Part shown: piece by piece, positions 1 to 64,000 of the stretch
Numbering within the stretch: the first letter of the stretch is position 1
How the letters are laid out: every line of letters starts with the position of its first letter
Origin: Anaeramoeba flamelloides
Lineage: Eukaryota; Metamonada; Anaeramoebidae
Direction of reading: 5' to 3'
NCBI GenBank assembly: GCA_027625915.1
Contig: JANTQA010000030.1
Location: 930,001-994,000 of the forward strand
DNA: 64,000 bases
Notes under the pieces: generated by a model
What the model was told of the DNA's origin: nothing
Seen by the model: only the letters and a program-made list of their open reading frames with translations
Databases searched by the model: none
Translations under genes and position numbers: made by a program

Positions 1-230
1 TATTTTATTGAAAAAGAAGAAAATGATACAAAATAATATATGATGAAAAATAATTCATTTTTGAAATTTTCAAAAATTTGAATATGAATACTATGCCTAA
101 ATAAAGATAAAGTATCGATAGTTATTTTATCAAGAGCTATTTGCTCTTTTAATAATATTTTTTAATATTAATAATAATGTTGAAACAAACCGATTAAAAG
201 GAAATAATAAAAATATAAATAATAACTTAC

Positions 231-3200
231 CCTCTTAAAAGAGTAATTCTGCAAGGATAGATAACTTTTAATAATAAAAAAATTGATAGAACTTCAATAC
301 TATAAATAATAATAATAAATTATATATATATATATTTAATAAAGGTTAATGATATATTTTGTTTTCAAAAAATTTGATTTATTTATTTCTTGATTTAATA
401 AAGAAGTGTATTCATAATGAAAAAAAAAAAACCAATTAAAAAGATCATACCTATAATATCCACGATCAACATAATCCCCTAGAAATAGATAGTTAGTATA
501 TGGAACTTCCCCACCAAGATTAAAAATCTCCATAACATCATAGAATTGACTATAATTTTTGAAAAAATATGAATTATAAATGTAAAAAAATAATTTAAAA
601 AAATGTGGTTACTTTAATTAGTTGAATTATATTATTTTTTTGGTTTCTTTAAAACATATCATTTTAAAAAAATAAAATAAATTGAATTATTTTGAAAATA
701 TCTGAAAAATAATATATGGTGAAAATTCTATTGAAATTATCATTTTATATTAAAATATCAAAATATTCTGTAATATCATGTTTTTATTATTTTTCCATTC
801 ACTTTTTTAGAGTTTCTTTTTTGTTTTCTCATAAAAAAAAATAATTTCTTTTTTTTTTCGTTTTTTTTTTTTTTCGTTTTTTTTTTTTTTCGATAATTTA
901 ATAGTAGAGAAGAAGAAAAATAATGAACATTTTGGTTCTGATTTGGCGAGTAAAATATTAAAGAAGAGAAATTGCGGTGGTGATAGTTTATTAACTTTTT
1001 CTTACATACAATTCCCTTGTACTGGTATTAACCTCTGATGAGTACGGTAAAAATATCTTTTACTTGGATCAGTTCATGTCATATAAAGTATTTCCAAAAA
1101 AATTCAGTCATTTTTTTTTACATTAGATAATATTCTCTTTGTGAGTGGTTCGATTCATTAATTTTGTAATAGAAAATTTAAGTTAAATATTAATACTGGT
1201 TGAATCAGTAACTATGAGATTTATTTCAAAGTATATTTATCAAAATATTTCCAAAAAATTGAAAAAAAAAATCGCACTTTTTTTGAAGAAAAAGAGTAAA
1301 GATAAAATTCAATAAAAAATTAATAACTATGATAAGGGATTCAAACTGTTTTTTAAACAATAAAATTCAGCTATATTTTTTTCATTCTATTGATAATTTT
1401 GTGAAGATTAACTCTCTTTGGAAAACAATTTTTATGATCAAAAAGAATGAAAAAAATAGCAATTTTCACCAGTAAAAAATATCATATAAAATTGAGATTA
1501 GAAAATTTGATATCTTTTATTAAAAAAATGTAATACTAACAAACAAATAAATTTATTATTATATAAAACCCATTCCAAAAATTTGGTCACATACTAAACA
1601 GTTGAAAGAATAACAATACCACACTTTACATTCAATTTGGGAATAATTTTGATTTTAAAAACTATTTTTTTCATTTTTTGTCTTTTCTGTTTTGTTTTTC
1701 GTTTCCTTTTTTCTAGTTGCATAATTTGTTTCGTTAGATCTGGGAATTTTTTTTTTCAATGGTTGATAGAAGGTTAGTGTTGAGTTTGTTAAATTGAAAA
1801 ATCACATACAATTATTTGTTGGTATCTTAGCATTTGATCGATCAACAATTGTTGGTGAAATTTCAACAAATTTATCAATACAATTTTTTAGGAGCTCAAG
1901 ACAAAATAAAGCCTATCAGCAAATTCATTAAACCAGAAAATTTCAGGTCTCTCATAACAATTATTTTAAACACCTTTATTATTTTTTTCCACTCTTCATT
2001 CTTTTGTTTTTATCATTTGTTCCCCAATTCTTCATTTTTTATTCTTTCTTTTCTTTTTTTTAGAAAACCAAATTAAGATTCAAATACTTCTGATGACTGT
2101 ATCTATTTAGATAGTCTTTGAATTAGAAGTCTCAAATTTAGTCACTTCAGAATTCTCTCTTTAACAGATTAGATGAAGTTCCATCTAACCCTTAACAATA
2201 AATCAATACAATTTTTTGTTCCGCTCGTTTCATCATTTTGGACACACAAATTTTTATTTTTTCGTTTTATATTTTTTTTTTTTATTTGAATAAAAATGAT
2301 TACTTATAAAAACATGAATACTGGGTATATAAATGCGATTTAATACCATGTTTGAAAAAATATAATAAATTGTGGATTTTTTTTTTGCCTATTTTTGATT
2401 TTGGTTGTGTCCAAATTTTTGGAATGAGGTTTATATTAACAAATATTTTGATCATTAAATTTTTGTTTGTTTTTTTCAAAAGTTAAAATTTTGATTTTAA
2501 TAATTGATAAATTCTTTAATCTTCAAAATAAGAAAAAAAGTCAATGTTTTTTTATTCAATGATTCATTTTTAAACTTTTTTTTATTCTTTTTGTTCAATA
2601 TTTGTTAAAAAAATATATATATATGTAATGAAAGGGAAATGTAGTGAAAGGGTTGAATTTTAAATTTAATTTTTTTTCAATATCGTTTTTTTCCAAGATC
2701 CAAGACTTTTATCTATCCACTTAAATCAGATCTTCTTAATCTTTCCAAAAAAAAAAAAAATGTCATTAATTTCCTTTTTAACATTAAATCAGTATTTTTG
2801 GTTAAAGAATGTTTATTTTATCAAGTATGAAAAAGGGATATTTTGCCTCAGATAAAACTCTTGTTGGAAAATTAATTTATTTAAAAATAGTTTTAGTTTA
2901 AAATAATTTCAAACTTTATCATTTTGAATGCAACTTTGAAGAACTAATTTAGAATAATGAAAACACCTAAGTGTGGTTGAATTGTTTTGTGGGGAATAAA
3001 AACCAAAAAGTTATCAAAATTTGAGATTCAGGTTTCTGTGATTTCTGTGATTTCTGTGATTTCTGTGATTTCTGTGATTTCTGCTATTTGTTTTTTCAAA
3101 ATAAATGAAAATATTCTGTTTTCTTTTGAAACTTTTTGAATAAAGATCTTCAAAGATCTTTGCTTTTTTTGTTTTAAAGTTTGGCTTGATATGGTAAATT

Positions 3201-4265
3201 AAGTAGTTAAAAGAAAAGCAAAAAATATTTTTTTTTCTTTTGACTTTTTCAAAAAAATTTTGAGAGACAAAGTTTCGTGGATCTTAATTTCTTGTTTGAA
3301 ATAGAGTATTTCGGATTCAAGTTAATTTATGAAGGGGCTTTGTTGGGTTTTCTCTGAAAGCCGAATTAAAATTTCTAAGACAAATACCTTTGATTTTTTA
3401 ACAAGAAAGAGTCTTGAAATTGGTTATCCGGTTTTATTTTGAAGAGTAAGTACAATTTTATTGATCATTTTGATCTCTTATCTTTAGGGTTAAATTGGTG
3501 CATTTCTAAAGGTAAGGATTGTTGAAGAATTGAAAAAAGGCAAGGTAAATGAAAAATTTATCCCATTTTACTTTCAATTACTAATTAAAAACACGAGATC
3601 CCAGGTTCTTTGGCAATTTGGTTCGAACAAAAGAAGTGAAAAAACCTGTAATTCTAACAAATTTTGAATGAAAAATCAAATCAAAATCTTCGATCTGTAA
3701 TTATCAAACTAAAAATCAGATTTTGGTTAAAAATTGTTTTTTTTTCTTTCTTAAAAGGAAAAGAGAGAAATGGCTACCCAAATTTGTGTCTTAATTTATT
3801 TGAAAAAATTGTTTTTTCTTTATTTATTTTTTTTGTTATTTTTGGATTATGAATAAAACAAATTTGTAAGGTTTTGTTTGTATATTTTTTTTCAGCTTCA
3901 AATTTTGTCTTTTTGAAATAACAATAAACAACAAGAAATTGAAAAAGAATAAATTAAAGACTTGCTAATTTTTGATTGTATGAAATAACAAAAGTGTCAA
4001 ATAATGGTGTGTTTATAGCCAGATCGTTTCAAAATAAAAAGGAATTGGTAAAGAACAATAATTATAAAAAAAAAAAAAAAAAAAATTTTTTATCATCTTA
4101 CCCATGAACATCACCAACAACAGTTACTGGGGTATTAATTCTTGCAACATTTGGCTCATCAATTAAAATTTCTTTTACTTTTATACACACTTGCGAAAAT
4201 TCGTTTTCTGTAAGTAGTTTTGGAGGTGAAGAACAAAGGTTTTTTAATGCTTTTTTTAAATTCAT
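231..4265 (-). CDS. PP2A-like Ser/Thr phosphatase catalytic subunit, 5' part (runs off left edge)
   Basis: Metal-dependent Ser/Thr protein phosphatase of the PPP family, PP2A/PP4/PP6 branch. Three exons were joined by eye: 4265-4102, 549-451 and 299-231. Exon 1 ends in VTVVGDVHG before a GTAAG donor. Exon 2 continues QFYDVMEIF and carries GDYVDRGYY, which with GDVHG forms the metal-binding core. Exon 3 gives [10 protein letters not shown], the start of the GNHE motif, and ends at a GTAAGTT donor. All joins keep frame (phase 2 each) and rebuild the family without a gap. The next exon (NHE onward) is not visible in bases 1-226 and probably lies beyond the edge. The start chosen is the ATG at 4265; another ATG at 4304 is in frame. 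Intron 1 is about 3,550 bp and contains a LINE tail and one copy of a segmental duplication, whereas intron 2 is 151 bp. The exact paralogue (PP2A, PP4 or PP6) is unresolved. Confidence 0.9.
849..892. repeat. T-tract repeat with CG spacers
   Basis: Three runs of 10-16 T separated by single CG dinucleotides, inside intron 1 of the phosphatase gene. Simple low-complexity DNA with no other content seen. Confidence 0.7.
2070..2215 (+). mobile_element. LINE 3'-tail fragment, copy 1 (5'-truncated)
   Basis: A ~130-bp sequence with the landmarks TTTGAATTAGAAGTC, TTAGTCACTTC, AATTCTCTCTTTAACAG and a terminal TTAACAATAAA. The same order occurs at 51.48 kb (+) and, inverted, at 22.46 and 55.44 kb. At 22.46 kb it forms the end of a LINE with reverse transcriptase, so I read this copy as a 5'-truncated LINE insertion in phosphatase intron 1. 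An upstream open stretch at 1834-1960 may belong to the same insertion, but it shows no recognisable domain. Confidence 0.55.
2760..2855 (+). other. Conserved 31-codon ORF in duplication copy 1
   Basis: A 31-codon ORF beginning [13 protein letters not shown]. The same ORF at 30381-30476 differs by one amino acid (G versus V near the C-terminus). It coincides with the best-conserved block of the duplication. Whether it is translated is unknown; the block could equally be conserved or young for non-coding reasons. Confidence 0.2.
3030..3085 (+). repeat. 10-bp tandem repeat (TTTCTGTGAT)n
   Basis: About five and a half head-to-tail units of TTTCTGTGAT. The duplicate copy near 30655 has only about one and a half units, so the array expanded after the two copies separated. 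Confidence 0.9.
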
Positions 4266-4304
4266 AACAAAAAATGAAAGAAGAAAAAATGAATACAAAA
4301 CCAT

Positions 4305-7216
4305 GTATCTGTTCTTTTGATCTCTTTTTGATAATACATTCTATTTCATTTTTGACTGATTTAAAATAAAGGTGAACCAAAATCCTAAGACTCTAAGAGG
4401 GTAATTATAACAATTACTTCTATTTTCCAATTAACAAATGTTAAATTTTAATTCTAGTGAACAAATATTTGTATAAATAGTTGTTAAGGACATAGTCTCA
4501 ATTATTTTTTTTTATGACCAATTTCTTAATAAGGATTCCTTATCTAGAAACAAGTTTAATATTCAAAATAAATAGGGTATTTTCAAATCTAAGTAATAGG
4601 TATTAATTTTTTCAATATCTATTAAATTTTGGTAAAATAAATTTAATAGATACTAACCCCTTAAATAAAATCCCAAAAATATCCTCAGAACCAATGAAAA
4701 ATGTTAATTCTAGTAATTTAATTATGGTTCCTTATTTGGCTTTGAGATAAAATTGCAATTCTGATAATTTGATCCTACTAGTTGTTGAAATGATTATCAT
4801 TTATTTATTAAATTTTTAAGAAGTAATTCATTCAAAAAATTAATAAGACTGTTTTGGAATTATTATATGAATTAATTATATAAATTTATAATTTTCTAAA
4901 GTAAATAAATGACAAAATTCATTATTTGAATCGAATGTTTTGAGGTTGATTGATCTTGACAAAATTTATTAAATAATTTGATTAATTGATAATTTTTGAA
5001 CATAAAATAACAATTGATCTATAAGTATTTCAGGTCGTTTAAAAATAATTATTATAAAAATTATACTTTTTAAATTTATTTCTTTTGCCAAAAAAAAATC
5101 TTTAAACTGACTTTGTTTTTGTTGATTTTTCTCTTCGAAAAATTGTTGATAAATAATATCTTTCTTTATTTCTTTTTTGGTTTATTTATTATGTGATGAA
5201 TAATTTATTCAAATATTTATACATTTATTGGAAGAGTGTAAATTCCACTCTATTTACCCCTAGACTTCAATTTTCTTTCATACATTTAAATATCAACCAA
5301 TATATTTCATAATTATGAATTTATCATAATTATGAATTTATCAAAATTATTTCAAAATTTTTAGGTTTAAAATTAATATATAAACGGATCAGCCTCTCTA
5401 CTTCAACATGAAAAAATTTAAAATACACTATTGGTGAAATGTCCTTAATAAAATTAAGCACTATTTTTTTCATATTAATATTTTTCGAAATCTAACCTGA
5501 TAACTTTATTCAATTAAACACTGGGATAAAAATTTTTAGGATTAAAACACTCTCAACCTTTATATATCAAAAATATTTTGGAAATTACTGTGCACTTTAT
5601 TATTTTTTGTTTAAAAATTGGGTTTGAGAAAAGCTTGAAAATAAAGAATAAGTTAATTTCTTAAATTAGAATTTTTTTTTATAGAGAGTTTATCTTTTTA
5701 GTTGAACATTTTTTTTTAATTTTACCATTTAAAAATAAAAAAAAACATTTTGAAGACCAAATAGTCCCTTTTGTGAAAATTAAATTCCACTAATTTGGAA
5801 TTTATTTTATTAAATGAGTTAAAATAAGATATTTTTTATAAAAATATACACAATTTCAAGGGTGAATTCAATGATTTTGGCAAAACAATTTTTTATGACA
5901 AAGTTAAATGGAAGCGTTATTCATTGTTATTTTTTCTTTTTGTTATTTTAATTTTTTTTAATGGGAGGATATTTGATCAGTTTTTATTTTTAGTGTTTTT
6001 TAGGTTGTCGAGGCATATTTTCTACTGATATATTTTGTAGATGCAAAGTGTCAAAAAATTCTGATCATCTAGGAAACCATAAAAGAAAATTAGTTGAGTA
6101 AGATCAATGTTTTTTTTTTCGATTTTTTATGAAAAATAAAACCATTAAATTCATTTAATATCTTGACCTTATTTAAATTTTTTACCTTTTTTATTTAGAT
6201 TTTCATCACGATTATACTATAACAATTCTTTGTTACTGAGAATATTAATCTTAAGATTTTTTTTCTTTTTTGAGATTTTCTTTTCGTTAAATTAAAAAAT
6301 TGATTTATACAACCTATTAAAAAATACTTGTATTATTGCTTTAAGAAGGATAGTTGACACTCATTAAAGTTTTAAAGTTTTTAACTAGAATTAATCATAA
6401 TTGTGTTTTTGTTTTAAGATTAAATTTATTTGTTTTCAAAATAAAATTTTCTTGAAGATTTTTGGGAATTAGTTGTATCGTTATCACCAAAATTCAAAAT
6501 CATTTTTTTTCTTCCAAAAATGATTTGAATTTTTATAAAAATTATTTCTGAATAAAACCGAACAATTTGTTAAAAAAATTATTTTTTGCAATTTTTTTTT
6601 CATTTTTTGAGAAAACAAGAAAACGACTTGTTCAAAACCTTAAAGAATAAAACAAAATTAAAAAAAAAGATGTAAATTTAATCTATAAACTTGTGTTAAA
6701 AAAATATCAAATTCCTTTTTATGTAATCATTTATATCACAATTAGTTTTAATTGTTGAGATTAAAATTGAAATATTAATAATTAAAAATAATAATAAAAT
6801 AAAAAATATTTTTTTAAAAATAATACTTTCCAAAAAATTAAACCAAAAATTTATTTTACCATTTTCAACAAATTAAATTAATATTTAATAAATATATATG
6901 TTACTTTTTTTGGCCGTATATTGGAAATATACAAATTTTGGATTTCTAAAAATAGACTTAAATTAATAAATTGTTTAAATGGGGTTAAATTATCGGTTTT
7001 ACAAGCAAAAACACAAATTACAAAAATAAAAAATAATTAAATATCTCTTGAAAATTTCATTTTATGCTTAAAAAATACTAATACATTAAGAACTGTTTCT
7101 TTTATATTATTTTTTAAAAAACTAATCTGTCTTACCATACGAAGAACATATATATAAAAAATGGTCAATATTTTTTTTATAATTTCCTTCTGTTCATATT
7201 TTAATTATAAATGGCA
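4305..7216. other. Gene-free AT-rich spacer
   Basis: About 2.9 kb upstream of the phosphatase start without a supportable gene. It contains only short chance ORFs, A/T runs and direct short repeats (for example AATTATGAATTTATCA twice near 5310). A TTAAGGACAT word near 4487 and its inverse near 5440 could be the ends of a ~0.95-kb TTAA-type element, but 10 bp alone is not enough to call it. Confidence 0.5.
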
Positions 7217-7218
7217 TA

Positions 7219-7414
7219 CAGCCAGATCTACTTTTAAGGCACAAACTTTGAACGAAATTTAAGGCACAAAAAAATTGTAAATTAAAGTACCAAAATTCGA
7301 ATTCTAGTAAAATAAATTGTGAAAAATTTTTTTTCAAAAAATGTGCTTAAATTTGCAATTTTCTTTGTGCCTTAAATTCCTTTGTAAGTTTGTGCCTTAA
7401 AAGTAGATCCGACT
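7219..7414. mobile_element. Palindromic TA-flanked MITE, copy A
   Basis: A ~196-bp sequence whose two halves are inverted copies. The left half starts CAGCCAGATCTACTTTTAAG and the right half ends CTTAAAAGTAGATCCGACT, with ACAAACTTTGAACGAA-type arms and GGCACAAA words inward. TA dinucleotides flank both ends. It encodes nothing. It belongs to the same family as copies at 16931, 40733, 45372 and 56406. The CAG(T) ends and TA flanks resemble Tc1/mariner-derived MITEs; the family assignment is inference. Confidence 0.8.
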
Positions 7415-7599
7415 TAAATTCGTTTGTATTTTTATAGAATATATAATACAATCTCTAGAAGTAATTGGTAAATGGCCTAAATTTTATTATCATTGAAATC
7501 AAAGATAAGTTAAATATTTTTACGTTTAAAAAATCATTTTTGATATTTTTAATTATTATGTAATATTCTTACAGAGAGTTATTCAAAATCTGTAAAGCT

Positions 7600-7930
7600 T
7601 CTAAGAGTATAGTAGAGTATTGTGAAGTGTCTAGGTTTTCTTTTAATTTAAGAATTAAAAAGAATATAAATAAGGTTTTCTGACTTTTTCTGTTTTATTT
7701 GAATAATTTATTGATTTTACAAATAAAAACGAAAATTAAGAAAACCTAATTGTATTTTTACAGAATACATGAAAATTTATTAAAATCAACAATTTTAGTC
7801 AATTCTTTTAAATTCTGCAAAAAGTTTTACAATAGTGTATGCATTTTTTTAATTTAAGAACCAAACCGAAAATAACATAAATTTTCTTTTTATTTCTTAT
7901 ATTAAAAAAAAACTAATAACACTTACAACT
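7600..7930. repeat. Decayed hairpin array
   Basis: Diverged version of the hairpin modules found at 21.2 kb: the words GTGAAGTGTCTAGGTTTTC and ACAAATAAAAACGAAAATT, and inverted pairs around AATTTAAGAA. Arms are recognisable but mismatched, suggesting an older copy. No coding content. Confidence 0.5.
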
Positions 7931-8662
7931 TTTATAATTCATAAAATTTTCAATATACTGAGAAAAGTACTGAAAAGGAATAGAATCAAGTTGAAAAAAT
8001 TTTTTATACAAAACTTGAATATTTACTTCTATATTAATAAAAAAGATATATCTACAGATACAATTTTGAAAAAAAAAAAAGAAGAAGAAAGATTTCCACT
8101 AAATAAAACAAACAATTATTGTAATTTAAATAATAATAATTATCTAAGTTAATAATATTATACTTAAGTTCTTTTTAATTTCAACTTGTCCAAAATGTTA
8201 AAAAAAGCGAAAAAAAATGTAAAAAAAAAAATCATTATTTATTTCAAATTAATTAAATTTATGGATGCCCCACTTAATAAAAAGAATATTTTTATGAATA
8301 CTTGATTTTTTTCTTTGTATTATTTCGATATTAGACCTAATTAATAAATGAATTGCTATTTCTTTCACTAAAATTTTTATATTTTATATTTTTTCTAATT
8401 CTATATAAATCAACACCAAAATTAATATTGACTCTTATATGAATAATAAAAATTAAAGGAGGAAATGTCGATCAATAAACTAATTGAGAAAAAAATAAAA
8501 AGATAATAAACTGAAAAACTTTTTACTTGTTGTGATAACATAATTAAAAATTATTTAATTTAGAATTAAATGAAGGATAATTGTTGAAATTTAAATTTAG
8601 CAAGGTTAAAAGAGTTTAGATAATCTGTTTTTTTGATCATAATATATTTATAAAAAATAGAT

Positions 8663-9347
8663 TTAAGGGTCGAGTCATTACGGTGATATTTTTTATTCTG
8701 AAATGGAAAAAAACTTTTTAGTAATTTTTATTGAGTACCAAACACCAATCAAAAACCAACCAACCTATGATGTACTATCGATCTCCAAAAATCAACAACC
8801 AAAATGAGGACATTTTTAGAAAAAAGCGCCAAAGAGCGACACTCAATTTCCAATTAGAATGGTTGTGAATTACAATTCTGAAAACAACTATGTCAGTTTT
8901 GAAGTGTCGCTCTTTGGCGCTTTTTGAGATCTTGGTGACTTTTTTTTTCTTTTTTTCTTTTTTCAAATGAGTTATTTTTATTGAAAGACTATTACATAAT
9001 CCTTACTTGGTCAAATTGAGAGGGTTTTAAAATAACCACAAATCAGAATAAATCGAATAAAATTGATTGCGAAATACAAGAAAGCAATTTGTTTTAAATT
9101 AAAGAAATTTATCCTCTTTTGAAAAAGAAAATGAGAAAAGATGAATTTTTTTTTTAAATTTTGATTTTTTAAAATTGAGAACTCTTTTTCTTCATTGAAT
9201 TTTTTGTCAAAGATGATCCAATGAAATTTTTTTTTTTGTTATTTGAATTTTTTCAACCAAAAGAAGGGATATTTCACAATACCCTTTTTGGTCTCAGGTC
9301 ACCCCTTGAGTATGGTGCCTTTTTACGGTAAATGACTCGACCCTTAA
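8663..9347. mobile_element. TTAA-ended non-autonomous DNA transposon-like element
   Basis: A ~685-bp element whose ends are inverted: TTAAGGGTCGAGTCATT on the left and AATGACTCGACCCTTAA on the right. The TTAA at both ends fits a piggyBac-like TTAA duplication; a TA duplication of a Tc1/mariner type would look the same because TTAA contains TA. It encodes no transposase. It contains an internal hairpin at 8821-8925, and part of the interior is related to 32.09-32.23 kb. Confidence 0.7.
8821..8926. repeat. 23-bp-arm hairpin inside the TTAA element
   Basis: The arms AAAAAGCGCCAAAGAGCGAC and its inverse GTCGCTCTTTGGCGCTTTTT are separated by about 60 bp. The arms are GC-rich compared with the surroundings. 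This could be a nested foldback or a functional hairpin of the element. Confidence 0.85.
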
Positions 9348-10170
9348 ATGAAAAACAAAATGTCCTGAAATACTACTTTTTTTGACAAAAGAAGCTATTT
9401 ATTATTTTTTGGAATAATTTTTCTGAGAAATACACATTAACAATTTCTAATTATCAAAGATGAAATGCTATTTAGTTTAGATCAAGACTCAAAAGCAGAA
9501 TTGAATTACTTTTTTTGAAGCAAAAAGGTCTATTAAAAAATTAAATCTGTGAATTATATCAGGATTTAGTAATATTTTTCATGAATGAGATTTACTTTTT
9601 GAGATTATTTATTACTAAGGGGGGGGTTAAAATTTTCAAACACACACTGGAAAGAAGTGATTAATACCTTGTATGTTTGTTAGTATTTAGATATTATCTT
9701 TTCTTTTTAGATTGAAGAAAATAACAAAAAAGAGAAATTTATCTTCTCAACACATCGGAAGAATACTTTTATTTCATTTTTTGTTTTCAAATTTATTATT
9801 TTTTAGTAGTATTTGTTCCACTTGTTATTGAAAAAAACCCAGTTGTACTTTTTTCAAGAAAAAAAATTCAATGGAAATTTCAATTTGTGCATAAAAATTA
9901 TTATTTTTTCTTTATTTGTTTAAATTTCCAAGAAAACAAGAAGCGATTTCTAACTCTACTTTTGACTGATCCTTAAATTAATATGATTTTTTTAATAAAA
10001 AAATAATATAACCTTGAAAATATTTTTATTTTGATCAATGGATAATTGAGGTTTTTTGAACCAAATTAATGAATCAATAAGTTGGTTTTAACAATTTTCT
10101 AATCAAATTTAGATATTTATATCCATTAAAACAAATTTCATTAAAAAAATAAAGGTCTCCGTATATTAAG

Positions 10171-10205
<35 letters not shown>

Positions 10206-10343
10206 CAAAATTAAAAACAATATAACATTTAAATAGAACAAGATTTCTTGAATTAATATAATTTTAAGTCAACAGATGTCATTTAAATCATAAAAGTAAC
10301 CTGGAATGGCAATAAAATACAAATATCAGTTGGGGTTTACAAT
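9348..10343. other. AT-rich spacer with G-run and TA microsatellite
   Basis: No gene seen. It holds a run of nine G near 9619 and a (TA)n microsatellite at about 10175-10202. Confidence 0.6.
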
Positions 10344-10345
10344 TA

Positions 10346-10869
10346 CAGAAATTTTAAAAAAAGATTATCTTGTATTTGGTGTGATGACATGTTGTTTTGG
10401 TTCTTAGCTGATCGATCTTGGACTTGGTATGAATAATAATAGTGGTTCAAAAACGTAATTTTTCTCAATTTATTTTTTTTTCTGAAATTCCAATTTATAG
10501 GAGTGTAAGATTAATAGATTGGTAGGTATTATATAGAATAACTTTTGATTTTTGTTTTTTTGATTAATAAATATCATTCCGCTTTTACTCAATTTTCTAA
10601 AAAAAAAAATAAATTAAAAACTTCAATTAAAGCCAAACTTAAATAAAAATTCCAATCAGCAACCCATAAACCACATTTTCTATTCCTTATCTTCAAACTT
10701 ATTAGTCTTACACTCCCATAAATTGGAATTTCAGAAAAAAAAATAAATTGAGAAAAATTACGTTTTTGAACCACTCATATTATTCATACCAAGTCCAAGA
10801 TCGATCAGCGAAGAACCAAAATAACAAGTATCACACAAAATACATAATATTTTTTTTTCAAATTTCGTG
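10346..10869. mobile_element. Large foldback element, ~150-bp inverted arms
   Basis: The left arm (about 10346-10520) and right arm (about 10695-10869) are inverted copies. They share GATCGATCTTGGACTTGGTA, CAAAAACGTAATTTTTCTCA and GAAATTCCAATTTATAGGAG with a few mismatches, and enclose a ~180-bp spacer. A TA precedes the left end (TACAGAAATTT), while the right end is less clear. It encodes nothing. Foldback or Tc1/mariner-derived MITE is the likely class. Confidence 0.75.
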
Positions 10870-11141
10870 GATTATAAACCTTAAACAGACTTTACTTTCA
10901 AAAAAAAAGTAAAAGTAACTGAAAAACAAGAAAATTTGAAACCAATACCTCTACACATGAATCGAATAGAACACCTCTAATGTGGTAACAAGAGTTTGGT
11001 GATATGCGGTGTAATTTCCTCAAGATCTAAAATTTTTAGTCCCAAATGAGATATTAATTTCAAAACAAAATTTTCGATTGTCTTTCTTTGGGAAAAAAAA
11101 TCATCAAAAGTGAAACAAGTCATTTAAGTCCCCAACCTAAA

Positions 11142-11340
11142 AAGATGGGGGGGGGGGATCACAGGACAGTCAAATCAAATAACTCAAAAGTAAATTCTTT
11201 TCAAGATCTTTTTAATAATTTTTCTGGAAAGGCAAATGTAAATACATTTTGCTTGATTTATTTTTCTGCTAACATTTAAGAACAACTGTGATTCAAAGAA
11301 AAGTTTGTTTGGGCTATGTAATTTATAATAAACTTGAAGG
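11142..11340 (+). CDS. Possible small gene or terminal exon, unrecognised
   Basis: An open stretch with a coding look (HRTVKSNNSKVNSFQDLFNN) follows an ATG that overlaps a run of 11 G. A possible 50-bp intron with a GTAAAT donor and TTTAAG acceptor follows GKAN and would lead to NNCDSKKSLFGLCNL and a stop. Read without splicing, a second frame after the acceptor (QRKVCLGYVIYNKLEGRVFE) is also open. I cannot choose between them. The G-run within the coding start is a reason for doubt. No family was recognised. Confidence 0.22.
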
Positions 11341-11683
11341 GAGAGTGTTTGAATTGAAAAATTGTAATATTTTTGATTTTTTTTTCTTTTTTATTGATAG
11401 AATTGTCGGATTTGTGGATTCAAAAAAAGAGAAAAAAAAGAAAATAAATACAAACCACAATAAAAAGTAGCTTGGCTGGTTCTTGCTAAATTTTATTTTT
11501 TTTAAAAATCAAATTCTGTTATTAATACAATTTGATACCATTGTTTTGTTTAAACAAAACAAAATTTCTTGAAAAATCGAAAACTTTATAACTTTTTTGT
11601 TTTTGAGATTTAGAGCCAGAAATCGATTTAATTTCTGAAAGTAAAATAAAAACAATCAATCCTAAGTTTATACAATTTCTCTT

Positions 11684-11724
<41 letters not shown>

Positions 11725-11731
11725 CGCCCAT

Positions 11732-12312
11732 TTAATCATCTTTTTTTTTTTTTTCAAGTGTTTTTTTTAGTTTTTTTTTTTCGGTTGTTTTTTTTTCGGT
11801 TGTTTTTTCAATTGTTTTTTTTTGAATTTTTTTTTTTTTAATTTTTGGTGAGATTTGGTTACCACCGAGCTTATTAGCAATCCAATCGAATACTACCTCA
11901 ATGTCAAATTCAAATTCAAGTGAATTTGCAAGTCTCCAAGTTAAATTATAACTATGAATACCTGCGGAAAGTACCGATTTGACTGTTTTAAAATAGTTGT
12001 ATTGTGGAGGAAAGATCATCCAGACTATGGCCCAGAATAAGGCGTTACCCCATACAAGGTATTTTGAGACTGCTTTATATTTTCGAGTGATCTTTGTGGT
12101 ATCGACATTTGGGTTTGGTGGTAAGATAAATAAAAAGTTTGGTATTTTGATAACAAGCAATTGGATCCTTGAAAGTGGCGTAAATGCAGTGGCAAAGTAA
12201 CAAAAGACCGCTAAAGTAAGCTGAATTATTGTAGCTAACTCAAAAAAGCTTAACCTTTTTAGTCGTAATCGTTTTCTTAAGTCTTCTTTTTTTTGTAGAA
12301 TCACTTTGGTTG

Positions 12313-12343
<31 letters not shown>

Positions 12344-12453
12344 GTGGGATAAATTATTGAAAGAAGAAAAAGAAGAAAAGAGAAATTAAAGTTAAAAGAA
12401 AAAAAGTGAAAGAAGTGAAAGAAATAAGAAAGCAGAGAGAAATTACCTTCCAT
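11732..12453 (-). CDS. Small predicted membrane protein with Lys-rich tail, unrecognised family
   Basis: Two exons: 12453-12447 (ATGGAAG) and 12303-11732, joined across a 143-bp GT-AG intron whose 3' part carries a run of about 25 A. The product is about 192 residues. After a basic N-terminus (KKEDLRKRLRLKRL) come two or three hydrophobic segments: roughly residues 20-60 (FELATIIQLTLAVFCYFATAF and LLVIKIPNFLFIL) and 84-105 (YLVWGNALFWAIVWMIF). Then comes a moderately hydrophobic region, and the last 40 residues are almost only K, T and E. The basic start and tail suggest both ends face the cytosol; that is inference. I do not recognise the family. An upstream in-frame open stretch lacks an ATG and is read as 5' UTR. 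The start lies 195 bp from a divergent ORF at 12648, so the two may share a promoter. Confidence 0.65.
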
Positions 12454-12647
12454 GTTGATTTTTTGAAGTATATAGTTTATTGAAAAAAAATGAATTTTTG
12501 TACTTGATTTTAATAATCTGTTGGTCTCGAAGATATCCAGGAAATATTGAGTAGAATGTTTTTTACTCTTGAATTTAATTTGTTTTCTCTTCAAGTTCAC
12601 AAATATTGAATCTAATAATTGATTTCTATAAATTTATATTTGGTTCA

Positions 12648-13739
12648 ATGGGCTTTTTTGTAAGGCACCCTCTTCTCTCCTTTTTCGGAACTAAATTTTG
12701 GTTTCCAAGAAAGAGTAAAATTCAATGGCAATTTGTCAATCCACAAACAACTACAAGAGTAATTTCATGATAAATGAAAATAATTCATATTCGTATTTCA
12801 AAGTGAGTGGTCAAAGTTGGTGAAGTAACAATTTATTTTGTAAGGGGATGTAGAGAATAAATAAATAACTATTTTCAACACACTTTCCTTCTGTTTCCTT
12901 TTACACTAGGAGATATCCTAGAAATAGAGATGAAATTTATGTTCTCTATTGATTTGTTTGTACTGGTAATTTACTTATCTTGGGTGAACGAAGAACTCCA
13001 TAAGAAATTATTATTTATAGAAATGAAAAAAGATGAAGAACTTAAATTTTTTCCCATTTAAATATCAAATATCTGTGTTTATTGTTATGATTTGGAAACG
13101 ATCTCCTTTTTATCATCTGAGTTTGATCTGGAAGAACGAGAAATATGATTTTGTTTGAAGTAACATAAGATGATATTGAGAAGTTGGAAGAACGACCATT
13201 GATATCATCTTATATCACCTTAACAAGATTATTATTTTAATTCTGGAAGTTATCCAAAACGAGGAATTATAAAAGGTGATTGTTGAATAAATGAAACAAT
13301 ATGAGATACTATTTATTTTTGGAACTCAGGATCTAACTTGTCGAAACAAAAAAAAAAACCAAACAAATTTAACTAAACAACTAATTTTTTATTTTTTAAT
13401 GGAGCTTTGAATAACTTGTTCTTCAAAGGATCTTATTCTCTCAATGGATTTAATGAAAATATTGAAGTTAAATTTTTCATTTTCATCATCAGTGACAAAA
13501 CTTGGTTTAAATTTTATAGAGATAAACTAGATCGACCTTCCTTACAACGAGATTTATTTTATCTTTTATCCCCCCTTTGTCAGCCAATTCTCAAAAATGA
13601 TCAAACACAAAAACATGTGTGTACTTTTCCTACTTAACAATGGATGATTTTGAAGATTCCTCTAATCTTTCTTAACTTGTAATAGTAAAAAAAATGTTTT
13701 TATTTTTTTTTTTTAGTTCCCTTTTTAAAAATCTTTTAA
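12648..13739 (+). CDS. Probable multi-exon gene, unrecognised (structure incomplete)
   Basis: Three coding-like pieces lie head-to-head with the membrane-protein gene. (1) 12648-12758 starts ATG, reads MGFFVRHPLLSFFGTKFWF and 18 further residues, then has a GTAATT donor. (2) About 12932-13062 reads SIDLFVLVIYLSWVNEELHK then a charged tail. (3) 13405-13620 reads VKFFIFIISDKTWFKFYRDK and LQRDLFYLLSPLCQPIL, joined by a GTACTT donor and a T-rich TTTAG acceptor to a short last exon at 13717-13739 ending FPFLKIF and stop. The last join is convincing; the joins between pieces 1, 2 and 3 are not resolved and exons may be missing. GC content is higher than in the spacer. No family was recognised. Confidence 0.35.
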
Positions 13740-16700
13740 TAATGGTCTCTTTCATCTTTTTTTGAAGAACAGATAGAATAAATAAATTAATATTTTTTAA
13801 AAATGATACTGATATTTGAAATTTACATGGGATTTCTTTACATCTTATTTTTTGTTTTATAATTCCTCAGAATGTTAACTGCCATTTTTGGTCTTAATTT
13901 CACCAAAGTATACCAAAATATTGCATACAATAAAATATCGAATGAAACAAATAACAAAGATGATAAATTTCAATATATTTCTTTGAGATTCGTTTGTGGA
14001 AGGAAAATGAGGAAAAAAGAAGTGAAAATTAAATCCAATTTTTACTCAAATAGCAGTCTTACTTTTTTTTCCAGAAGTAAAAAAAAAAATGTTTGTATTT
14101 ATACATTGTTTTTAATAAAAAAAGGGAATTTCTTCTTTTTTCAAACATTCCCCAAATTATCAAGTACCGTTTTTTAGAGTTTTTATTGAACAAGTATTTT
14201 AGTTCCTTGTAACAAAATATCCTATAAAATTGGTTTTAAATTGAGACACTTGCAAATCTCATTGTATTCATTTAAAAAATGTTGTAAATATCAATTACAA
14301 AGTACGCTAATAAAACTTTAAATATCATATTTAAAGAAAATTTTTATAAGTAAAATTCTTCTTATTTTGCTTTGTTAGAAATTGAAATAAAAACATCAGA
14401 AAATTTTCAAACTTTGCCTAATAATACAAACAATTATCAATATCTTTACACAACTACTAAAATCCTATCTTAAACCCTTATAAATTCTAATATAATTCTT
14501 ATGAATAATTATCAAACATTATTTACTTCAAATTTCACAAAGAAAAAGATTGTTTAAAAAAAAAATAATAAATAACAATGAAATCCTTATTATATTAATT
14601 ATATAATTAAAGTAATATATTGGATATTGGTCTTTTCCAATATGCCGTGATTTTCTTTTTTATGGATCTTTTTGTAAACTTCCTTCGTAGACATTAAATT
14701 TATTTATCCACCAAGATAATATTTTTTTTAAAAATAATTCAATAAATATTAAATATTGAACTTTTTCAAAAATGAGAAAAAATATGGTAAACTTTAAAAA
14801 AAAAACAATTTATTTCAGAACATAGGTTTCAAAGTTTGTGGGGCCTCATAATAAATAGTTTTCCGATTAGTTTTTTTCAATTTCACAAAGTGGTTAAATC
14901 TATTTTTTGACATTTTCTCTTGAAATTTTACTATATGTTTTTTTTTTTTTTTGATAGCTAATCATTTAATAAGATTATTATTTGAAAAACAATTAGTTAG
15001 TAATTTTCAAAATTTGTTCAAATAATAAAATTATTGGAACTAATTTATTTTCTTAAAAATATTTTTCGGGTGTTATCAATTAAAGTGAAACGATAATATG
15101 AGAAATTGTTATAACACAGATTAGGTGAATACTTGAAATATAAGATTCAAGATCATTGGAATTTCTAAATATCAACATTTTTACAAAGTTTCTTTACAAC
15201 TGTAAATATTAAATTCTTTAACCAAAGTTAAAAAGTTTGAAAAAATGAGCAATTAAATATAAATATTTTTCATATTTATTTATATTAACAGCAAAGGGTA
15301 AAAATCAAAAAATAAAATATTTTTCCCTAAGAAATTGTTGATTTATTAAAAATATTGGCAACCAAAAAATTTCCTTCACTTCTTGATTGTAGGTAGAAAA
15401 TTATCAAGTTATCAAAATATCAAATTCCCTTCAGTTTTAATAAAATAAAAACCATTATGAGGGATAACTATGCAAAAAAATATCTAATTATATTTTTTTA
15501 TCTTTTGAGATCCAAATATCTTTTAAATTTCAAAAATTTAGGAATTTTTAAATTTTTCCGGATTAAAAACCAATTTATAAAAATGATACATCATAACTTG
15601 GAAAATTTTTTATGAAAAAAAATATCTAGATTTAAAAGTTTGAAAATACAATCACATAATAAACATTTAACTATACAAACCAATTTTGAAAAACGTTTCA
15701 CAACCTAATTAGATATTAAATGATATTACAAAAAAGAATAAAAATTTTCAGTAATATTTTTTTCATTTTTAATTGAATAATTTTGTGAAATTTTTATTTG
15801 AATTAGTGAAGATTTTATTTGTATCTATTTTTTGAATAATCTAAAAAGAATAATATTTTTTCAATTTTAAAATAAAATCAAATATTTCTTTCAAAATGTA
15901 TTGTTTAATTAATTTGAAAAGGTGATTTTTTCCCCTGATTTTAGAATATTTTTTATCATTTTTTTTTTTTTTTATTATGTTTGAGTTTTATGATATATCA
16001 TTTATTTTTTTCAGTAAATTGCTTTAGAATTTATTGTTTTTTCTTTCTTAATGTTCAATCAACAATCCATTTATTGTAACTTATTTCAATAAAAAAATAC
16101 AGAAAAATAGGTGTTTTTTTTTTAAAAATCTGTAATTTTGAAAAATGGGGCATTCGCTTCTTAATGAGTTTAATAGTAACCTTTTCTTAATCACATAAAA
16201 TTATCATTAATTTTTAAAAATAATTTATAAAAGATATAAACTTTATCCAATAATGTGGGAAAATTTATTTTAAAATATCTCTTTTAAAATAGATCTTCAA
16301 AAAAGTATTTAAATATAAAAAATCATAATATACCAATTATTGATTCTAGATAATAATTCAATTTGTTTCTTAAAATTTTATTACATATATAAAAGATATT
16401 AGAATTTTTGATCTGGATTTTATTAGATATTTTTTAGATGAAAATTGATGTTTATTGTTTTCTTTTTAATTGAAAACACTGTTTTCATAACTTGTTTATT
16501 CTCAAAAAAATTCCAAATATAATTGAAAGCATATAACTACATTTGATTGTTTAAAAAAGAATTTGTACCATTTCCAGATTTCCAGTTTTTCATTGAAATT
16601 GGTTGTAAATTGTTTTCACCTAAAAAAAAAGTGGTATTTGTTTGTTTCATTTTATGGAAATATTTTAACATATTTTGAAATTAATACCTTAATCATTGAT

Positions 16701-16928
16701 TTAATTGGTATTAATATTAAATTTAATTTGGTTTATCAATTAATGAATAAATCCACTAAAAAAGATGATTTTATATGATTTGTAAAAAAAATGCCCCACT
16801 TTTATGAAAATACTTTATAACTGAAATCGAATGTGTACTGTTGTTAACTTTATTTTTCAGAAATAACTGTTTCATTGTAGGGGGGGTTGGAATATACTGT
16901 TATCAAAATAACACCTGTAAGAAAAATT
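13740..16928. other. Gene-free AT-rich spacer
   Basis: No supportable gene. Two short ORFs (13872-14177 and 16563-16778) have background composition and no domain. The rest is A/T-rich with homopolymers; a run of seven G sits near 16881. Confidence 0.5.
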
Positions 16929-16930
16929 TA

Positions 16931-17125
16931 TAGTCAGTTCGACTTTTAAGGCACAAACTTTCAACGAATTTTAAGGTACAAAAAAATCTCAAATTAAGGC
17001 ACAAAATTTGTAATTTTTTTTTTTTACAATTTATTTTACTACAATCTGAATTTTGTTATTAATTTGAGATTTTTTTTGTGCCTTAAATTTCATAGTAGTT
17101 TGTGCCTTAAAAGTGGAACTGACTG
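16931..17125. mobile_element. Palindromic TA-flanked MITE, copy B
   Basis: A 195-bp palindrome. The left end is TAGTCAGTTCGACTTTTAAG and the right end is CTTAAAAGTGGAACTGACTG, with TA dinucleotides immediately outside. GGCACAAA and its inverse GTGCCTTA recur inside each arm. Near-complete self-complementarity with a short centre; no coding capacity. Confidence 0.88.
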
Positions 17126-17129
17126 TAAT

Positions 17130-18319
17130 CTATGCTTCAAAATAAAAATCGTTTTTTTTTTTTTAGAAGACCTATAGATCAACCAATCAAAGAAAATCAA
17201 CAATAAACCCTAACTAAAATATGGTGTTGGTTTCTTCAAGTTCTATTATTTAAAAATAAAATTCTAAAAATAAATGATCAAATTAGAAAATTTATCTCAA
17301 ATAATATAGCAAATTTTTTTGAAAAGTTATATAATAAATCAAAAAAAAAATTTTCATAAAAATTGAGAAAATTATTGAAAATTTTGAACAAATTGACATT
17401 CGTAATCTAAAATTCACTTAAAAATTCAAGGTTTTATTTTCAAAATTGATTTCACCTTTAGTATACTATTGGGATAATAAATTGGGTGTCCCATTAGAAC
17501 AAGAAGAAAAAAAAGTATGGCTTATTTTTTGAATTACAGATTATAATTGTTGGGCACATATTATTTTGATTACTCTAATTTTGGTTAACTGTTATTTTCA
17601 GAATTTTTTTTTTCCGTGTATCATCGTGCAAACCACAACCATTTTGTTTCTAACCCAAATTTTATTTAGTTTCCAATAAAAACCCTTTGAAAAAATACAA
17701 GTCTTAACAAATAAGCATTAGGTTGTGGTTATATGTGCCTCCCTACAATTAGAAATCTTATCAGGTAAAAGTTTGAAATTTTTTAATTTTTGAACTTGAA
17801 AAGATCTTCTGGATCTGAAGAAATAAAGAGTCTGTTCGTGCATTGTTTTAACTCTTTTCTTTCCATCACAATGGTTTTATTTTAAATAAATCTTTAACCG
17901 AAGCTCGCCAAACCTTTAAATCAGGTTTATCAGACTTTTTACACATCAAAAGTAGAATTTAATTTCACACTAACTGCATAAAACATCTTCTAACCACAAA
18001 TTCAAATACCCACCGGATGTATTTTTTAAGTTATAAAGCTTAGATCACAATTACTAGTATTTATACCGATCATAAAGAAAATTTTTCAAAATTGTTCTTA
18101 ATTTTCTCATCAGTTTTGATTGTTTCTGTCTCTAAATTTCGTTCATGAAGTATTGAAAAATTTTTATTAGTAAAATTTGGAGAACTGTTACTTTGATAAC
18201 AAATTACACTGACATTAAAATGGTTGTTTTCCCTTTAAAGCAAATCATTTTTTGAATTTAATTGTAAAAATTTTAGTCTTCAAATAATATATTCAACCCT
18301 ATCCAACACACAATTTTTA
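17130..18319. other. Spacer upstream of the PH/EF-hand gene
   Basis: No gene called. Bases 17600-18030 are less AT-rich than the surroundings and contain an inverted pair (AACCACAACC near 17635, GGTTGTGGTT near 17722). A 23-codon open stretch on the minus strand near 17885-17955 looks coding-like but could not be joined to anything. Part of this is presumably promoter and 5' UTR of the gene starting at 18320. Confidence 0.4.
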
Positions 18320-21300
18320 ATGGAAAAAAAGCCACCAAAAATTCCAAAACCATTAACTGGGTATTTAGTTAAGCAAGGTGGTAGTCACAAATCTTGGAAA
18401 CGAAGATTTTTTGTATTATCCGATCTTGAGGTTTATTATTACAAAAAGGAGACACAAAAAGATAAAGAAAGTGATCCACTTGGTGTAATTTCACTGTTTG
18501 GTTCTCGTGTTTCTGAAATTACGCGTCGTCAAATTAAAAAAGACAATGCGTTCAGCATTTTCCATCCAATCTCACGTGATTATTTTTGCGTTTGTAAAAA
18601 TGAAGGAGAAAGAAACAAATGGCTAGATTCCTTAAACAAAACAATCAAATATAGCGATGTTTGTTGTCCTATTTTTATTTTCCTCTTTACTTTTCTTTTT
18701 TTGCGACGATTTATTTTTCCTTTTTGTTGCTTTTAGTTTTTCTTTGCTTGTTGAGGGGTTTCGAATTCGAAAAAAAAAAAAAAAAAACAAACAAACAAAC
18801 AAACAAACAACTTAAAACGGATACACTACCAAACCTAAGAAAGTTTTTTGAGTTGAGAACTAAATTCATTTGAAATCCTTTTTTTTTTTTAATTGCAAAT
18901 ACTGCGGTATGTGATTTAAACTTACATTACACAAATATTTTTCATCTTTTTCAAAAACAAATTTCCCTAATTCAAATTCTATCGACAAGACCAATAAGGA
19001 AGCTTCGTTCAATCCATAAAAATACTGTTTCTAATTGATTTTGTAAAGATCTTTGGGTTTTCTTACATTCATAATTAGTAAAGTATTTGGGAATTGAAAT
19101 AAAAATTTACACTTATTAAGGACTAAGTTTTTCGGTGAAAACAGGTGAAATAATGTATAAAATCACCCTTGAAAGAGTTATGTTATTCAAGTAATATTTG
19201 TCCAAGGAGAATTTCTTTAAGAAAAAATGTGAAATTTTCACAATTTCAACAATTTTCACAATTTTTAACCTTGTTAGATCATGCTAAATTTTGATTTTAA
19301 TATTTTAGAATTTCCATTTCAACTTTCGGAACTCACACTATTTTCTTTGGGTTGGTCTATATATTTTTTACAACTACTTTCCTAAGTTTGAAATGTTCTC
19401 AAAGTTGAAACGTCCTTAAAAGTCTCCAAAAGCCATTTTTTGCAATTATTTTTTTTGTTATTTTACAATTTCTTTTAGCATTGTGAAAAAAATTTGGGTC
19501 ATTAAAAAAAATTGGGTCAGTCAAAAATTTGTTTTCGTTTTTTAAATAGTAAATATTAGCAAAATGATTTTTGATCAAAGTAAAATTTTATGAACAAATT
19601 TTACATTTAATAAAAACCAAAGTCACTATCAATAATAATTTTCAAAGGTAAAATTAAATTGTTGCATTTTAACCTTTTGGAATTACTGTGGAACTCTAAA
19701 ATACTAAAATTTATTTTTAATTGTAAACTTTACTAAAAATGTTAATTTTTTTTTATTAGATTACATTCCAAGTTCAAGTTAATCATTGTTTGGGAAGACC
19801 AAAAATTAATAACCATTTTAAATTAAGGTTTGTCTATGGGGATTTAAAGAATTTAAATGGTTTCTGAAATCTTGGTATTTCGGTATTTTGAAGTTTTGAT
19901 TGTAAACATTAGTGGAAAACAACCTCTTTCGAAAAACAGCTTTTTTGGAAGAATTTATAATTCAATTTGGTTTAAAAGGATATTTAAGATTAACCGTGAT
20001 AAATTTGCGTTCATTAACAATGATAAATATTTTATTGAATTAATAGATTTTAATATTTCCTATTAAATAGTTCTCTTATTTTTAGTAAAGTTTACAATTA
20101 AAAATAAATTTTTGTTTTTTTGGAGTTACAAAGTAATTCCAAAAGGTTAAAATGCAACAATTTAATTTTACCTTTGAAAATTATTATTGATAGTGACTTT
20201 GGTTTTTATTAAATGTAAAATTTGTTCATAAAATTTTACTTTGATCAAAAATCATTTTGCTAATATTTACTATTTAAAAAACGAAAACAAATTTTTGAAT
20301 GACCCAATTTTTTTTAATGATCCAAATTTTTTTCACAATGTTTACAATGAAAAGGAAAGAAAAAAAGTCTTCCGTGAAATGGTAAAAATCACAAAAATAG
20401 TTTTTTTTTTTTTGTCCAATTTCTTCCGTGTGAAATTTTTTTGTGAGAAGTGAAAGTGAAATAACACAATTACTCAACCCCCCTTAAGGGTGGGAAAGTA
20501 GTCCTTAATTTGAAAATAGTTGCAATAAGAAAACTTTTATGAACATACTTTGAAATATAATTAATTCTTTGTTTGTTTGTCTTTTTTCCCCTTTTCTTTC
20601 AGATTATAATTTTTAAAGTTATGTATTAATAGGCTATTTTTGATGTTTGCTAATAAAAATTGAAAAGTAAAAATATTTGATCGAAACAAAAAATAAAAAA
20701 ATTTCAAATTTCTTCTTATTTAGCTTTATACCCACAAAATTTATATCCAAAAATTCAAACACAAAAAATTTGCAAGCAACAAAAGTATTTGTGATTGGCT
20801 AATTTTTTTAAAACAAGTTATTTGGTGATCCTTTTGTGTGTATTTAAAAACCCCTTTGTAATTATCCCAATAATTATCCCAATCAACATTTTTTACAAGT
20901 TGTTATTTGAAGAAGGAATTCTGCCTAAAAAGTGGAATCGAATTACTTGCTTTGAACAACCATTTTTCTATCAAAATAAAACAATTTTAGAAATTTGCGT
21001 TTTCCAATATTGTTATTTATCCCAAAACACAAATCACAAGAAAAAAAAAAAGACAAAGTATAAGACTAATTGATTAAAACTTTTCTAATTTTGTTTTTTT
21101 AATCTGATCCCGTTATTTACATTGGTTTTTGTTTTAAAAAATTGCCATTTTTTTTTTTTTTTAATTTTATTCTCATTATTGAAGAGAGGTGATTCAACAA
21201 AATTACCTTCTGTTTGCCTTTAGGTTTTTTTTAATTTGAGAAATAAAACGAAAATTTATTTAATTTTCGGTTTATTTCTCAAATTAAAAAAAAACCTAGG

Positions 21301-24300
21301 CACTCTCCGTTGGATTTTTCAGAATTTAAAAGAATAGAGTAAAATCTTTGATTTTTCTCCATCCCTTTGAATTCTGGAAAACCTATACACTCTCCGTTAG
21401 ATTTTCTTGAGTTTTTTTTTTTTTTTTATTTGTGAAGTGTTCTAGGTTTTTTTGAGGTTTTCTATTTTATTTTGAAGTGTTCTAGGTTTTTTTTTACTTT
21501 AGAAATAAACCGAAAATTTATTAAAATTTTCGGTTTATTTCTAAAGTAAAAAAAACCTAACGAAAATCTATTGATTTTCTAAATAAATAGAAAACTCAAA
21601 AAAACCTAACGAAAATAAATAGATTTTACAAATAAAACAGAAAACCTCAAAAAAACCTAGGCACTCGACGAAAACCACTTTAGGTTTTTATTAATTCCAG
21701 AATTCAAGAGTATAGAGAAAAATAAAAGATTTGATTCCATTATTTTTAAATTCTATAAAACCTTTCGGAAAATATCCTCAATTACAAATAAGTATTGAGA
21801 TTTTCTTGAGATTTTCTGTTTTATTTGTAAAGTGTTCTAGGTTTTTTTTTACTTTAGAAATAAACCGAAAAAAAAAAAAAATTTCTTTTATTTCAAAAAG
21901 TAAAAAAAAAACAGCTGTTAGCTTTTCCAGAATTTGACAGAATTGGGCAAAATCTTGGATTTTTCTCTATTCTTTTGAATCCTGGAAAACCTAGGCACTT
22001 TCGGTTGGGTTTTCCAGAATTTAAAAAAATAGAGTAAAATATTAGATTTTGCTCCATTCCTTTGAATCATGGAAAACATATGCACTTCCCGTTAGCTTTT
22101 CTTGAGTTTTCTTTTTTATTTGTAAAATAAATAGATTTTACAAATAAAACATAAAACTCCAAGAAAACCGTCGTTAGATTTTTTTTAATTTCTGAAATAA
22201 AAGGAAATTTATTTAATTTTCTTTATATTTCTGAAATTAAAAAAAACCTAGGCACTCTATGGTACTCTATGGCACTCTATGGCACTCTGTAGCACTTGAC
22301 TAATTTCTAATTTTTTTTCGGATTTTTTATCTTAGTTACAATGTTGACAAAATTATAATTCATAGAATAGCTTTTCTTTAAAAAACGAAAAGAAAAAAAA
22401 ATTATTTTTGAATAAAAATAAAAAAAAAAAGAGAAATAAAAGAAATAAAAGGGAGTTAGGCTTTATTGTTAAGAGTTAAGTGCTAAAGAGCTCTTAATCT
22501 GTCAAAGAGAGAGTTTTGAAGTGACTAAATGTGTGACTCCTAATTCAAAGAGTGGTCAAAAGAAACTTTTAATTACATTCATTAGAAATATTTTAAACTC
22601 AATTTAGTTTTCTGTAAAAGAAAGAGAAAAAAAAGAAGAAAAAAAAAAGAATAAAAAATGAAGAGTGGAAAAAAAAATCAAGATATAAAAACTAGTAGTG
22701 GTATTGAGAGGATATATGTTTCTGGTGAGTTGAATGACTTGCTATTTAGACTTTTATTTTAATTCATTAATTCCTAGAGAGTGCTGGGTCATATTAGTCA
22801 GAAAATATTCTATTGTGATGTTGTATATTTTTTTTGTATTCATTTTTCTGAACAACTCATCAATATCCTCTCTGGCAATGATGCTAAATTCAAAATCTTT
22901 GACTTTTTTGAGCTCATTTTTCTTGTATTTTCTGGTTTTTTTCATATTTTTCGCATTTCCATATGAAGTGGTCTACATCATCAACTTTTTTTTTTGCAGT
23001 AGGGGAATATTTTGTTTTTTATTCCCGGTTCTCACCACTCATGCGTATCTACATAAGCCATTTGAGAAAGATTTGAGCTTAAGCAGAGTTTTTGATAATT
23101 TCCAGTTCAAATATGATTGTTTTATTGCGAAGTTTTCTGGAAATTGAGCAATTTTGAGGTCTTTTTTTTCAATTTCCAGTTTTCTTAACCTACTGATGAA
23201 TCGGCTTTTTCTTGTGTAGTCTTTACGTGGACTTCGTGGAGTTTTTTTCCTTTTCAAAATGCAAAAGAGTAAAAAAATAATTAATAAAAAAAAGTAAAAA
23301 CTACATTGAAAAGTTGTTATTTTTGCACCCCGGTTTTTTTTAATGGGCTGTGGTTATTTTCTTTTAGGACGAAAATTTCTTGATCCCCACCATAATTTAA
23401 TTTTAATAAAGAAGTTTAAATATTTGACCAACTATAAATCAAATGAAATATATTATCATATTTTCACCTTTAAATTCTGTTTTGTAAATAAGAATTGGCA
23501 CATTTCTATTTATTTTGCATATTCCGTTAATATATAAATTAATCCAATAATTCAAATAATTTATTGTTTTTATTTCATAATTAAAAATTTCTAATCCATA
23601 TGTCAATTGGTTTAATATAAAAGATTTAAATAATCTAATTTTTAAACTATTGTTCAGAGAATTGTTATTGAATAATTGTTTACATTTTGTTATAAGTTTC
23701 TTTATATTTTTTTAAATTCTAAACTATATGTGAAATTTTATCTAAATAAATACCCAAATATTTATTTTTTTAAAATCTTTTGATACAAATGTTTTATCTT
23801 TATTGGGGTTTCAATCCAAATTGTATAATAATTCCATATATAGAATTTAATTTTCCATTGATTTAATTGGATTTTTATTGCCTTTAATAATTAAGATTAA
23901 ATCATCTGCAAACATTTGACAATGGTTTGTTAATGGTATAACTTTTTAGTAAAAGAAAATGTGAAATAAGAGCAAATAAAATAGGAGATAATGGGTCTCC
24001 TTGGAATACACCAAGTTCTTTACCTTGATAATATCTTAATAAAACAATTTTAATAATTTTATTTAAAATGAATTTTTTTATTGCTTTACTAATTATTTTA
24101 AAATTAATCGAATCAAAATATTTTGCTATATCAATCATTATAATATATGTTTTATCATTTTCCCTTTCATTATTGGATTTTATCATATAATAATTATCTA
24201 AGAAATTTAATACTGCTATGCGAGTATCATATTTTTTTCTAAAACCAAATTGAAATTTATGAATAAATCCCCTAAAAGATTCAATTAGTTTATATAACAT

Positions 24301-27300
24301 TTTTAGAAATGATCTTTGTAAACTTTGGTTAATGGAAATTGGCCTATAGTTTAAAGCTACCCCTTCGTTTAATTTTTTATGAATAAATAAAATTGCACTA
24401 TTTTTAATGTATTCAATGTTATTCTTATTGGGGTTAATCAATCAATTATTAAATATTTTCTGAATGGTAATAAGATATTTTTTATAATTTTTATTTTCAA
24501 TTGGGTTTAAATCGAGTGAAATTTCATCATTACTCATATATTTTAAATTTTCAATTTTTTGAAATCTTTTACACGATTTATTTTTTAAATTTTTAATAGT
24601 GTTTTTAATGTTTTCAATTCTAAAAAATATATCAATTTTAAACTCTTTGAATTTTTTTATAAAATCTACAATATTTTTACTTGATTTAATAGATTTTTTT
24701 TTATTCATATAACTAAAATATTCATCAATCATATTTTTCTTACTTAAAATCATTTTCATTCTTTTTAGGCCTTATTAAATTATTTTTTTTAAAAAATTTT
24801 TGTTTTTAGTAAATCCTAAGTTCATTTCATCAATGAATTTATCCTAAGCTTCAAAAAAGTAATTATTTAAGAACAAATTTCAAATTAAATTAATAATTTT
24901 TTTCTTTGAAATAAATATTTTCATTGTTCTTTTTTTTTTTTTTTTTTTTGAAAATGAGATTACATAAAAAATTTTACACAACCATACAAATTATCATAAT
25001 TCATAATTTTTACATCAACTTTTTTCTTTATTTATTGTTAATAGTCGATAAGGGCAAGGGACATTATGTATGAAGGTTATTTAACAAAACAAGTAGAATT
25101 TTTTTCGTAAGATAAATAATTTTTTCAACTAAATCTTTGAACCAATTATATTTTATATTATTATAAATTATTATCATTAGGGATCGAAAGTCAAAAATTG
25201 GAAAAAAAGATATTTTCTCTTAAAGGATAATTGTTTATTTTATTACATTTCTAAAGAAGTAAGTTTTTTTTTTCTTTTTCATTATTTCTTTTTTGAATAA
25301 AATAACATAATTTTGAGATATTTTATTAAATCTTTTTTAAAAAAATTATAGATTTAAATTTATTATTTTCAACTTTCACAATATTTCCCTAAACTAAATA
25401 AAAAAAAGAAAGAAAAATAGTCTCTTTACAATCTTTTATTTTTCCCTCTTAGTCCTTTCTTTTTTAAAAAAAAAAAAAAAAACACTTCAAAATACATTTT
25501 TTAATTAAATTCACAATTACAATCTTGGAAAGAATATAAAATCAAAAATATGGTTTAATAGATTAATAAAAAAAATATATAAATTCAAAAAAAAATTAAA
25601 AAGTTTATTTCTCTCTTATTTAAAACAATTAATAAAATTTAACCAACGAAAAAATCATAAAATCAATTGGAATTCAAAAGATTTAAATGAAGTCAAAAAA
25701 AGGAAAGTTATCAATACATATAATGAATTATTGATTTCTAATTGTTAGAAAGTCTATAAATATTTTACAATAATAAAAAATCAAAAATCTTCATTGCAAC
25801 TCAAAGATATTTAAGTTATCCATAAAATTTAACCATATTAAAATTTAGAACATTTGCTAATTGCTTAGGTTTATTATTATGTAATAAATAAAAATTCGAA
25901 TAAAATATGTCCTTTATGTTTAAAAATATGGATGGGAAGAAATAATAGAAAATATTGATCATTTTTTAGAGATGGGTATTTCCTTCCTAATGGAAAGGAT
26001 AGATCAATATTTCACAATAAATTAAAATAAATAAATCCCAATGAACTAATTTTAAACCAGGGTAGTTTAAAATTACTTTCGTTAATCAATAATTTTAAAA
26101 TCTATGATTTTTGATTTTAATGCCATTATAGGGAATTTAAGTATCAGGGAAACTAGAGGGCAATTTACACTTCTTCACTAATAAAAAATAAAAATAAAAA
26201 AATATAGATTTTGTTCACAATTCAAATTCTTACAAAAAAATATTTTTAAAGGTTCTGAAACGATAACCAAACTATGAACAAATATAAATAGTATTAAAAA
26301 AACTTTTCTCATAATCAACACTCCACTTTGTCTTTAATCATTTATTTGTTCTTTTCTAAATTAAAACTATTTTTCATTTTCAGGTTTCTGTGATTTTTTT
26401 AGTAATGTTTACAATTAAAAATCGGTTTTGAACTTTTTTACCTATTTCAGTTTTTTTCTAAAAAAGTTCTTAAAAAATTTATTTAATTTTCTTATTACCC
26501 AAAAACTAATCATGTTTCAAAATAGTTTCTAATTTAAACACTATTTCCGGATCTCAACATTTAATTCCATAAAACTATTTTTCAAAAATGTTGACTCGCT
26601 TTATAATGTTAATGGAAATGGTTTTGGAGGGTTTTATTCTTTATTCTCCTCAAAATAAAATTTTCAAATTTTAAATCAAAATACATTTTTTCTAATTTAG
26701 TCAATTTTTGGTTTTACTTTCGCCAAATGTTCTTTCTTTTCAATTACCTTTTTCTTTTTTATGATCTTTAAGTTTTTTTTGTTTTTCTTCTATTTCTTCG
26801 TATTTTTCTTTTCATTTTTCAAAATTTTGTTTTGCTTTTTTTTTTGTTACTTTTTTTTTTTACAAAAGATCAAGTTGAAAAAAAAAAACAAGCTCTTAGA
26901 AAATACCAATAAAGGTTAAGAAAATTGAGACTGTGTAATTTCTTTTAAAAAGAATTTAATTATTATCAATAAATCTTCTTGTCAATCTTTTTTCGGTTAA
27001 AAGTTAATTAATAAAAAATCCATAAATGCTCATTTCAAAAATTGTGATTAACTTTTTTTTTGTTTTTGTTGTTATTTTTTAATTTTTAAAATATCAGGAT
27101 TTTGTCTTATTTTTAATGACTTAAAAAGGAAATATTGATAAGATTTATTCTTTAATTATTCTTGAATACTAAAGAATATATTTTTATTTTTCAAAATATT
27201 CCTTCTGGTGAGTCCACAACACTAGTATGAAATAATAAAATTGAAAATTCCAAGTTAGACAAAACTATTGCTTTAATTATCATTTCAACCTTGATAATCG

Positions 27301-29426
27301 AGTTTATTCACAATATAATCAACATTTCAGCTCTTAAAAGTCTTGAGGATGTTGTATTTATTGTTGTTTGTCGTACCACATTTTTAAAAAGTCTCAAGTC
27401 GAGAAAAAAGGTATTTTTCGGGTAAAAATTTTTAAATGGATGTGACAATGAATTTTTGTTAAAGTCAACTTTAGGATATTTTTTTTGAAAAGATAATGAC
27501 TAATAGTTTTGAAAACAGTCTACTCATCTAAAAAAACACAAATAAGAAAAAAATAACTGATGAAAAATATACCGTGTCAGTAAAGTACCGTCAAGTGCGT
27601 AGAGTGCCTAGGTTTTCCAGTATTCAAACAAATTGAGTAAAATCATATAGATTTTTACTCTATTCTTTTGAATTCTGGAAAAGCTAACGGCGGTTTTTTT
27701 TTACTTTTTGAAATAAACAGAAAATTTTTTAAAAATTTTCCGTTTATTTCTTTTGAAATCTGAAAAACGTAAAGAAAGTATCCTAGGTTTTTTTTACTTT
27801 TTTGAATAAACCGAAAATTTATTAAAATTTGCTGTTTATTACAAAAATTAAAAAAAACCTAACGGAAAAATCAAAAAAAATTTTTTTTTCAATTTTAAAG
27901 AACAAATAATTTTTTAATAGTCAAACTAATTGGTTCCCTCTTTGAAAAATATTCATCATATCTAAAATACTCTCAAAGTATATGATTATAACCACTTATC
28001 TAGAAGCAAAAATTTTTTTCTAATTTTTTACTATTAAATTTCAAAAAAATCTTAATAGAACCTGTAAAATTGGATTTTTCGACTTCAATTGTAAAATATC
28101 TATAAAAATCATTTTTTGATCAAAAGATCTCTTATTAACCAATAATATTTATTATAATTGAAATTAACAAAATGTTAAAAATTAGCAAATGTTTAATTTT
28201 TTTTTGAAAATTTTTTTTCATGATTGTGAAGTGTAAACATACGTCTCTATTTATGAAATATAGTTTATAAAAAAAAAAAAATAAGAATAATTTCATTTCA
28301 ATTCTATTGCAATTTGTAATTCTATTGAATCCATTTCACCTTAAAATCAAAATTTTAAAATTGAAAATAGATTTTTTTAATTCTAATTATTCTTTTTTTT
28401 TTTTTTTTTATGGTGAAATTTAATTCTTTTTAATCAAACACTTGTTTTTCAAAATTGTCGAATACCCTTTTGTTTTACTCTAAATTATATTAAACAAGTT
28501 TATCAAATATTCTTTAATAAAATTAACAACATAATAAGGGATTAACAAAACCGTTAAATAATATTAGTTTGCTAAACGTTAATGTATTTGATGCAGATAA
28601 GATCACTGGGCTTGAACATAGTATTTCAGTTTCCCATCCACTACGAAGAACATTTCTTCTACGTGCAGAGAGTTCCTCCAAACAACAAGAATGGCTGGAG
28701 CAAATCAGGAAGGCAAGAGTATGTTTTAATCATAAGCTAGTTGGAATGAATAAAATAAAAAGTTCACAACTTGATTTTTTATCATTCTTTGCTGATCAAA
28801 ACAGAAAAAAACAAATTTTGCAATGTGTTAAAAAATGGATTCAAGAAAGGCCATTATTTTTATTAGATTTTGAAGATTTTTGTGAATTTTTAAATGATCT
28901 TGATAAGGAAAAAAAAATGAAAGAAAACAAAAAAATGAAATCAAGAGATTATTTGAAACAAATCTTTAATCAATTTGATCTTGGGAGTTTTGGAACAATA
29001 GATTTCCGCCTCTTACTAACAGGGATTATTCTAATTTCGGATTATAATGGTAAAAAAAAGCTAAATTTAATTTTTCAAATATTTGATCATGATTCAGATG
29101 CTATTTGTTCTTTTCAGCAAATTCTTTCAATGTTCACAATGTTTAGCCATTTGCTAATCGATAAAAACAAAACCGAAGTAATGGCTTTCGACACTCAACT
29201 CCAATGCCAAAAGAAGAAGAAAAAATTACCTTATAAAATCGACATTCGAGATAAAATTAGATTACTCTCAGAAGATAACACTTATGAATTATTTAGACAG
29301 GCTAAAAAAGAATTAAATATCAAATCATCAATTTCTCAAGAGAAATTTGTTCAATTAATCTCCCATTTCCATTACGGCATTTCCTCAAGATTAGAGATAC
29401 TCCCATATTTATCACCTTTTAAATAA
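18320..29426 (+). CDS. Tandem PH-domain / EF-hand protein (four exons, TE-inflated introns)
   Basis: A predicted 450-residue adaptor or signalling protein. Exons: 18320-18658, 25045-25092, 25181-25258 and 28539-29426, all joined in phase 0. PH domain 1 (about residues 12-108) has GYLVKQGGSHKSWKRRFFVL and ends with the helix NKWLDSL. PH domain 2 is split over three exons: EGYLTKQ in exon 2, KNWKKRYFLLKDNCLFYY in exon 3, KPLNNISLLN through QQEWLEQIRKA in exon 4 (to about residue 215). An EF-hand pair follows: the loop at 302-313 (DLGSFGTIDF) is degenerate, and the loop at 338-349 (DHDSDAICSF) keeps D at 1, 3 and 5 but lacks Gly6 and Glu12. PH domains usually bind phosphoinositides, so membrane recruitment is likely; Ca2+ binding is doubtful. 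Intron 1 (6,386 bp) and intron 3 (3,280 bp) are packed with repeats; intron 2 is 88 bp. The exon 1 donor (GTTTGT) is the weakest call. Confidence 0.85.
18778..18811 (+). repeat. (AAAC)n microsatellite
   Basis: An A-run followed by six AAAC units shortly after exon 1 of the PH/EF-hand gene. Confidence 0.9.
19126..20508. mobile_element. TTAA-ended element with long inverted arms, in PH/EF-hand intron 1
   Basis: Ends are TTAAGGACTA and TAGTCCTTAA, giving a ~1.38-kb unit. Inside, 19478-19760 and 20067-20345 are inverted copies of about 280 bp with very few differences (shared words include AAGGTTAAAATGCAACAATT and AAATGATTTTTGATCAAAGT). They enclose a ~305-bp centre with a 69-codon ORF at 19857-20066 starting at TTG, of no known domain. 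The near-identity of the arms suggests a recent origin or conversion between arms. Transposase not seen. Confidence 0.7.
20795..21064 (+). other. Possible reverse-transcriptase-like fragment
   Basis: An open stretch containing KLLFEEGILPKKWNR, which resembles the segment preceding the first RT block in LINE polymerases. What follows does not continue the RT fold, so this is at best an isolated remnant in PH/EF-hand intron 1. A chance resemblance is quite possible. Confidence 0.15.
21170..21221 (-). repeat. Poly(A)-tailed retroelement end (SINE-like), inverted
   Basis: Read on the minus strand, AGGTAATTTTGTTGAATCAC, CTCT and CAATAA then an A-rich tail. The same 3' end appears at 41845-41926 with a 25-nt A tail and, diverged, at 45970-46025 and 26140-26190. 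This fits a short retroposon 3' terminus; the body could not be delimited. Confidence 0.45.
21222..22310. repeat. Modular hairpin array HA1
   Basis: About 1.1 kb built of alternating palindromes. Type A, best at 21484-21558, has arms ACTTTAGAAATAAACCGAAA and the inverse, extended to about 36 bp per arm and bounded by AGGTTTTTT and AAAAAACCT. Type B uses AAATAAAACAGAAAACTC and its inverse. Type C uses TTCCAGAATTTAAAAGAATA and its inverse around a TTTGATTTT centre. Modules are separated by the words CCTAGGCACTCTCCG and CCTAACG. It lies in intron 1 of the PH/EF-hand gene, directly beyond the 3' tail of a LINE. No coding capacity. The same modules recur at 7.6, 27.6, 44.1, 45.7 and 54.9 kb. Confidence 0.85.
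22250..22305. repeat. ~11-bp tandem repeat (GGCACTCTAT)n
   Basis: Four imperfect head-to-tail copies of GGCACTCTAT at the edge of hairpin array HA1. They expand the GCACTCT word that otherwise separates single hairpin modules. Confidence 0.85.
22440..24780 (-). mobile_element. Degenerate LINE (reverse transcriptase, C-terminal zinc finger, 3' tail)
   Basis: Non-LTR retrotransposon on the minus strand in intron 1 of the PH/EF-hand gene. From 24759 down, a Lys/Asn-rich region precedes the RT at about 24440-23880, with NYRPISINQ, FQFGFRKKYDT, IDIAKYFDSI, GVFQGDPLSPILF and the catalytic FADDLIL. A thumb-like region follows at about 23800-23560. The C-terminal part at about 23260-22750 includes DDVDHFIWKCEKYEKNQ, the zinc-finger signature common at LINE C-termini. 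The 3' tail (22455-22620) matches the dispersed tails at 2.1, 51.5 and 55.4 kb. The frame is broken by at least two stops or frameshifts (for instance before FADD), so it is inactive. No endonuclease domain was seen upstream, so it is probably 5'-truncated. Clade not determined. Confidence 0.85.
25540..26030 (+). mobile_element. LINE C-terminal remnant
   Basis: One frame reads FNRLIKKIYKFKKKLKSLFL, then after several stops NKICPLCLKIWMGRNN, resembling the Cys-rich C-terminus of the LINE family above. It lies in intron 3 of the PH/EF-hand gene and is heavily decayed. A SINE-like tail (GGGCAATTTACACTTC then CTAATAAAAAATAAAAA) follows at about 26150-26200. Confidence 0.5.
27595..27870. repeat. 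Modular hairpin array HA2
   Basis: Type C module (TTCCAGTATTCAAACAAATT with its partner ending GAATTCTGGAAAAGC) followed by two type A modules (AAATAAACAGAAAATTTT and AATAAACCGAAAATTT, each with inverse). The boundary words GTAGAGTGCCTAGG and AACCTAACGG match HA1. Lies in intron 3 of the PH/EF-hand gene. Confidence 0.8.
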
Positions 29427-29429
29427 GAA

Positions 29430-30059
29430 ATTTGAATGTAAATTTCCATTCTTTTTTTAGAAATTAAATTATTTTGGTTTTTATTTATAATTTTTTTTTT
29501 TTAATTATTCATACCAATTAAAATGGTATTAAAAAAATGTTTCTTTTTGAAATCTATTTATAATTTAATTTTTAATTTTACCAAATCCATAAATCAAAAA
29601 ATAACTAAATAAATTTCAAAAAAATATTTTTTCGATTACTTTTTTTTTGAAACTGAAATTTAAATTTTCATTTTTTGCTAAATTAAGAATAAAAAATTGT
29701 TAAAAAAATAAATTGTATCTCTTTTTTTCAAAAAAAAAAATAAAAAATGAGATAGATAATACACTTTCAAATTCAACAAGTGAACATTAAAAGAAAAAAC
29801 GTAAAAATAGGGTTATTATTGAAGAAAAAAAGTTAATAGGTGATATTTTTAAACAGAATTATGAAAACATCAAGAAAAATAGACTTTTACACGTTATAAT
29901 TTATTATACATTTTTTGTTTTATTTTAAAAGGAAATTTTCATATTAAACAGGCAATTCTGAGAAAAAAAAATTATATATGTTAGTTTTAATGATATATTT
30001 TTTATAAATAGGAATAATCTGATAATAATCTATAGTTAATTTGTAACAAAAACTATTAA
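29430..30059. other. 3' spacer of the PH/EF-hand gene
   Basis: No gene seen. Very AT-rich with T and A runs; contains the presumed 3' UTR. Confidence 0.5.
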
Positions 30060-30789
30060 AAATTATTTTGATCATTAAATCTTTTTCTGTTTATTTTTCA
30101 AAAGTATAAATTTTGATTTACATAATTGATAAATTCTTTAATCTTCTAAAATTGAAAAAAATCCAAGTTTTTTTATTGAATGATTAATTTTTTAACTCTT
30201 TTTATTCTTTTTGTTCAATATTTGTTAAAAAAATATATATATACGTAATGAAAGGGAAATGTAGTGAAAGGGTTGAATTTTAAATTTAATTTTTTTTCAA
30301 TATTGTTTTTTTTTAAAAATCCAAAAACTTTTATCTATCCTCTTAAATCAGATCTTGTTAATCTTCCCAAAAAAAAAAAAATGTCATTAATTTCCTTTTT
30401 AACATTAAATCAGTATTTTTGGTTAAAGAATGTTTATTTTATCAAGTATGAAAAAGTGATATTTTGCCTCAGATAAAACTCCTTTTCGAAAATTAATTTC
30501 AGCTTAAAAATAGTTCTAGTTTACAATAATTACATTGTTTATTATTTTGAATATATATTGTATCGCTAATTTAGAATAAATAAAATATAAAAGTGGTTGA
30601 ATTGAAATGTGAAAAATTCAAATCAAAAAGTTATCAAAATTTGAGATTCAGGTTTTGGTGATTTCTGTGATTTACTTTTTCATTATAAATTAAAATATTC
30701 TGAATCCTTTTGAACTTTTTGAATAGAGATCTTTACTTTTTTGTTCCAAAGTTTGATTTCTAAAGGTTATTCAAGTAGTTAAAAGAATT

Positions 30790-30837
<48 letters not shown>

Positions 30838-30965
30838 CTATCGACTTATTCAATTAAAATTAAAAGACGAAGTTTCATTAATAATTGTGATTTTTTGAAA
30901 TTTGGTGTTCTGGATTCAAGTTAATTTATGAAGGTATTATGTTGAATTTTCTCAAAAAAGAGAAT
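30060..30965 (+). repeat. Segmental duplication, copy 2 (partner at 2.43 kb)
   Basis: Direct-orientation partner of 2430-3365, located between the convergent PH/EF-hand and helicase genes. It holds the conserved 31-codon ORF at 30381-30476 and a private (TA)n tract at about 30795-30835 where copy 1 has none. Confidence 0.8.
30795..30836. repeat. (TA)n microsatellite
   Basis: About 20 consecutive TA units within duplication copy 2. Confidence 0.95.
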
Positions 30966-33900
30966 ATATTTTTTTTTTGTATTACAATTTACCTTAGATT
31001 TCCAATAAAAAGTACCTAGATAATTTAATAAGATCCTAAAAAAAGTTTTATAGATCTTTCACATTTTGTATTTTTTGTTTTAAGTAATCAAAATTCAATT
31101 TGTATTTTCTGATTTTTTTTTTTTTTTTTCACTCAAGCACTTTTGGAGATTGAACAAGATTTGGTATCTTTTATTTTATCTAAGTAATTCTAAGCTAGAA
31201 TTTATTGAAAGAAGTTGTTAATGAGATTCAATTTAAACATTTATATTGAAAAAAAAGTTTAAAAAAAGTGACAATATACCTTTTTTTTCAATTTATTCAT
31301 ATTAAAATTGAAAAGAAGTTCACCTACTCATATTTACCTCAAGATGATTTTCTAAATTTTCTTTAGTTAGAACATATGGGAATTGTTTTTAAAATACGAA
31401 TATAAAATAGGATATAATACATAATTTTCAAAAATTTTACAAAACAACAGAATGTTTAAAAAAAACTTGGAAAAAAAACATAAATTTTTAGTTGAAGAAA
31501 AAAAATAACAAATCTTTTTTTTTTTTTGGATAAATCGTCAATAATGTAATTTCAGAAATTAAATTATTAAAACAATAATTATTTTTGAGGGTTTGATATA
31601 TTTATTTTTAAATACTCAAATATTATTATTTTTTTGGAATTTTTGTAAAAAAAATAGTTTTCTTAATTCAAATTATATGTTTTAATTTAGAATTTGTTCT
31701 TTATATAATTTTTTTGAAAGTTGGTACCTTTAAAATGGATCTTATTGATACATCATCTAAATGATAAAATTTCAAATAAAAAAATTAAAGTTTCACAACA
31801 TATTCAAATTAACAAATTTAAAAAAAAAAAAAAATGTCAGGATCTTAATTCCAAAAAATCAAAATTTAAAAAAAATAAATTACTTGTTTCTTTTTTAAAA
31901 TTTCCAAAGGATTAAATTTCTTTAATTTAAAACAAATTGTTTTCTAAAAGTATACTCAATCAAATTAATTCGATTTAATCTAATTTTTGATTTTTTTGTA
32001 ACTCTATAAATTTGAAAAAGTAAGAATTTTATAATATTCTTGAGAGAAAAAAAAAAATTCATTTGAAAAATGTAAAAAAAAAAAATGAAAAAAAATCATC
32101 GAGATCTCAAAAAGTGTCAAAGATCAGATACTTTGAAACTTATAAAAATGTATTCAAAATTGTAATTCATAACAATTAAAATTGGGATTTGAGTTTTTTT
32201 CATTGATTACTTTATTCTAAAAATGTTAAACTATTTCCAAAAGAGTAGATAAGTTCATTATAAAATATCTTTTTTAAACTCAATTCTACAATAAACATTC
32301 AAATATTTAAAATTGATATAAATCATTATTTTACATAACAAATCAGTTTATTTATTTGTAAGTCTGGTATTAGTTATAAAATAAAACTACTACTTAAAAT
32401 TATTCTAATACATACTAACAAAGATTCTTGATCAAGAAATAAACAATATAACTTGGACTGAAAATTTTATTATTTAAATATATATCAACCTATTTTTTTT
32501 TCAAAATTCTTTAATAATTGACCATTTTTGATAAATTTTTATTTTTGATTTTATTATTTTCAAATACTGCTAGAATTATAAGAATAAAAATACTGTGTTC
32601 TCTCAGTTCTTCAAAATATTAATTAAAGATTTTATTGTACATTTATTCCAATATGCTAATCTCAAAAAAAAATAGAATAATTTTTATTCTTAGATTTCTG
32701 AAATAATTCGTTTTTATATATAAAGTTAATTTGATCAAAGTAGAAATCATTTTGAGATATTTTATTTCACTAAAATTTCATTGTTTATATTAATTTGTCA
32801 AATAAAAAACTTTTTAAAAATCAAAAGTTAAATTTGACAAATAAAATAATCAAAAAAAAAAAAAAAAAAATGAATTTTACAAAGAGATATAATAAAAATA
32901 ATCTCCAAAATTGATAATTAAAAACAATACTAACAACACATCTCTTTAAATATTGCTTTGGTTTTGGAATATTTCAAAGATAATAGGCATTATTATCGAA
33001 AGAAGAAATATTCAATATTGGAAATGTGAGAATAACTTTGTTTGACTGAAAAAAAGTCCGAACTATTCTGACCAAGTCATTAAATACAAGAAACTCACCC
33101 AAACATTCGTTCCTTAAACTAAAATAAAAAATTGTTTCCAAACAGAAGAAAACTAAATCGAAAAATTTTAATCAAGTCTAATTCTTTTTTTTCCTTGCTG
33201 AATTTTCTTTATATTGGTAAGAAGAAATAAAAAGGAAAAGATCAAGTCTGTTACTTGCTAATACTCAGACACTGAACCCCGAAAGTATGAGTAAATTGAA
33301 AATACTAACATAAAATCAAGGCAAAAAATACCAATTTTATAGCAAATCAGATCAAAAAGAAAAAACGAGATTACAACAATTAAAAAAACGATGCATAAAT
33401 GAAAAGTAATTATCCTCTATCAAACAAACAAAATCAACTAAATTAACCAAAAATTTCAGTGCTAGAATTAGGGTGATCTTTATTCAAGGAAACATTCGTT
33501 TTTTTTTTTATAATTTTTTACCAATTGCTTCTTATAAACCCTTCGAAATTTCTTTAAATTGCTTTTTTTTTTTTTTTTCTTTTTTCAATTATTTTTTTTT
33601 GCTTTTTTAACCAAAAAAAATATATTTTGGTTTTTTCCCCTCCTAATACTCATGAAATGGATAATTGTACTTTTAGATTCCCTTTGAAAAACAAATTTAA
33701 GTAAAAGGACATCTAGAGTGTGTTTAACATTTCTTCAATAATAATAAGACTAATAATATTTTTTTGTTAAAAAAATAAAGTTTTTGAAAAAATTAAAAAA
33801 TGGAATTTATTTATCTCATTATTATCAGTATAAAGCTAGAAAAGAAAATCATTTAAATCATAAATATATATATATATTTATATATATATATTTATATATT

Positions 33901-34006
33901 ATCTCTGATAATAATGAATCATCAATTAAAAAAAATTAAAATAAAAAAAAAAACAAGAAATAAATACAATAAATTTAAATATTTAAATATTGATTATTCG
34001 AAATAT
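30966..34006. other. AT-rich spacer between convergent genes
   Basis: No gene seen in about 3 kb. At 32095-32230 there is a diverged, inverted relative of the interior of the TTAA element at 8.8-8.95 kb (shared GAGATCTCAAAAAG, CAAAATTGTAATTCA and TCTAAAAATGTT words). A TATATATATTTA-type microsatellite sits near 33865. Confidence 0.5.
32095..32230. repeat. Diverged copy of the 8.8-kb element interior
   Basis: Aligns with the reverse complement of about 8805-8945. One hairpin arm has decayed (AAAAAGTGTCAAAGATCAGA instead of AAAAAGCGCCAAAGAGCGAC) and the opposite arm is partly missing. Confidence 0.6.
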
Positions 34007-37000
34007 CTATTCAATATCACTAAAATCAATATCTGAGCCAAAATCAAAATCATTTAAATACTCAAGTTCATTCTGTTCTTGATTATTCTTATTTTTATTA
34101 TTAATGATAATATCATTATTATCATCATTATTATTATTTGAAATTTCTTCGATTTTATTTTTTATGGTTTTAAGATCATCATTTTTCTTCTCAGTTTTAA
34201 ACATTTGTTGGTTAATTGTCTTTCCAGTTTGAATATATTGATTATTTAAATTGTCATTATCTAAAGTAATACCAAAATCTGAGAAAAAAGAATTCATAAA
34301 AGTTTTTTTTTTGCTAATATTTGATTTATTTTTTTGTTTAATATTTAAATAATTATCATTATTTTTTTCAAATTGTTTAAAATTATCATTATTATTTTCT
34401 TTTTTATTGATATTAATATTAAAATTTATATTATTAAAGGTATTTGTATTTTTACTATTATTCAAAGTCTCATTTTTTATGGTAATCTTATTTTTTAATA
34501 TTGAATTATTTTGAGTATTCTTCTGATTGTGAATATTTGTTTTATTTTTCAAATCTGGAATCTTGTTATTATTAACATTAATATCAAATTTTTTAAATTC
34601 ATTATTCTGAACCTGTATATTTTTATTGTTTACATTATTTTGAATGGGATTAGCATTTTGAATGTTTATATTTTTCTTTATATTATTATTATTATTAACA
34701 ATATTTTTTTTATTTATAAGATTAAAAATATTCATTAAATCAGAATCATTTGCAAAATTATCGTTCTCCTTTTTTGGTTGTGAATTTTTTTCGAAATTTA
34801 ATTCAATGTCAGATGCAAGTTCGGAATCTGATTCCTCTGTATCTGATTGGTTTCCTTTTATTTTCTTTTTCCCTTTCTTTGTTTTCTTTTTCTTTCTTTT
34901 TTTTTTTTTTTTTTTTTTTTTCTTTTTTGGTTTTTTTTTTTTTTTTTTCTTATCTTTCTTTTTTAATTTTTTTCTTTGTATGTTTAATTGTTTTAAAAGG
35001 GCAAAAAGATGCTTTTTGGAAATTTGGAATTTATTATTGTTTTTTTGTAAAATCAATTTAGTGCTAATTACTGCACACTGTTTATTATTTTGAGAATAAT
35101 GGCTAATAACATTTCTCCATATTTCACTTTTTTCTAGAGTATTTTTTTTACCTACAATAAAATGATTTCTTTTAGCTCTTGATAACAAAACATTAATTCT
35201 ATTGGGAGATTCTGAAAATCCAAGAGAGGAATCCGTTCTACAACAACTTACAATAATTATTTCTTTTTCTGCGCCTTGGAAGGCATCAACTGTGGATATT
35301 TGTATTTCATCGTTATCGTCATTCTCCTCTTCCTCCTCGCTATCATCACCCACCTTCTTTTTTTTTAATTCTTGTATTTTTCTTTTCCTTTTTTCTCTCC
35401 TTTTTTTATTTAATTTTGATTTTTCCTCTTTATTCAATCCGATATACATTGGTCTAATTATTGGGCTTTCATATTTGGGTTGAAATAAATTCTGATTTTT
35501 CGAATTATGTCCATTTTTTATCTTTTGATCAGCATTGTACATTTGCTGTATTAAAAATGATTGGGCTTTATACAGTGCGATTACACCTATTTGATGTTTT
35601 TTGATTCCAGCAAGTAATAAAAAATTAATTAAAGCAACTATGAATTGTGCTTCTTCGATGTTTCTCCAACTGCCAGAGAAGGTTTTTTCTTCATTGCCAT
35701 TTATTACATTAAAAAAGATTAAATTTGGTATGCCATGAATTAAAGATTTGCGATCATTTTCAGAAATTCCATTTTCTAATTTATTCTTGTAAAATAACTG
35801 ATCGCAAATCAAAGAAATTCGAGGATGACAACGATATTGGGTTCGTAGGAAAATTGGCTTTATTCCGTTTTTTGTTAATCTATCAAATAATGTAGTTGAT
35901 AGGGTATATTTTTTCTTTGTCTTCTTATTTGGTGACTTTCGACTGTTATCCTGATTAATTTGAAAATTTTCTGTAGATAGCACTGGCCCCAATTGCTTAG
36001 GATCCCCAAACATGAGTACCCTTTGTGTTTTAAATCTATTGAAGCTAAAGGTGGTCATGGGCTCAATTATTTGTGAGGACTCATCAATTAAAATAATTGG
36101 TGTTACAACTTTATCTAAAATTTTGAATGAAGAGGCAACACAAGTTGTTCCAATAATTCTTGCCTTTTGAATTTTATTTGTTTTATTTGTTGAATTTTTT
36201 TTTTCTAATGTCAACTTTTGAATAGTTTCTTTAATTTTGCGTCTTTCTTCTGTTTTCAATTTTGAATCTTTTAACAATAATTTTAATTCTTTAATCGTTT
36301 CATTTATTTCATTTTTTGTTGTATTTGAAAACAAAGAATATGGTAATATGGTTTTTGATATTTTTTTTATGGAACCAACTCTAATAAATTCATTGAATTC
36401 AAATTGTAATAGTTTTATTAAGATATTATCAATAGCTACATTTGTATAACAAGAAATTAAAATTTTAAAATCTTCATTATCAATACCATAAAATTCTAAA
36501 ATCTCACAAATAAATATGATGATAACCGCTGCTAGAAATGATTTACCTGATCCAAATACACCATGTACCAAAATTATTGGTTCATTTGTCAATTTCTTTT
36601 TAACTTTTTCCTTATAATTACCATCCTTATCATCATTAACAATATTATTATTATTAGTGTTATTATTTTGATTCATACCATTATTGTTTTGATTATTACC
36701 AAATTCAAACCATTTTAAAATCTTTTTTAATACTTTTTTTTGATCATGATTCAAATTATATTTTTTAATATTTTGATTATAAATTAATTTTAAATTATTT
36801 GTCAAATTTAATTCATTTTTATCATTTATCGTCGAATTGTTTAATATTGTTTTGTAAAATTTTTTTTCTAATTTTAATATTTTTTTGTTTGATGATTCTT
36901 TTTGAAATATAAAAGAATTTAAAGGGAAATTTTTTCTTCTAAATTTTGATAATTCTGAAAGTAATAAAAATTCACTAGATGCACTAAAGCATCTTATTGA

Positions 37001-38542
37001 AGAAACTTTTGTACCTTTGATAAGATTAGGGATTTGGTTACCAATAATTTTTAAGGTAATAAATTTATTTTGTGAAATTCCAAAATACTTCGATTTGGCA
37101 AAAAACATAAACCCTTCTTTTGTAGGATTAAAATTCGAACTTGAAGAAATTAACCAGAGATCATCTTTAGAAAATTCAATTTTTTGTTTGCCATATCTAC
37201 CATTTCTATTACTTAATCGAATATAAAACTCTTTTTTCTGTATTTCTTCCTTTTTGGATTTTCTTTTGTTTGTTTTTGAATCACTATCACTTTTGATTCC
37301 ACTGTCGCTGTCGCTGTCGCTGTCACTGTCACTGTCACTGTCACTGTCACTATTTGGTTTATCATTTAAAGTGGTGTCTGAATCTGAATCCAAGTTGAGT
37401 TCTGAATTGGGGTCATAATTTTCAGAATTCTTCATAGAGGACCTTAATCTCTTTTTTAAGTTTTTGATTTTTTGTTGTCTTATTTTTTTTGTTTCTTTTT
37501 TTTTCACTTTCGAAGGATACAAATAGGCGCTTTCATCAAAATAAATGCCTTCCTGTAATAGTAATCCTTTAATTTTTTCAGCGTTTGCCTTTAGTGCTTT
37601 GTCCATATTTTGTGGTGCGTTTTTCACCTTGATGTCTTTATTCAATGGGCGATCTGTCCATTGGAAAAGATCGCATCTCCCGTTTGCCTTAAAGTGCAGA
37701 GGGCAAGTGAAAAAAGTTCTTCCAGCATTTTTTCCGTTTTTGCAAATTTGTATTTTTAAAGGCCCATGTTTACAATAGGGCATTCTCATGCCCTTTAACA
37801 AGGAAAGTTTCCTGAATATTGAATAAAAGCTATGAGAAATTTCATACAATCTTAAATTTAATTCTTCATAGATTGCCTGAGAAAAGGTTTCACAATAATT
37901 TTCTAAACTAACAAACGTTCGTGGTATTTCAACCTCTCTGCTCATACGAAGGTTGAGTGGGGAACTTAAATATTCTCTTTCAGTTAAAAATTTTAAATCT
38001 CCTTCTAATTGAAACATTTCTTCAGACTCTGCATGGTTGCTCAGAATGCACGACTGTGATCCAATTTTGGGCTTTTTCTGTTGCGGGGGCTTAAATTGTT
38101 TGCTTACTAATGACGGTTGTGATTTGTCGTTTTGAAGTGTTGTATACCTGTTAACACTTTGCCGATTTGTCACATCTCGGAAAATGGTTTTGCTGTGGTT
38201 GTCTTTTTTAGCAACTTGAGAAGTTGTCATCCATTTTGCGTTGATCGTTTGGCTTTGTTTGGTTGTTAATTGTCTTGTCACTTGTTTGGTTCCTTTCGTT
38301 CTTTTGTTCAATGAGCTGGGTGTTGGAATTTCTTTTTGTAAAATCTTAATCAAATAAAATCGTGTGCTGAGCCTTTGCCCTCTTTTCAAATCCGTTAGAC
38401 CAACTAAAAATTTATCCAAGACACGGTAGTCCTTTGAATACAAAGCAGCCCTGTTGTTTGTGATATTTATCGAAAGTGTGCCTTGATCCCAGAGTTTGCC
38501 TTGGTCGGTTTGATCAGTTGTGTACTCAACTTCGTAGTTCAT
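34007..38542 (-). CDS. ZGRF1: ZGRF1-type GRF zinc-finger 5'-3' DNA helicase, intronless
   Basis: Predicted 1,511 residues in one exon. Residues 1-70 match the DUF2439 domain at the N-terminus of ZGRF1. Residues 254-300 are a GRF zinc finger (MPYCKHGPLK, FFTCPLH, CDLFQW). The SF1 UPF1-like helicase spans about 610-1150: Walker A GVFGSGKSF (K667), DESSQ (D820), GDPKQLGPV, QYRCHP, STVDAFQGAE and the arginine motif NVLLSRAKR (R1122). This domain order is that of ZGRF1, which in humans unwinds DNA 5'-3' and supports RAD51-dependent repair of crosslinks. Inserts between motifs are Asn/Lys- or Asp/Glu-rich, an SD repeat lies near 37305-37370, and the ~360-residue tail has a long Lys run then Asn-rich sequence ending in an acidic FDFGSDIDFSDIE. 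The start is placed at ATG 38542, where the family begins; an upstream in-frame ATG at 38653 would add 37 hydrophobic/Lys residues. The symbol is by domain architecture. Confidence 0.93.
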   Translation of the reverse strand: MNYEVEYTTDQTDQGKLWDQGTLSINITNNRAALYSKDYRVLDKFLVGLTDLKRGQRLSTRFYLIKILQKEIPTPSSLNKRTKGTKQVTRQLTTKQSQTINAKWMTTSQVAKKDNHSKTIFRDVTNRQSVNRYTTLQNDKSQPSLVSKQFKPPQQKKPKIGSQSCILSNHAESEEMFQLEGDLKFLTEREYLSSPLNLRMSREVEIPRTFVSLENYCETFSQAIYEELNLRLYEISHSFYSIFRKLSLLKGMRMPYCKHGPLKIQICKNGKNAGRTFFTCPLHFKANGRCDLFQWTDRPLNKDIKVKNAPQNMDKALKANAEKIKGLLLQEGIYFDESAYLYPSKVKKKETKKIRQQKIKNLKKRLRSSMKNSENYDPNSELNLDSDSDTTLNDKPNSDSDSDSDSDSDSDSDSGIKSDSDSKTNKRKSKKEEIQKKEFYIRLSNRNGRYGKQKIEFSKDDLWLISSSSNFNPTKEGFMFFAKSKYFGISQNKFITLKIIGNQIPNLIKGTKVSSIRCFSASSEFLLLSELSKFRRKNFPLNSFIFQKESSNKKILKLEKKFYKTILNNSTINDKNELNLTNNLKLIYNQNIKKYNLNHDQKKVLKKILKWFEFGNNQNNNGMNQNNNTNNNNIVNDDKDGNYKEKVKKKLTNEPIILVHGVFGSGKSFLAAVIIIFICEILEFYGIDNEDFKILISCYTNVAIDNILIKLLQFEFNEFIRVGSIKKISKTILPYSLFSNTTKNEINETIKELKLLLKDSKLKTEERRKIKETIQKLTLEKKNSTNKTNKIQKARIIGTTCVASSFKILDKVVTPIILIDESSQIIEPMTTFSFNRFKTQRVLMFGDPKQLGPVLSTENFQINQDNSRKSPNKKTKKKYTLSTTLFDRLTKNGIKPIFLRTQYRCHPRISLICDQLFYKNKLENGISENDRKSLIHGIPNLIFFNVINGNEEKTFSGSWRNIEEAQFIVALINFLLLAGIKKHQIGVIALYKAQSFLIQQMYNADQKIKNGHNSKNQNLFQPKYESPIIRPMYIGLNKEEKSKLNKKRREKRKRKIQELKKKKVGDDSEEEEENDDNDEIQISTVDAFQGAEKEIIIVSCCRTDSSLGFSESPNRINVLLSRAKRNHFIVGKKNTLEKSEIWRNVISHYSQNNKQCAVISTKLILQKNNNKFQISKKHLFALLKQLNIQRKKLKKKDKKKKKKKPKKKKKKKKKKRKKKKTKKGKKKIKGNQSDTEESDSELASDIELNFEKNSQPKKENDNFANDSDLMNIFNLINKKNIVNNNNNIKKNINIQNANPIQNNVNNKNIQVQNNEFKKFDINVNNNKIPDLKNKTNIHNQKNTQNNSILKNKITIKNETLNNSKNTNTFNNINFNININKKENNNDNFKQFEKNNDNYLNIKQKNKSNISKKKTFMNSFFSDFGITLDNDNLNNQYIQTGKTINQQMFKTEKKNDDLKTIKNKIEEISNNNNDDNNDIIINNKNKNNQEQNELEYLNDFDFGSDIDFSDIE
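37305..37370 (-). repeat. Coding hexanucleotide repeat (Ser-Asp)n
   Basis: In-frame GACAGT/GACAGC-type units encode about ten Ser-Asp pairs in the linker between the GRF finger and helicase core of the ZGRF1 homologue. Likely length-polymorphic. Confidence 0.9.
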
Positions 38543-40730
38543 TGCTTTTTGGTTTTTTTTTTTGTTGTTTTTTTTTTTGTTTTTTATCCACAAAAACAAA
38601 AAAGAAAACTTGAAAAAAAATAATAAAAAATGATTTTGAGAAGAATTTTTCAAAAGTTCGTTAAATTAACCAAATTTGGGTTATTGTAATTTGAAATATT
38701 CGAAAATTCCAACACTATAAATTCTTATAAATTTGTTGATTTTTCATTTTTTTTTTCTAAACTCTCAAAAATGTAACTTGCTAAAAATTCCTCTTTTGTT
38801 AATTTTTTTTAAAGTTCTTTTTGAAAAACCTTTCTTTTTTTTAGCTAGTCTATAATTTGTTTTGTTTCGAGAATCTTTCTTATTTGTTTAAAACTTTTTT
38901 TTTTGTTGTTATTTTTTGTTTTAATTTATTTTGTTTTATAAAATGAAACGCTCTTTTTATTTTCTTTTTCTTAAATTTTTTTTCAAGAAAGATCTTCACT
39001 TTTACAGACAACCACAGTTAAAAATTTTATTGGGTATTGGTAAAAACAAAACAAAGATTCTTTTGAATTTATTTTTTTGAAAAATAAAACAGTTTTTTTT
39101 AATTTGTGGAATGCTTTTAACTTTTGAAGTTTAATGACAAAACTCACCCAAATTCGCTTTCACTTTTCAAATTTGAATGGAAAGTAGTGTACATGAAACC
39201 GAAGTTTTGATTGTTCGTTGTGTTATCTACCTTCAAATGAGAACTTCAAAAAATCTATTGTTTTTTTCTAATTTTTGTTGAAAAAGTGGTTTTAAACAAC
39301 TTGCTGTCTTGAACCTAACTTTTTATAAAGAAATTTAAACATCAAAAGTAATAGTTTTCAGAATGTTTGACTAGAAAACAATTACAGACTTATAATCGTT
39401 ACAGAGATTATTCTCTCTAGATTATTTTACATCCTAAAGGTAATAGATAAATTATTAACATAAGGATACAATTAAGCCTGATATGTAACTTCATTTATCT
39501 TTTTTTGAATGTACCTAAGAGAGAGGAGTTATCGTTTTTATAAAGAAATTCATTTTTTCCTAATTAAATTTTTCAGTCAAAAAGATCAAGATCCTTTTTG
39601 GTTTGTATTTTTGGATCAAAAACAAAAAGAAAATTTTACCAAACAGGATTGTTTTGTTCGAATCTCACTTTTAGTAATTTGTGGGAGTTTATATGGAAAA
39701 ATAATCTTGAAATTTCAATCACAAGTAAAAAATAAAAGAAAAATAAATCAACTATTGAACATTAGAAATCAGAATTGATTGAGAATTTATTTTATTAACA
39801 AATGTTCATTAATTTTTTTCAAATTTAAAAGATTAGATAATATTTTTATTCAAACATTTAAAATTTAAATGACAAAATTTATTATTAAAATAAGTTTTTT
39901 GAAAATATAGATTTTTATTTTTCTTTTTTCGAATTATTAATTGGGAATAGTTTATTTGTTTGAAAATCTTTAATATACTGAGAAAGGATAAAAGTGAGGC
40001 CTATTGATTCCTTAAAATTTTTGGTTGAAAAAATTTCATTGGAAGAATTAAAAAGAGCTTTTTATTATTATATAAATATAAAATAATCAAATTAAAAAGT
40101 ATTTATTTTTTAAAGTTAAATTTTCCAGATTTTTAAAAAGTATTTTGGAAGTATTTTTAATTTGGTTAGTTTTTTTAAAATATTTTTTTTTATATAAAAA
40201 AAGACATTGATTGATTTAAAATTTTCTTGAAATAATAAATATATCTTTTTCAAGATTATTCTAATTAGTGTATCATTTTTCAAAATAAGTATATTTTATA
40301 CACTGGGTAGTTGTAAAACTTGATCATTTTATTGTCAAATTATATCTTTGTATAATTCCTTTATCGATAATAAGATTTCCTTTTTCTTGAAAGAAAAATA
40401 TTTTTTTTTGTAATAATTCGGAAATATGATGATTTTTGAATTTTCCATAAATGATAGAAATATGATCAAACTTGAACGAAATAATTCATTTCATGAAAAT
40501 TGCTGTATTAAATGTCAGTACAGTCTTAGGGTTATCTGATTTTTACCTTTCTTTATTCAATTTCTCGATGTTGTAAAATATTGTTTCATTTGCTATTAAA
40601 TGTACTTTAATATGTTTCATATGTTAAATAATCCCTTTAAATTATTTCATTTTAATTAATTTCTTGAAAATCTTTTGAAATATTAATATGTCATTTTTAT
40701 ATTACAGATATGCTGTTGAACAGTTATCAA
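38543..40730. other. Spacer upstream of the helicase gene
   Basis: Contains the helicase promoter region, rich in T runs, and no supportable gene. An open stretch at 39509-39778 (+) with KDQDPFWFVFLDQKQKENFT after a TTTTTCAG acceptor-like site looks coding but has no ATG start, no joined exon and no recognised family. Confidence 0.4.
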
Positions 40731-40732
40731 TA

Positions 40733-40928
40733 CATCGACAGTTCCTCTTTTAAGTCACAAACTTTCAACGAAATTTAAGGTACATTAAAAATCTCAAAAT
40801 AAGTTCATTTTTTGGACATTTTTTTTTACAATTAATTTTACTAGAATTTGAATTTTGTATCTTAATTTGAGATTTTTATTGTGCCTTAAATTTCCTTGAA
40901 AGTTTTTACCTTAATAGTAGTACTGATG
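40733..40928. mobile_element. Palindromic TA-flanked MITE, copy C
   Basis: 196 bp, the same length as copies A and B. It starts CATCGACAGTTCCTCTTTTA, ends TAATAGTAGTACTGATG, and is flanked by TA. ACAAACTTTCAACGAAATTT lies in the left arm. More diverged at the ends than copy B. Confidence 0.8.
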
Positions 40929-41019
40929 TATTTTAAATATTTATTTTCTTCTATTCATATTTTAAACACAAAGAAGTAAAAACAATTGATTTTTAATTTT
41001 TTATACTTTTTACCTTTTC

Positions 41020-41840
41020 CAAATTTCCCTTCTTAAGTTACTTGGGCTCTAGGTTCCTTCTCTTTTTGTTTTTTTAGGTGTTTGGGGAAAGGTAAAAAAT
41101 ATAAAAAATCATTATAAGAATTGGTTGACCTGATCATGACTAACCCAACCAAACTTGTTCATGATCAGATCTTCGACGAGGACTTATGCAACTGAACTGA
41201 ATCCAACGAATGCGATCTGAAACCAACCAAAGTGAACCGAATTGAACTTTCTGTACTATCTGTCGAGTCGTTACTTTGACTGGGTTTTTGCTGTCGAGTC
41301 GGTATCTTGTACTGGGATTTTGCGAAAACAAGATTTGGGAAACTTATAAAAAAAAAAAATAAAATAATAAAAAAAAAAAATAACATAAAAAAAAATAAAT
41401 AAAAAAAAAAAGCAAAGCAACTGAAAAGAAAATTTCGAAAACCAAATCTTATTCTTAAAAACCAGAGCTTTTTAGATTCAACCCATCTATAAAGTTCTAA
41501 ATCAAAATTTAATAAAGCAGCCTTTTTCATTTGATCTATAGTTGTTCAAATATTTAGAACTCTTTATTAAAACAACCTATGGTGGCGATCCAAAAAAAAA
41601 CGACATAAAAGGAAACAACCACCAGCCCATTCAACACTTGGGGCACAAAAAAAAACTTTTCACTGAAGTTTTTTCTTTTTTCTATTATTTTTTGACTCTC
41701 TTTCATTTCTTGCTTTTCTTTCTCTTTTTCTTGTCTTTTTTTCCGAAATAATTTATTCTTTTCATTTTTTTAAAGAAAAGATATCCTTTGAGCTGTAATC
41801 CTGCTTACATTACAGTTAGGATAAAAAAACCCTAAATACA
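41020..41840 (+). repeat. Dispersed ~0.75-kb repeat, less-decayed copy
   Basis: Diverged direct-orientation partner of 44690-45310. Matching landmarks in the same order are AAAAAATCATT-TAAGAATT, ATCAGATCTT, GGATTTTG, GGAAACT-GTTAAAAA, CTTAAAAACC, TTTGATC and CATTCAACACTTG. This copy is richer in G and C. Several short ORFs on both strands are frame shadows of the repeat. Element class unknown. Confidence 0.6.
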
Positions 41841-41844
41841 ATTT

Positions 41845-41926
41845 TAGAGTTTCAGGCAAATAGGAGGTAATTTTGTTGAATCACCTCTGCTCAACAATAA
41901 AAAAAAAAAAAAAAAAAAAAAAACAA
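41845..41926 (+). mobile_element. SINE-like 3' end with poly(A) tail
   Basis: GGAGGTAATTTTGTTGAATC, ACCTCTGCTCAACAATA and then about 25 A. The same terminus is inverted at 21170-21221. The CAACAATAAA ending resembles the TTAACAATAAA ending of the LINE tails, as expected if a SINE uses the LINE machinery (inference). Confidence 0.55.
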
Positions 41927-42299
41927 TTGATTTTTTTTCTCGATACTAAGATCGATTGAAGCTGTTAGTAATTATCTTAAATTTTGAAATCATTAATATT
42001 GGTAGATAAAATATAGATTCTTGAGCTTTAAATAAAGAATATTATTTTTTATTACATCTAGGACCTATTTAAAATACAAACTATCAAGAAAATGTTATAT
42101 CAAGAATTTTCAAATTAAACATATTTTTGAGTGTGTTTTGTTTTTACTCAGACACAAGTATAAATTGAAAAATCAATTTTTTTAAAATATTTAGAAATAT
42201 GGTAAATTATTTTACCTAAACCATCAAAAATACTCTAAATATTTGATTTTTGAAATTTAGAGTATTCTATCTTCTACATTTTAAAAGATATTTCCCATT

Positions 42300-43265
42300 T
42301 TCATTTTTTCAAAAAAAAAAAAATAATTTTTTATTTTTGAAATTTTTATTTTTTTATTTGTGCAAAATTAGAAAAAATATATTTTTTTAGGAAATTTTAA
42401 ATTGTTCCAACTAGAGTAAAATTTTATAAAAAAATTATTTTTGGTAAAATTTTGGGCCCAAGGCCAAAAAATAAAAAAATAATTTTTTTAAATTTTTTTT
42501 TGTAAACATATTTGAAAAAAAAAATTTTTTTTTTGGTCATCTATATTATAAATAATAAAAAAAATAATACTTATATATTATTTCAAATTTTAAAAATAAT
42601 TTATATATAACTAAAAAAAAAAAATTTTATTTTAATTTTAATTATACAGTCTTAATTGATGATATTCGTTTCATATATATTTAAATAAAATTATTATAAA
42701 AATAGACCAAAATAAAAATATTAACAGCAAATTTTATATATAAAAATTTACAAATATTTTATTTGAATCTATTTTATAAAATAATTTATATATAAAAATA
42801 TTATTTTCAAAAATTTTATTTTGGTAATTTTTTTTGATTTATCATTTTTTTAAGAAAAAAAAAAAAAAATTTTTTTTATAATTTTTTTTTTATAATAATT
42901 TATTAAAAATTATTAGAAAAAAAATTTTATTTTATTAAAAAATCTTTATTATTAAACTCAAATAATATTTTTTTCATTATAAAAATTTGAAAGAATATTT
43001 TTATATAAAAAAATTTTTTTTTTGGAAATTTTAAAAAAAATTGAAATTTTTATATATAAAAAATTTTTAATAATTTTTTTTTAAAATTTTAAATAATTTT
43101 TTTTTTCCTATCAGATTTTTCTTTTATATTATTAATGTTAATAGAAAAAAGTAGTTTTTAAAAAAAAATTTTTTTTTTTTCAATTAAAAACTTAGGGAAA
43201 TTGTAAATTTTTTTTGGTTATATTACTTGTTTTTAAAATTTTAAAAAAATCAATTTTGAAGAAAA
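42300..43265. other. Extreme A/T tract
   Basis: Almost pure A and T for about 950 bp, organised as alternating A and T runs of 5-12 nt. No coding potential. Ends directly before a tRNA-like sequence. Confidence 0.9.
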
Positions 43266-43289
43266 AAATATTTTCAATTTACAACAAAT

Positions 43290-43369
43290 AGTCTAATGTC
43301 TCAACGGTAGAGCGCCAGATCTAGAGTAAAAAAAATCTAATGTCACGAGTTCGAGATCTGGTAGTATCA
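43290..43369 (+). tRNA. tRNA-like sequence (probable pseudogene or tRNA-derived promoter)
   Basis: A D-arm-like TCTCAACGGTAGAGC (A-box-like) is followed at normal tRNA distance by a T-arm-like GAGTTCGAGATCTGG (B-box-like). In between, CAGAT and ATCTA could form an anticodon stem around an over-long A-rich loop that might include an intron. The acceptor ends pair poorly and no anticodon can be assigned. It may be a decayed tRNA or the head of a tRNA-derived retroposon. Confidence 0.35.
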
Positions 43370-44104
43370 AATAATTTCTTATTTTTTTATTTTTTTTTTT
43401 CAAAATTTCTTAAACTGGCTCATTTAAAGTATCTGAGTTTACAAGCTGAGTTTAATTTGAATTTTGTTAGAAATTTTTTTTTTGAAAGAACACCAATTAA
43501 TTAAGTACCAATTTTCTGGTAACATCTGAAAAAAAATTATTTTTTTCAGTAGAGAGAGTAGAAGTTTTAGTCAAAATATAATTTACTAATGTTTACTGTT
43601 AAAAAAAAAAAAAATTTTTTTTTTTTCAAAAAAAAAATATTCTTAAAATTGAGTTTAAACTTATGAAAGATCCTACTAAAAATATTTAAAAACACATTTT
43701 AATTTTCATTTTTGATGGGATCCTTAATTTCTATATTTATTGGCCAATATATCAAAAAAAATATCCCAATTAAATTTTTTTGAAAGTAAAAATTAAAAAT
43801 GGGCAATATATCCTTAAATAAAGGTTCTAGAGAGCTATGAACATCAAAAATGAAATCTCCAAATAAAAATGAAATTATTTATGTGAAAAAAATTTTCAGA
43901 TCCTTGATTTTCAATTCCGACTAGTGGATTACTTTTCCTCAAATCTGTAATTTTGATGTACTAAATTTCGATTTTTTTTTTGTCTTGTAAAAAGTCCAAA
44001 ATTTTTCCTTATAAAAGTGATACTGGTTGTATTATGAAATTTTTTGTGATTTACCATAAATTGATTGATAAATGTTGAAGAATGTTGTTAAGTACTGATC
44101 TTTT

Positions 44105-44270
44105 TTATGATTTTCTGTTTTGTTCTGTAAAATCTAGCAATTTTCCTAATAACAAGAAAACTCAAGAAAACCCAAAAGCACTTTATTTTTTTTTTTTGAA
44201 GAATTCAAAGGAATCGAGAAAAATATTTTATTTTATTCAATTTATTTAAAGTCTGGAAAATCTCTCGGTG
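44105..44270. repeat. Decayed hairpin array HA6
   Basis: Type B and C words in the usual order (TTTTCTGTTTTGTTCTGTAA, GAAAACTCAAGAAAACCC, GAATTCAAAGGAATCGAG, GTCTGGAAAATC) with many substitutions. Confidence 0.5.
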
Positions 44271-44689
44271 TTTTTTTTTAAATTCTTGTTTGGAAAATAT
44301 ATTGTTTTTTTTAAACAAAACAAAAAGATAAATTTCACAAAACTTAACAATATTCCCAATGATAAAAATTCAATATTTGCTTTTATTTGTAATTATTATT
44401 ATTTTTTTTTTTTGGTTAATTTAAATCGTTTGTGTTACAGTTTATTTTATTATTATTATTTTGACTTTTATTTTTTATTTTGTCAAATTATAGGAGAATT
44501 AGATTTTAATTTTTTTATATTTATATTTTGATTTTTATTATTATTTATTGATTTAAAGTTATTTTTAATTTTAAATTTTATTTTTGAAATCAGAATTGAT
44601 GTCTTTATGTTTATTTTAAATATTTTACCAATGCATGAATTATTCCAAAAATTTCAATTATTTCAAATTTTTATTTTTTTTTGAAATTT

Positions 44690-45310
44690 CCTATTGTCAT
44701 AGATCTTTTTATTTTGTTTTCAAGTTTCTCAAATTCATTTTTTAGAACTTTTAAAGAAGAGAAAAGAGATAAAAAATCATTTTAAGAATTCTTTACTTGT
44801 TTTGATTGTACCTTAAACAAACTAACTTGATCTAATCAGATCTTTAATAAACTGAACTTAACTAAAGTAAATGAAGATTTCTAAGTAAACTAAAGCAATT
44901 TAATACAAAGGGTCGAGAACATAATTGCCATTTTCGAATAATATGTTGGTTAGATGCTTGTTTTGAGTCAATAAAACTGAATTAGTATTTGTAATAGGAT
45001 TTTGTGTTGAACAATATTTAGGAAACTAGTTAAAAAAAAAACCAAAATAATAAAAGGAAAATTTTGAAAAACGAATAATGCCCTTAAAAACCTTGTAATT
45101 TATCAACATATCTTATCTTTAAAGCCACAATTTAAAATTTTGATAAATACCCTTTTTCTTTTGATCAAATGTAGGTAATTTATTATATCATCCTTCTTAC
45201 ATTAAATTATAGTTAGTATATATTAATTTCAAGAGAAAAGAAAACAAATACCTACCTATTCAACACTTGCTATAAAAAAAATAAAACTTTTTAAGTTTTT
45301 AACCTTTTTT
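44690..45310 (+). repeat. Dispersed ~0.75-kb repeat, AT-decayed copy
   Basis: Partner of 41020-41840, differing mostly by G or C to A or T changes (for example ACTGGGATTTTGCG versus AATAGGATTTTGTG). Confidence 0.6.
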
Positions 45311-45371
45311 GAATATTATTATTTCTTTCTCTTTTATTTATTATTTTTCTATCCCTTTCTTTTATCTTGTA

Positions 45372-45562
45372 CAGTCAGTTTCAAATTCAAGGCACAAAAT
45401 TTGAACAAAATTTAAGTCAGAAAAAAATCTCAAATTAAGGCACATAATTTGCCATTTTTTTACAAATTATTTTACTACAATCTGAATTTTGTGCTTTAAT
45501 TTGGAATTTTTATTGTGCCTTAATTTTCGTTGAATTTTGTGCCTTAAAAGTGAAACTGGCTG
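45372..45562. mobile_element. Palindromic TA-flanked MITE, copy D
   Basis: 191 bp. Starts CAGTCAGTTTCAAATTCAAG, ends CTTAAAAGTGAAACTGGCTG, with TA on both sides. Best preservation of the CAGT terminus. Confidence 0.88.
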
Positions 45563-45689
45563 TATTAAAAATACTTTTTTTTTCTTTACATTTGAAAAAG
45601 AAAATCTATCTTATAAGGTATAATATTTGTGACATTACATCAAATATCAAAATCTCTTCATAAATTTTAGATTATCATAATGTGTCGTA

Positions 45690-45965
45690 AAGTGTCTTAT
45701 TGTACCTATATTTTCCAAAATTTAAAGAATGGGGGGGGGGGGGGGGGGGGGGGGTTTTACTCAATCCTTTTACATTCTAGAAAGGATACCGGTGTTTTTC
45801 TTGAGTTTTTCGGATTTATTCTGTAAATATATTATTTTTCTAAATAAATAGAAAACTCAAGAAAAGTTACAATGAAGTCTCTAAGTTTTTTTTTTTTTAA
45901 TTTAAGAAATTAACTAAAAATTAAATATATTTTCTTTTTATTTCAGAAATTAAAAAAAAAAAAAA
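45690..45965. repeat. Hairpin array HA4 with embedded poly(G)
   Basis: Module order as in HA1: GTAAAGTGTC, then a type C arm (TTTTCCAAAATTTAAAGAAT) that is interrupted by 24 G and resumes TTTTACTCAATCC; then type B (GAGTTTTTCGG..AAATAAATAGAAAACTC) and type A (AATTTAAGAAATTAAC and partner). Followed by a SINE-like tail at about 45970-46025. Confidence 0.7.
45731..45754 (+). repeat. Poly(G) tract, 24 nt
   Basis: Twenty-four consecutive G inside a type C hairpin arm. Other copies of that module have AGAGTAAAATC-type sequence at this place. Confidence 0.95.
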
Positions 45966-46199
45966 TAATGGTAAAGAGGATGTAACTTTGTTAAATCGTC
46001 ATTCTTTACTAATAATAAAAATAAAATCATTTTTTGTAAGGTATTTTTAGTATAATTATTCCAAAAAATGTGATATTCCTTTCCAATTGGCCAAAAATAA
46101 TTCGAAATGTTAGAATCTAAAATTTTACTGGTTTTTCCTTTTTTTTTTCCTCTAGTTATTCACCAAGTATTTTTTTTTACTATTTGATTTTTAATTATC

Positions 46200-46690
46200 G
46201 GATTGAAAATAATGTCGGGCATGTTAATAATCCCTCAAAAGATTTTTAATTTCTAATATCATTAAAATTGTTGAACAACTCCAAATATGTAAAATCAAAT
46301 CCTTTTTTTATATACCAAACTTTACATATCATAACTAACCCTCTTATTTGAATGATGATTTATTGAATTATACTTGTTTAAAATATTATTGGATCAATCA
46401 AAAAATGAGGATAAAAATTTAAATTATCCAAAAACTGGTAAACCTCTGAAAACTCATTTGTTTTTCAAAAACAGTAAATATACTTTGGTTGTCCAACAAT
46501 TATTTGAGTATTCTATATACACCCCCACTTTAGTGGACTTTGGGTTGGTTTATTGCTTGGTTCATAAAAAAATTGGTTATTAATAAAAGGATTTGATTGA
46601 AAATATTTACAATTACACAACAATTTTACAAATATTAGAAATTAAAAATCTTGACAAGGATCGTTTTCATGTCAGATATTTTTTTCAATA
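46200..46690. mobile_element. Foldback/MITE family 2, copy 1
   Basis: Inverted arms at about 46200-46275 and 46600-46690 share GATTTTTAATTTCTAATAT and ATGTC-GGCATG/ATGTCAGATAT words. Matches, in inverted orientation, the element at 49133-49617, including interior words (AACTAACCCTCTTATTTGAA versus AACTCCCCCACTTATTAGAA). An internal 69-codon ORF starts at TTG and is not considered a gene. Confidence 0.6.
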
Positions 46691-46969
46691 CACATAACTT
46701 TTTTTTTTTATTGATAAAATAAAATAAAATAAAAATTAAAAGAAGAAACCAAATTTGTTTGGAAACGTATAATCAGTTATGATCTAATAAGGAACAAAAA
46801 ATAAAAAAAAGTTGGTCTAGGAACTTTCTTAAAATTTAGGATCAAAAGAAGAAAAAATAATTGAAATTGACAATCTGGGGTAGGAAAAGGAAAGCAATGG
46901 GAAAGGGGATTGGAATTAAAAGTAAATAGGGGGGTTATTTAATAATATTTGTTGTAAAATAAAAAAGAT

Positions 46970-47320
46970 TAACATTTTCATTCAACTTTTCTAATTTTTA
47001 TTTTGGAGATCAAGCAAAATTTCAGATCTTTACTTCTCAAAATCAGTTTGATAATGATTAGTTTTCCTTTTAGAATTGGATACTTTCATGGTTTACTATT
47101 TGTTAAAAAATAAATGGAACAAAATTTTCATTTAGCTTTCCAAAAAAAGAGACTTTCGAATCATGTAACTTTTCAAATTTTTTATTCCAAAAAATCATAA
47201 ATTATTAATTTCGCTTTTTTAGAATTGGGGACTTTGATGATTTAATTTAATTACTGGAAGGTAATTTTTTGGAAAAGTTAAATGAAAATTTTGATCTTTT
47301 TATTTTGTAATTAGCATTAT
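46970..47320. repeat. Alternating inverted repeat family 3, copy at 47 kb
   Basis: Contains GAACAAAATTTTCATTTAGC and its inverse AAATGAAAATTTTGAT, with TTTCCAAAAAAAGAGA and TCATAAATTATTAATTT inside. It is an inverted copy of 50395-50765 and a partial match to 50985-51210. The two sets of copies straddle exons 1 and 2 of the PSI-repeat gene. Confidence 0.65.
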
Positions 47321-47574
47321 TGTAATTCTTGGATTGTGATTCTTTAAAGAAAATCAAATAAAAATTTTGTTCACTTAATTTTCGCATTAATAGTCGAAGA
47401 AAAAAATTTTTCATTCCTTTGTTTTGTTTTATGTTTTTATCTTTTATTTTATTAGTATTTCTAAAAAAGTTAGGAGAAAAACAATTAAATCCTATAAATG
47501 ATATCTTGTCAGTATTCTCGTCTCAGAAATAATAAAAGCACTGGCAATTAAAATGCCTTGTTATTTTAAACATA

Positions 47575-47815
47575 GTACCTTCCATGTCTTTGGAACCTTG
47601 AGGTTTCAATCGTCCTCTCAAGATCACTCATAACTTCCTTGGATTCTCTTTTTAAAAACACTAAGATTTCGAAACTCCTGTTGCAAAACTAATTCGGATA
47701 CATACAACCTTTTGGGAGTATGAGAACTGATAATTAATGTAAAGTAAAAAAATATTTCTTGATCTCTAGAACTTTTGGACATTTCCCAAACAAAACAGAA
47801 CAAATTTACAAACAA
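47575..47815 (-). other. Coding-like stretch, unrecognised
   Basis: Less AT-rich than its surroundings, with two overlapping open frames on the minus strand. One contains KRLYVSELVLQQEFRNLSVF; the other, after a possible TTTGCAACAG acceptor, contains KRESKEVMSDLERTIETSRF and a stop. No start or partner exon was found and no family recognised. Could be a terminal exon of an unseen gene, or chance. Confidence 0.2.
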
Positions 47816-48594
47816 ATTTTGTTGTCACTTGGTTCTTTTGCTTTTAACTTTATCTAAAAAAAAATTTTACTTATTTTCCTAAACTCTAGTTTATTCAATA
47901 ATAAAGTGTAGAGTAAGATAAGAAAGGATTTTGATTTAGAACAATATTCAAAGCAACCTTGAATTTTGATTTGGGAGCACTGTTTTGCCAAATTATCAAA
48001 AAAAAAAAAAAAAAGTTAAATTTGAAAAGATAAAAGATTTCTTGACTTCTCTTTCATTAAAGCCAAGAAATATGTTGTTGATCATTATTGTGGTTGAAAC
48101 TGATCTAACAATTCGATATCGAAAAATTTTAAGAAGTTGTACTTCGTTATCAAAAATTCTTTATTATTTATTGTGACAAATATTTGTTTAAAAAAAAACA
48201 AATTTCCGAGAATTTAAAAGTACTTTCGATTGAAAACTGTCAATACTAAAGCTCATTTTTGTTTTGGATTTACAAATTATCCTTTTTGTTTTTTGATTTT
48301 TGTCTTGTTCATCTCCAACATGATCAGTGAAAGAAAACGATATTTACATGAATTTTTGGGAATTGAGTTCTCCACTCGACAAGATTATTTATGAAAAAGG
48401 TAAAAAATCAAAAAAAAAAATTCTTTTTGTTACAAATTTTTAAAAGAAAAATTAATGAAAATATTATTCTTTTTGAAATCGAATATATTTTTATTCCAGA
48501 ACAATGCCCCTCATCACAAAAAAAAAGTATTTTACAAAGTTTAGTAAAGAACTGTAAAATTTAAAAAGAACATTTTTTCTCGATTTGTTTGCAA

Positions 48595-51500
48595 ATGAAA
48601 AATTTGATAATTTTCTTCCTTTTTCTCTCTTCGATCAGTTCAAACATATTACCCTTCACTCCAGAAGTATGTAACAATATGTACGGGAGTGATTGTGTTT
48701 TTTGTTCTGACAGTTCTGTCGAAACGTCACAATATTGTGGGGTCTATTGCAAGGGCGAAACTGAAAATGTAAGTCACTCAATTAGCAAGTATTTTTTTTT
48801 TTTTTTTTTTGTTTTTCAACAAGTTGGTAATTATTTTCCTTGATCTTTTTATTAATTGTAATTCTTTTCATAAAAGGAATCCGGTTGTACTTCAACAACC
48901 TGTCCCGAGAGTCTCTACAATTCAACGTGTGATGCTGTTCATGACGAGTTTTGTAATAATTTTAACAGTGTAAGAGATTGTCGAAAATGTATTTTGAATG
49001 GATGCCAATGGTCAGACACCTGCGTAGTTTCAGGAGGATCCACCAATGTAGACGATTGCCCGGCGCCACAAGAAGCTTCAGGTAAATATTTTTCTTTCAT
49101 TTCATTGCAGATTTCTTTTTTTATTATAGTTGGGAAAAAAATACCTGAAATGAAAAAAATCCCTGATAAGATTTTTAATTGTGAATATTAGTAAAATTTT
49201 TATGTATTTTGTTCAATTTCAATTAAATCCTTATTATAAATAACCAATTTTTTTATGAGATTCGTAATAAACCTACCTAAAGTCCATCAAAGTAAGGTGT
49301 CTCTCGAATACTCGAGTAATTGTTTGATAGCCTAATGTTGATCAACTTTTTTTGAAAAACAATCGAGTTTGATAGAGGTTTACTAGAGTTTGGAAAATGA
49401 TAATTTTTCTTCTTGTTTTTTGATTGATTGAATGGTGTTTTGAACAAGTGTGATTTCATCAATCGTCATTCTAATAAGTGGGGGAGTTATAATTGAAAAA
49501 GTTGGAAGCTTAAAAAAAGGAATTTGATTGTAAATAAATGAAATTACACAATATTTTGATAATATTCACAATTAAAAATCTTGTCAGGGATTTTTTTCAT
49601 GTCCGGTATTTTTTTCACTGCTCTACTTTGTTTTTCAACAATCACCTATTAAAACACATGTTCAAAAAAGATTTCAAAATTTTTCATTTTGTTTTTTTTT
49701 TTTAAAATTGTGATTTTTCCTTTAATGGTGATATTTTTTGATACGTGCATAAAGGCCAGGGAAATTGGCAGTATATTTGATGTTTTAAATGAACAACAAA
49801 TTCCATTTAAAAAAGAAAGAAAGAAAGAAAGAACATTTGGGCCGAAACATTAAATGAAAATCGAAAATACTTTTTCCCAATTCAAACAAACCCAATCATC
49901 CCCCTTTCTTTTTTAAATACAATAGAATGTTACTAAATACACCAAATATATAGTCAAGTTTTCTCATTCTTGAGGAACTACCAGATCAGTATCATCGTTA
50001 TTGAAAAAATCACAATTTTAAACAAAAAAATATGAAAAATTCAGAACTCTTTTTGACACATGCGTATTTACTTAACCTTCTTCGAAAAAAATTGGCGACT
50101 GGAAAAAATGAGTAAAATCTTATTTAATTGTTAAATGGGAATACTACTAATTGAAAAAGAAATTGAACAAATTTTGTTTCAAAATAAATGGAACAAAATT
50201 TTCGTTCAGCTTTTCAAATAAAAAAAAAAAAAAAAAAAAAAATTTTTAGAAATCATAATAGTGTCCAACTCTAAAAAGGAAATTCCAATGATAAACAAGA
50301 TTTGGTGAATTAATGAATTTGATCTCTTTTAATATTTGTTTTTGATTTTCAGTTGAAAATATTTGTAAAGCAGAGAAAAAAAATTACTATTAATTGCAAA
50401 ATAAAACGATCAAAATGCTCATTTGACTTTCCAAAAAAAAATAAAAATCCCAATAATCAAAATAAATCAACAAAATTCCCAATTCTAAAAAGGAAAATTA
50501 ATAATTTATGATTTTTTGGAATTAAAAAACTAAAATGCTACATGATTCGAAAATCTCTTTTTTTGGAAAGCTAAATGAAAATTTTGTTGCCTTTATTCGA
50601 CAACAAACTGTAAACCATGAAAGTATCCAAATTCTAAAAGGGAAATTAAGAATTTAAACTGATTTTCAGATTATAAAAATTTGAAAGGTTAGAATGATTT
50701 AAAAATCTAATTTTGAAAAGCTGAACGAAAATTTTGTTTCATTTATTTTGAAACAAATAGTATGATCAATTTCTTTTATAATTTACCATTCCTGAAAAAA
50801 ATGTCCAATAGTTCTTAATTGTAAAATTCACAAAAAAGGGTACAAATGTTTGTTAAAATCAATAGTATTTTCTAAATTGAAGCGAAATGGTGAGTTATTA
50901 TTCCAGTAAAAAATTTAAAGTCAATTTCATATGAATAGAAAAAAATCGTAGCAACAAAAAATCCAAAACAATTCAATTGTACTATTAATTGTAAAATAAA
51001 AAGATCAAAATTTTCATTCAGCTTTTCAAAATAATCTCATGAACTTCCAAAGAATTAAAACAAATCATCAAAATTCCCTAACTTTCGTAAAGGTAAATTC
51101 ATAATTTATACTGATTTATGAATTAAAAAATTGAAATTATAGATGATTTTAAAACCTTATTTTTGGAAAGTTGAATGGTAATTTTGTTCCATTAATTTTG
51201 CAATAAATAGTACTCATGTTTTACAATAAAAATCTCAAATTTGGAAAATTGAACATTCTTAAATTTTGGTTTAATTTGATGTTTTGAATCTATTTTAATT
51301 CTAATAGTCAATCTAATTCTTGGACTTGTTTTTTTGTTCTTAAAATGAAGGAAAAAACGAGTTAAAAAAAATATTTGAAAATGAGAACTTTTGCTTCCCT
51401 TGTGGAACAATCAATGTAATAATTTTTTCAGAAAATTGATGATAATTTTGTAACTTTTCCAAAACTAAATCAAGTTTAAAATGATTCGAATAACTGTTTA

Positions 51501-54203
51501 TTCACTCTTTGTATTCGAAGTTACGAATTAAGTTACTTCAAAATTCTCTCTTTACTAGTAAAGTGTTTTTTTTTTTTTTTTTATACAAAATACTTAACAA
51601 TAAATCTAAAACCACAAAATTGTGATATTTTTTTCTGAATTATCTTTAAATTTTCTCAAATAATCATTATACCCCGAATCAAAAAATAATTTTAAAACAA
51701 TCAGATAAAATCTTTCTAACAAAAATCTTTTTTATATTGTGATTTTTTAATTAAAAAAATTATAATAGCATTTTTAAAACATTTTATAATTTTTATTATT
51801 TTAAAGTATTTCAAATTTTAAATCAATTATTTATTTATTTGTATAAAATCTTTAAAAAAAATAAAAAATTGAAAATATTTAATTACAATTCGTTTAAAAA
51901 ATTTTTTAATGATAATTTTACAATTTCAAACAGTTTTCTATCATGATTTTTAACAGTGAAACAATTTTAACATGGTATATTATTATTATTATTATTATTA
52001 TTTTAATTGTTTTTCAATATCCTTAATTTATAACACATTATATAACATTTTTTATCTTATATAACACCAATATAACATTCTACAAAATTTGATCACGCCT
52101 TTTATAACAATAAAAATTGTTAATTTTTTTATGGCATGTTATAGGTGTTATTATTAATATTTTAATAAGTTTCTTTCAAATTTTATAACACTTTCAACAT
52201 TTATAACACGTCTAATATCACACGAATAACATGTTATATAATTTTTTTTTTTTTTTTATTAGGGTATAAACCTCAACGAAAAGAAAAGCTTAATCATAAA
52301 TTCTCAGTAGAATAATATAAAAAAAAAAACCTTCTATTTATTCAAACAAACAACTTTTCAAAAACAAATATTTTATTTGAATTTTTCCAACACTTTCAAA
52401 TATCAAATAAAAAAATTTTTTTTTATTTTTATTTTTATTGATCAATACTTTATTTAATCATATCATTCAATAACAATAGATTGCTCTACTCCTTATACAA
52501 TTTATACTGAATGCTCTCTTGATACGGAAGGCTGTGAATTTATCTGGCCAAGGTACGCCACCGTTCCAATCTGCTCTATCAAGAATTCTGATGGTGTATA
52601 TGACAAGATTGAAGAATCTGTGGGAAGCCAAGAATGCTCAAAAAGAAATGACTGCGATGAATGCCTGGAAGCTGGCTGTCATTGGTGTTATTCGGAGATT
52701 TTGAAGAGCGGGCAATGTATCTGGGCAAATGAAACAGGCAATCAATGTCCATATGAAGTCAGAGATACATGCCCACATTTATGCGAGTCTAAGCCGAACT
52801 GTGGTGCTTGCCTGGGCGAAGTAAATTGCACCTGGTGCGATTTAAGTGGTAATAATGAAGATTTTAAATGTTTTTCTACAGAATCAAATGAATGCAGCAA
52901 TCAGGATGGTATTGTAATTGATTCATGCGCAGCTGATGAATGCGATCAGGAATCTTGTTATCCGTGCAAGAACCATGGCTGCTCGTGGTGCCAAATCGGG
53001 GAAAACGCTATTTGCACGAAAAATGATTCAGATTGTATTGACAACAGTGGAGGTGAAATTGTAGAAACATGCGAATCCACTTGCCAATCTTACGATAACT
53101 GTGATGAATGCACCCCCGAGAATGGCTGTCAGTATTGTTACGCGCAGGGGGATTATAGATGCATCGATATTGGCAGCCAGTGTGATGAATATGGAATCGA
53201 GAACTGTACCGACACAAGGATTTGTGAAGGCAGGAATTGTTATGATTGTATTAGATTTGAGCAGTGCACGTGGTGTGAGCATGCAAACGAAACAACCGCT
53301 TGCACGTTTAATCAGATGGAATGCACAGACGCCGGTGGCAAGGCGTATGATGAGTGCCCACCAAGGAATTGTTCCGATCATACAGATTGCGAGGAATGTA
53401 ATAGCAATTCTTGTGTTTGGTGTGTCGATGATAGCGATTCGGTTTGTAAAGATTATTCTCACCAATGCGAAGAACCCTATACGATCATTTCTGATTGTGA
53501 GCAAGAAAAATGCCCAATTTACGGATGTAATAAATGTAATGAAAATGAATGCTTTTTTTGTAAACTGTCAAATGGCGAAGAAAAATGTATTTCATCAAGT
53601 GAAGACTGTGAAGGGGAAATTGTAACCGAGTGTGAAAATATACCTTGTAATGACGTCACCGATTGTGATGCTTGCTTGGACCAGGATTGCACATGGTGCC
53701 ACAATCTTAATGACACATTCTCTTGTTCGGAGGAAAGCATTTGTACCAAAGACAATGGGTATCCCGAAGAGTTTTGTATAGAATGTAATTTCTTTACTTG
53801 CGACACATGCCAAGAAAATAGCTGTACTTATTGCCAATTTGACGATCTCGATGAAATGTGTACGACCACTGACGAGGCGTGTATAGACAGGGGTGGTACG
53901 GTGCCAGACACTTGTTCAGATTCTAGGAATTGCTATTCCAAAGGTACTTGTAATGATTGTGTAGAACAAGATTGTATATGGTGTGATCTTGAAGAGACTG
54001 AAAATAAATGGGCTTGTACGTTTTTACCTGGTGAATGCATAGACCAAGGTGGTAATAATAGAACTTCGTGTGCTACTCCCACTCCTTCAACAACACCCAC
54101 TCCAACGACAACTCCTACTACAGTAATATCAACAGCCGATTTAACTTCTAAATTTTCATTAATATTCTTATTATTACTTATTTTTATCAATTATTTATTT
54201 TAA
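48595..54203 (+). CDS. Secreted PSI-repeat, Cys-rich protein with probable GPI anchor
   Basis: Predicted 700 residues from exons 48595-48768, 48877-49081 and 52480-54203. Introns are 108 bp and 3,398 bp. Residues 1-18 form a signal peptide (MKNLIIFFLFLSSISSN). The rest is a chain of about ten clear Cys-rich units of the pattern C-x2-C-x4-8-C-x-W-C (for example DCDECLEAGCHWCY, NCYDCIRFEQCTWCE, DCDACLDQDCTWCH) plus two or three irregular ones near the start. These match the PSI (plexin-semaphorin-integrin) fold. Possible N-glycosylation sites (NCTWC, NDSD, NETT) are frequent. The C-terminus has a Thr/Pro linker (TPTPSTTPTPTTTPTT), then a small-residue stretch and a final hydrophobic segment FSLIFLLLLIFINYLF, typical of a GPI signal, though a membrane anchor without cytosolic tail is also possible. 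Role unknown; adhesion or surface coat is inference. Exon 3 is markedly less AT-rich than its surroundings. Confidence 0.88.
49133..49617. mobile_element. Foldback/MITE family 2, copy 2 (in PSI-gene intron 2)
   Basis: Inverted arms at about 49133-49193 (AAATACCTGAAATGAAAAAA, GATTTTTAATTGTGAATATT) and 49553-49617 (AATATTCACAATTAAAAATC, CATGTCCGGTATTTTTTTC), ending ACTG. It starts about 50 bp after the exon 2 donor. Opposite orientation to the 46.2-kb copy. Confidence 0.7.
50170..51210. repeat. Alternating inverted repeat family 3, cluster in PSI-gene intron 2
   Basis: The motif AGCTAAATGAAAATTTTGTT or its inverse recurs at about 50180-50220 (inverse), 50400-50440 (inverse), 50565-50600, 50725-50765, 50995-51035 (inverse) and 51165-51205. 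Pairs face each other around AATTCTAAAAAGG-AAATTAATAATTTA centres. This makes a cluster of overlapping hairpin-capable units of ~210-350 bp. Confidence 0.65.
51478..51610 (+). mobile_element. LINE 3'-tail fragment, copy 3
   Basis: AAGTTTAAAATGATTCGAAT, CACTCTTTGTATTCGAAGTT, TTACTTCAAAATTCTCTC then TTAACAATAAA. Orthodox order for the LINE tail; lies in PSI-gene intron 2. Closest to the 55.44-kb copy. Confidence 0.6.
52015..52245. repeat. Cluster of TATAACA motifs
   Basis: About a dozen TATAACAC/ATAACATT-type words within 230 bp, some in inverse orientation (GTGTTATA), about 240 bp upstream of PSI-gene exon 3. Looks like a decayed tandem or palindromic repeat. An (ATT)n tract precedes it at 51975-52000. 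Confidence 0.6.
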
Positions 54204-54589
54204 AACTTCTTTTTGAAATTTTAATTATTGTTTTTTTTTTTTGTTTTTTGTTTCTATTAAATTCTTTTGTTGGATCTATTCTTCTCAAAAATAATAAATA
54301 TATATATATATATTCTAATATTAATTTTTTAAACTTTCCCCAATTTTTAAATATAGAATTTTAGGAAATGTGTGAAATTTTTTGATTTTCAAATACTTTT
54401 TTAAAATAAATTTTTGTCTTGAATTTTTTAAAGTCATTACATGATTTTAAAGAATAACATTTTATAAAATGGAAGGATTCTATTTTCATATTTCAAACTA
54501 AGAAATTTCTCAAATTACCAAAAGGGATATTCTCATATTAATGATAAGTGTAAAATAAAAACAAAATCTTGCAATATATTTAAAAAAAT

Positions 54590-54760
54590 ATTTCAATCTA
54601 GAAATTAGATAAAGATATCAATCATTTTTTATGGGACTGTCCATTTTTACAAGAAAAAAATCAAATAATTTGGATTTGGATATTACTTCAAATTAATAAT
54701 GATAATACATGAATAGCATCCTTGGTATTATTCAAAATAAAGTATCATTAATTATTTTGT
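54590..54760 (+). mobile_element. LINE zinc-finger C-terminal remnant
   Basis: One frame reads DKDINHFLWDCPFLQEKNQI, the His-Cys signature of LINE C-termini, just downstream of the PSI-repeat gene. Surrounding sequence is decayed. Confidence 0.6.
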
Positions 54761-54844
54761 CATTGTTAAATGATAAATACAATTATGATTGGTTATAAAA
54801 ATTTTGAAACAAAAATTTAGAAATTAAGGGGGTGACATCAACAC

Positions 54845-55375
54845 CTACAAATGTTGTAGAGCGTTGTAAAGTGTCTAGCTTTTCCAAAAATTAAAAGAAT
54901 TGGGTAAAATCAAAGCTTTTTATTCAATTTTTTAAAATCCCAGAAAGTTTACGGGTGGTTTTTTTTTTGATTTTTCTATTTATTTGTGAAGTGTTCTAGG
55001 TTTTGTTGAGGTTTTCTATTTTATTTGGAAAATTTATTGATTTTCATTAAGTTTTTATTTACTTTTTGAAATCAACCGAAATTTTATTAAAATTTTCTGT
55101 TTATTTCAAAAAGTAAAAAAAACCTAGAAAACTTCACAAATAAATAGAAAACTCAAAAAAACCTAACAAAAATCTATTGATTTTCTAAATAAACAGAAAT
55201 CAATAAAAAAAAAATGTAGGTTTTTTAAATTCTGAAATAAAAAGAAAATTTTTGAAATTTTCAGTTTATTTCTAAAATTAAAAAAAACCTAACGGCGGTT
55301 TTCCAGAATTCAAAAGAATAGATAAAAATCTTTGATTTTACTTAATTCATAAAAATTCAAAAAAAACTTAAACAC
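54845..55375. repeat. Modular hairpin array HA3
   Basis: GTAGAGCGTTGTAAAGTGTC, type C, B and A modules: at 55050-55125 arms ACTTTTTGAAATCAACCGAA and inverse; at 55140-55200 type B; at 55215-55295 AATTCTGAAATAAAAAGAAA and inverse; then type C again. Borders AACCTAG and AACCTAACGG as in HA1. It ends about 65 bp from a LINE 3' tail. Confidence 0.8.
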
Positions 55376-55434
55376 TGGTAGAGGAAATTAATATCCTCCC
55401 TTCAAAATAAAAAAATTTATTTATCTTTTTGTTA

Positions 55435-55580
55435 TGATTTATTATTAAGGGTTTATTGTTAAAAGATCCACTTAACCTGTTAAAGAGAGAATTACGAAGT
55501 AACTTAATTCGTAACACCGAATACAAAGAGTGAATACAAATGTCCATAAGATACATTTTAAACTTGATTATGTTTTTTTT
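55435..55580 (-). mobile_element. LINE 3'-tail fragment, copy 4
   Basis: Read on the minus strand: AAGTTTAAAATGTATCTTAT, CACTCTTTGTATTCGGTGTT, TTACTTCGTAATTCTCTC, TTAACAGG and TTAACAATAAA. Its 3' end faces hairpin array HA3, the same arrangement as LINE and HA1. Confidence 0.65.
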
Positions 55581-55599
55581 TTATAAATAAAATTAATAT

Positions 55600-56400
55600 T
55601 CTAAAAACAAAAAATGTGAGAAATAATGTTTTTGTTAATTTTTTTTTATTTTTGGTTTAGTTTTATTTTTGTTTTAAAATTAGTTAAGTTATATTTTGTA
55701 GATAATTGATTAAGGTTGAAATTTTTAAATGATATAGTGGTTTACTACACTTTTAGTTTTCTCTTGTTTCATATTATCAAATCTATAGTTTTTTTAAAGA
55801 TTTGTATTTTATTTACCTTATAATATGAATAAAAATGTTTACTTTCAAATCAATTAATAGTATCTAACTTAATTATGTTTTAAATAAAGTTTTTTAGAAA
55901 ATCAAAAATAGTTATTTTTTAAATAATACTATTCTTAGATGTATAAATTTATTGGGGTGGTTTTTTGAAAAAAAAAAAAAAAAAAATAGAAATCTTAGAA
56001 ATAAAATAAATAATAATAATAATTAATATTGATGAAACAATCATTAACTAAATAAATATAAAAAATCGTAAAAAATTTGTCTCATAAAATTCAAAATAGA
56101 GTCAAAGAATGAACTTTTACTGTTTTTAAATTAAAATTTATACATTAGAATAAAATAATTTTAGATAATTCTGAAGTAGTGATTAACAATTTTCATTGAA
56201 TTTCAAAAAAAAAAAAAATAATAATTACAAATATTTAATAAAAAATATTAAAAATATACATTTTAATAAATTGAATTAACATTACACATCAATTAAATTA
56301 GAATTCAAGCAGTATGAAATCGATTTTTGGGAAATAGACAATAACCGATTGAACAGAATCAAAAACACATATATACTATTTAATTTTTAGAAATGGCATT
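55600..56400. other. AT-rich spacer
   Basis: No gene or recognisable repeat seen; A and T runs. Confidence 0.5.
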
Positions 56401-56405
56401 TTTTA

Positions 56406-56605
56406 CAACAACCCCACTTTTAAGGTATAAACTTTCTACAATAATTAATGCATAAATAAAAATCAAGATTTGGGTAAAAAATTTAAATTTCACATTTTAG
56501 TATTGTAATTGTGTATATAAAAATCCAAAAAATGTATCTTAATTTATATATATATATATACTATAATCTATTTTAGAGATTATGTCTCAAAAGTGGAACT
56601 CCTTT
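56406..56605. mobile_element. Palindromic TA-flanked MITE, copy E
   Basis: About 200 bp. Starts CAACAACCCCACTTTTAAGG, ends CTCAAAAGTGGAACTCC, with TA flanks. The most diverged copy, with a TA-rich insertion in the right arm. Confidence 0.65.
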
Positions 56606-57339
56606 TATTGAAGGTTCAATAAGAAAAACCATCCAATAAAAGTAAAGTATATATATCCGAAGGTAAATATATTTATCAAAATCAAGATTCAGATCAAAAA
56701 TTAAACCCGAAACAATCTTAAAAAATGGAAATATTAATAAAAGTGTAAATGCATTGAAAATAAATCTGTTCCAAATTATGGAATTAACATTCTGGAAAAA
56801 AATTGTAAAATAGAAAAAAGTTTCAAATCGTGTTATATCGTATAACAGTTGTAAAAGTTCTCATTTTTAAGTTTTTTTTAATGTGTTATTTTGTTCATTA
56901 TTCCAAAACAAAAACCAAGTCCAAAAATTCAATTGGTTATTGTAATCAGAATAGAATTCAAAACTTCACATTAAACCTAAATTTAAACAGGTTCAATTTT
57001 CACAATTTGAGTTTTAATTTATAACATTAGTACAAGTTAAATTTCTGTATTTTTTGATGCTATGCCTTTTCCATTCATTTGAAATTGACTTAAAGATTTT
57101 AACAATAGATATTAAACAAGATTGGGAATTTTCAATTTTATGTATTTCCATTTATAAGTTGAGAATAACTTATAAAATAATTGAAAATTCTTATTTTTTA
57201 TTACCATCCTATAATTAAAATCGATTTGAAAATTTTTTTCAATTGGTAATTTCATTTAGAATGGTAATATCAGGATATAAAATAATTAAAACTGAATGTA
57301 ATGAAGAATGCGAAAAAATAATAAAAAAAATCTACTTTT

Positions 57340-58420
57340 TATAAAATATGGGGCAATTTATTAGTCTAATAAAAAAGATTGTAATTCCTCAAATTTCTCG
57401 ATCAATTAAAAAAATATAGATTCTATCAAAAAAAAATAATCTTTTTTTTATTCCGAAAAATGAAGAAGAAGATAATATACTCGACTCTATACTTATTTCT
57501 CAAAAAAAAACCTTAACTAATTTTTTTTTCTAAAACTGATTTATTAATTGGTTGAGTATACCTGTGAAATTAAATAGAAAAAAAAAACTTTATGTTTTTA
57601 GTCATTATTGGGCAAAAAAATGATTGATTATTTGAATTATTTGATGAATTTAATAACTTTTCAATAGAAACCCCAAAAGGGGGTATTTCCCATTTAAGAT
57701 TAGATGATTTCAAATGTTTCGACTCAACCAATCATGAACTTATTCAGCCTGTTGTTATTAAATGTCTTTGAAATAAATTTATTAAAAAGTCCCCAATAAA
57801 ATATTGTTTGGTTAATGGTGGAGGGGATGATTAATATGATACAGGTTATCGCCTATTTTATTTCGTTATTTAACGCATTTTCTTATAAAAAAAAAATTGT
57901 TATTTAACATACTTTAATACTTTTAAAAAAATTATATTTTAATTACGTAAGGAAACGTTGATGTTACTAAACCCAAAATCTTTGTATTTTATCAAATAAG
58001 TAAAGAATTTGGAATAAATCCGAACAAGAAAAATATAATTATTCAAAAAATTAGGCAAATTTATTTTAAAATATCATGATCAAACATAACCATAATAAAA
58101 AGATTCAAATCTCAAAAATGTCTATTAATAATTTATTGGTTCCGAATAAAGTTTATCTATTGATATTTGGCTTGAAAATAAAAATATATAACCAAAAATT
58201 AAAAAATGCCCTGTAGAAGTTTGGCAGATACATCTATAGTTTTCAAAAAACCTACATACTCAATTGGGATTATATTAAGGATATTCAAAGTTGTTGTCTT
58301 CTCTTCATTAGAACATGAATAGGAAATATTCAATTATTGAAAAAATGAATTAAAAAGTATAAATAATTGGATATTTTACACAAAGAAAAAGTATCGAAGC
58401 CATTTTTCGAAAGAAAAAAT
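57340..58420 (+). other. Decayed coding-like remnant, family unknown
   Basis: Broken open stretches with protein-like composition, for example KGGISHLRLDDFKCFDST near 57690 and KNIIIQKIRQIYFKIS near 58040. It is interrupted throughout and looks like an old transposable-element ORF. I could not assign a family. Confidence 0.3.
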
Positions 58421-58985
58421 ATTAAAAAAAATATAAAAAATGATTCAATATTTTTCAGATCTTTATCACTTAAGATATTTGAAATTTTGTTTTTTAAAAC
58501 CTTGAATTTTTCTCTACCTTGAAATCTCTTGATTCTTTCTTATTACTTTGTTATATTAATTCCAACCACAAGAAGTGTCTTGTTGATTTGCATTTTTCAA
58601 TTTCCAATCACTCCTTGGGTATGAATAAAATTCAATGGTGTAACCAAATATGAATTTTAAAATACAGCTCAATGTATTTTTTTATTGTTATCTACCCTGT
58701 TTCTTGTTAGGAACTCGTACCAAACAAACCAAGAAGTTCGAAAAATAAAACTCAACTAATTCCTTTATTTTCAAAGATCTAAGAATCAAGGAGAAGAAAA
58801 CCCCCCATAAGAACTTAAAATTTGTTAATTCATCAAAACAAAGATATTTTGACGTCACAAAGTCATCAAGAATTAATTTGTACAATCACTGTTGGTTTCA
58901 GAAATTTATCCTTTTTTGGATCAATCGACTGACAAATGGACTTGAACATTTTTGATTTTAATCATTTTTTGAACATTTTAAATTA

Positions 58986-61900
58986 ATGGGAACTTTTAAA
59001 AATATTCTTTTACTGAGTTTCTTAGTAGCTCTTCACAGCTTTTTATTTTTACGAACAAAAGCGATCTTGCCAAATGTATTTATTGATGAAATCTTCCATT
59101 CAAACCAAACACTGGAATACTGTAATGACAACTTTCAAAATTACCATCCAAAACTGACAACACCACCAGGTTTATATTTGATCTTTCAAATGTTTTCAAG
59201 GCTCTTTTCGTTTGTAACAAATAAAGAGTTATCAACCTTTTGTTCCTTAGACTGGATGAGATCACTAAATTCACTTTTTGGGATTGGCATTTATTTAATC
59301 TCTTTACAACTCACAGAAGATCCTTTACAATCACTGTCAATTAATTTATTTCCCATTTTGTTTTTTTTCAATTTTCTTTATTACACAGATGTTGGTTCTG
59401 TGTTCTTTGTTTTAGGAATGATTTATTGTAGAAAAAAAAACAATTACTTCTTCTCTTCAGTCGTAAGTCTATTATTAATATTTTTTCTTCTTTCTTTTCT
59501 TTTATAATTTCTTTGTTTGAACAAAAAAAGAAGAAAGAATTTTTTCACTCCTATAATCTAATTGGTCTTATTTTGATAAAGGTTGTTATCTCATTCACAA
59601 AAAAAATAAAAAAAACAACATTGATTTGTTTACATATACTCATTGAAAGGAAGCCTGGTTTTTTAAAGATAAAGAACCAAAAATTTCGTTTCAAATTCCA
59701 ATTAAAAGAAATACAATTGAATCAATTTGTTCTTAATGCATTTGTTTGATCCACAAATACAAAAAATAAGAACTCAAATAACAATAACACTTCAGTATAG
59801 TCTCCAATTTAAATACTATTTTTGGTTTCAAAAAGTCCCCTAAAAAGAAAAAAAACAATTTACTTTTCTTTTGATCTCTCACAAAACAGTTTTTTATTTT
59901 ATTAATCATCATTAAATTTTAATTTGTTGATCCAAAATTGCTTTTTTTGGTGGGGATTGTTTCATTTTCAATTTTTGAAAAGTTGATTTTTGTTTTCTAA
60001 TTTTCTTTTTACACCAAAAACTAATTTTCAATTAATGAACAAGTATTTTTATACCAAACACAAATATACAACCTGTCCAACACTACCATGAAATCTATGA
60101 TAAACAGAAAATGAATTTTCTAAAGCATACTTTTCTTTTTATGACAGGATTTTATGATTATGTGATAGCCTATTACAAACCGTGAAATTATATACTTGAA
60201 CAAATATTTCCAATATAGACAATAGCAAAATTTGAATTTTTTACTACAAACCTTCTGAATGATCAATAATTTAGAAATTTTTTCAAGGTTTTTGGTGGAT
60301 CCTTAATGCCTAAAGGCCTTAAAATCAAAAGGCAAGGCCATTTCAAAGAAATCATTGAATTCTATCTTCGATCTTTGGAAGCTTTGTTTTGGATTTTTGA
60401 ATTTATTTCACAAAACAACAAGATTTTTTTCTCAGTCTTTCAAATACGAAATTTTTTTAAAAAACACTAAGTCAAACCATAAAATGTATATGATTGTGTA
60501 GAGCCGAAGATTTTTTTTATATATTTAACAGAGACAAAAAGTCCATTTTTATGTCTGTCAAATTTCACAGTAGGTTTGGAACGGCTGTAAGTTTTTTAAA
60601 TAAAAGAATTTTTTATTTCATTTCTTGGGTTTTTTTAGTAGTATCACAATTTAAAATTTTCATTTTGTATTTTTTTTTATTTAATAAACTTTTTTAATCT
60701 CGCAAGATACAATCTAAAAATAGAAACTTAAATAATGGTATTCTAATCCATTTAATAATTGTTATTATCTAGAAGTCCCAAAAGTAATTATTTGTTAAAG
60801 TCTTTAATTTCAAAGATTAACTCAATAATCATCAATATAAAAACCCAAATACTGATTTATTTTTGTTTCCTTTTTTTAATTCTAAAATTTTTTTCTGTCA
60901 AAGAATCCCACAAAAAATTTTAAAAAATCAAGGGTTTTTTATAATTATCCCACGGAGAATAAAAGAAGAGAATAATACACATTGGTGAATAGTTGATATC
61001 AATATTGAAAAAATCTAAGCAAGCTATATATTTTCTTAAAAATTGAAAAACCTAAAATTCTTAGTTCTAACATTGAAAAAAACAACATTAAGGTTCATTT
61101 TTAATCTTCAATTGAAGATCCAAAGAAAATTACAATAGAAATGAATATGATTTTACAAGAATCATTCAGATGGCTTCAATAACATTAGAATAATATAAAT
61201 TTACCAAGCGACTATAGATCTCGTACTAAAAAAAATTTTGAAATTGAATTATGTGTCAAAAAAAAATAAAAAAAAAAAACCAAAAATAGAAAAAATGATT
61301 TCAATTTTGAAATTTTCTAAATTATTTTTTTTCTTTTATTATCCATTCAAACCCTATAAAAGCATACAATTCACTCATTATAACTGTGTAACTCTACCCC
61401 CCCCCCCCCCTTGACTATAAAATGGTTTTTATATGAGAGAAGTGAAGAAAAAAGATAGAAAATAACGCAAAGGTAATGTTGGTCTTTAATGACTACGTTT
61501 GCAATTGAAATCCAAAGTAAAATATGTGTTTATATCATGGTTTGGTAATTCTCACAAATATATTTTCATTAAGATCTAAGAGCGAATAAATTACATATTT
61601 TTACTAAATTTGTCTATCCTCATATCTCAAAATGAAAAAGAAGGTTGGGGAAAAACAACTTTTTGAGAAAATTTCCTTCTTAGGTGAAAATGACAAACCT
61701 TGGGTCATTGTTCAGAAGTTCATATTGTTTATTTTTGATATATGAGTTATGTTAAGAGGGTTTGTTTTTTTCATCGAAGAAATCAAAATTGAGAAAAATA
61801 TAAAAATTTTGGAATTATTCTTTGTTATTTTCATGGTTATATAAATATTTATAAAAAGGATGGCAAATTCTTTGATATTGAATAGAATTCACAAAATCTT

Positions 61901-64000
61901 CTTTTTTGAAGAAAGAAAAAAAAATTATTTTAAATTTACAAAAATTGACTATTTTGTCCAAATTTAATTTTCAGTTATATCGTTGGATACAAAACCCCAC
62001 AAAACCTTTTCCACAACAACAGATCCCAATATGTATTGAAACGAATCATTAGTTTTTGAGAGAAACAATACAGAGAAAAATAATTGCAACAAGAAAATAA
62101 ATCAAATATTTTGGGGATTTGTAAATGGGAGTTCTGTTCAAAAATCAAAAAAGGGTAAATACTATCCTTTGAAAGAGTGGATGGGAACTTCAATTAAATA
62201 AAAAAACAAAAAGAACCAAAAATTAAAAAACTAAGAGAATTTCACTACTTCTTTGTAGGAATTGCTTTATTATTAAATCCCTTTAAATAAGATCTAAATC
62301 TAAATCTTAAGAACAACGTTGGAAATTTTCCAATTTGTCTCAAGGTCTTTTAATTCAATCTCATTTAAATTGTCAAGCTGTGTTCATTGGAATATTCCCC
62401 AATTAGGATCAAAAATTCATAGGCAATTTGATCTTCTAAAATTTAGAGTCATTTATCGAATGTGTTTGAAATGATCTTCATTTTTTAGGAAAGAAAATCG
62501 TGATTATTTTTCTTTTTCGTTTTCACATTTCATTAAAAAGTGGGTTCAAGTTTACGTATCTTAAATTTTCTTCTGAATTTTTCATTGAAAATACACTTGT
62601 ATTGATTTTTTGATCCTAATTGGAGAATATTTCAATGAACATAGCTTGACAATTTAAATGAGATTGAATTAAAAGACCTTGAGACAAATTGGAAAATTTC
62701 CAACGTTGTTCTTAAGATTTAGATTTAGATCTTATTTAAAGGGATTTAATAATAAAAAAAAATATTAAAGATTAGTAACATTCATCATTATTGGTAAAAT
62801 AATGTTGAAAAACACTGTATTTTTTGTATTTATAGTGTATATTATTATTTTTTTTTGATTTTATTGATTTAATTTATTTTAATAGATTCTTTTCAATTAT
62901 TTCTATATCTTTCGTATTTTGGGTATTCCCATAAACAATGATCTATATTTTTAATATTATTTTTTGGTGTTTTTAATTTGAAACAGCAAGGGGAAATTTT
63001 GAAATTATTTTCATTGTGAGGATATGGATATCTATTGAGAGGGTTTGTATATATAAGATTATTTCATAAAGATTAAAAATTTGTAAAAGAATAAAACAAT
63101 TGGGTAATTTTATTTTAAGAGGGGTAATTGATTCTTTATTGTTATATTAATTTATTTTGAAGAATCTTTTTTTCACAAAATTCTATTTATTTCAATTTTA
63201 TGTTTACTTCTATTCTTGTTATTATCATTAATTTTAAATTTTCTTAAAGTTTGGGATTATTGCAATCTTGTTTCGACAAAATAATGTGATTTGGATTGGT
63301 TATCTTTTAGGGCTAAATCTTATTGAAACGTTTGAAAAGCATCAATATAAGATAAAAAATTTTCTTAAAAATATTCAATATTATAAGAATTTTTCATATA
63401 TTATTCCAATGGTGATGTTTCTTGTTTTTTGCTTTAAAAATGGTGGATTTGTTATTGGGGATCAAGAAAACCATAGCATTACATTAAACTTTCCACAGAT
63501 ATTTTATTTTGGATTGTTCTGTAGTATTTTTTCCTTCACTGACTTCCTTACACACTTATCTGGGCTGGTTAAAAATTTTAAAACTACAATTATTAAAAAC
63601 TGGAAGATAACGATGCCAATTGTTATATTATCAATCCCATTAATGTATTTTTTGATTATGAAATTTACATATATCCATATTTTCGTTTTATCAGATAATC
63701 GTCACATTGCTTTTTATATCTGGAAAGATTTTTTTCTTCGATATACAAATATGAAAATTTATTTAATCCCAATTTATATCTTATCATTTATTTTCTTATT
63801 TATATCCCTGCCAAATACTGAAAGTTATTTAAAAAGATATTGGTTTTTCGTTTGCACTGCATTATATTTAATTCCTTTGCCTTTATTTGAATTTAGATAT
63901 TTTATTATTCCCACAATAATTTTTTTTACCAAATTAAAACCTACCAGCCAATTATCAAAAATTTTAAAAAATTTTTACTTTATAATTATCAATATAATAA
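58986..64000 (+). CDS. ALG10: ALG10 alpha-1,2-glucosyltransferase (runs off right edge)
   Basis: ER dolichyl-phosphate-glucose-dependent enzyme that adds the third, terminal glucose to the lipid-linked N-glycan precursor. Exon 1 is 58986-59462 (159 residues): N-terminal membrane segment, then the family motifs FIDEIFHSNQTLEYC, LTTPPGLYLIF and LYYTDVGSVFFVLG. It ends at a GTAAGT donor. Exon 2 starts at 63250 after TTCTTAAAG and stays open to the window end (251 residues). It begins FGIIAILFRQNNVIW, followed by NGGFVIGDQENHSITLNFPQ, LSDNRHIAFYIWKDFF and LFEFRYFIIP, all hallmark ALG10 sequences. The join is phase 0 and continuous with the family. The protein is polytopic, with about ten hydrophobic segments visible. 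The intron of 3,787 bp contains a foldback element and a LINE remnant. The C-terminus lies outside the window. Confidence 0.95.
59463..62260. other. ALG10 intron, first 2.8 kb
   Basis: Opens with the GTAAGT donor. Short ORFs (59513-59749, 60494-60697) have no recognised domain. A 14-nt C-run is at 61397-61410. No further exon is expected because exons 1 and 2 are contiguous in the protein family. Confidence 0.6.
61397..61410 (+). repeat. Poly(C) tract, 14 nt
   Basis: Fourteen consecutive C inside the ALG10 intron, exceptional for this base composition. Confidence 0.95.
62266..62757. mobile_element. Recent foldback element with near-identical ~155-bp arms
   Basis: Arms 62266-62421 and 62603-62757 are inverted copies with only about four differences, sharing for example TATTATTAAATCCCTTTAAA and AACAACGTTGGAAATTTTCC. 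They enclose a ~180-bp centre. It lies about 500 bp upstream of ALG10 exon 2. No coding capacity and no clear target duplication. Confidence 0.85.
62870..63065 (-). mobile_element. LINE zinc-finger C-terminal remnant
   Basis: The minus strand reads NRYPYPHNENNFKISPCCFK and DHCLWEYPKYERYRNN then stop, an uninterrupted Cys-Cys/His-Cys LINE C-terminus of about 60 residues. It lies in the ALG10 intron, 185 bp from exon 2. Confidence 0.7.

Follow-up and report, generated by a model that had tools for sequence, protein, structure and literature searches.

The locus at 21222-22310 of the 64-kb window (the whole stretch of 64,000 nucleotides analysed here) raises the question of what kind of element is built from strings of hairpins. 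The earlier note had described three palindromic modules, A, B and C, concatenated at this place with fixed spacer words and repeated elsewhere in the window. All three modules are found in the array, with sizes of ~76 bp (A), ~78 bp (B) and ~71 bp (C), and they recur at 7.6, 27.6, 44.1, 45.8 and 54.9 kb. The spacer words are supported except in one detail. CCTAGGCACTC is present three times in the array; CCTAACGG is absent there and replaced by CCTAACGA (21556, 21605), its exact form being found at 27858 and 55288. The arrays contain five of the six strongest palindromes of the window, the sixth being an (AT)n run, and none of these palindromes appears in first-order Markov resamplings (30 of the array, one of the window). 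In the best palindrome the two arms (21488-21519 / 21524-21555) are 100% complementary over 32 bp and enclose a loop of 4 bases.

The array (21222..22310, features given without strand) holds 11 module matches in the order A, C, A (between B halves), C, A, C, C, B, A. Module HMMs place A at 21223..21295, 21840..21908 (degraded) and 22178..22248, and C at 21316..21383, 21695..21759, 21924..21991 and 22010..22077. An un-nested B occupies 22092..22169. Hairpins are also nested within the loops of other hairpins. The nested B(B2(A)) at 21399..21660 encloses an inner A (21485-21557) and closes with the right halves of B2 (21562-21608) and B (21612-21658). The coding-side end of the array is formed by 10-bp repeats, (GGCACTCTAT)n, at 22247..22300.

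These hairpin strings are real and very common across this AT-rich eukaryotic genome. The 20-mer CCTAGGCACTCTACGGCACT occurs 532 times genome-wide and its reversed control not once. A systematic sample consisted of 20 stretches of 10 kb, placed at round positions along 7 large contigs and amounting to 0.08% of the genome. Matches by blastn fall in 10 of the 20 stretches and cover 3,740 of 200,000 bases, and the module HMMs identify 43 modules in 14 array loci. Extrapolated to the full 254 Mb, this 0.08% corresponds to about 18,000 arrays. Tandem periods of 49, 87 and 10 bp within the array could suggest a satellite-like tandem expansion with no tie to mobile elements. We consider this extremely improbable: the CCTAGGCACTCTACGGCACT sites, among the matches listed, are spread over several contigs and both strands, and mobile elements contain 15 of the 20 array loci. 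Satellite DNA in the sense of long tandem arrays at few loci is rejected because the arrays are dispersed; the 38 delimited ones are only 128-1,230 bp long. Horizontal sharing was also rejected, with no match of the 20-mer in viral_contigs; a 16-mer has one match in each of three bacterial contigs, taken as chance.

The loci with a recognised host element comprise 11 of the 14 in the sample and 4 of the 6 in the window, some host labels being assigned by eye. In the sample, seven loci belong to a LINE, four to a DNA transposon named element X, and three have no recognised host. The corresponding numbers in the window are three, one and two, the last being degenerate arrays at 7613..7928 (B, C, A) and 44101..44312 (B, C). 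The earlier note knew of no standard element class with this layout. The layout is indeed modular, but most of the loci lie inside members of two ordinary mobile-element families whose ends are defined. The note would have been refuted if the modules were parts of one ordinary transposon, which is nearly the case, but the carriers are two unrelated elements, with modules crossing between them.

The array at 21222-22310 belongs to the 3' end of a LINE copy, here called LINE Y, that is 5'-truncated and lies on the minus strand. The copy spans 21147..22400 (5' limit approximate), with a few last codons at ~22400-22315, then the array, a 3' stem-loop at 21186..21210 (GAGGTGATTCAACAAAATTACCTTC on the plus strand) and a poly-A tail at 21148..21162 (poly-T on the plus strand). 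The stem-loop is comparable to those in L003, L036, L038 and at 55381-55398 of the window. Stem-loop and poly-A form the outer end of the array in LINE copies, and the 380-bp block adjoining the array encodes, in antisense, a LINE C-terminus (HHFLW in L003, CNLC in L010). Upstream translation of four LINE Y copies reveals only the region past the RT domain. A poly-A tail with 5' truncation is observed in L003, L010, L036 and L038 and in the window at 21148-21162 and 55381-55415. The truncated copy is situated in the 3' flank of a second minus-strand LINE at 22770..24441 (low end approximate; RVT_1 match, E 8e-16), whose RT region lies at 24441-23905, its FADD motif at 23921-23880 and its C-terminal HFIWKC at 22985-22926. 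On the plus strand, a LINE Y fragment at 54465..55415 (limits approximate) retains a C-terminal coding remnant (54465-54829), an array (54868-55365), the 3' stem-loop and an A-rich tail. The plus-strand array at 45753..46010 (C half, B, A) runs into a LINE-type 3' stem-loop (45975-46007) and an A-rich tail, its host being judged by eye. Known LINE 3' ends have a stem-loop and poly-A, and so does LINE Y, together with a LINE-type C-terminus; it is unlike them in having a variable hairpin array upstream of the stem-loop and another in the coding region.

LINE copies carry arrays at two sites. One lies in the 3' untranslated region and directly precedes the stem-loop and poly-A; the other falls within the sequence that encodes the C-terminus. 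The first site is filled in nine and precisely empty in one (L010) of 10 recognised copies, and the second is filled in 4 of 4. Regex matches to the LINE sites are mostly chance in AT-rich DNA and were retained by eye if they continued as LINE sequence; a substitutions-only rescan returned the identical four site-2 copies and the same X boundaries. The nearly constant filling of the first site is consistent with a single birth of the array through local duplication in the LINE 3' untranslated region and its capture by X, followed only by gene conversion among the many homologous arrays. LINE 3' or C-terminal regions account for 10 of the 20 loci, and the X copies L034, L011, L015 and L018 carry LINE-type nested B(A) or B(B2(A)). 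Such a single origin is a serious candidate, at somewhat below even chances; it leaves unexplained the second array in the LINE coding region and the same-ended units in hairpin loops.

Element X is a ~1-kb non-autonomous DNA transposon with CACTAG...CGTG ends and 2-bp target duplications, and its array is placed between two ~360-bp arms. The copy in the window (27220..28228, plus strand, CACTAG...TTGTG ends) has an internal array at 27598-27869 and an AA target duplication at 27218-27219 and 28229-28230. Introns had been proposed as a source of array transcripts. For this copy an intron setting is rejected, with no recognisable exon pair around it; the search for flanking exons covered 27.2-28.2 kb only and recognised none. 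The 17 aligned X copies have the ends CACTAGTATGAAAAAAT...CATGATCGTG, with a target duplication that is exact in 10, one base off in six and two off in one. Eight copies matched whole in one piece in the genome search start at query 26-31 and end at 1026-1046. At least part of the array is present at the same place in all 17 copies, directly after the left arm in 17 of 17 with an intact left boundary, and the copies differ from each other by whole modules. Arrays may be ancestral in both hosts, since neither an array-free copy among the X copies examined nor an empty second LINE site was seen.

X is similar to non-autonomous CACTA (EnSpm/CMC) elements in its CACTAG start and its 2-bp duplication, where this group has 2-3 bp. 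The terminal CAC(T) is found in the 17 copies at CACTAGTATGAAAAAAT and, as reverse complement, CACGATCATGAAAAAAT, the inverted repeat being only partial with CACG at the right end. It is unlike them in that this end reads CACGATC, not CACTA, and in having no linked transposase; a search for a CACTA transposase with PF02992 gave no match, the controls being silent too. A related element in L021 has a TT/TT target duplication. The linker decamer CGGCACTCTA resembles the En/Spm TNPA motif, and we know of no CACTA element featuring hairpin arrays of such kind.

Do the two hosts share their modules? In the tree of C modules, X and LINE labels change 15 times, where shuffling gives a mean of 15.7 (212 of 500 shuffles are as low), and without a doubtful locus 14 times against 14.9 (201 of 500). 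The A modules are partly clustered by host, with 13 changes against 21.8 (0 of 500 as low), or 11 against 20.1 without that locus. The first trees omit modules without a clear host (22 of 88 A, 16 of 62 C), and the second omit 26 A and 18 C, including L008, whose label came from its flank cluster alone, and a module of L044 that lies outside X. With 71-76 columns few forks of the trees are supported, and the starred branches require no more than 2-5 label changes. Since C modules of the two hosts are intermixed and A modules partly so, LINE and X appear to draw on one module pool that crosses class I and class II.

Nesting junctions are found in 19 of 19 loci L002-L020, which were chosen as the best matches to an array having such junctions, and also in L034, L040 and the window. 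In the B loop, GA stands before AGTGTTCTAGG in 24 of 28 left junctions and after CCTAAC in 28 of 30 right junctions. Un-nested B hairpins display the unoccupied loop (14 cases, the last a hybrid), and in L005, L018 and L019 the inner unit is reversed at the mirrored place. Together with the GG...GG of the first LINE site, read against the empty L010, and the host-independent C tree, these features would fit a hairpin element that propagates on its own, parasitises transposons and forms a nuclear counterpart of mitochondrial GC clusters. Single AGTGYYCTAGG-hairpin-CCTAAC units would then enter LINEs, X and their own hairpin loops, producing a short duplication and giving fractal arrays spread by the hosts. 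We regard this as unlikely and give it lower weight because, of the 17 intact left boundaries of X, only 6 have GA at the start of the insert; the right side is mostly CCTAACGGA. No enzyme was found, nor any case in which one unit had entered unique DNA while a sister site was empty. Two-base duplications are weak evidence in an AT-rich genome and the copies are not independent; those of the nested B(B2(A)) descend largely from one or few events. A deletion at a 2-bp CC microhomology would account equally well for L010, the one empty LINE site. A MITE or foldback element would call for a single defined pair of ends and target duplications around the array as a whole; what the arrays show are recurrent ends of units, the GA junctions of the B loops and one possible empty site.

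We consider it probable that at least two high-copy families, LINE and X, carry the arrays as passengers, which are amplified by their hosts and reshuffled by recombination, perhaps with unit insertion. Retrotransposition and transposition of the hosts would drive the copy number of the arrays. Module number and order may change when arrays recombine or undergo gene conversion with one another, or when the template is switched at a hairpin. Less certainly, the hairpin unit with the ends AGTGYYCTAGG...CCTAAC may itself insert, and such an insertion might first have put the hairpin into both hosts and into its own loops.

The hairpins could also have been selected as RNA structures, either as a source of double-stranded or small RNA or as a LINE 3' recognition signal. 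As the earlier note had expected, the modules fold in silico into strings of duplexes: the minus strand of 21218-21700 reaches -179.4 kcal/mol against -81.6 +/- 5.5 in 100 shuffles (z = -17.9). Changes in both arms of A exceed the shuffles (69 cells vs 31.6), but those of C do not (16 vs 19.9); the sets used were 58 of the 88 A modules and 53 of the 62 C modules, picked by eye. The excess in A is mostly in columns 12-18, which define subfamilies, and RNAalifold gives no consensus pairs in A or C, though single copies fold well. C thus has no covariation and A only that of its subfamily variants, and we reject covariation as a demonstration that the RNA is under selection. Within the window every Rfam family stayed below its gathering score, so that an Rfam identity is rejected as well, and we judge selection at the RNA level to be quite improbable. 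Sub-threshold Rfam matches are mostly to miRNA precursors, as long hairpins typically give.

The modules described here are nuclear, ~70-80 bp long and AT-rich, with linkers richer in GC, and are carried within transposons. The yeast mitochondrial GC clusters (GC42 and relatives) are unlike them, being mitochondrial, 42 nt long and mostly intergenic. Double-hairpin elements of Allomyces mitochondria are reportedly repeated hairpin units thought to spread. Repetitive elements of sponge mitochondria are likewise repeated hairpin-forming units thought to spread, but they and the Allomyces elements are mitochondrial, and the accessible part of the source mentions no LINE or DNA-transposon host (PMC2800124). 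Bacterial REP/BIME palindromes, which are RAYT-associated, are reported to form mosaic arrays too but are 20-40 bp long and extragenic. Hairpin spread and shuffling are known mainly from mitochondria and bacteria. A literature search on a few terms, with most subscription papers outside its scope, found no nuclear hairpin-module family common to LINEs and DNA transposons. If true, the sharing of one module pool by a LINE and a cut-and-paste element would connect two transposon classes in a way rarely seen and would make hairpin spread and shuffling testable in the nucleus. The arrays would make up ~2% of the 254-Mb genome if the sample is typical, a load that would be enough to affect replication, assembly and a possible burden of double-stranded RNA.

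The assembly behind the window comprises 254 Mb in 76 contigs, and the window itself, with a GC content of about 23%, carries eukaryotic genes (a ZGRF1-like helicase, PH domains, ALG10). The modular array described at 21222–22310 is borne out by direct and inverted repeat searches, which recovered the palindromic hairpin modules A, B and C, and blastn matched identical module types at all five other places named. In total, module HMMs give 27 hits at six loci in the window. When the palindromes of the window are ranked by strength, array hairpins account for five of the top six, and none arose in resampled sequence. The predicted fold of 21218–21700 is much stronger than those of its own shuffles (z −17.9). 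One of the spacer words in the earlier note was misquoted for the array 21222–22310, which reads CCTAACGA and not CCTAACGG. A run of about 24 G lies within a C module at 45730–45755, in a genome of 23% GC, and is either natural or an assembly artefact.

The units share one grammar in one reading direction, AGTGYYCTAGG–hairpin–CCTAAC(G)G, and are separated by GAAA-like linkers or 10-bp repeats. The loops of B hairpins hold further hairpins, as B(A) and, via the inner hairpin B2, as B(B2(A)). Such nesting is seen in L034, L040, the window and 19/19 of the genomic loci L002–L020, which had been chosen as the best matches to an array already containing nested B hairpins. In L005, L018 and L019 the inner unit is reversed at the mirrored position. 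Fourteen un-nested B hairpins, the last a hybrid, show the vacant loop ...TATTTG(G/T)AAAATC..., and occupied loops have GA before the unit in 24/28 and after it in 28/30. These junctions resemble what an insertion that duplicates 2 bp would leave, but the copies share ancestry. Element X, a non-autonomous DNA transposon of about 1 kb, fits the GA junction poorly, its insert starting with GA at 6/17 intact left boundaries.

Several arrays have flanks that match one another. Used as a genome query, the 27.2–28.3-kb stretch returned eight other one-piece copies with nearly constant outer limits. An alignment of 17 X copies (14 fetched, the window copy, L034 and L021) shows sharp ends, CACTAGTATGAAAAAAT...TTTTTTCATGATCGTG, and a 2-bp target duplication that is exact in 10/17, one base off in 6/17 and two off in 1/17; the window copy (27220–28228) is flanked by AA. 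Inside, two arms of about 360 bp, 3 to 24% divergent among copies, flank an array whose content varies by whole modules: several copies hold C-A-A in that order and some C-A, while L053 keeps the last A only and L054 and L021 keep C and half an A. Because the array adjoins every intact left boundary (17/17: L011, L015, L021, L034, L041–L052, window), no array-free X was seen among these 17 copies. L021 also contains a second short CACTA-like element (5017–5391, 375 bp, ends CACTAGAGTAAATATGAAATG / CACAAGTGTAAATATGAAATG), which has inserted at the margin of a C module in an array and is flanked by a target duplication of TT. In L044, next to about 1126–1201 (minus strand), an X copy with a GT duplication lies at the apparent array/right-arm boundary of another X copy, a placement based on the word ACGGAAAATCAAAG adjoining the left end of the first copy.

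Other arrays are bounded on one side by a stem-loop and poly-A and on the other by LINE-coding DNA; in L003 and L010 the flanking DNA encodes, in antisense, the end of a LINE protein. This family, LINE Y, has two array sites. Site 1, between the coding end and the 3' stem-loop, is filled in 9/10 recognised copies (L003, L005, L006, L017, two in L038, L040, two in the window) and precisely empty in L010. Site 2, within the C-terminal coding region, is filled in 4/4 (L003, L010, L021, L038). The array 21222–22310 is the site-1 array of a 5'-truncated LINE Y copy on the minus strand, situated in the 3' flank of a neighbouring LINE with an RT domain (24441–23905). L038 has three arrays within 1.4 kb (2532–3969), two at sites 2 and 1 of one copy and the third at the 3' end of another copy in the opposite orientation. 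A shared non-array repeat adjoins several LINE Y insertions (window 22454–22615 and 55431–55532; L007, L013, L017) and is part of another LINE's 3' flank, as if LINE Y had a landing preference for it.

Hosts were assigned as X at 4/14 loci and LINE regions at 7/14 in the sample of 20 stretches of 10 kb, and as X at 1/6 and LINE regions at 3/6 in the window. The LINE calls for L026a, L038a and window 45.8 kb were judged by eye from a stem-loop and A-rich tail, with the site-1 word as a further basis for L038a. L026b, probably a LINE tail, L028, L030 and the window loci at 7.6 and 44.1 kb have no assigned host. The arrays examined are for the most part transposon cargo, and therefore the earlier reading, that of no known standard element class, fails in its strongest form.

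On the C tree, X and LINE labels mix like shuffled labels (15 changes vs 15.7 shuffled; 14 vs 14.9 minus a doubtful locus). A modules are partly clustered by host (13 vs 21.8; 11 vs 20.1 minus that locus), one group drawing 24/30 rows from X. In the four analyses, between 2 and 5 changes of label are required by the starred branches. The trees are short (71–76 columns) and weakly supported. Given this mixing and the required changes, modules have probably moved repeatedly between the retrotransposon and the DNA transposon, whether through insertion, through recombination or through gene conversion. Both-arm changes are no higher than in shuffles for C modules. They exceed shuffles for A modules, mainly in a few columns that define subfamilies (for example ACTTTAG/CTAAAGT and AATTTGAG/CTCAAATT), and because of this concentration the excess stems from a small number of events. 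For neither A nor C did RNAalifold predict any consensus pairing, and the hairpin is not visibly under selection.

Across the whole genome, a 20-mer that reaches from a module end into the decamer spacer has 274 + 258 occurrences (control 0 + 0). The sample, taken at round positions on seven large contigs, holds 43 modules at 14 loci, and blastn array matches cover 1.9% of its bases. A rough extrapolation from this 0.08% of the genome puts the arrays at about 18,000 and the modules at about 55,000. Apart from the arrays, the window has an open frame of 581 aa at 52458–54203, in a GC-richer stretch (36%). Its product would be rich in cysteine, with CxxC motifs that recur and a hydrophobic C-terminal end, and it has no Pfam match.

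Yeast mitochondrial GC clusters, palindromes with 2–3-bp flanking repeats that merge and shuffle (PMC4478555), and the repetitive hairpin elements of sponge mitochondria (PMC2800124) work like these arrays, while the resemblance to bacterial REP/BIME arrays is more remote. The arrays are provisionally classed with none of the three. A shared, nested module pool of this kind is unusual and merits genome-wide study.
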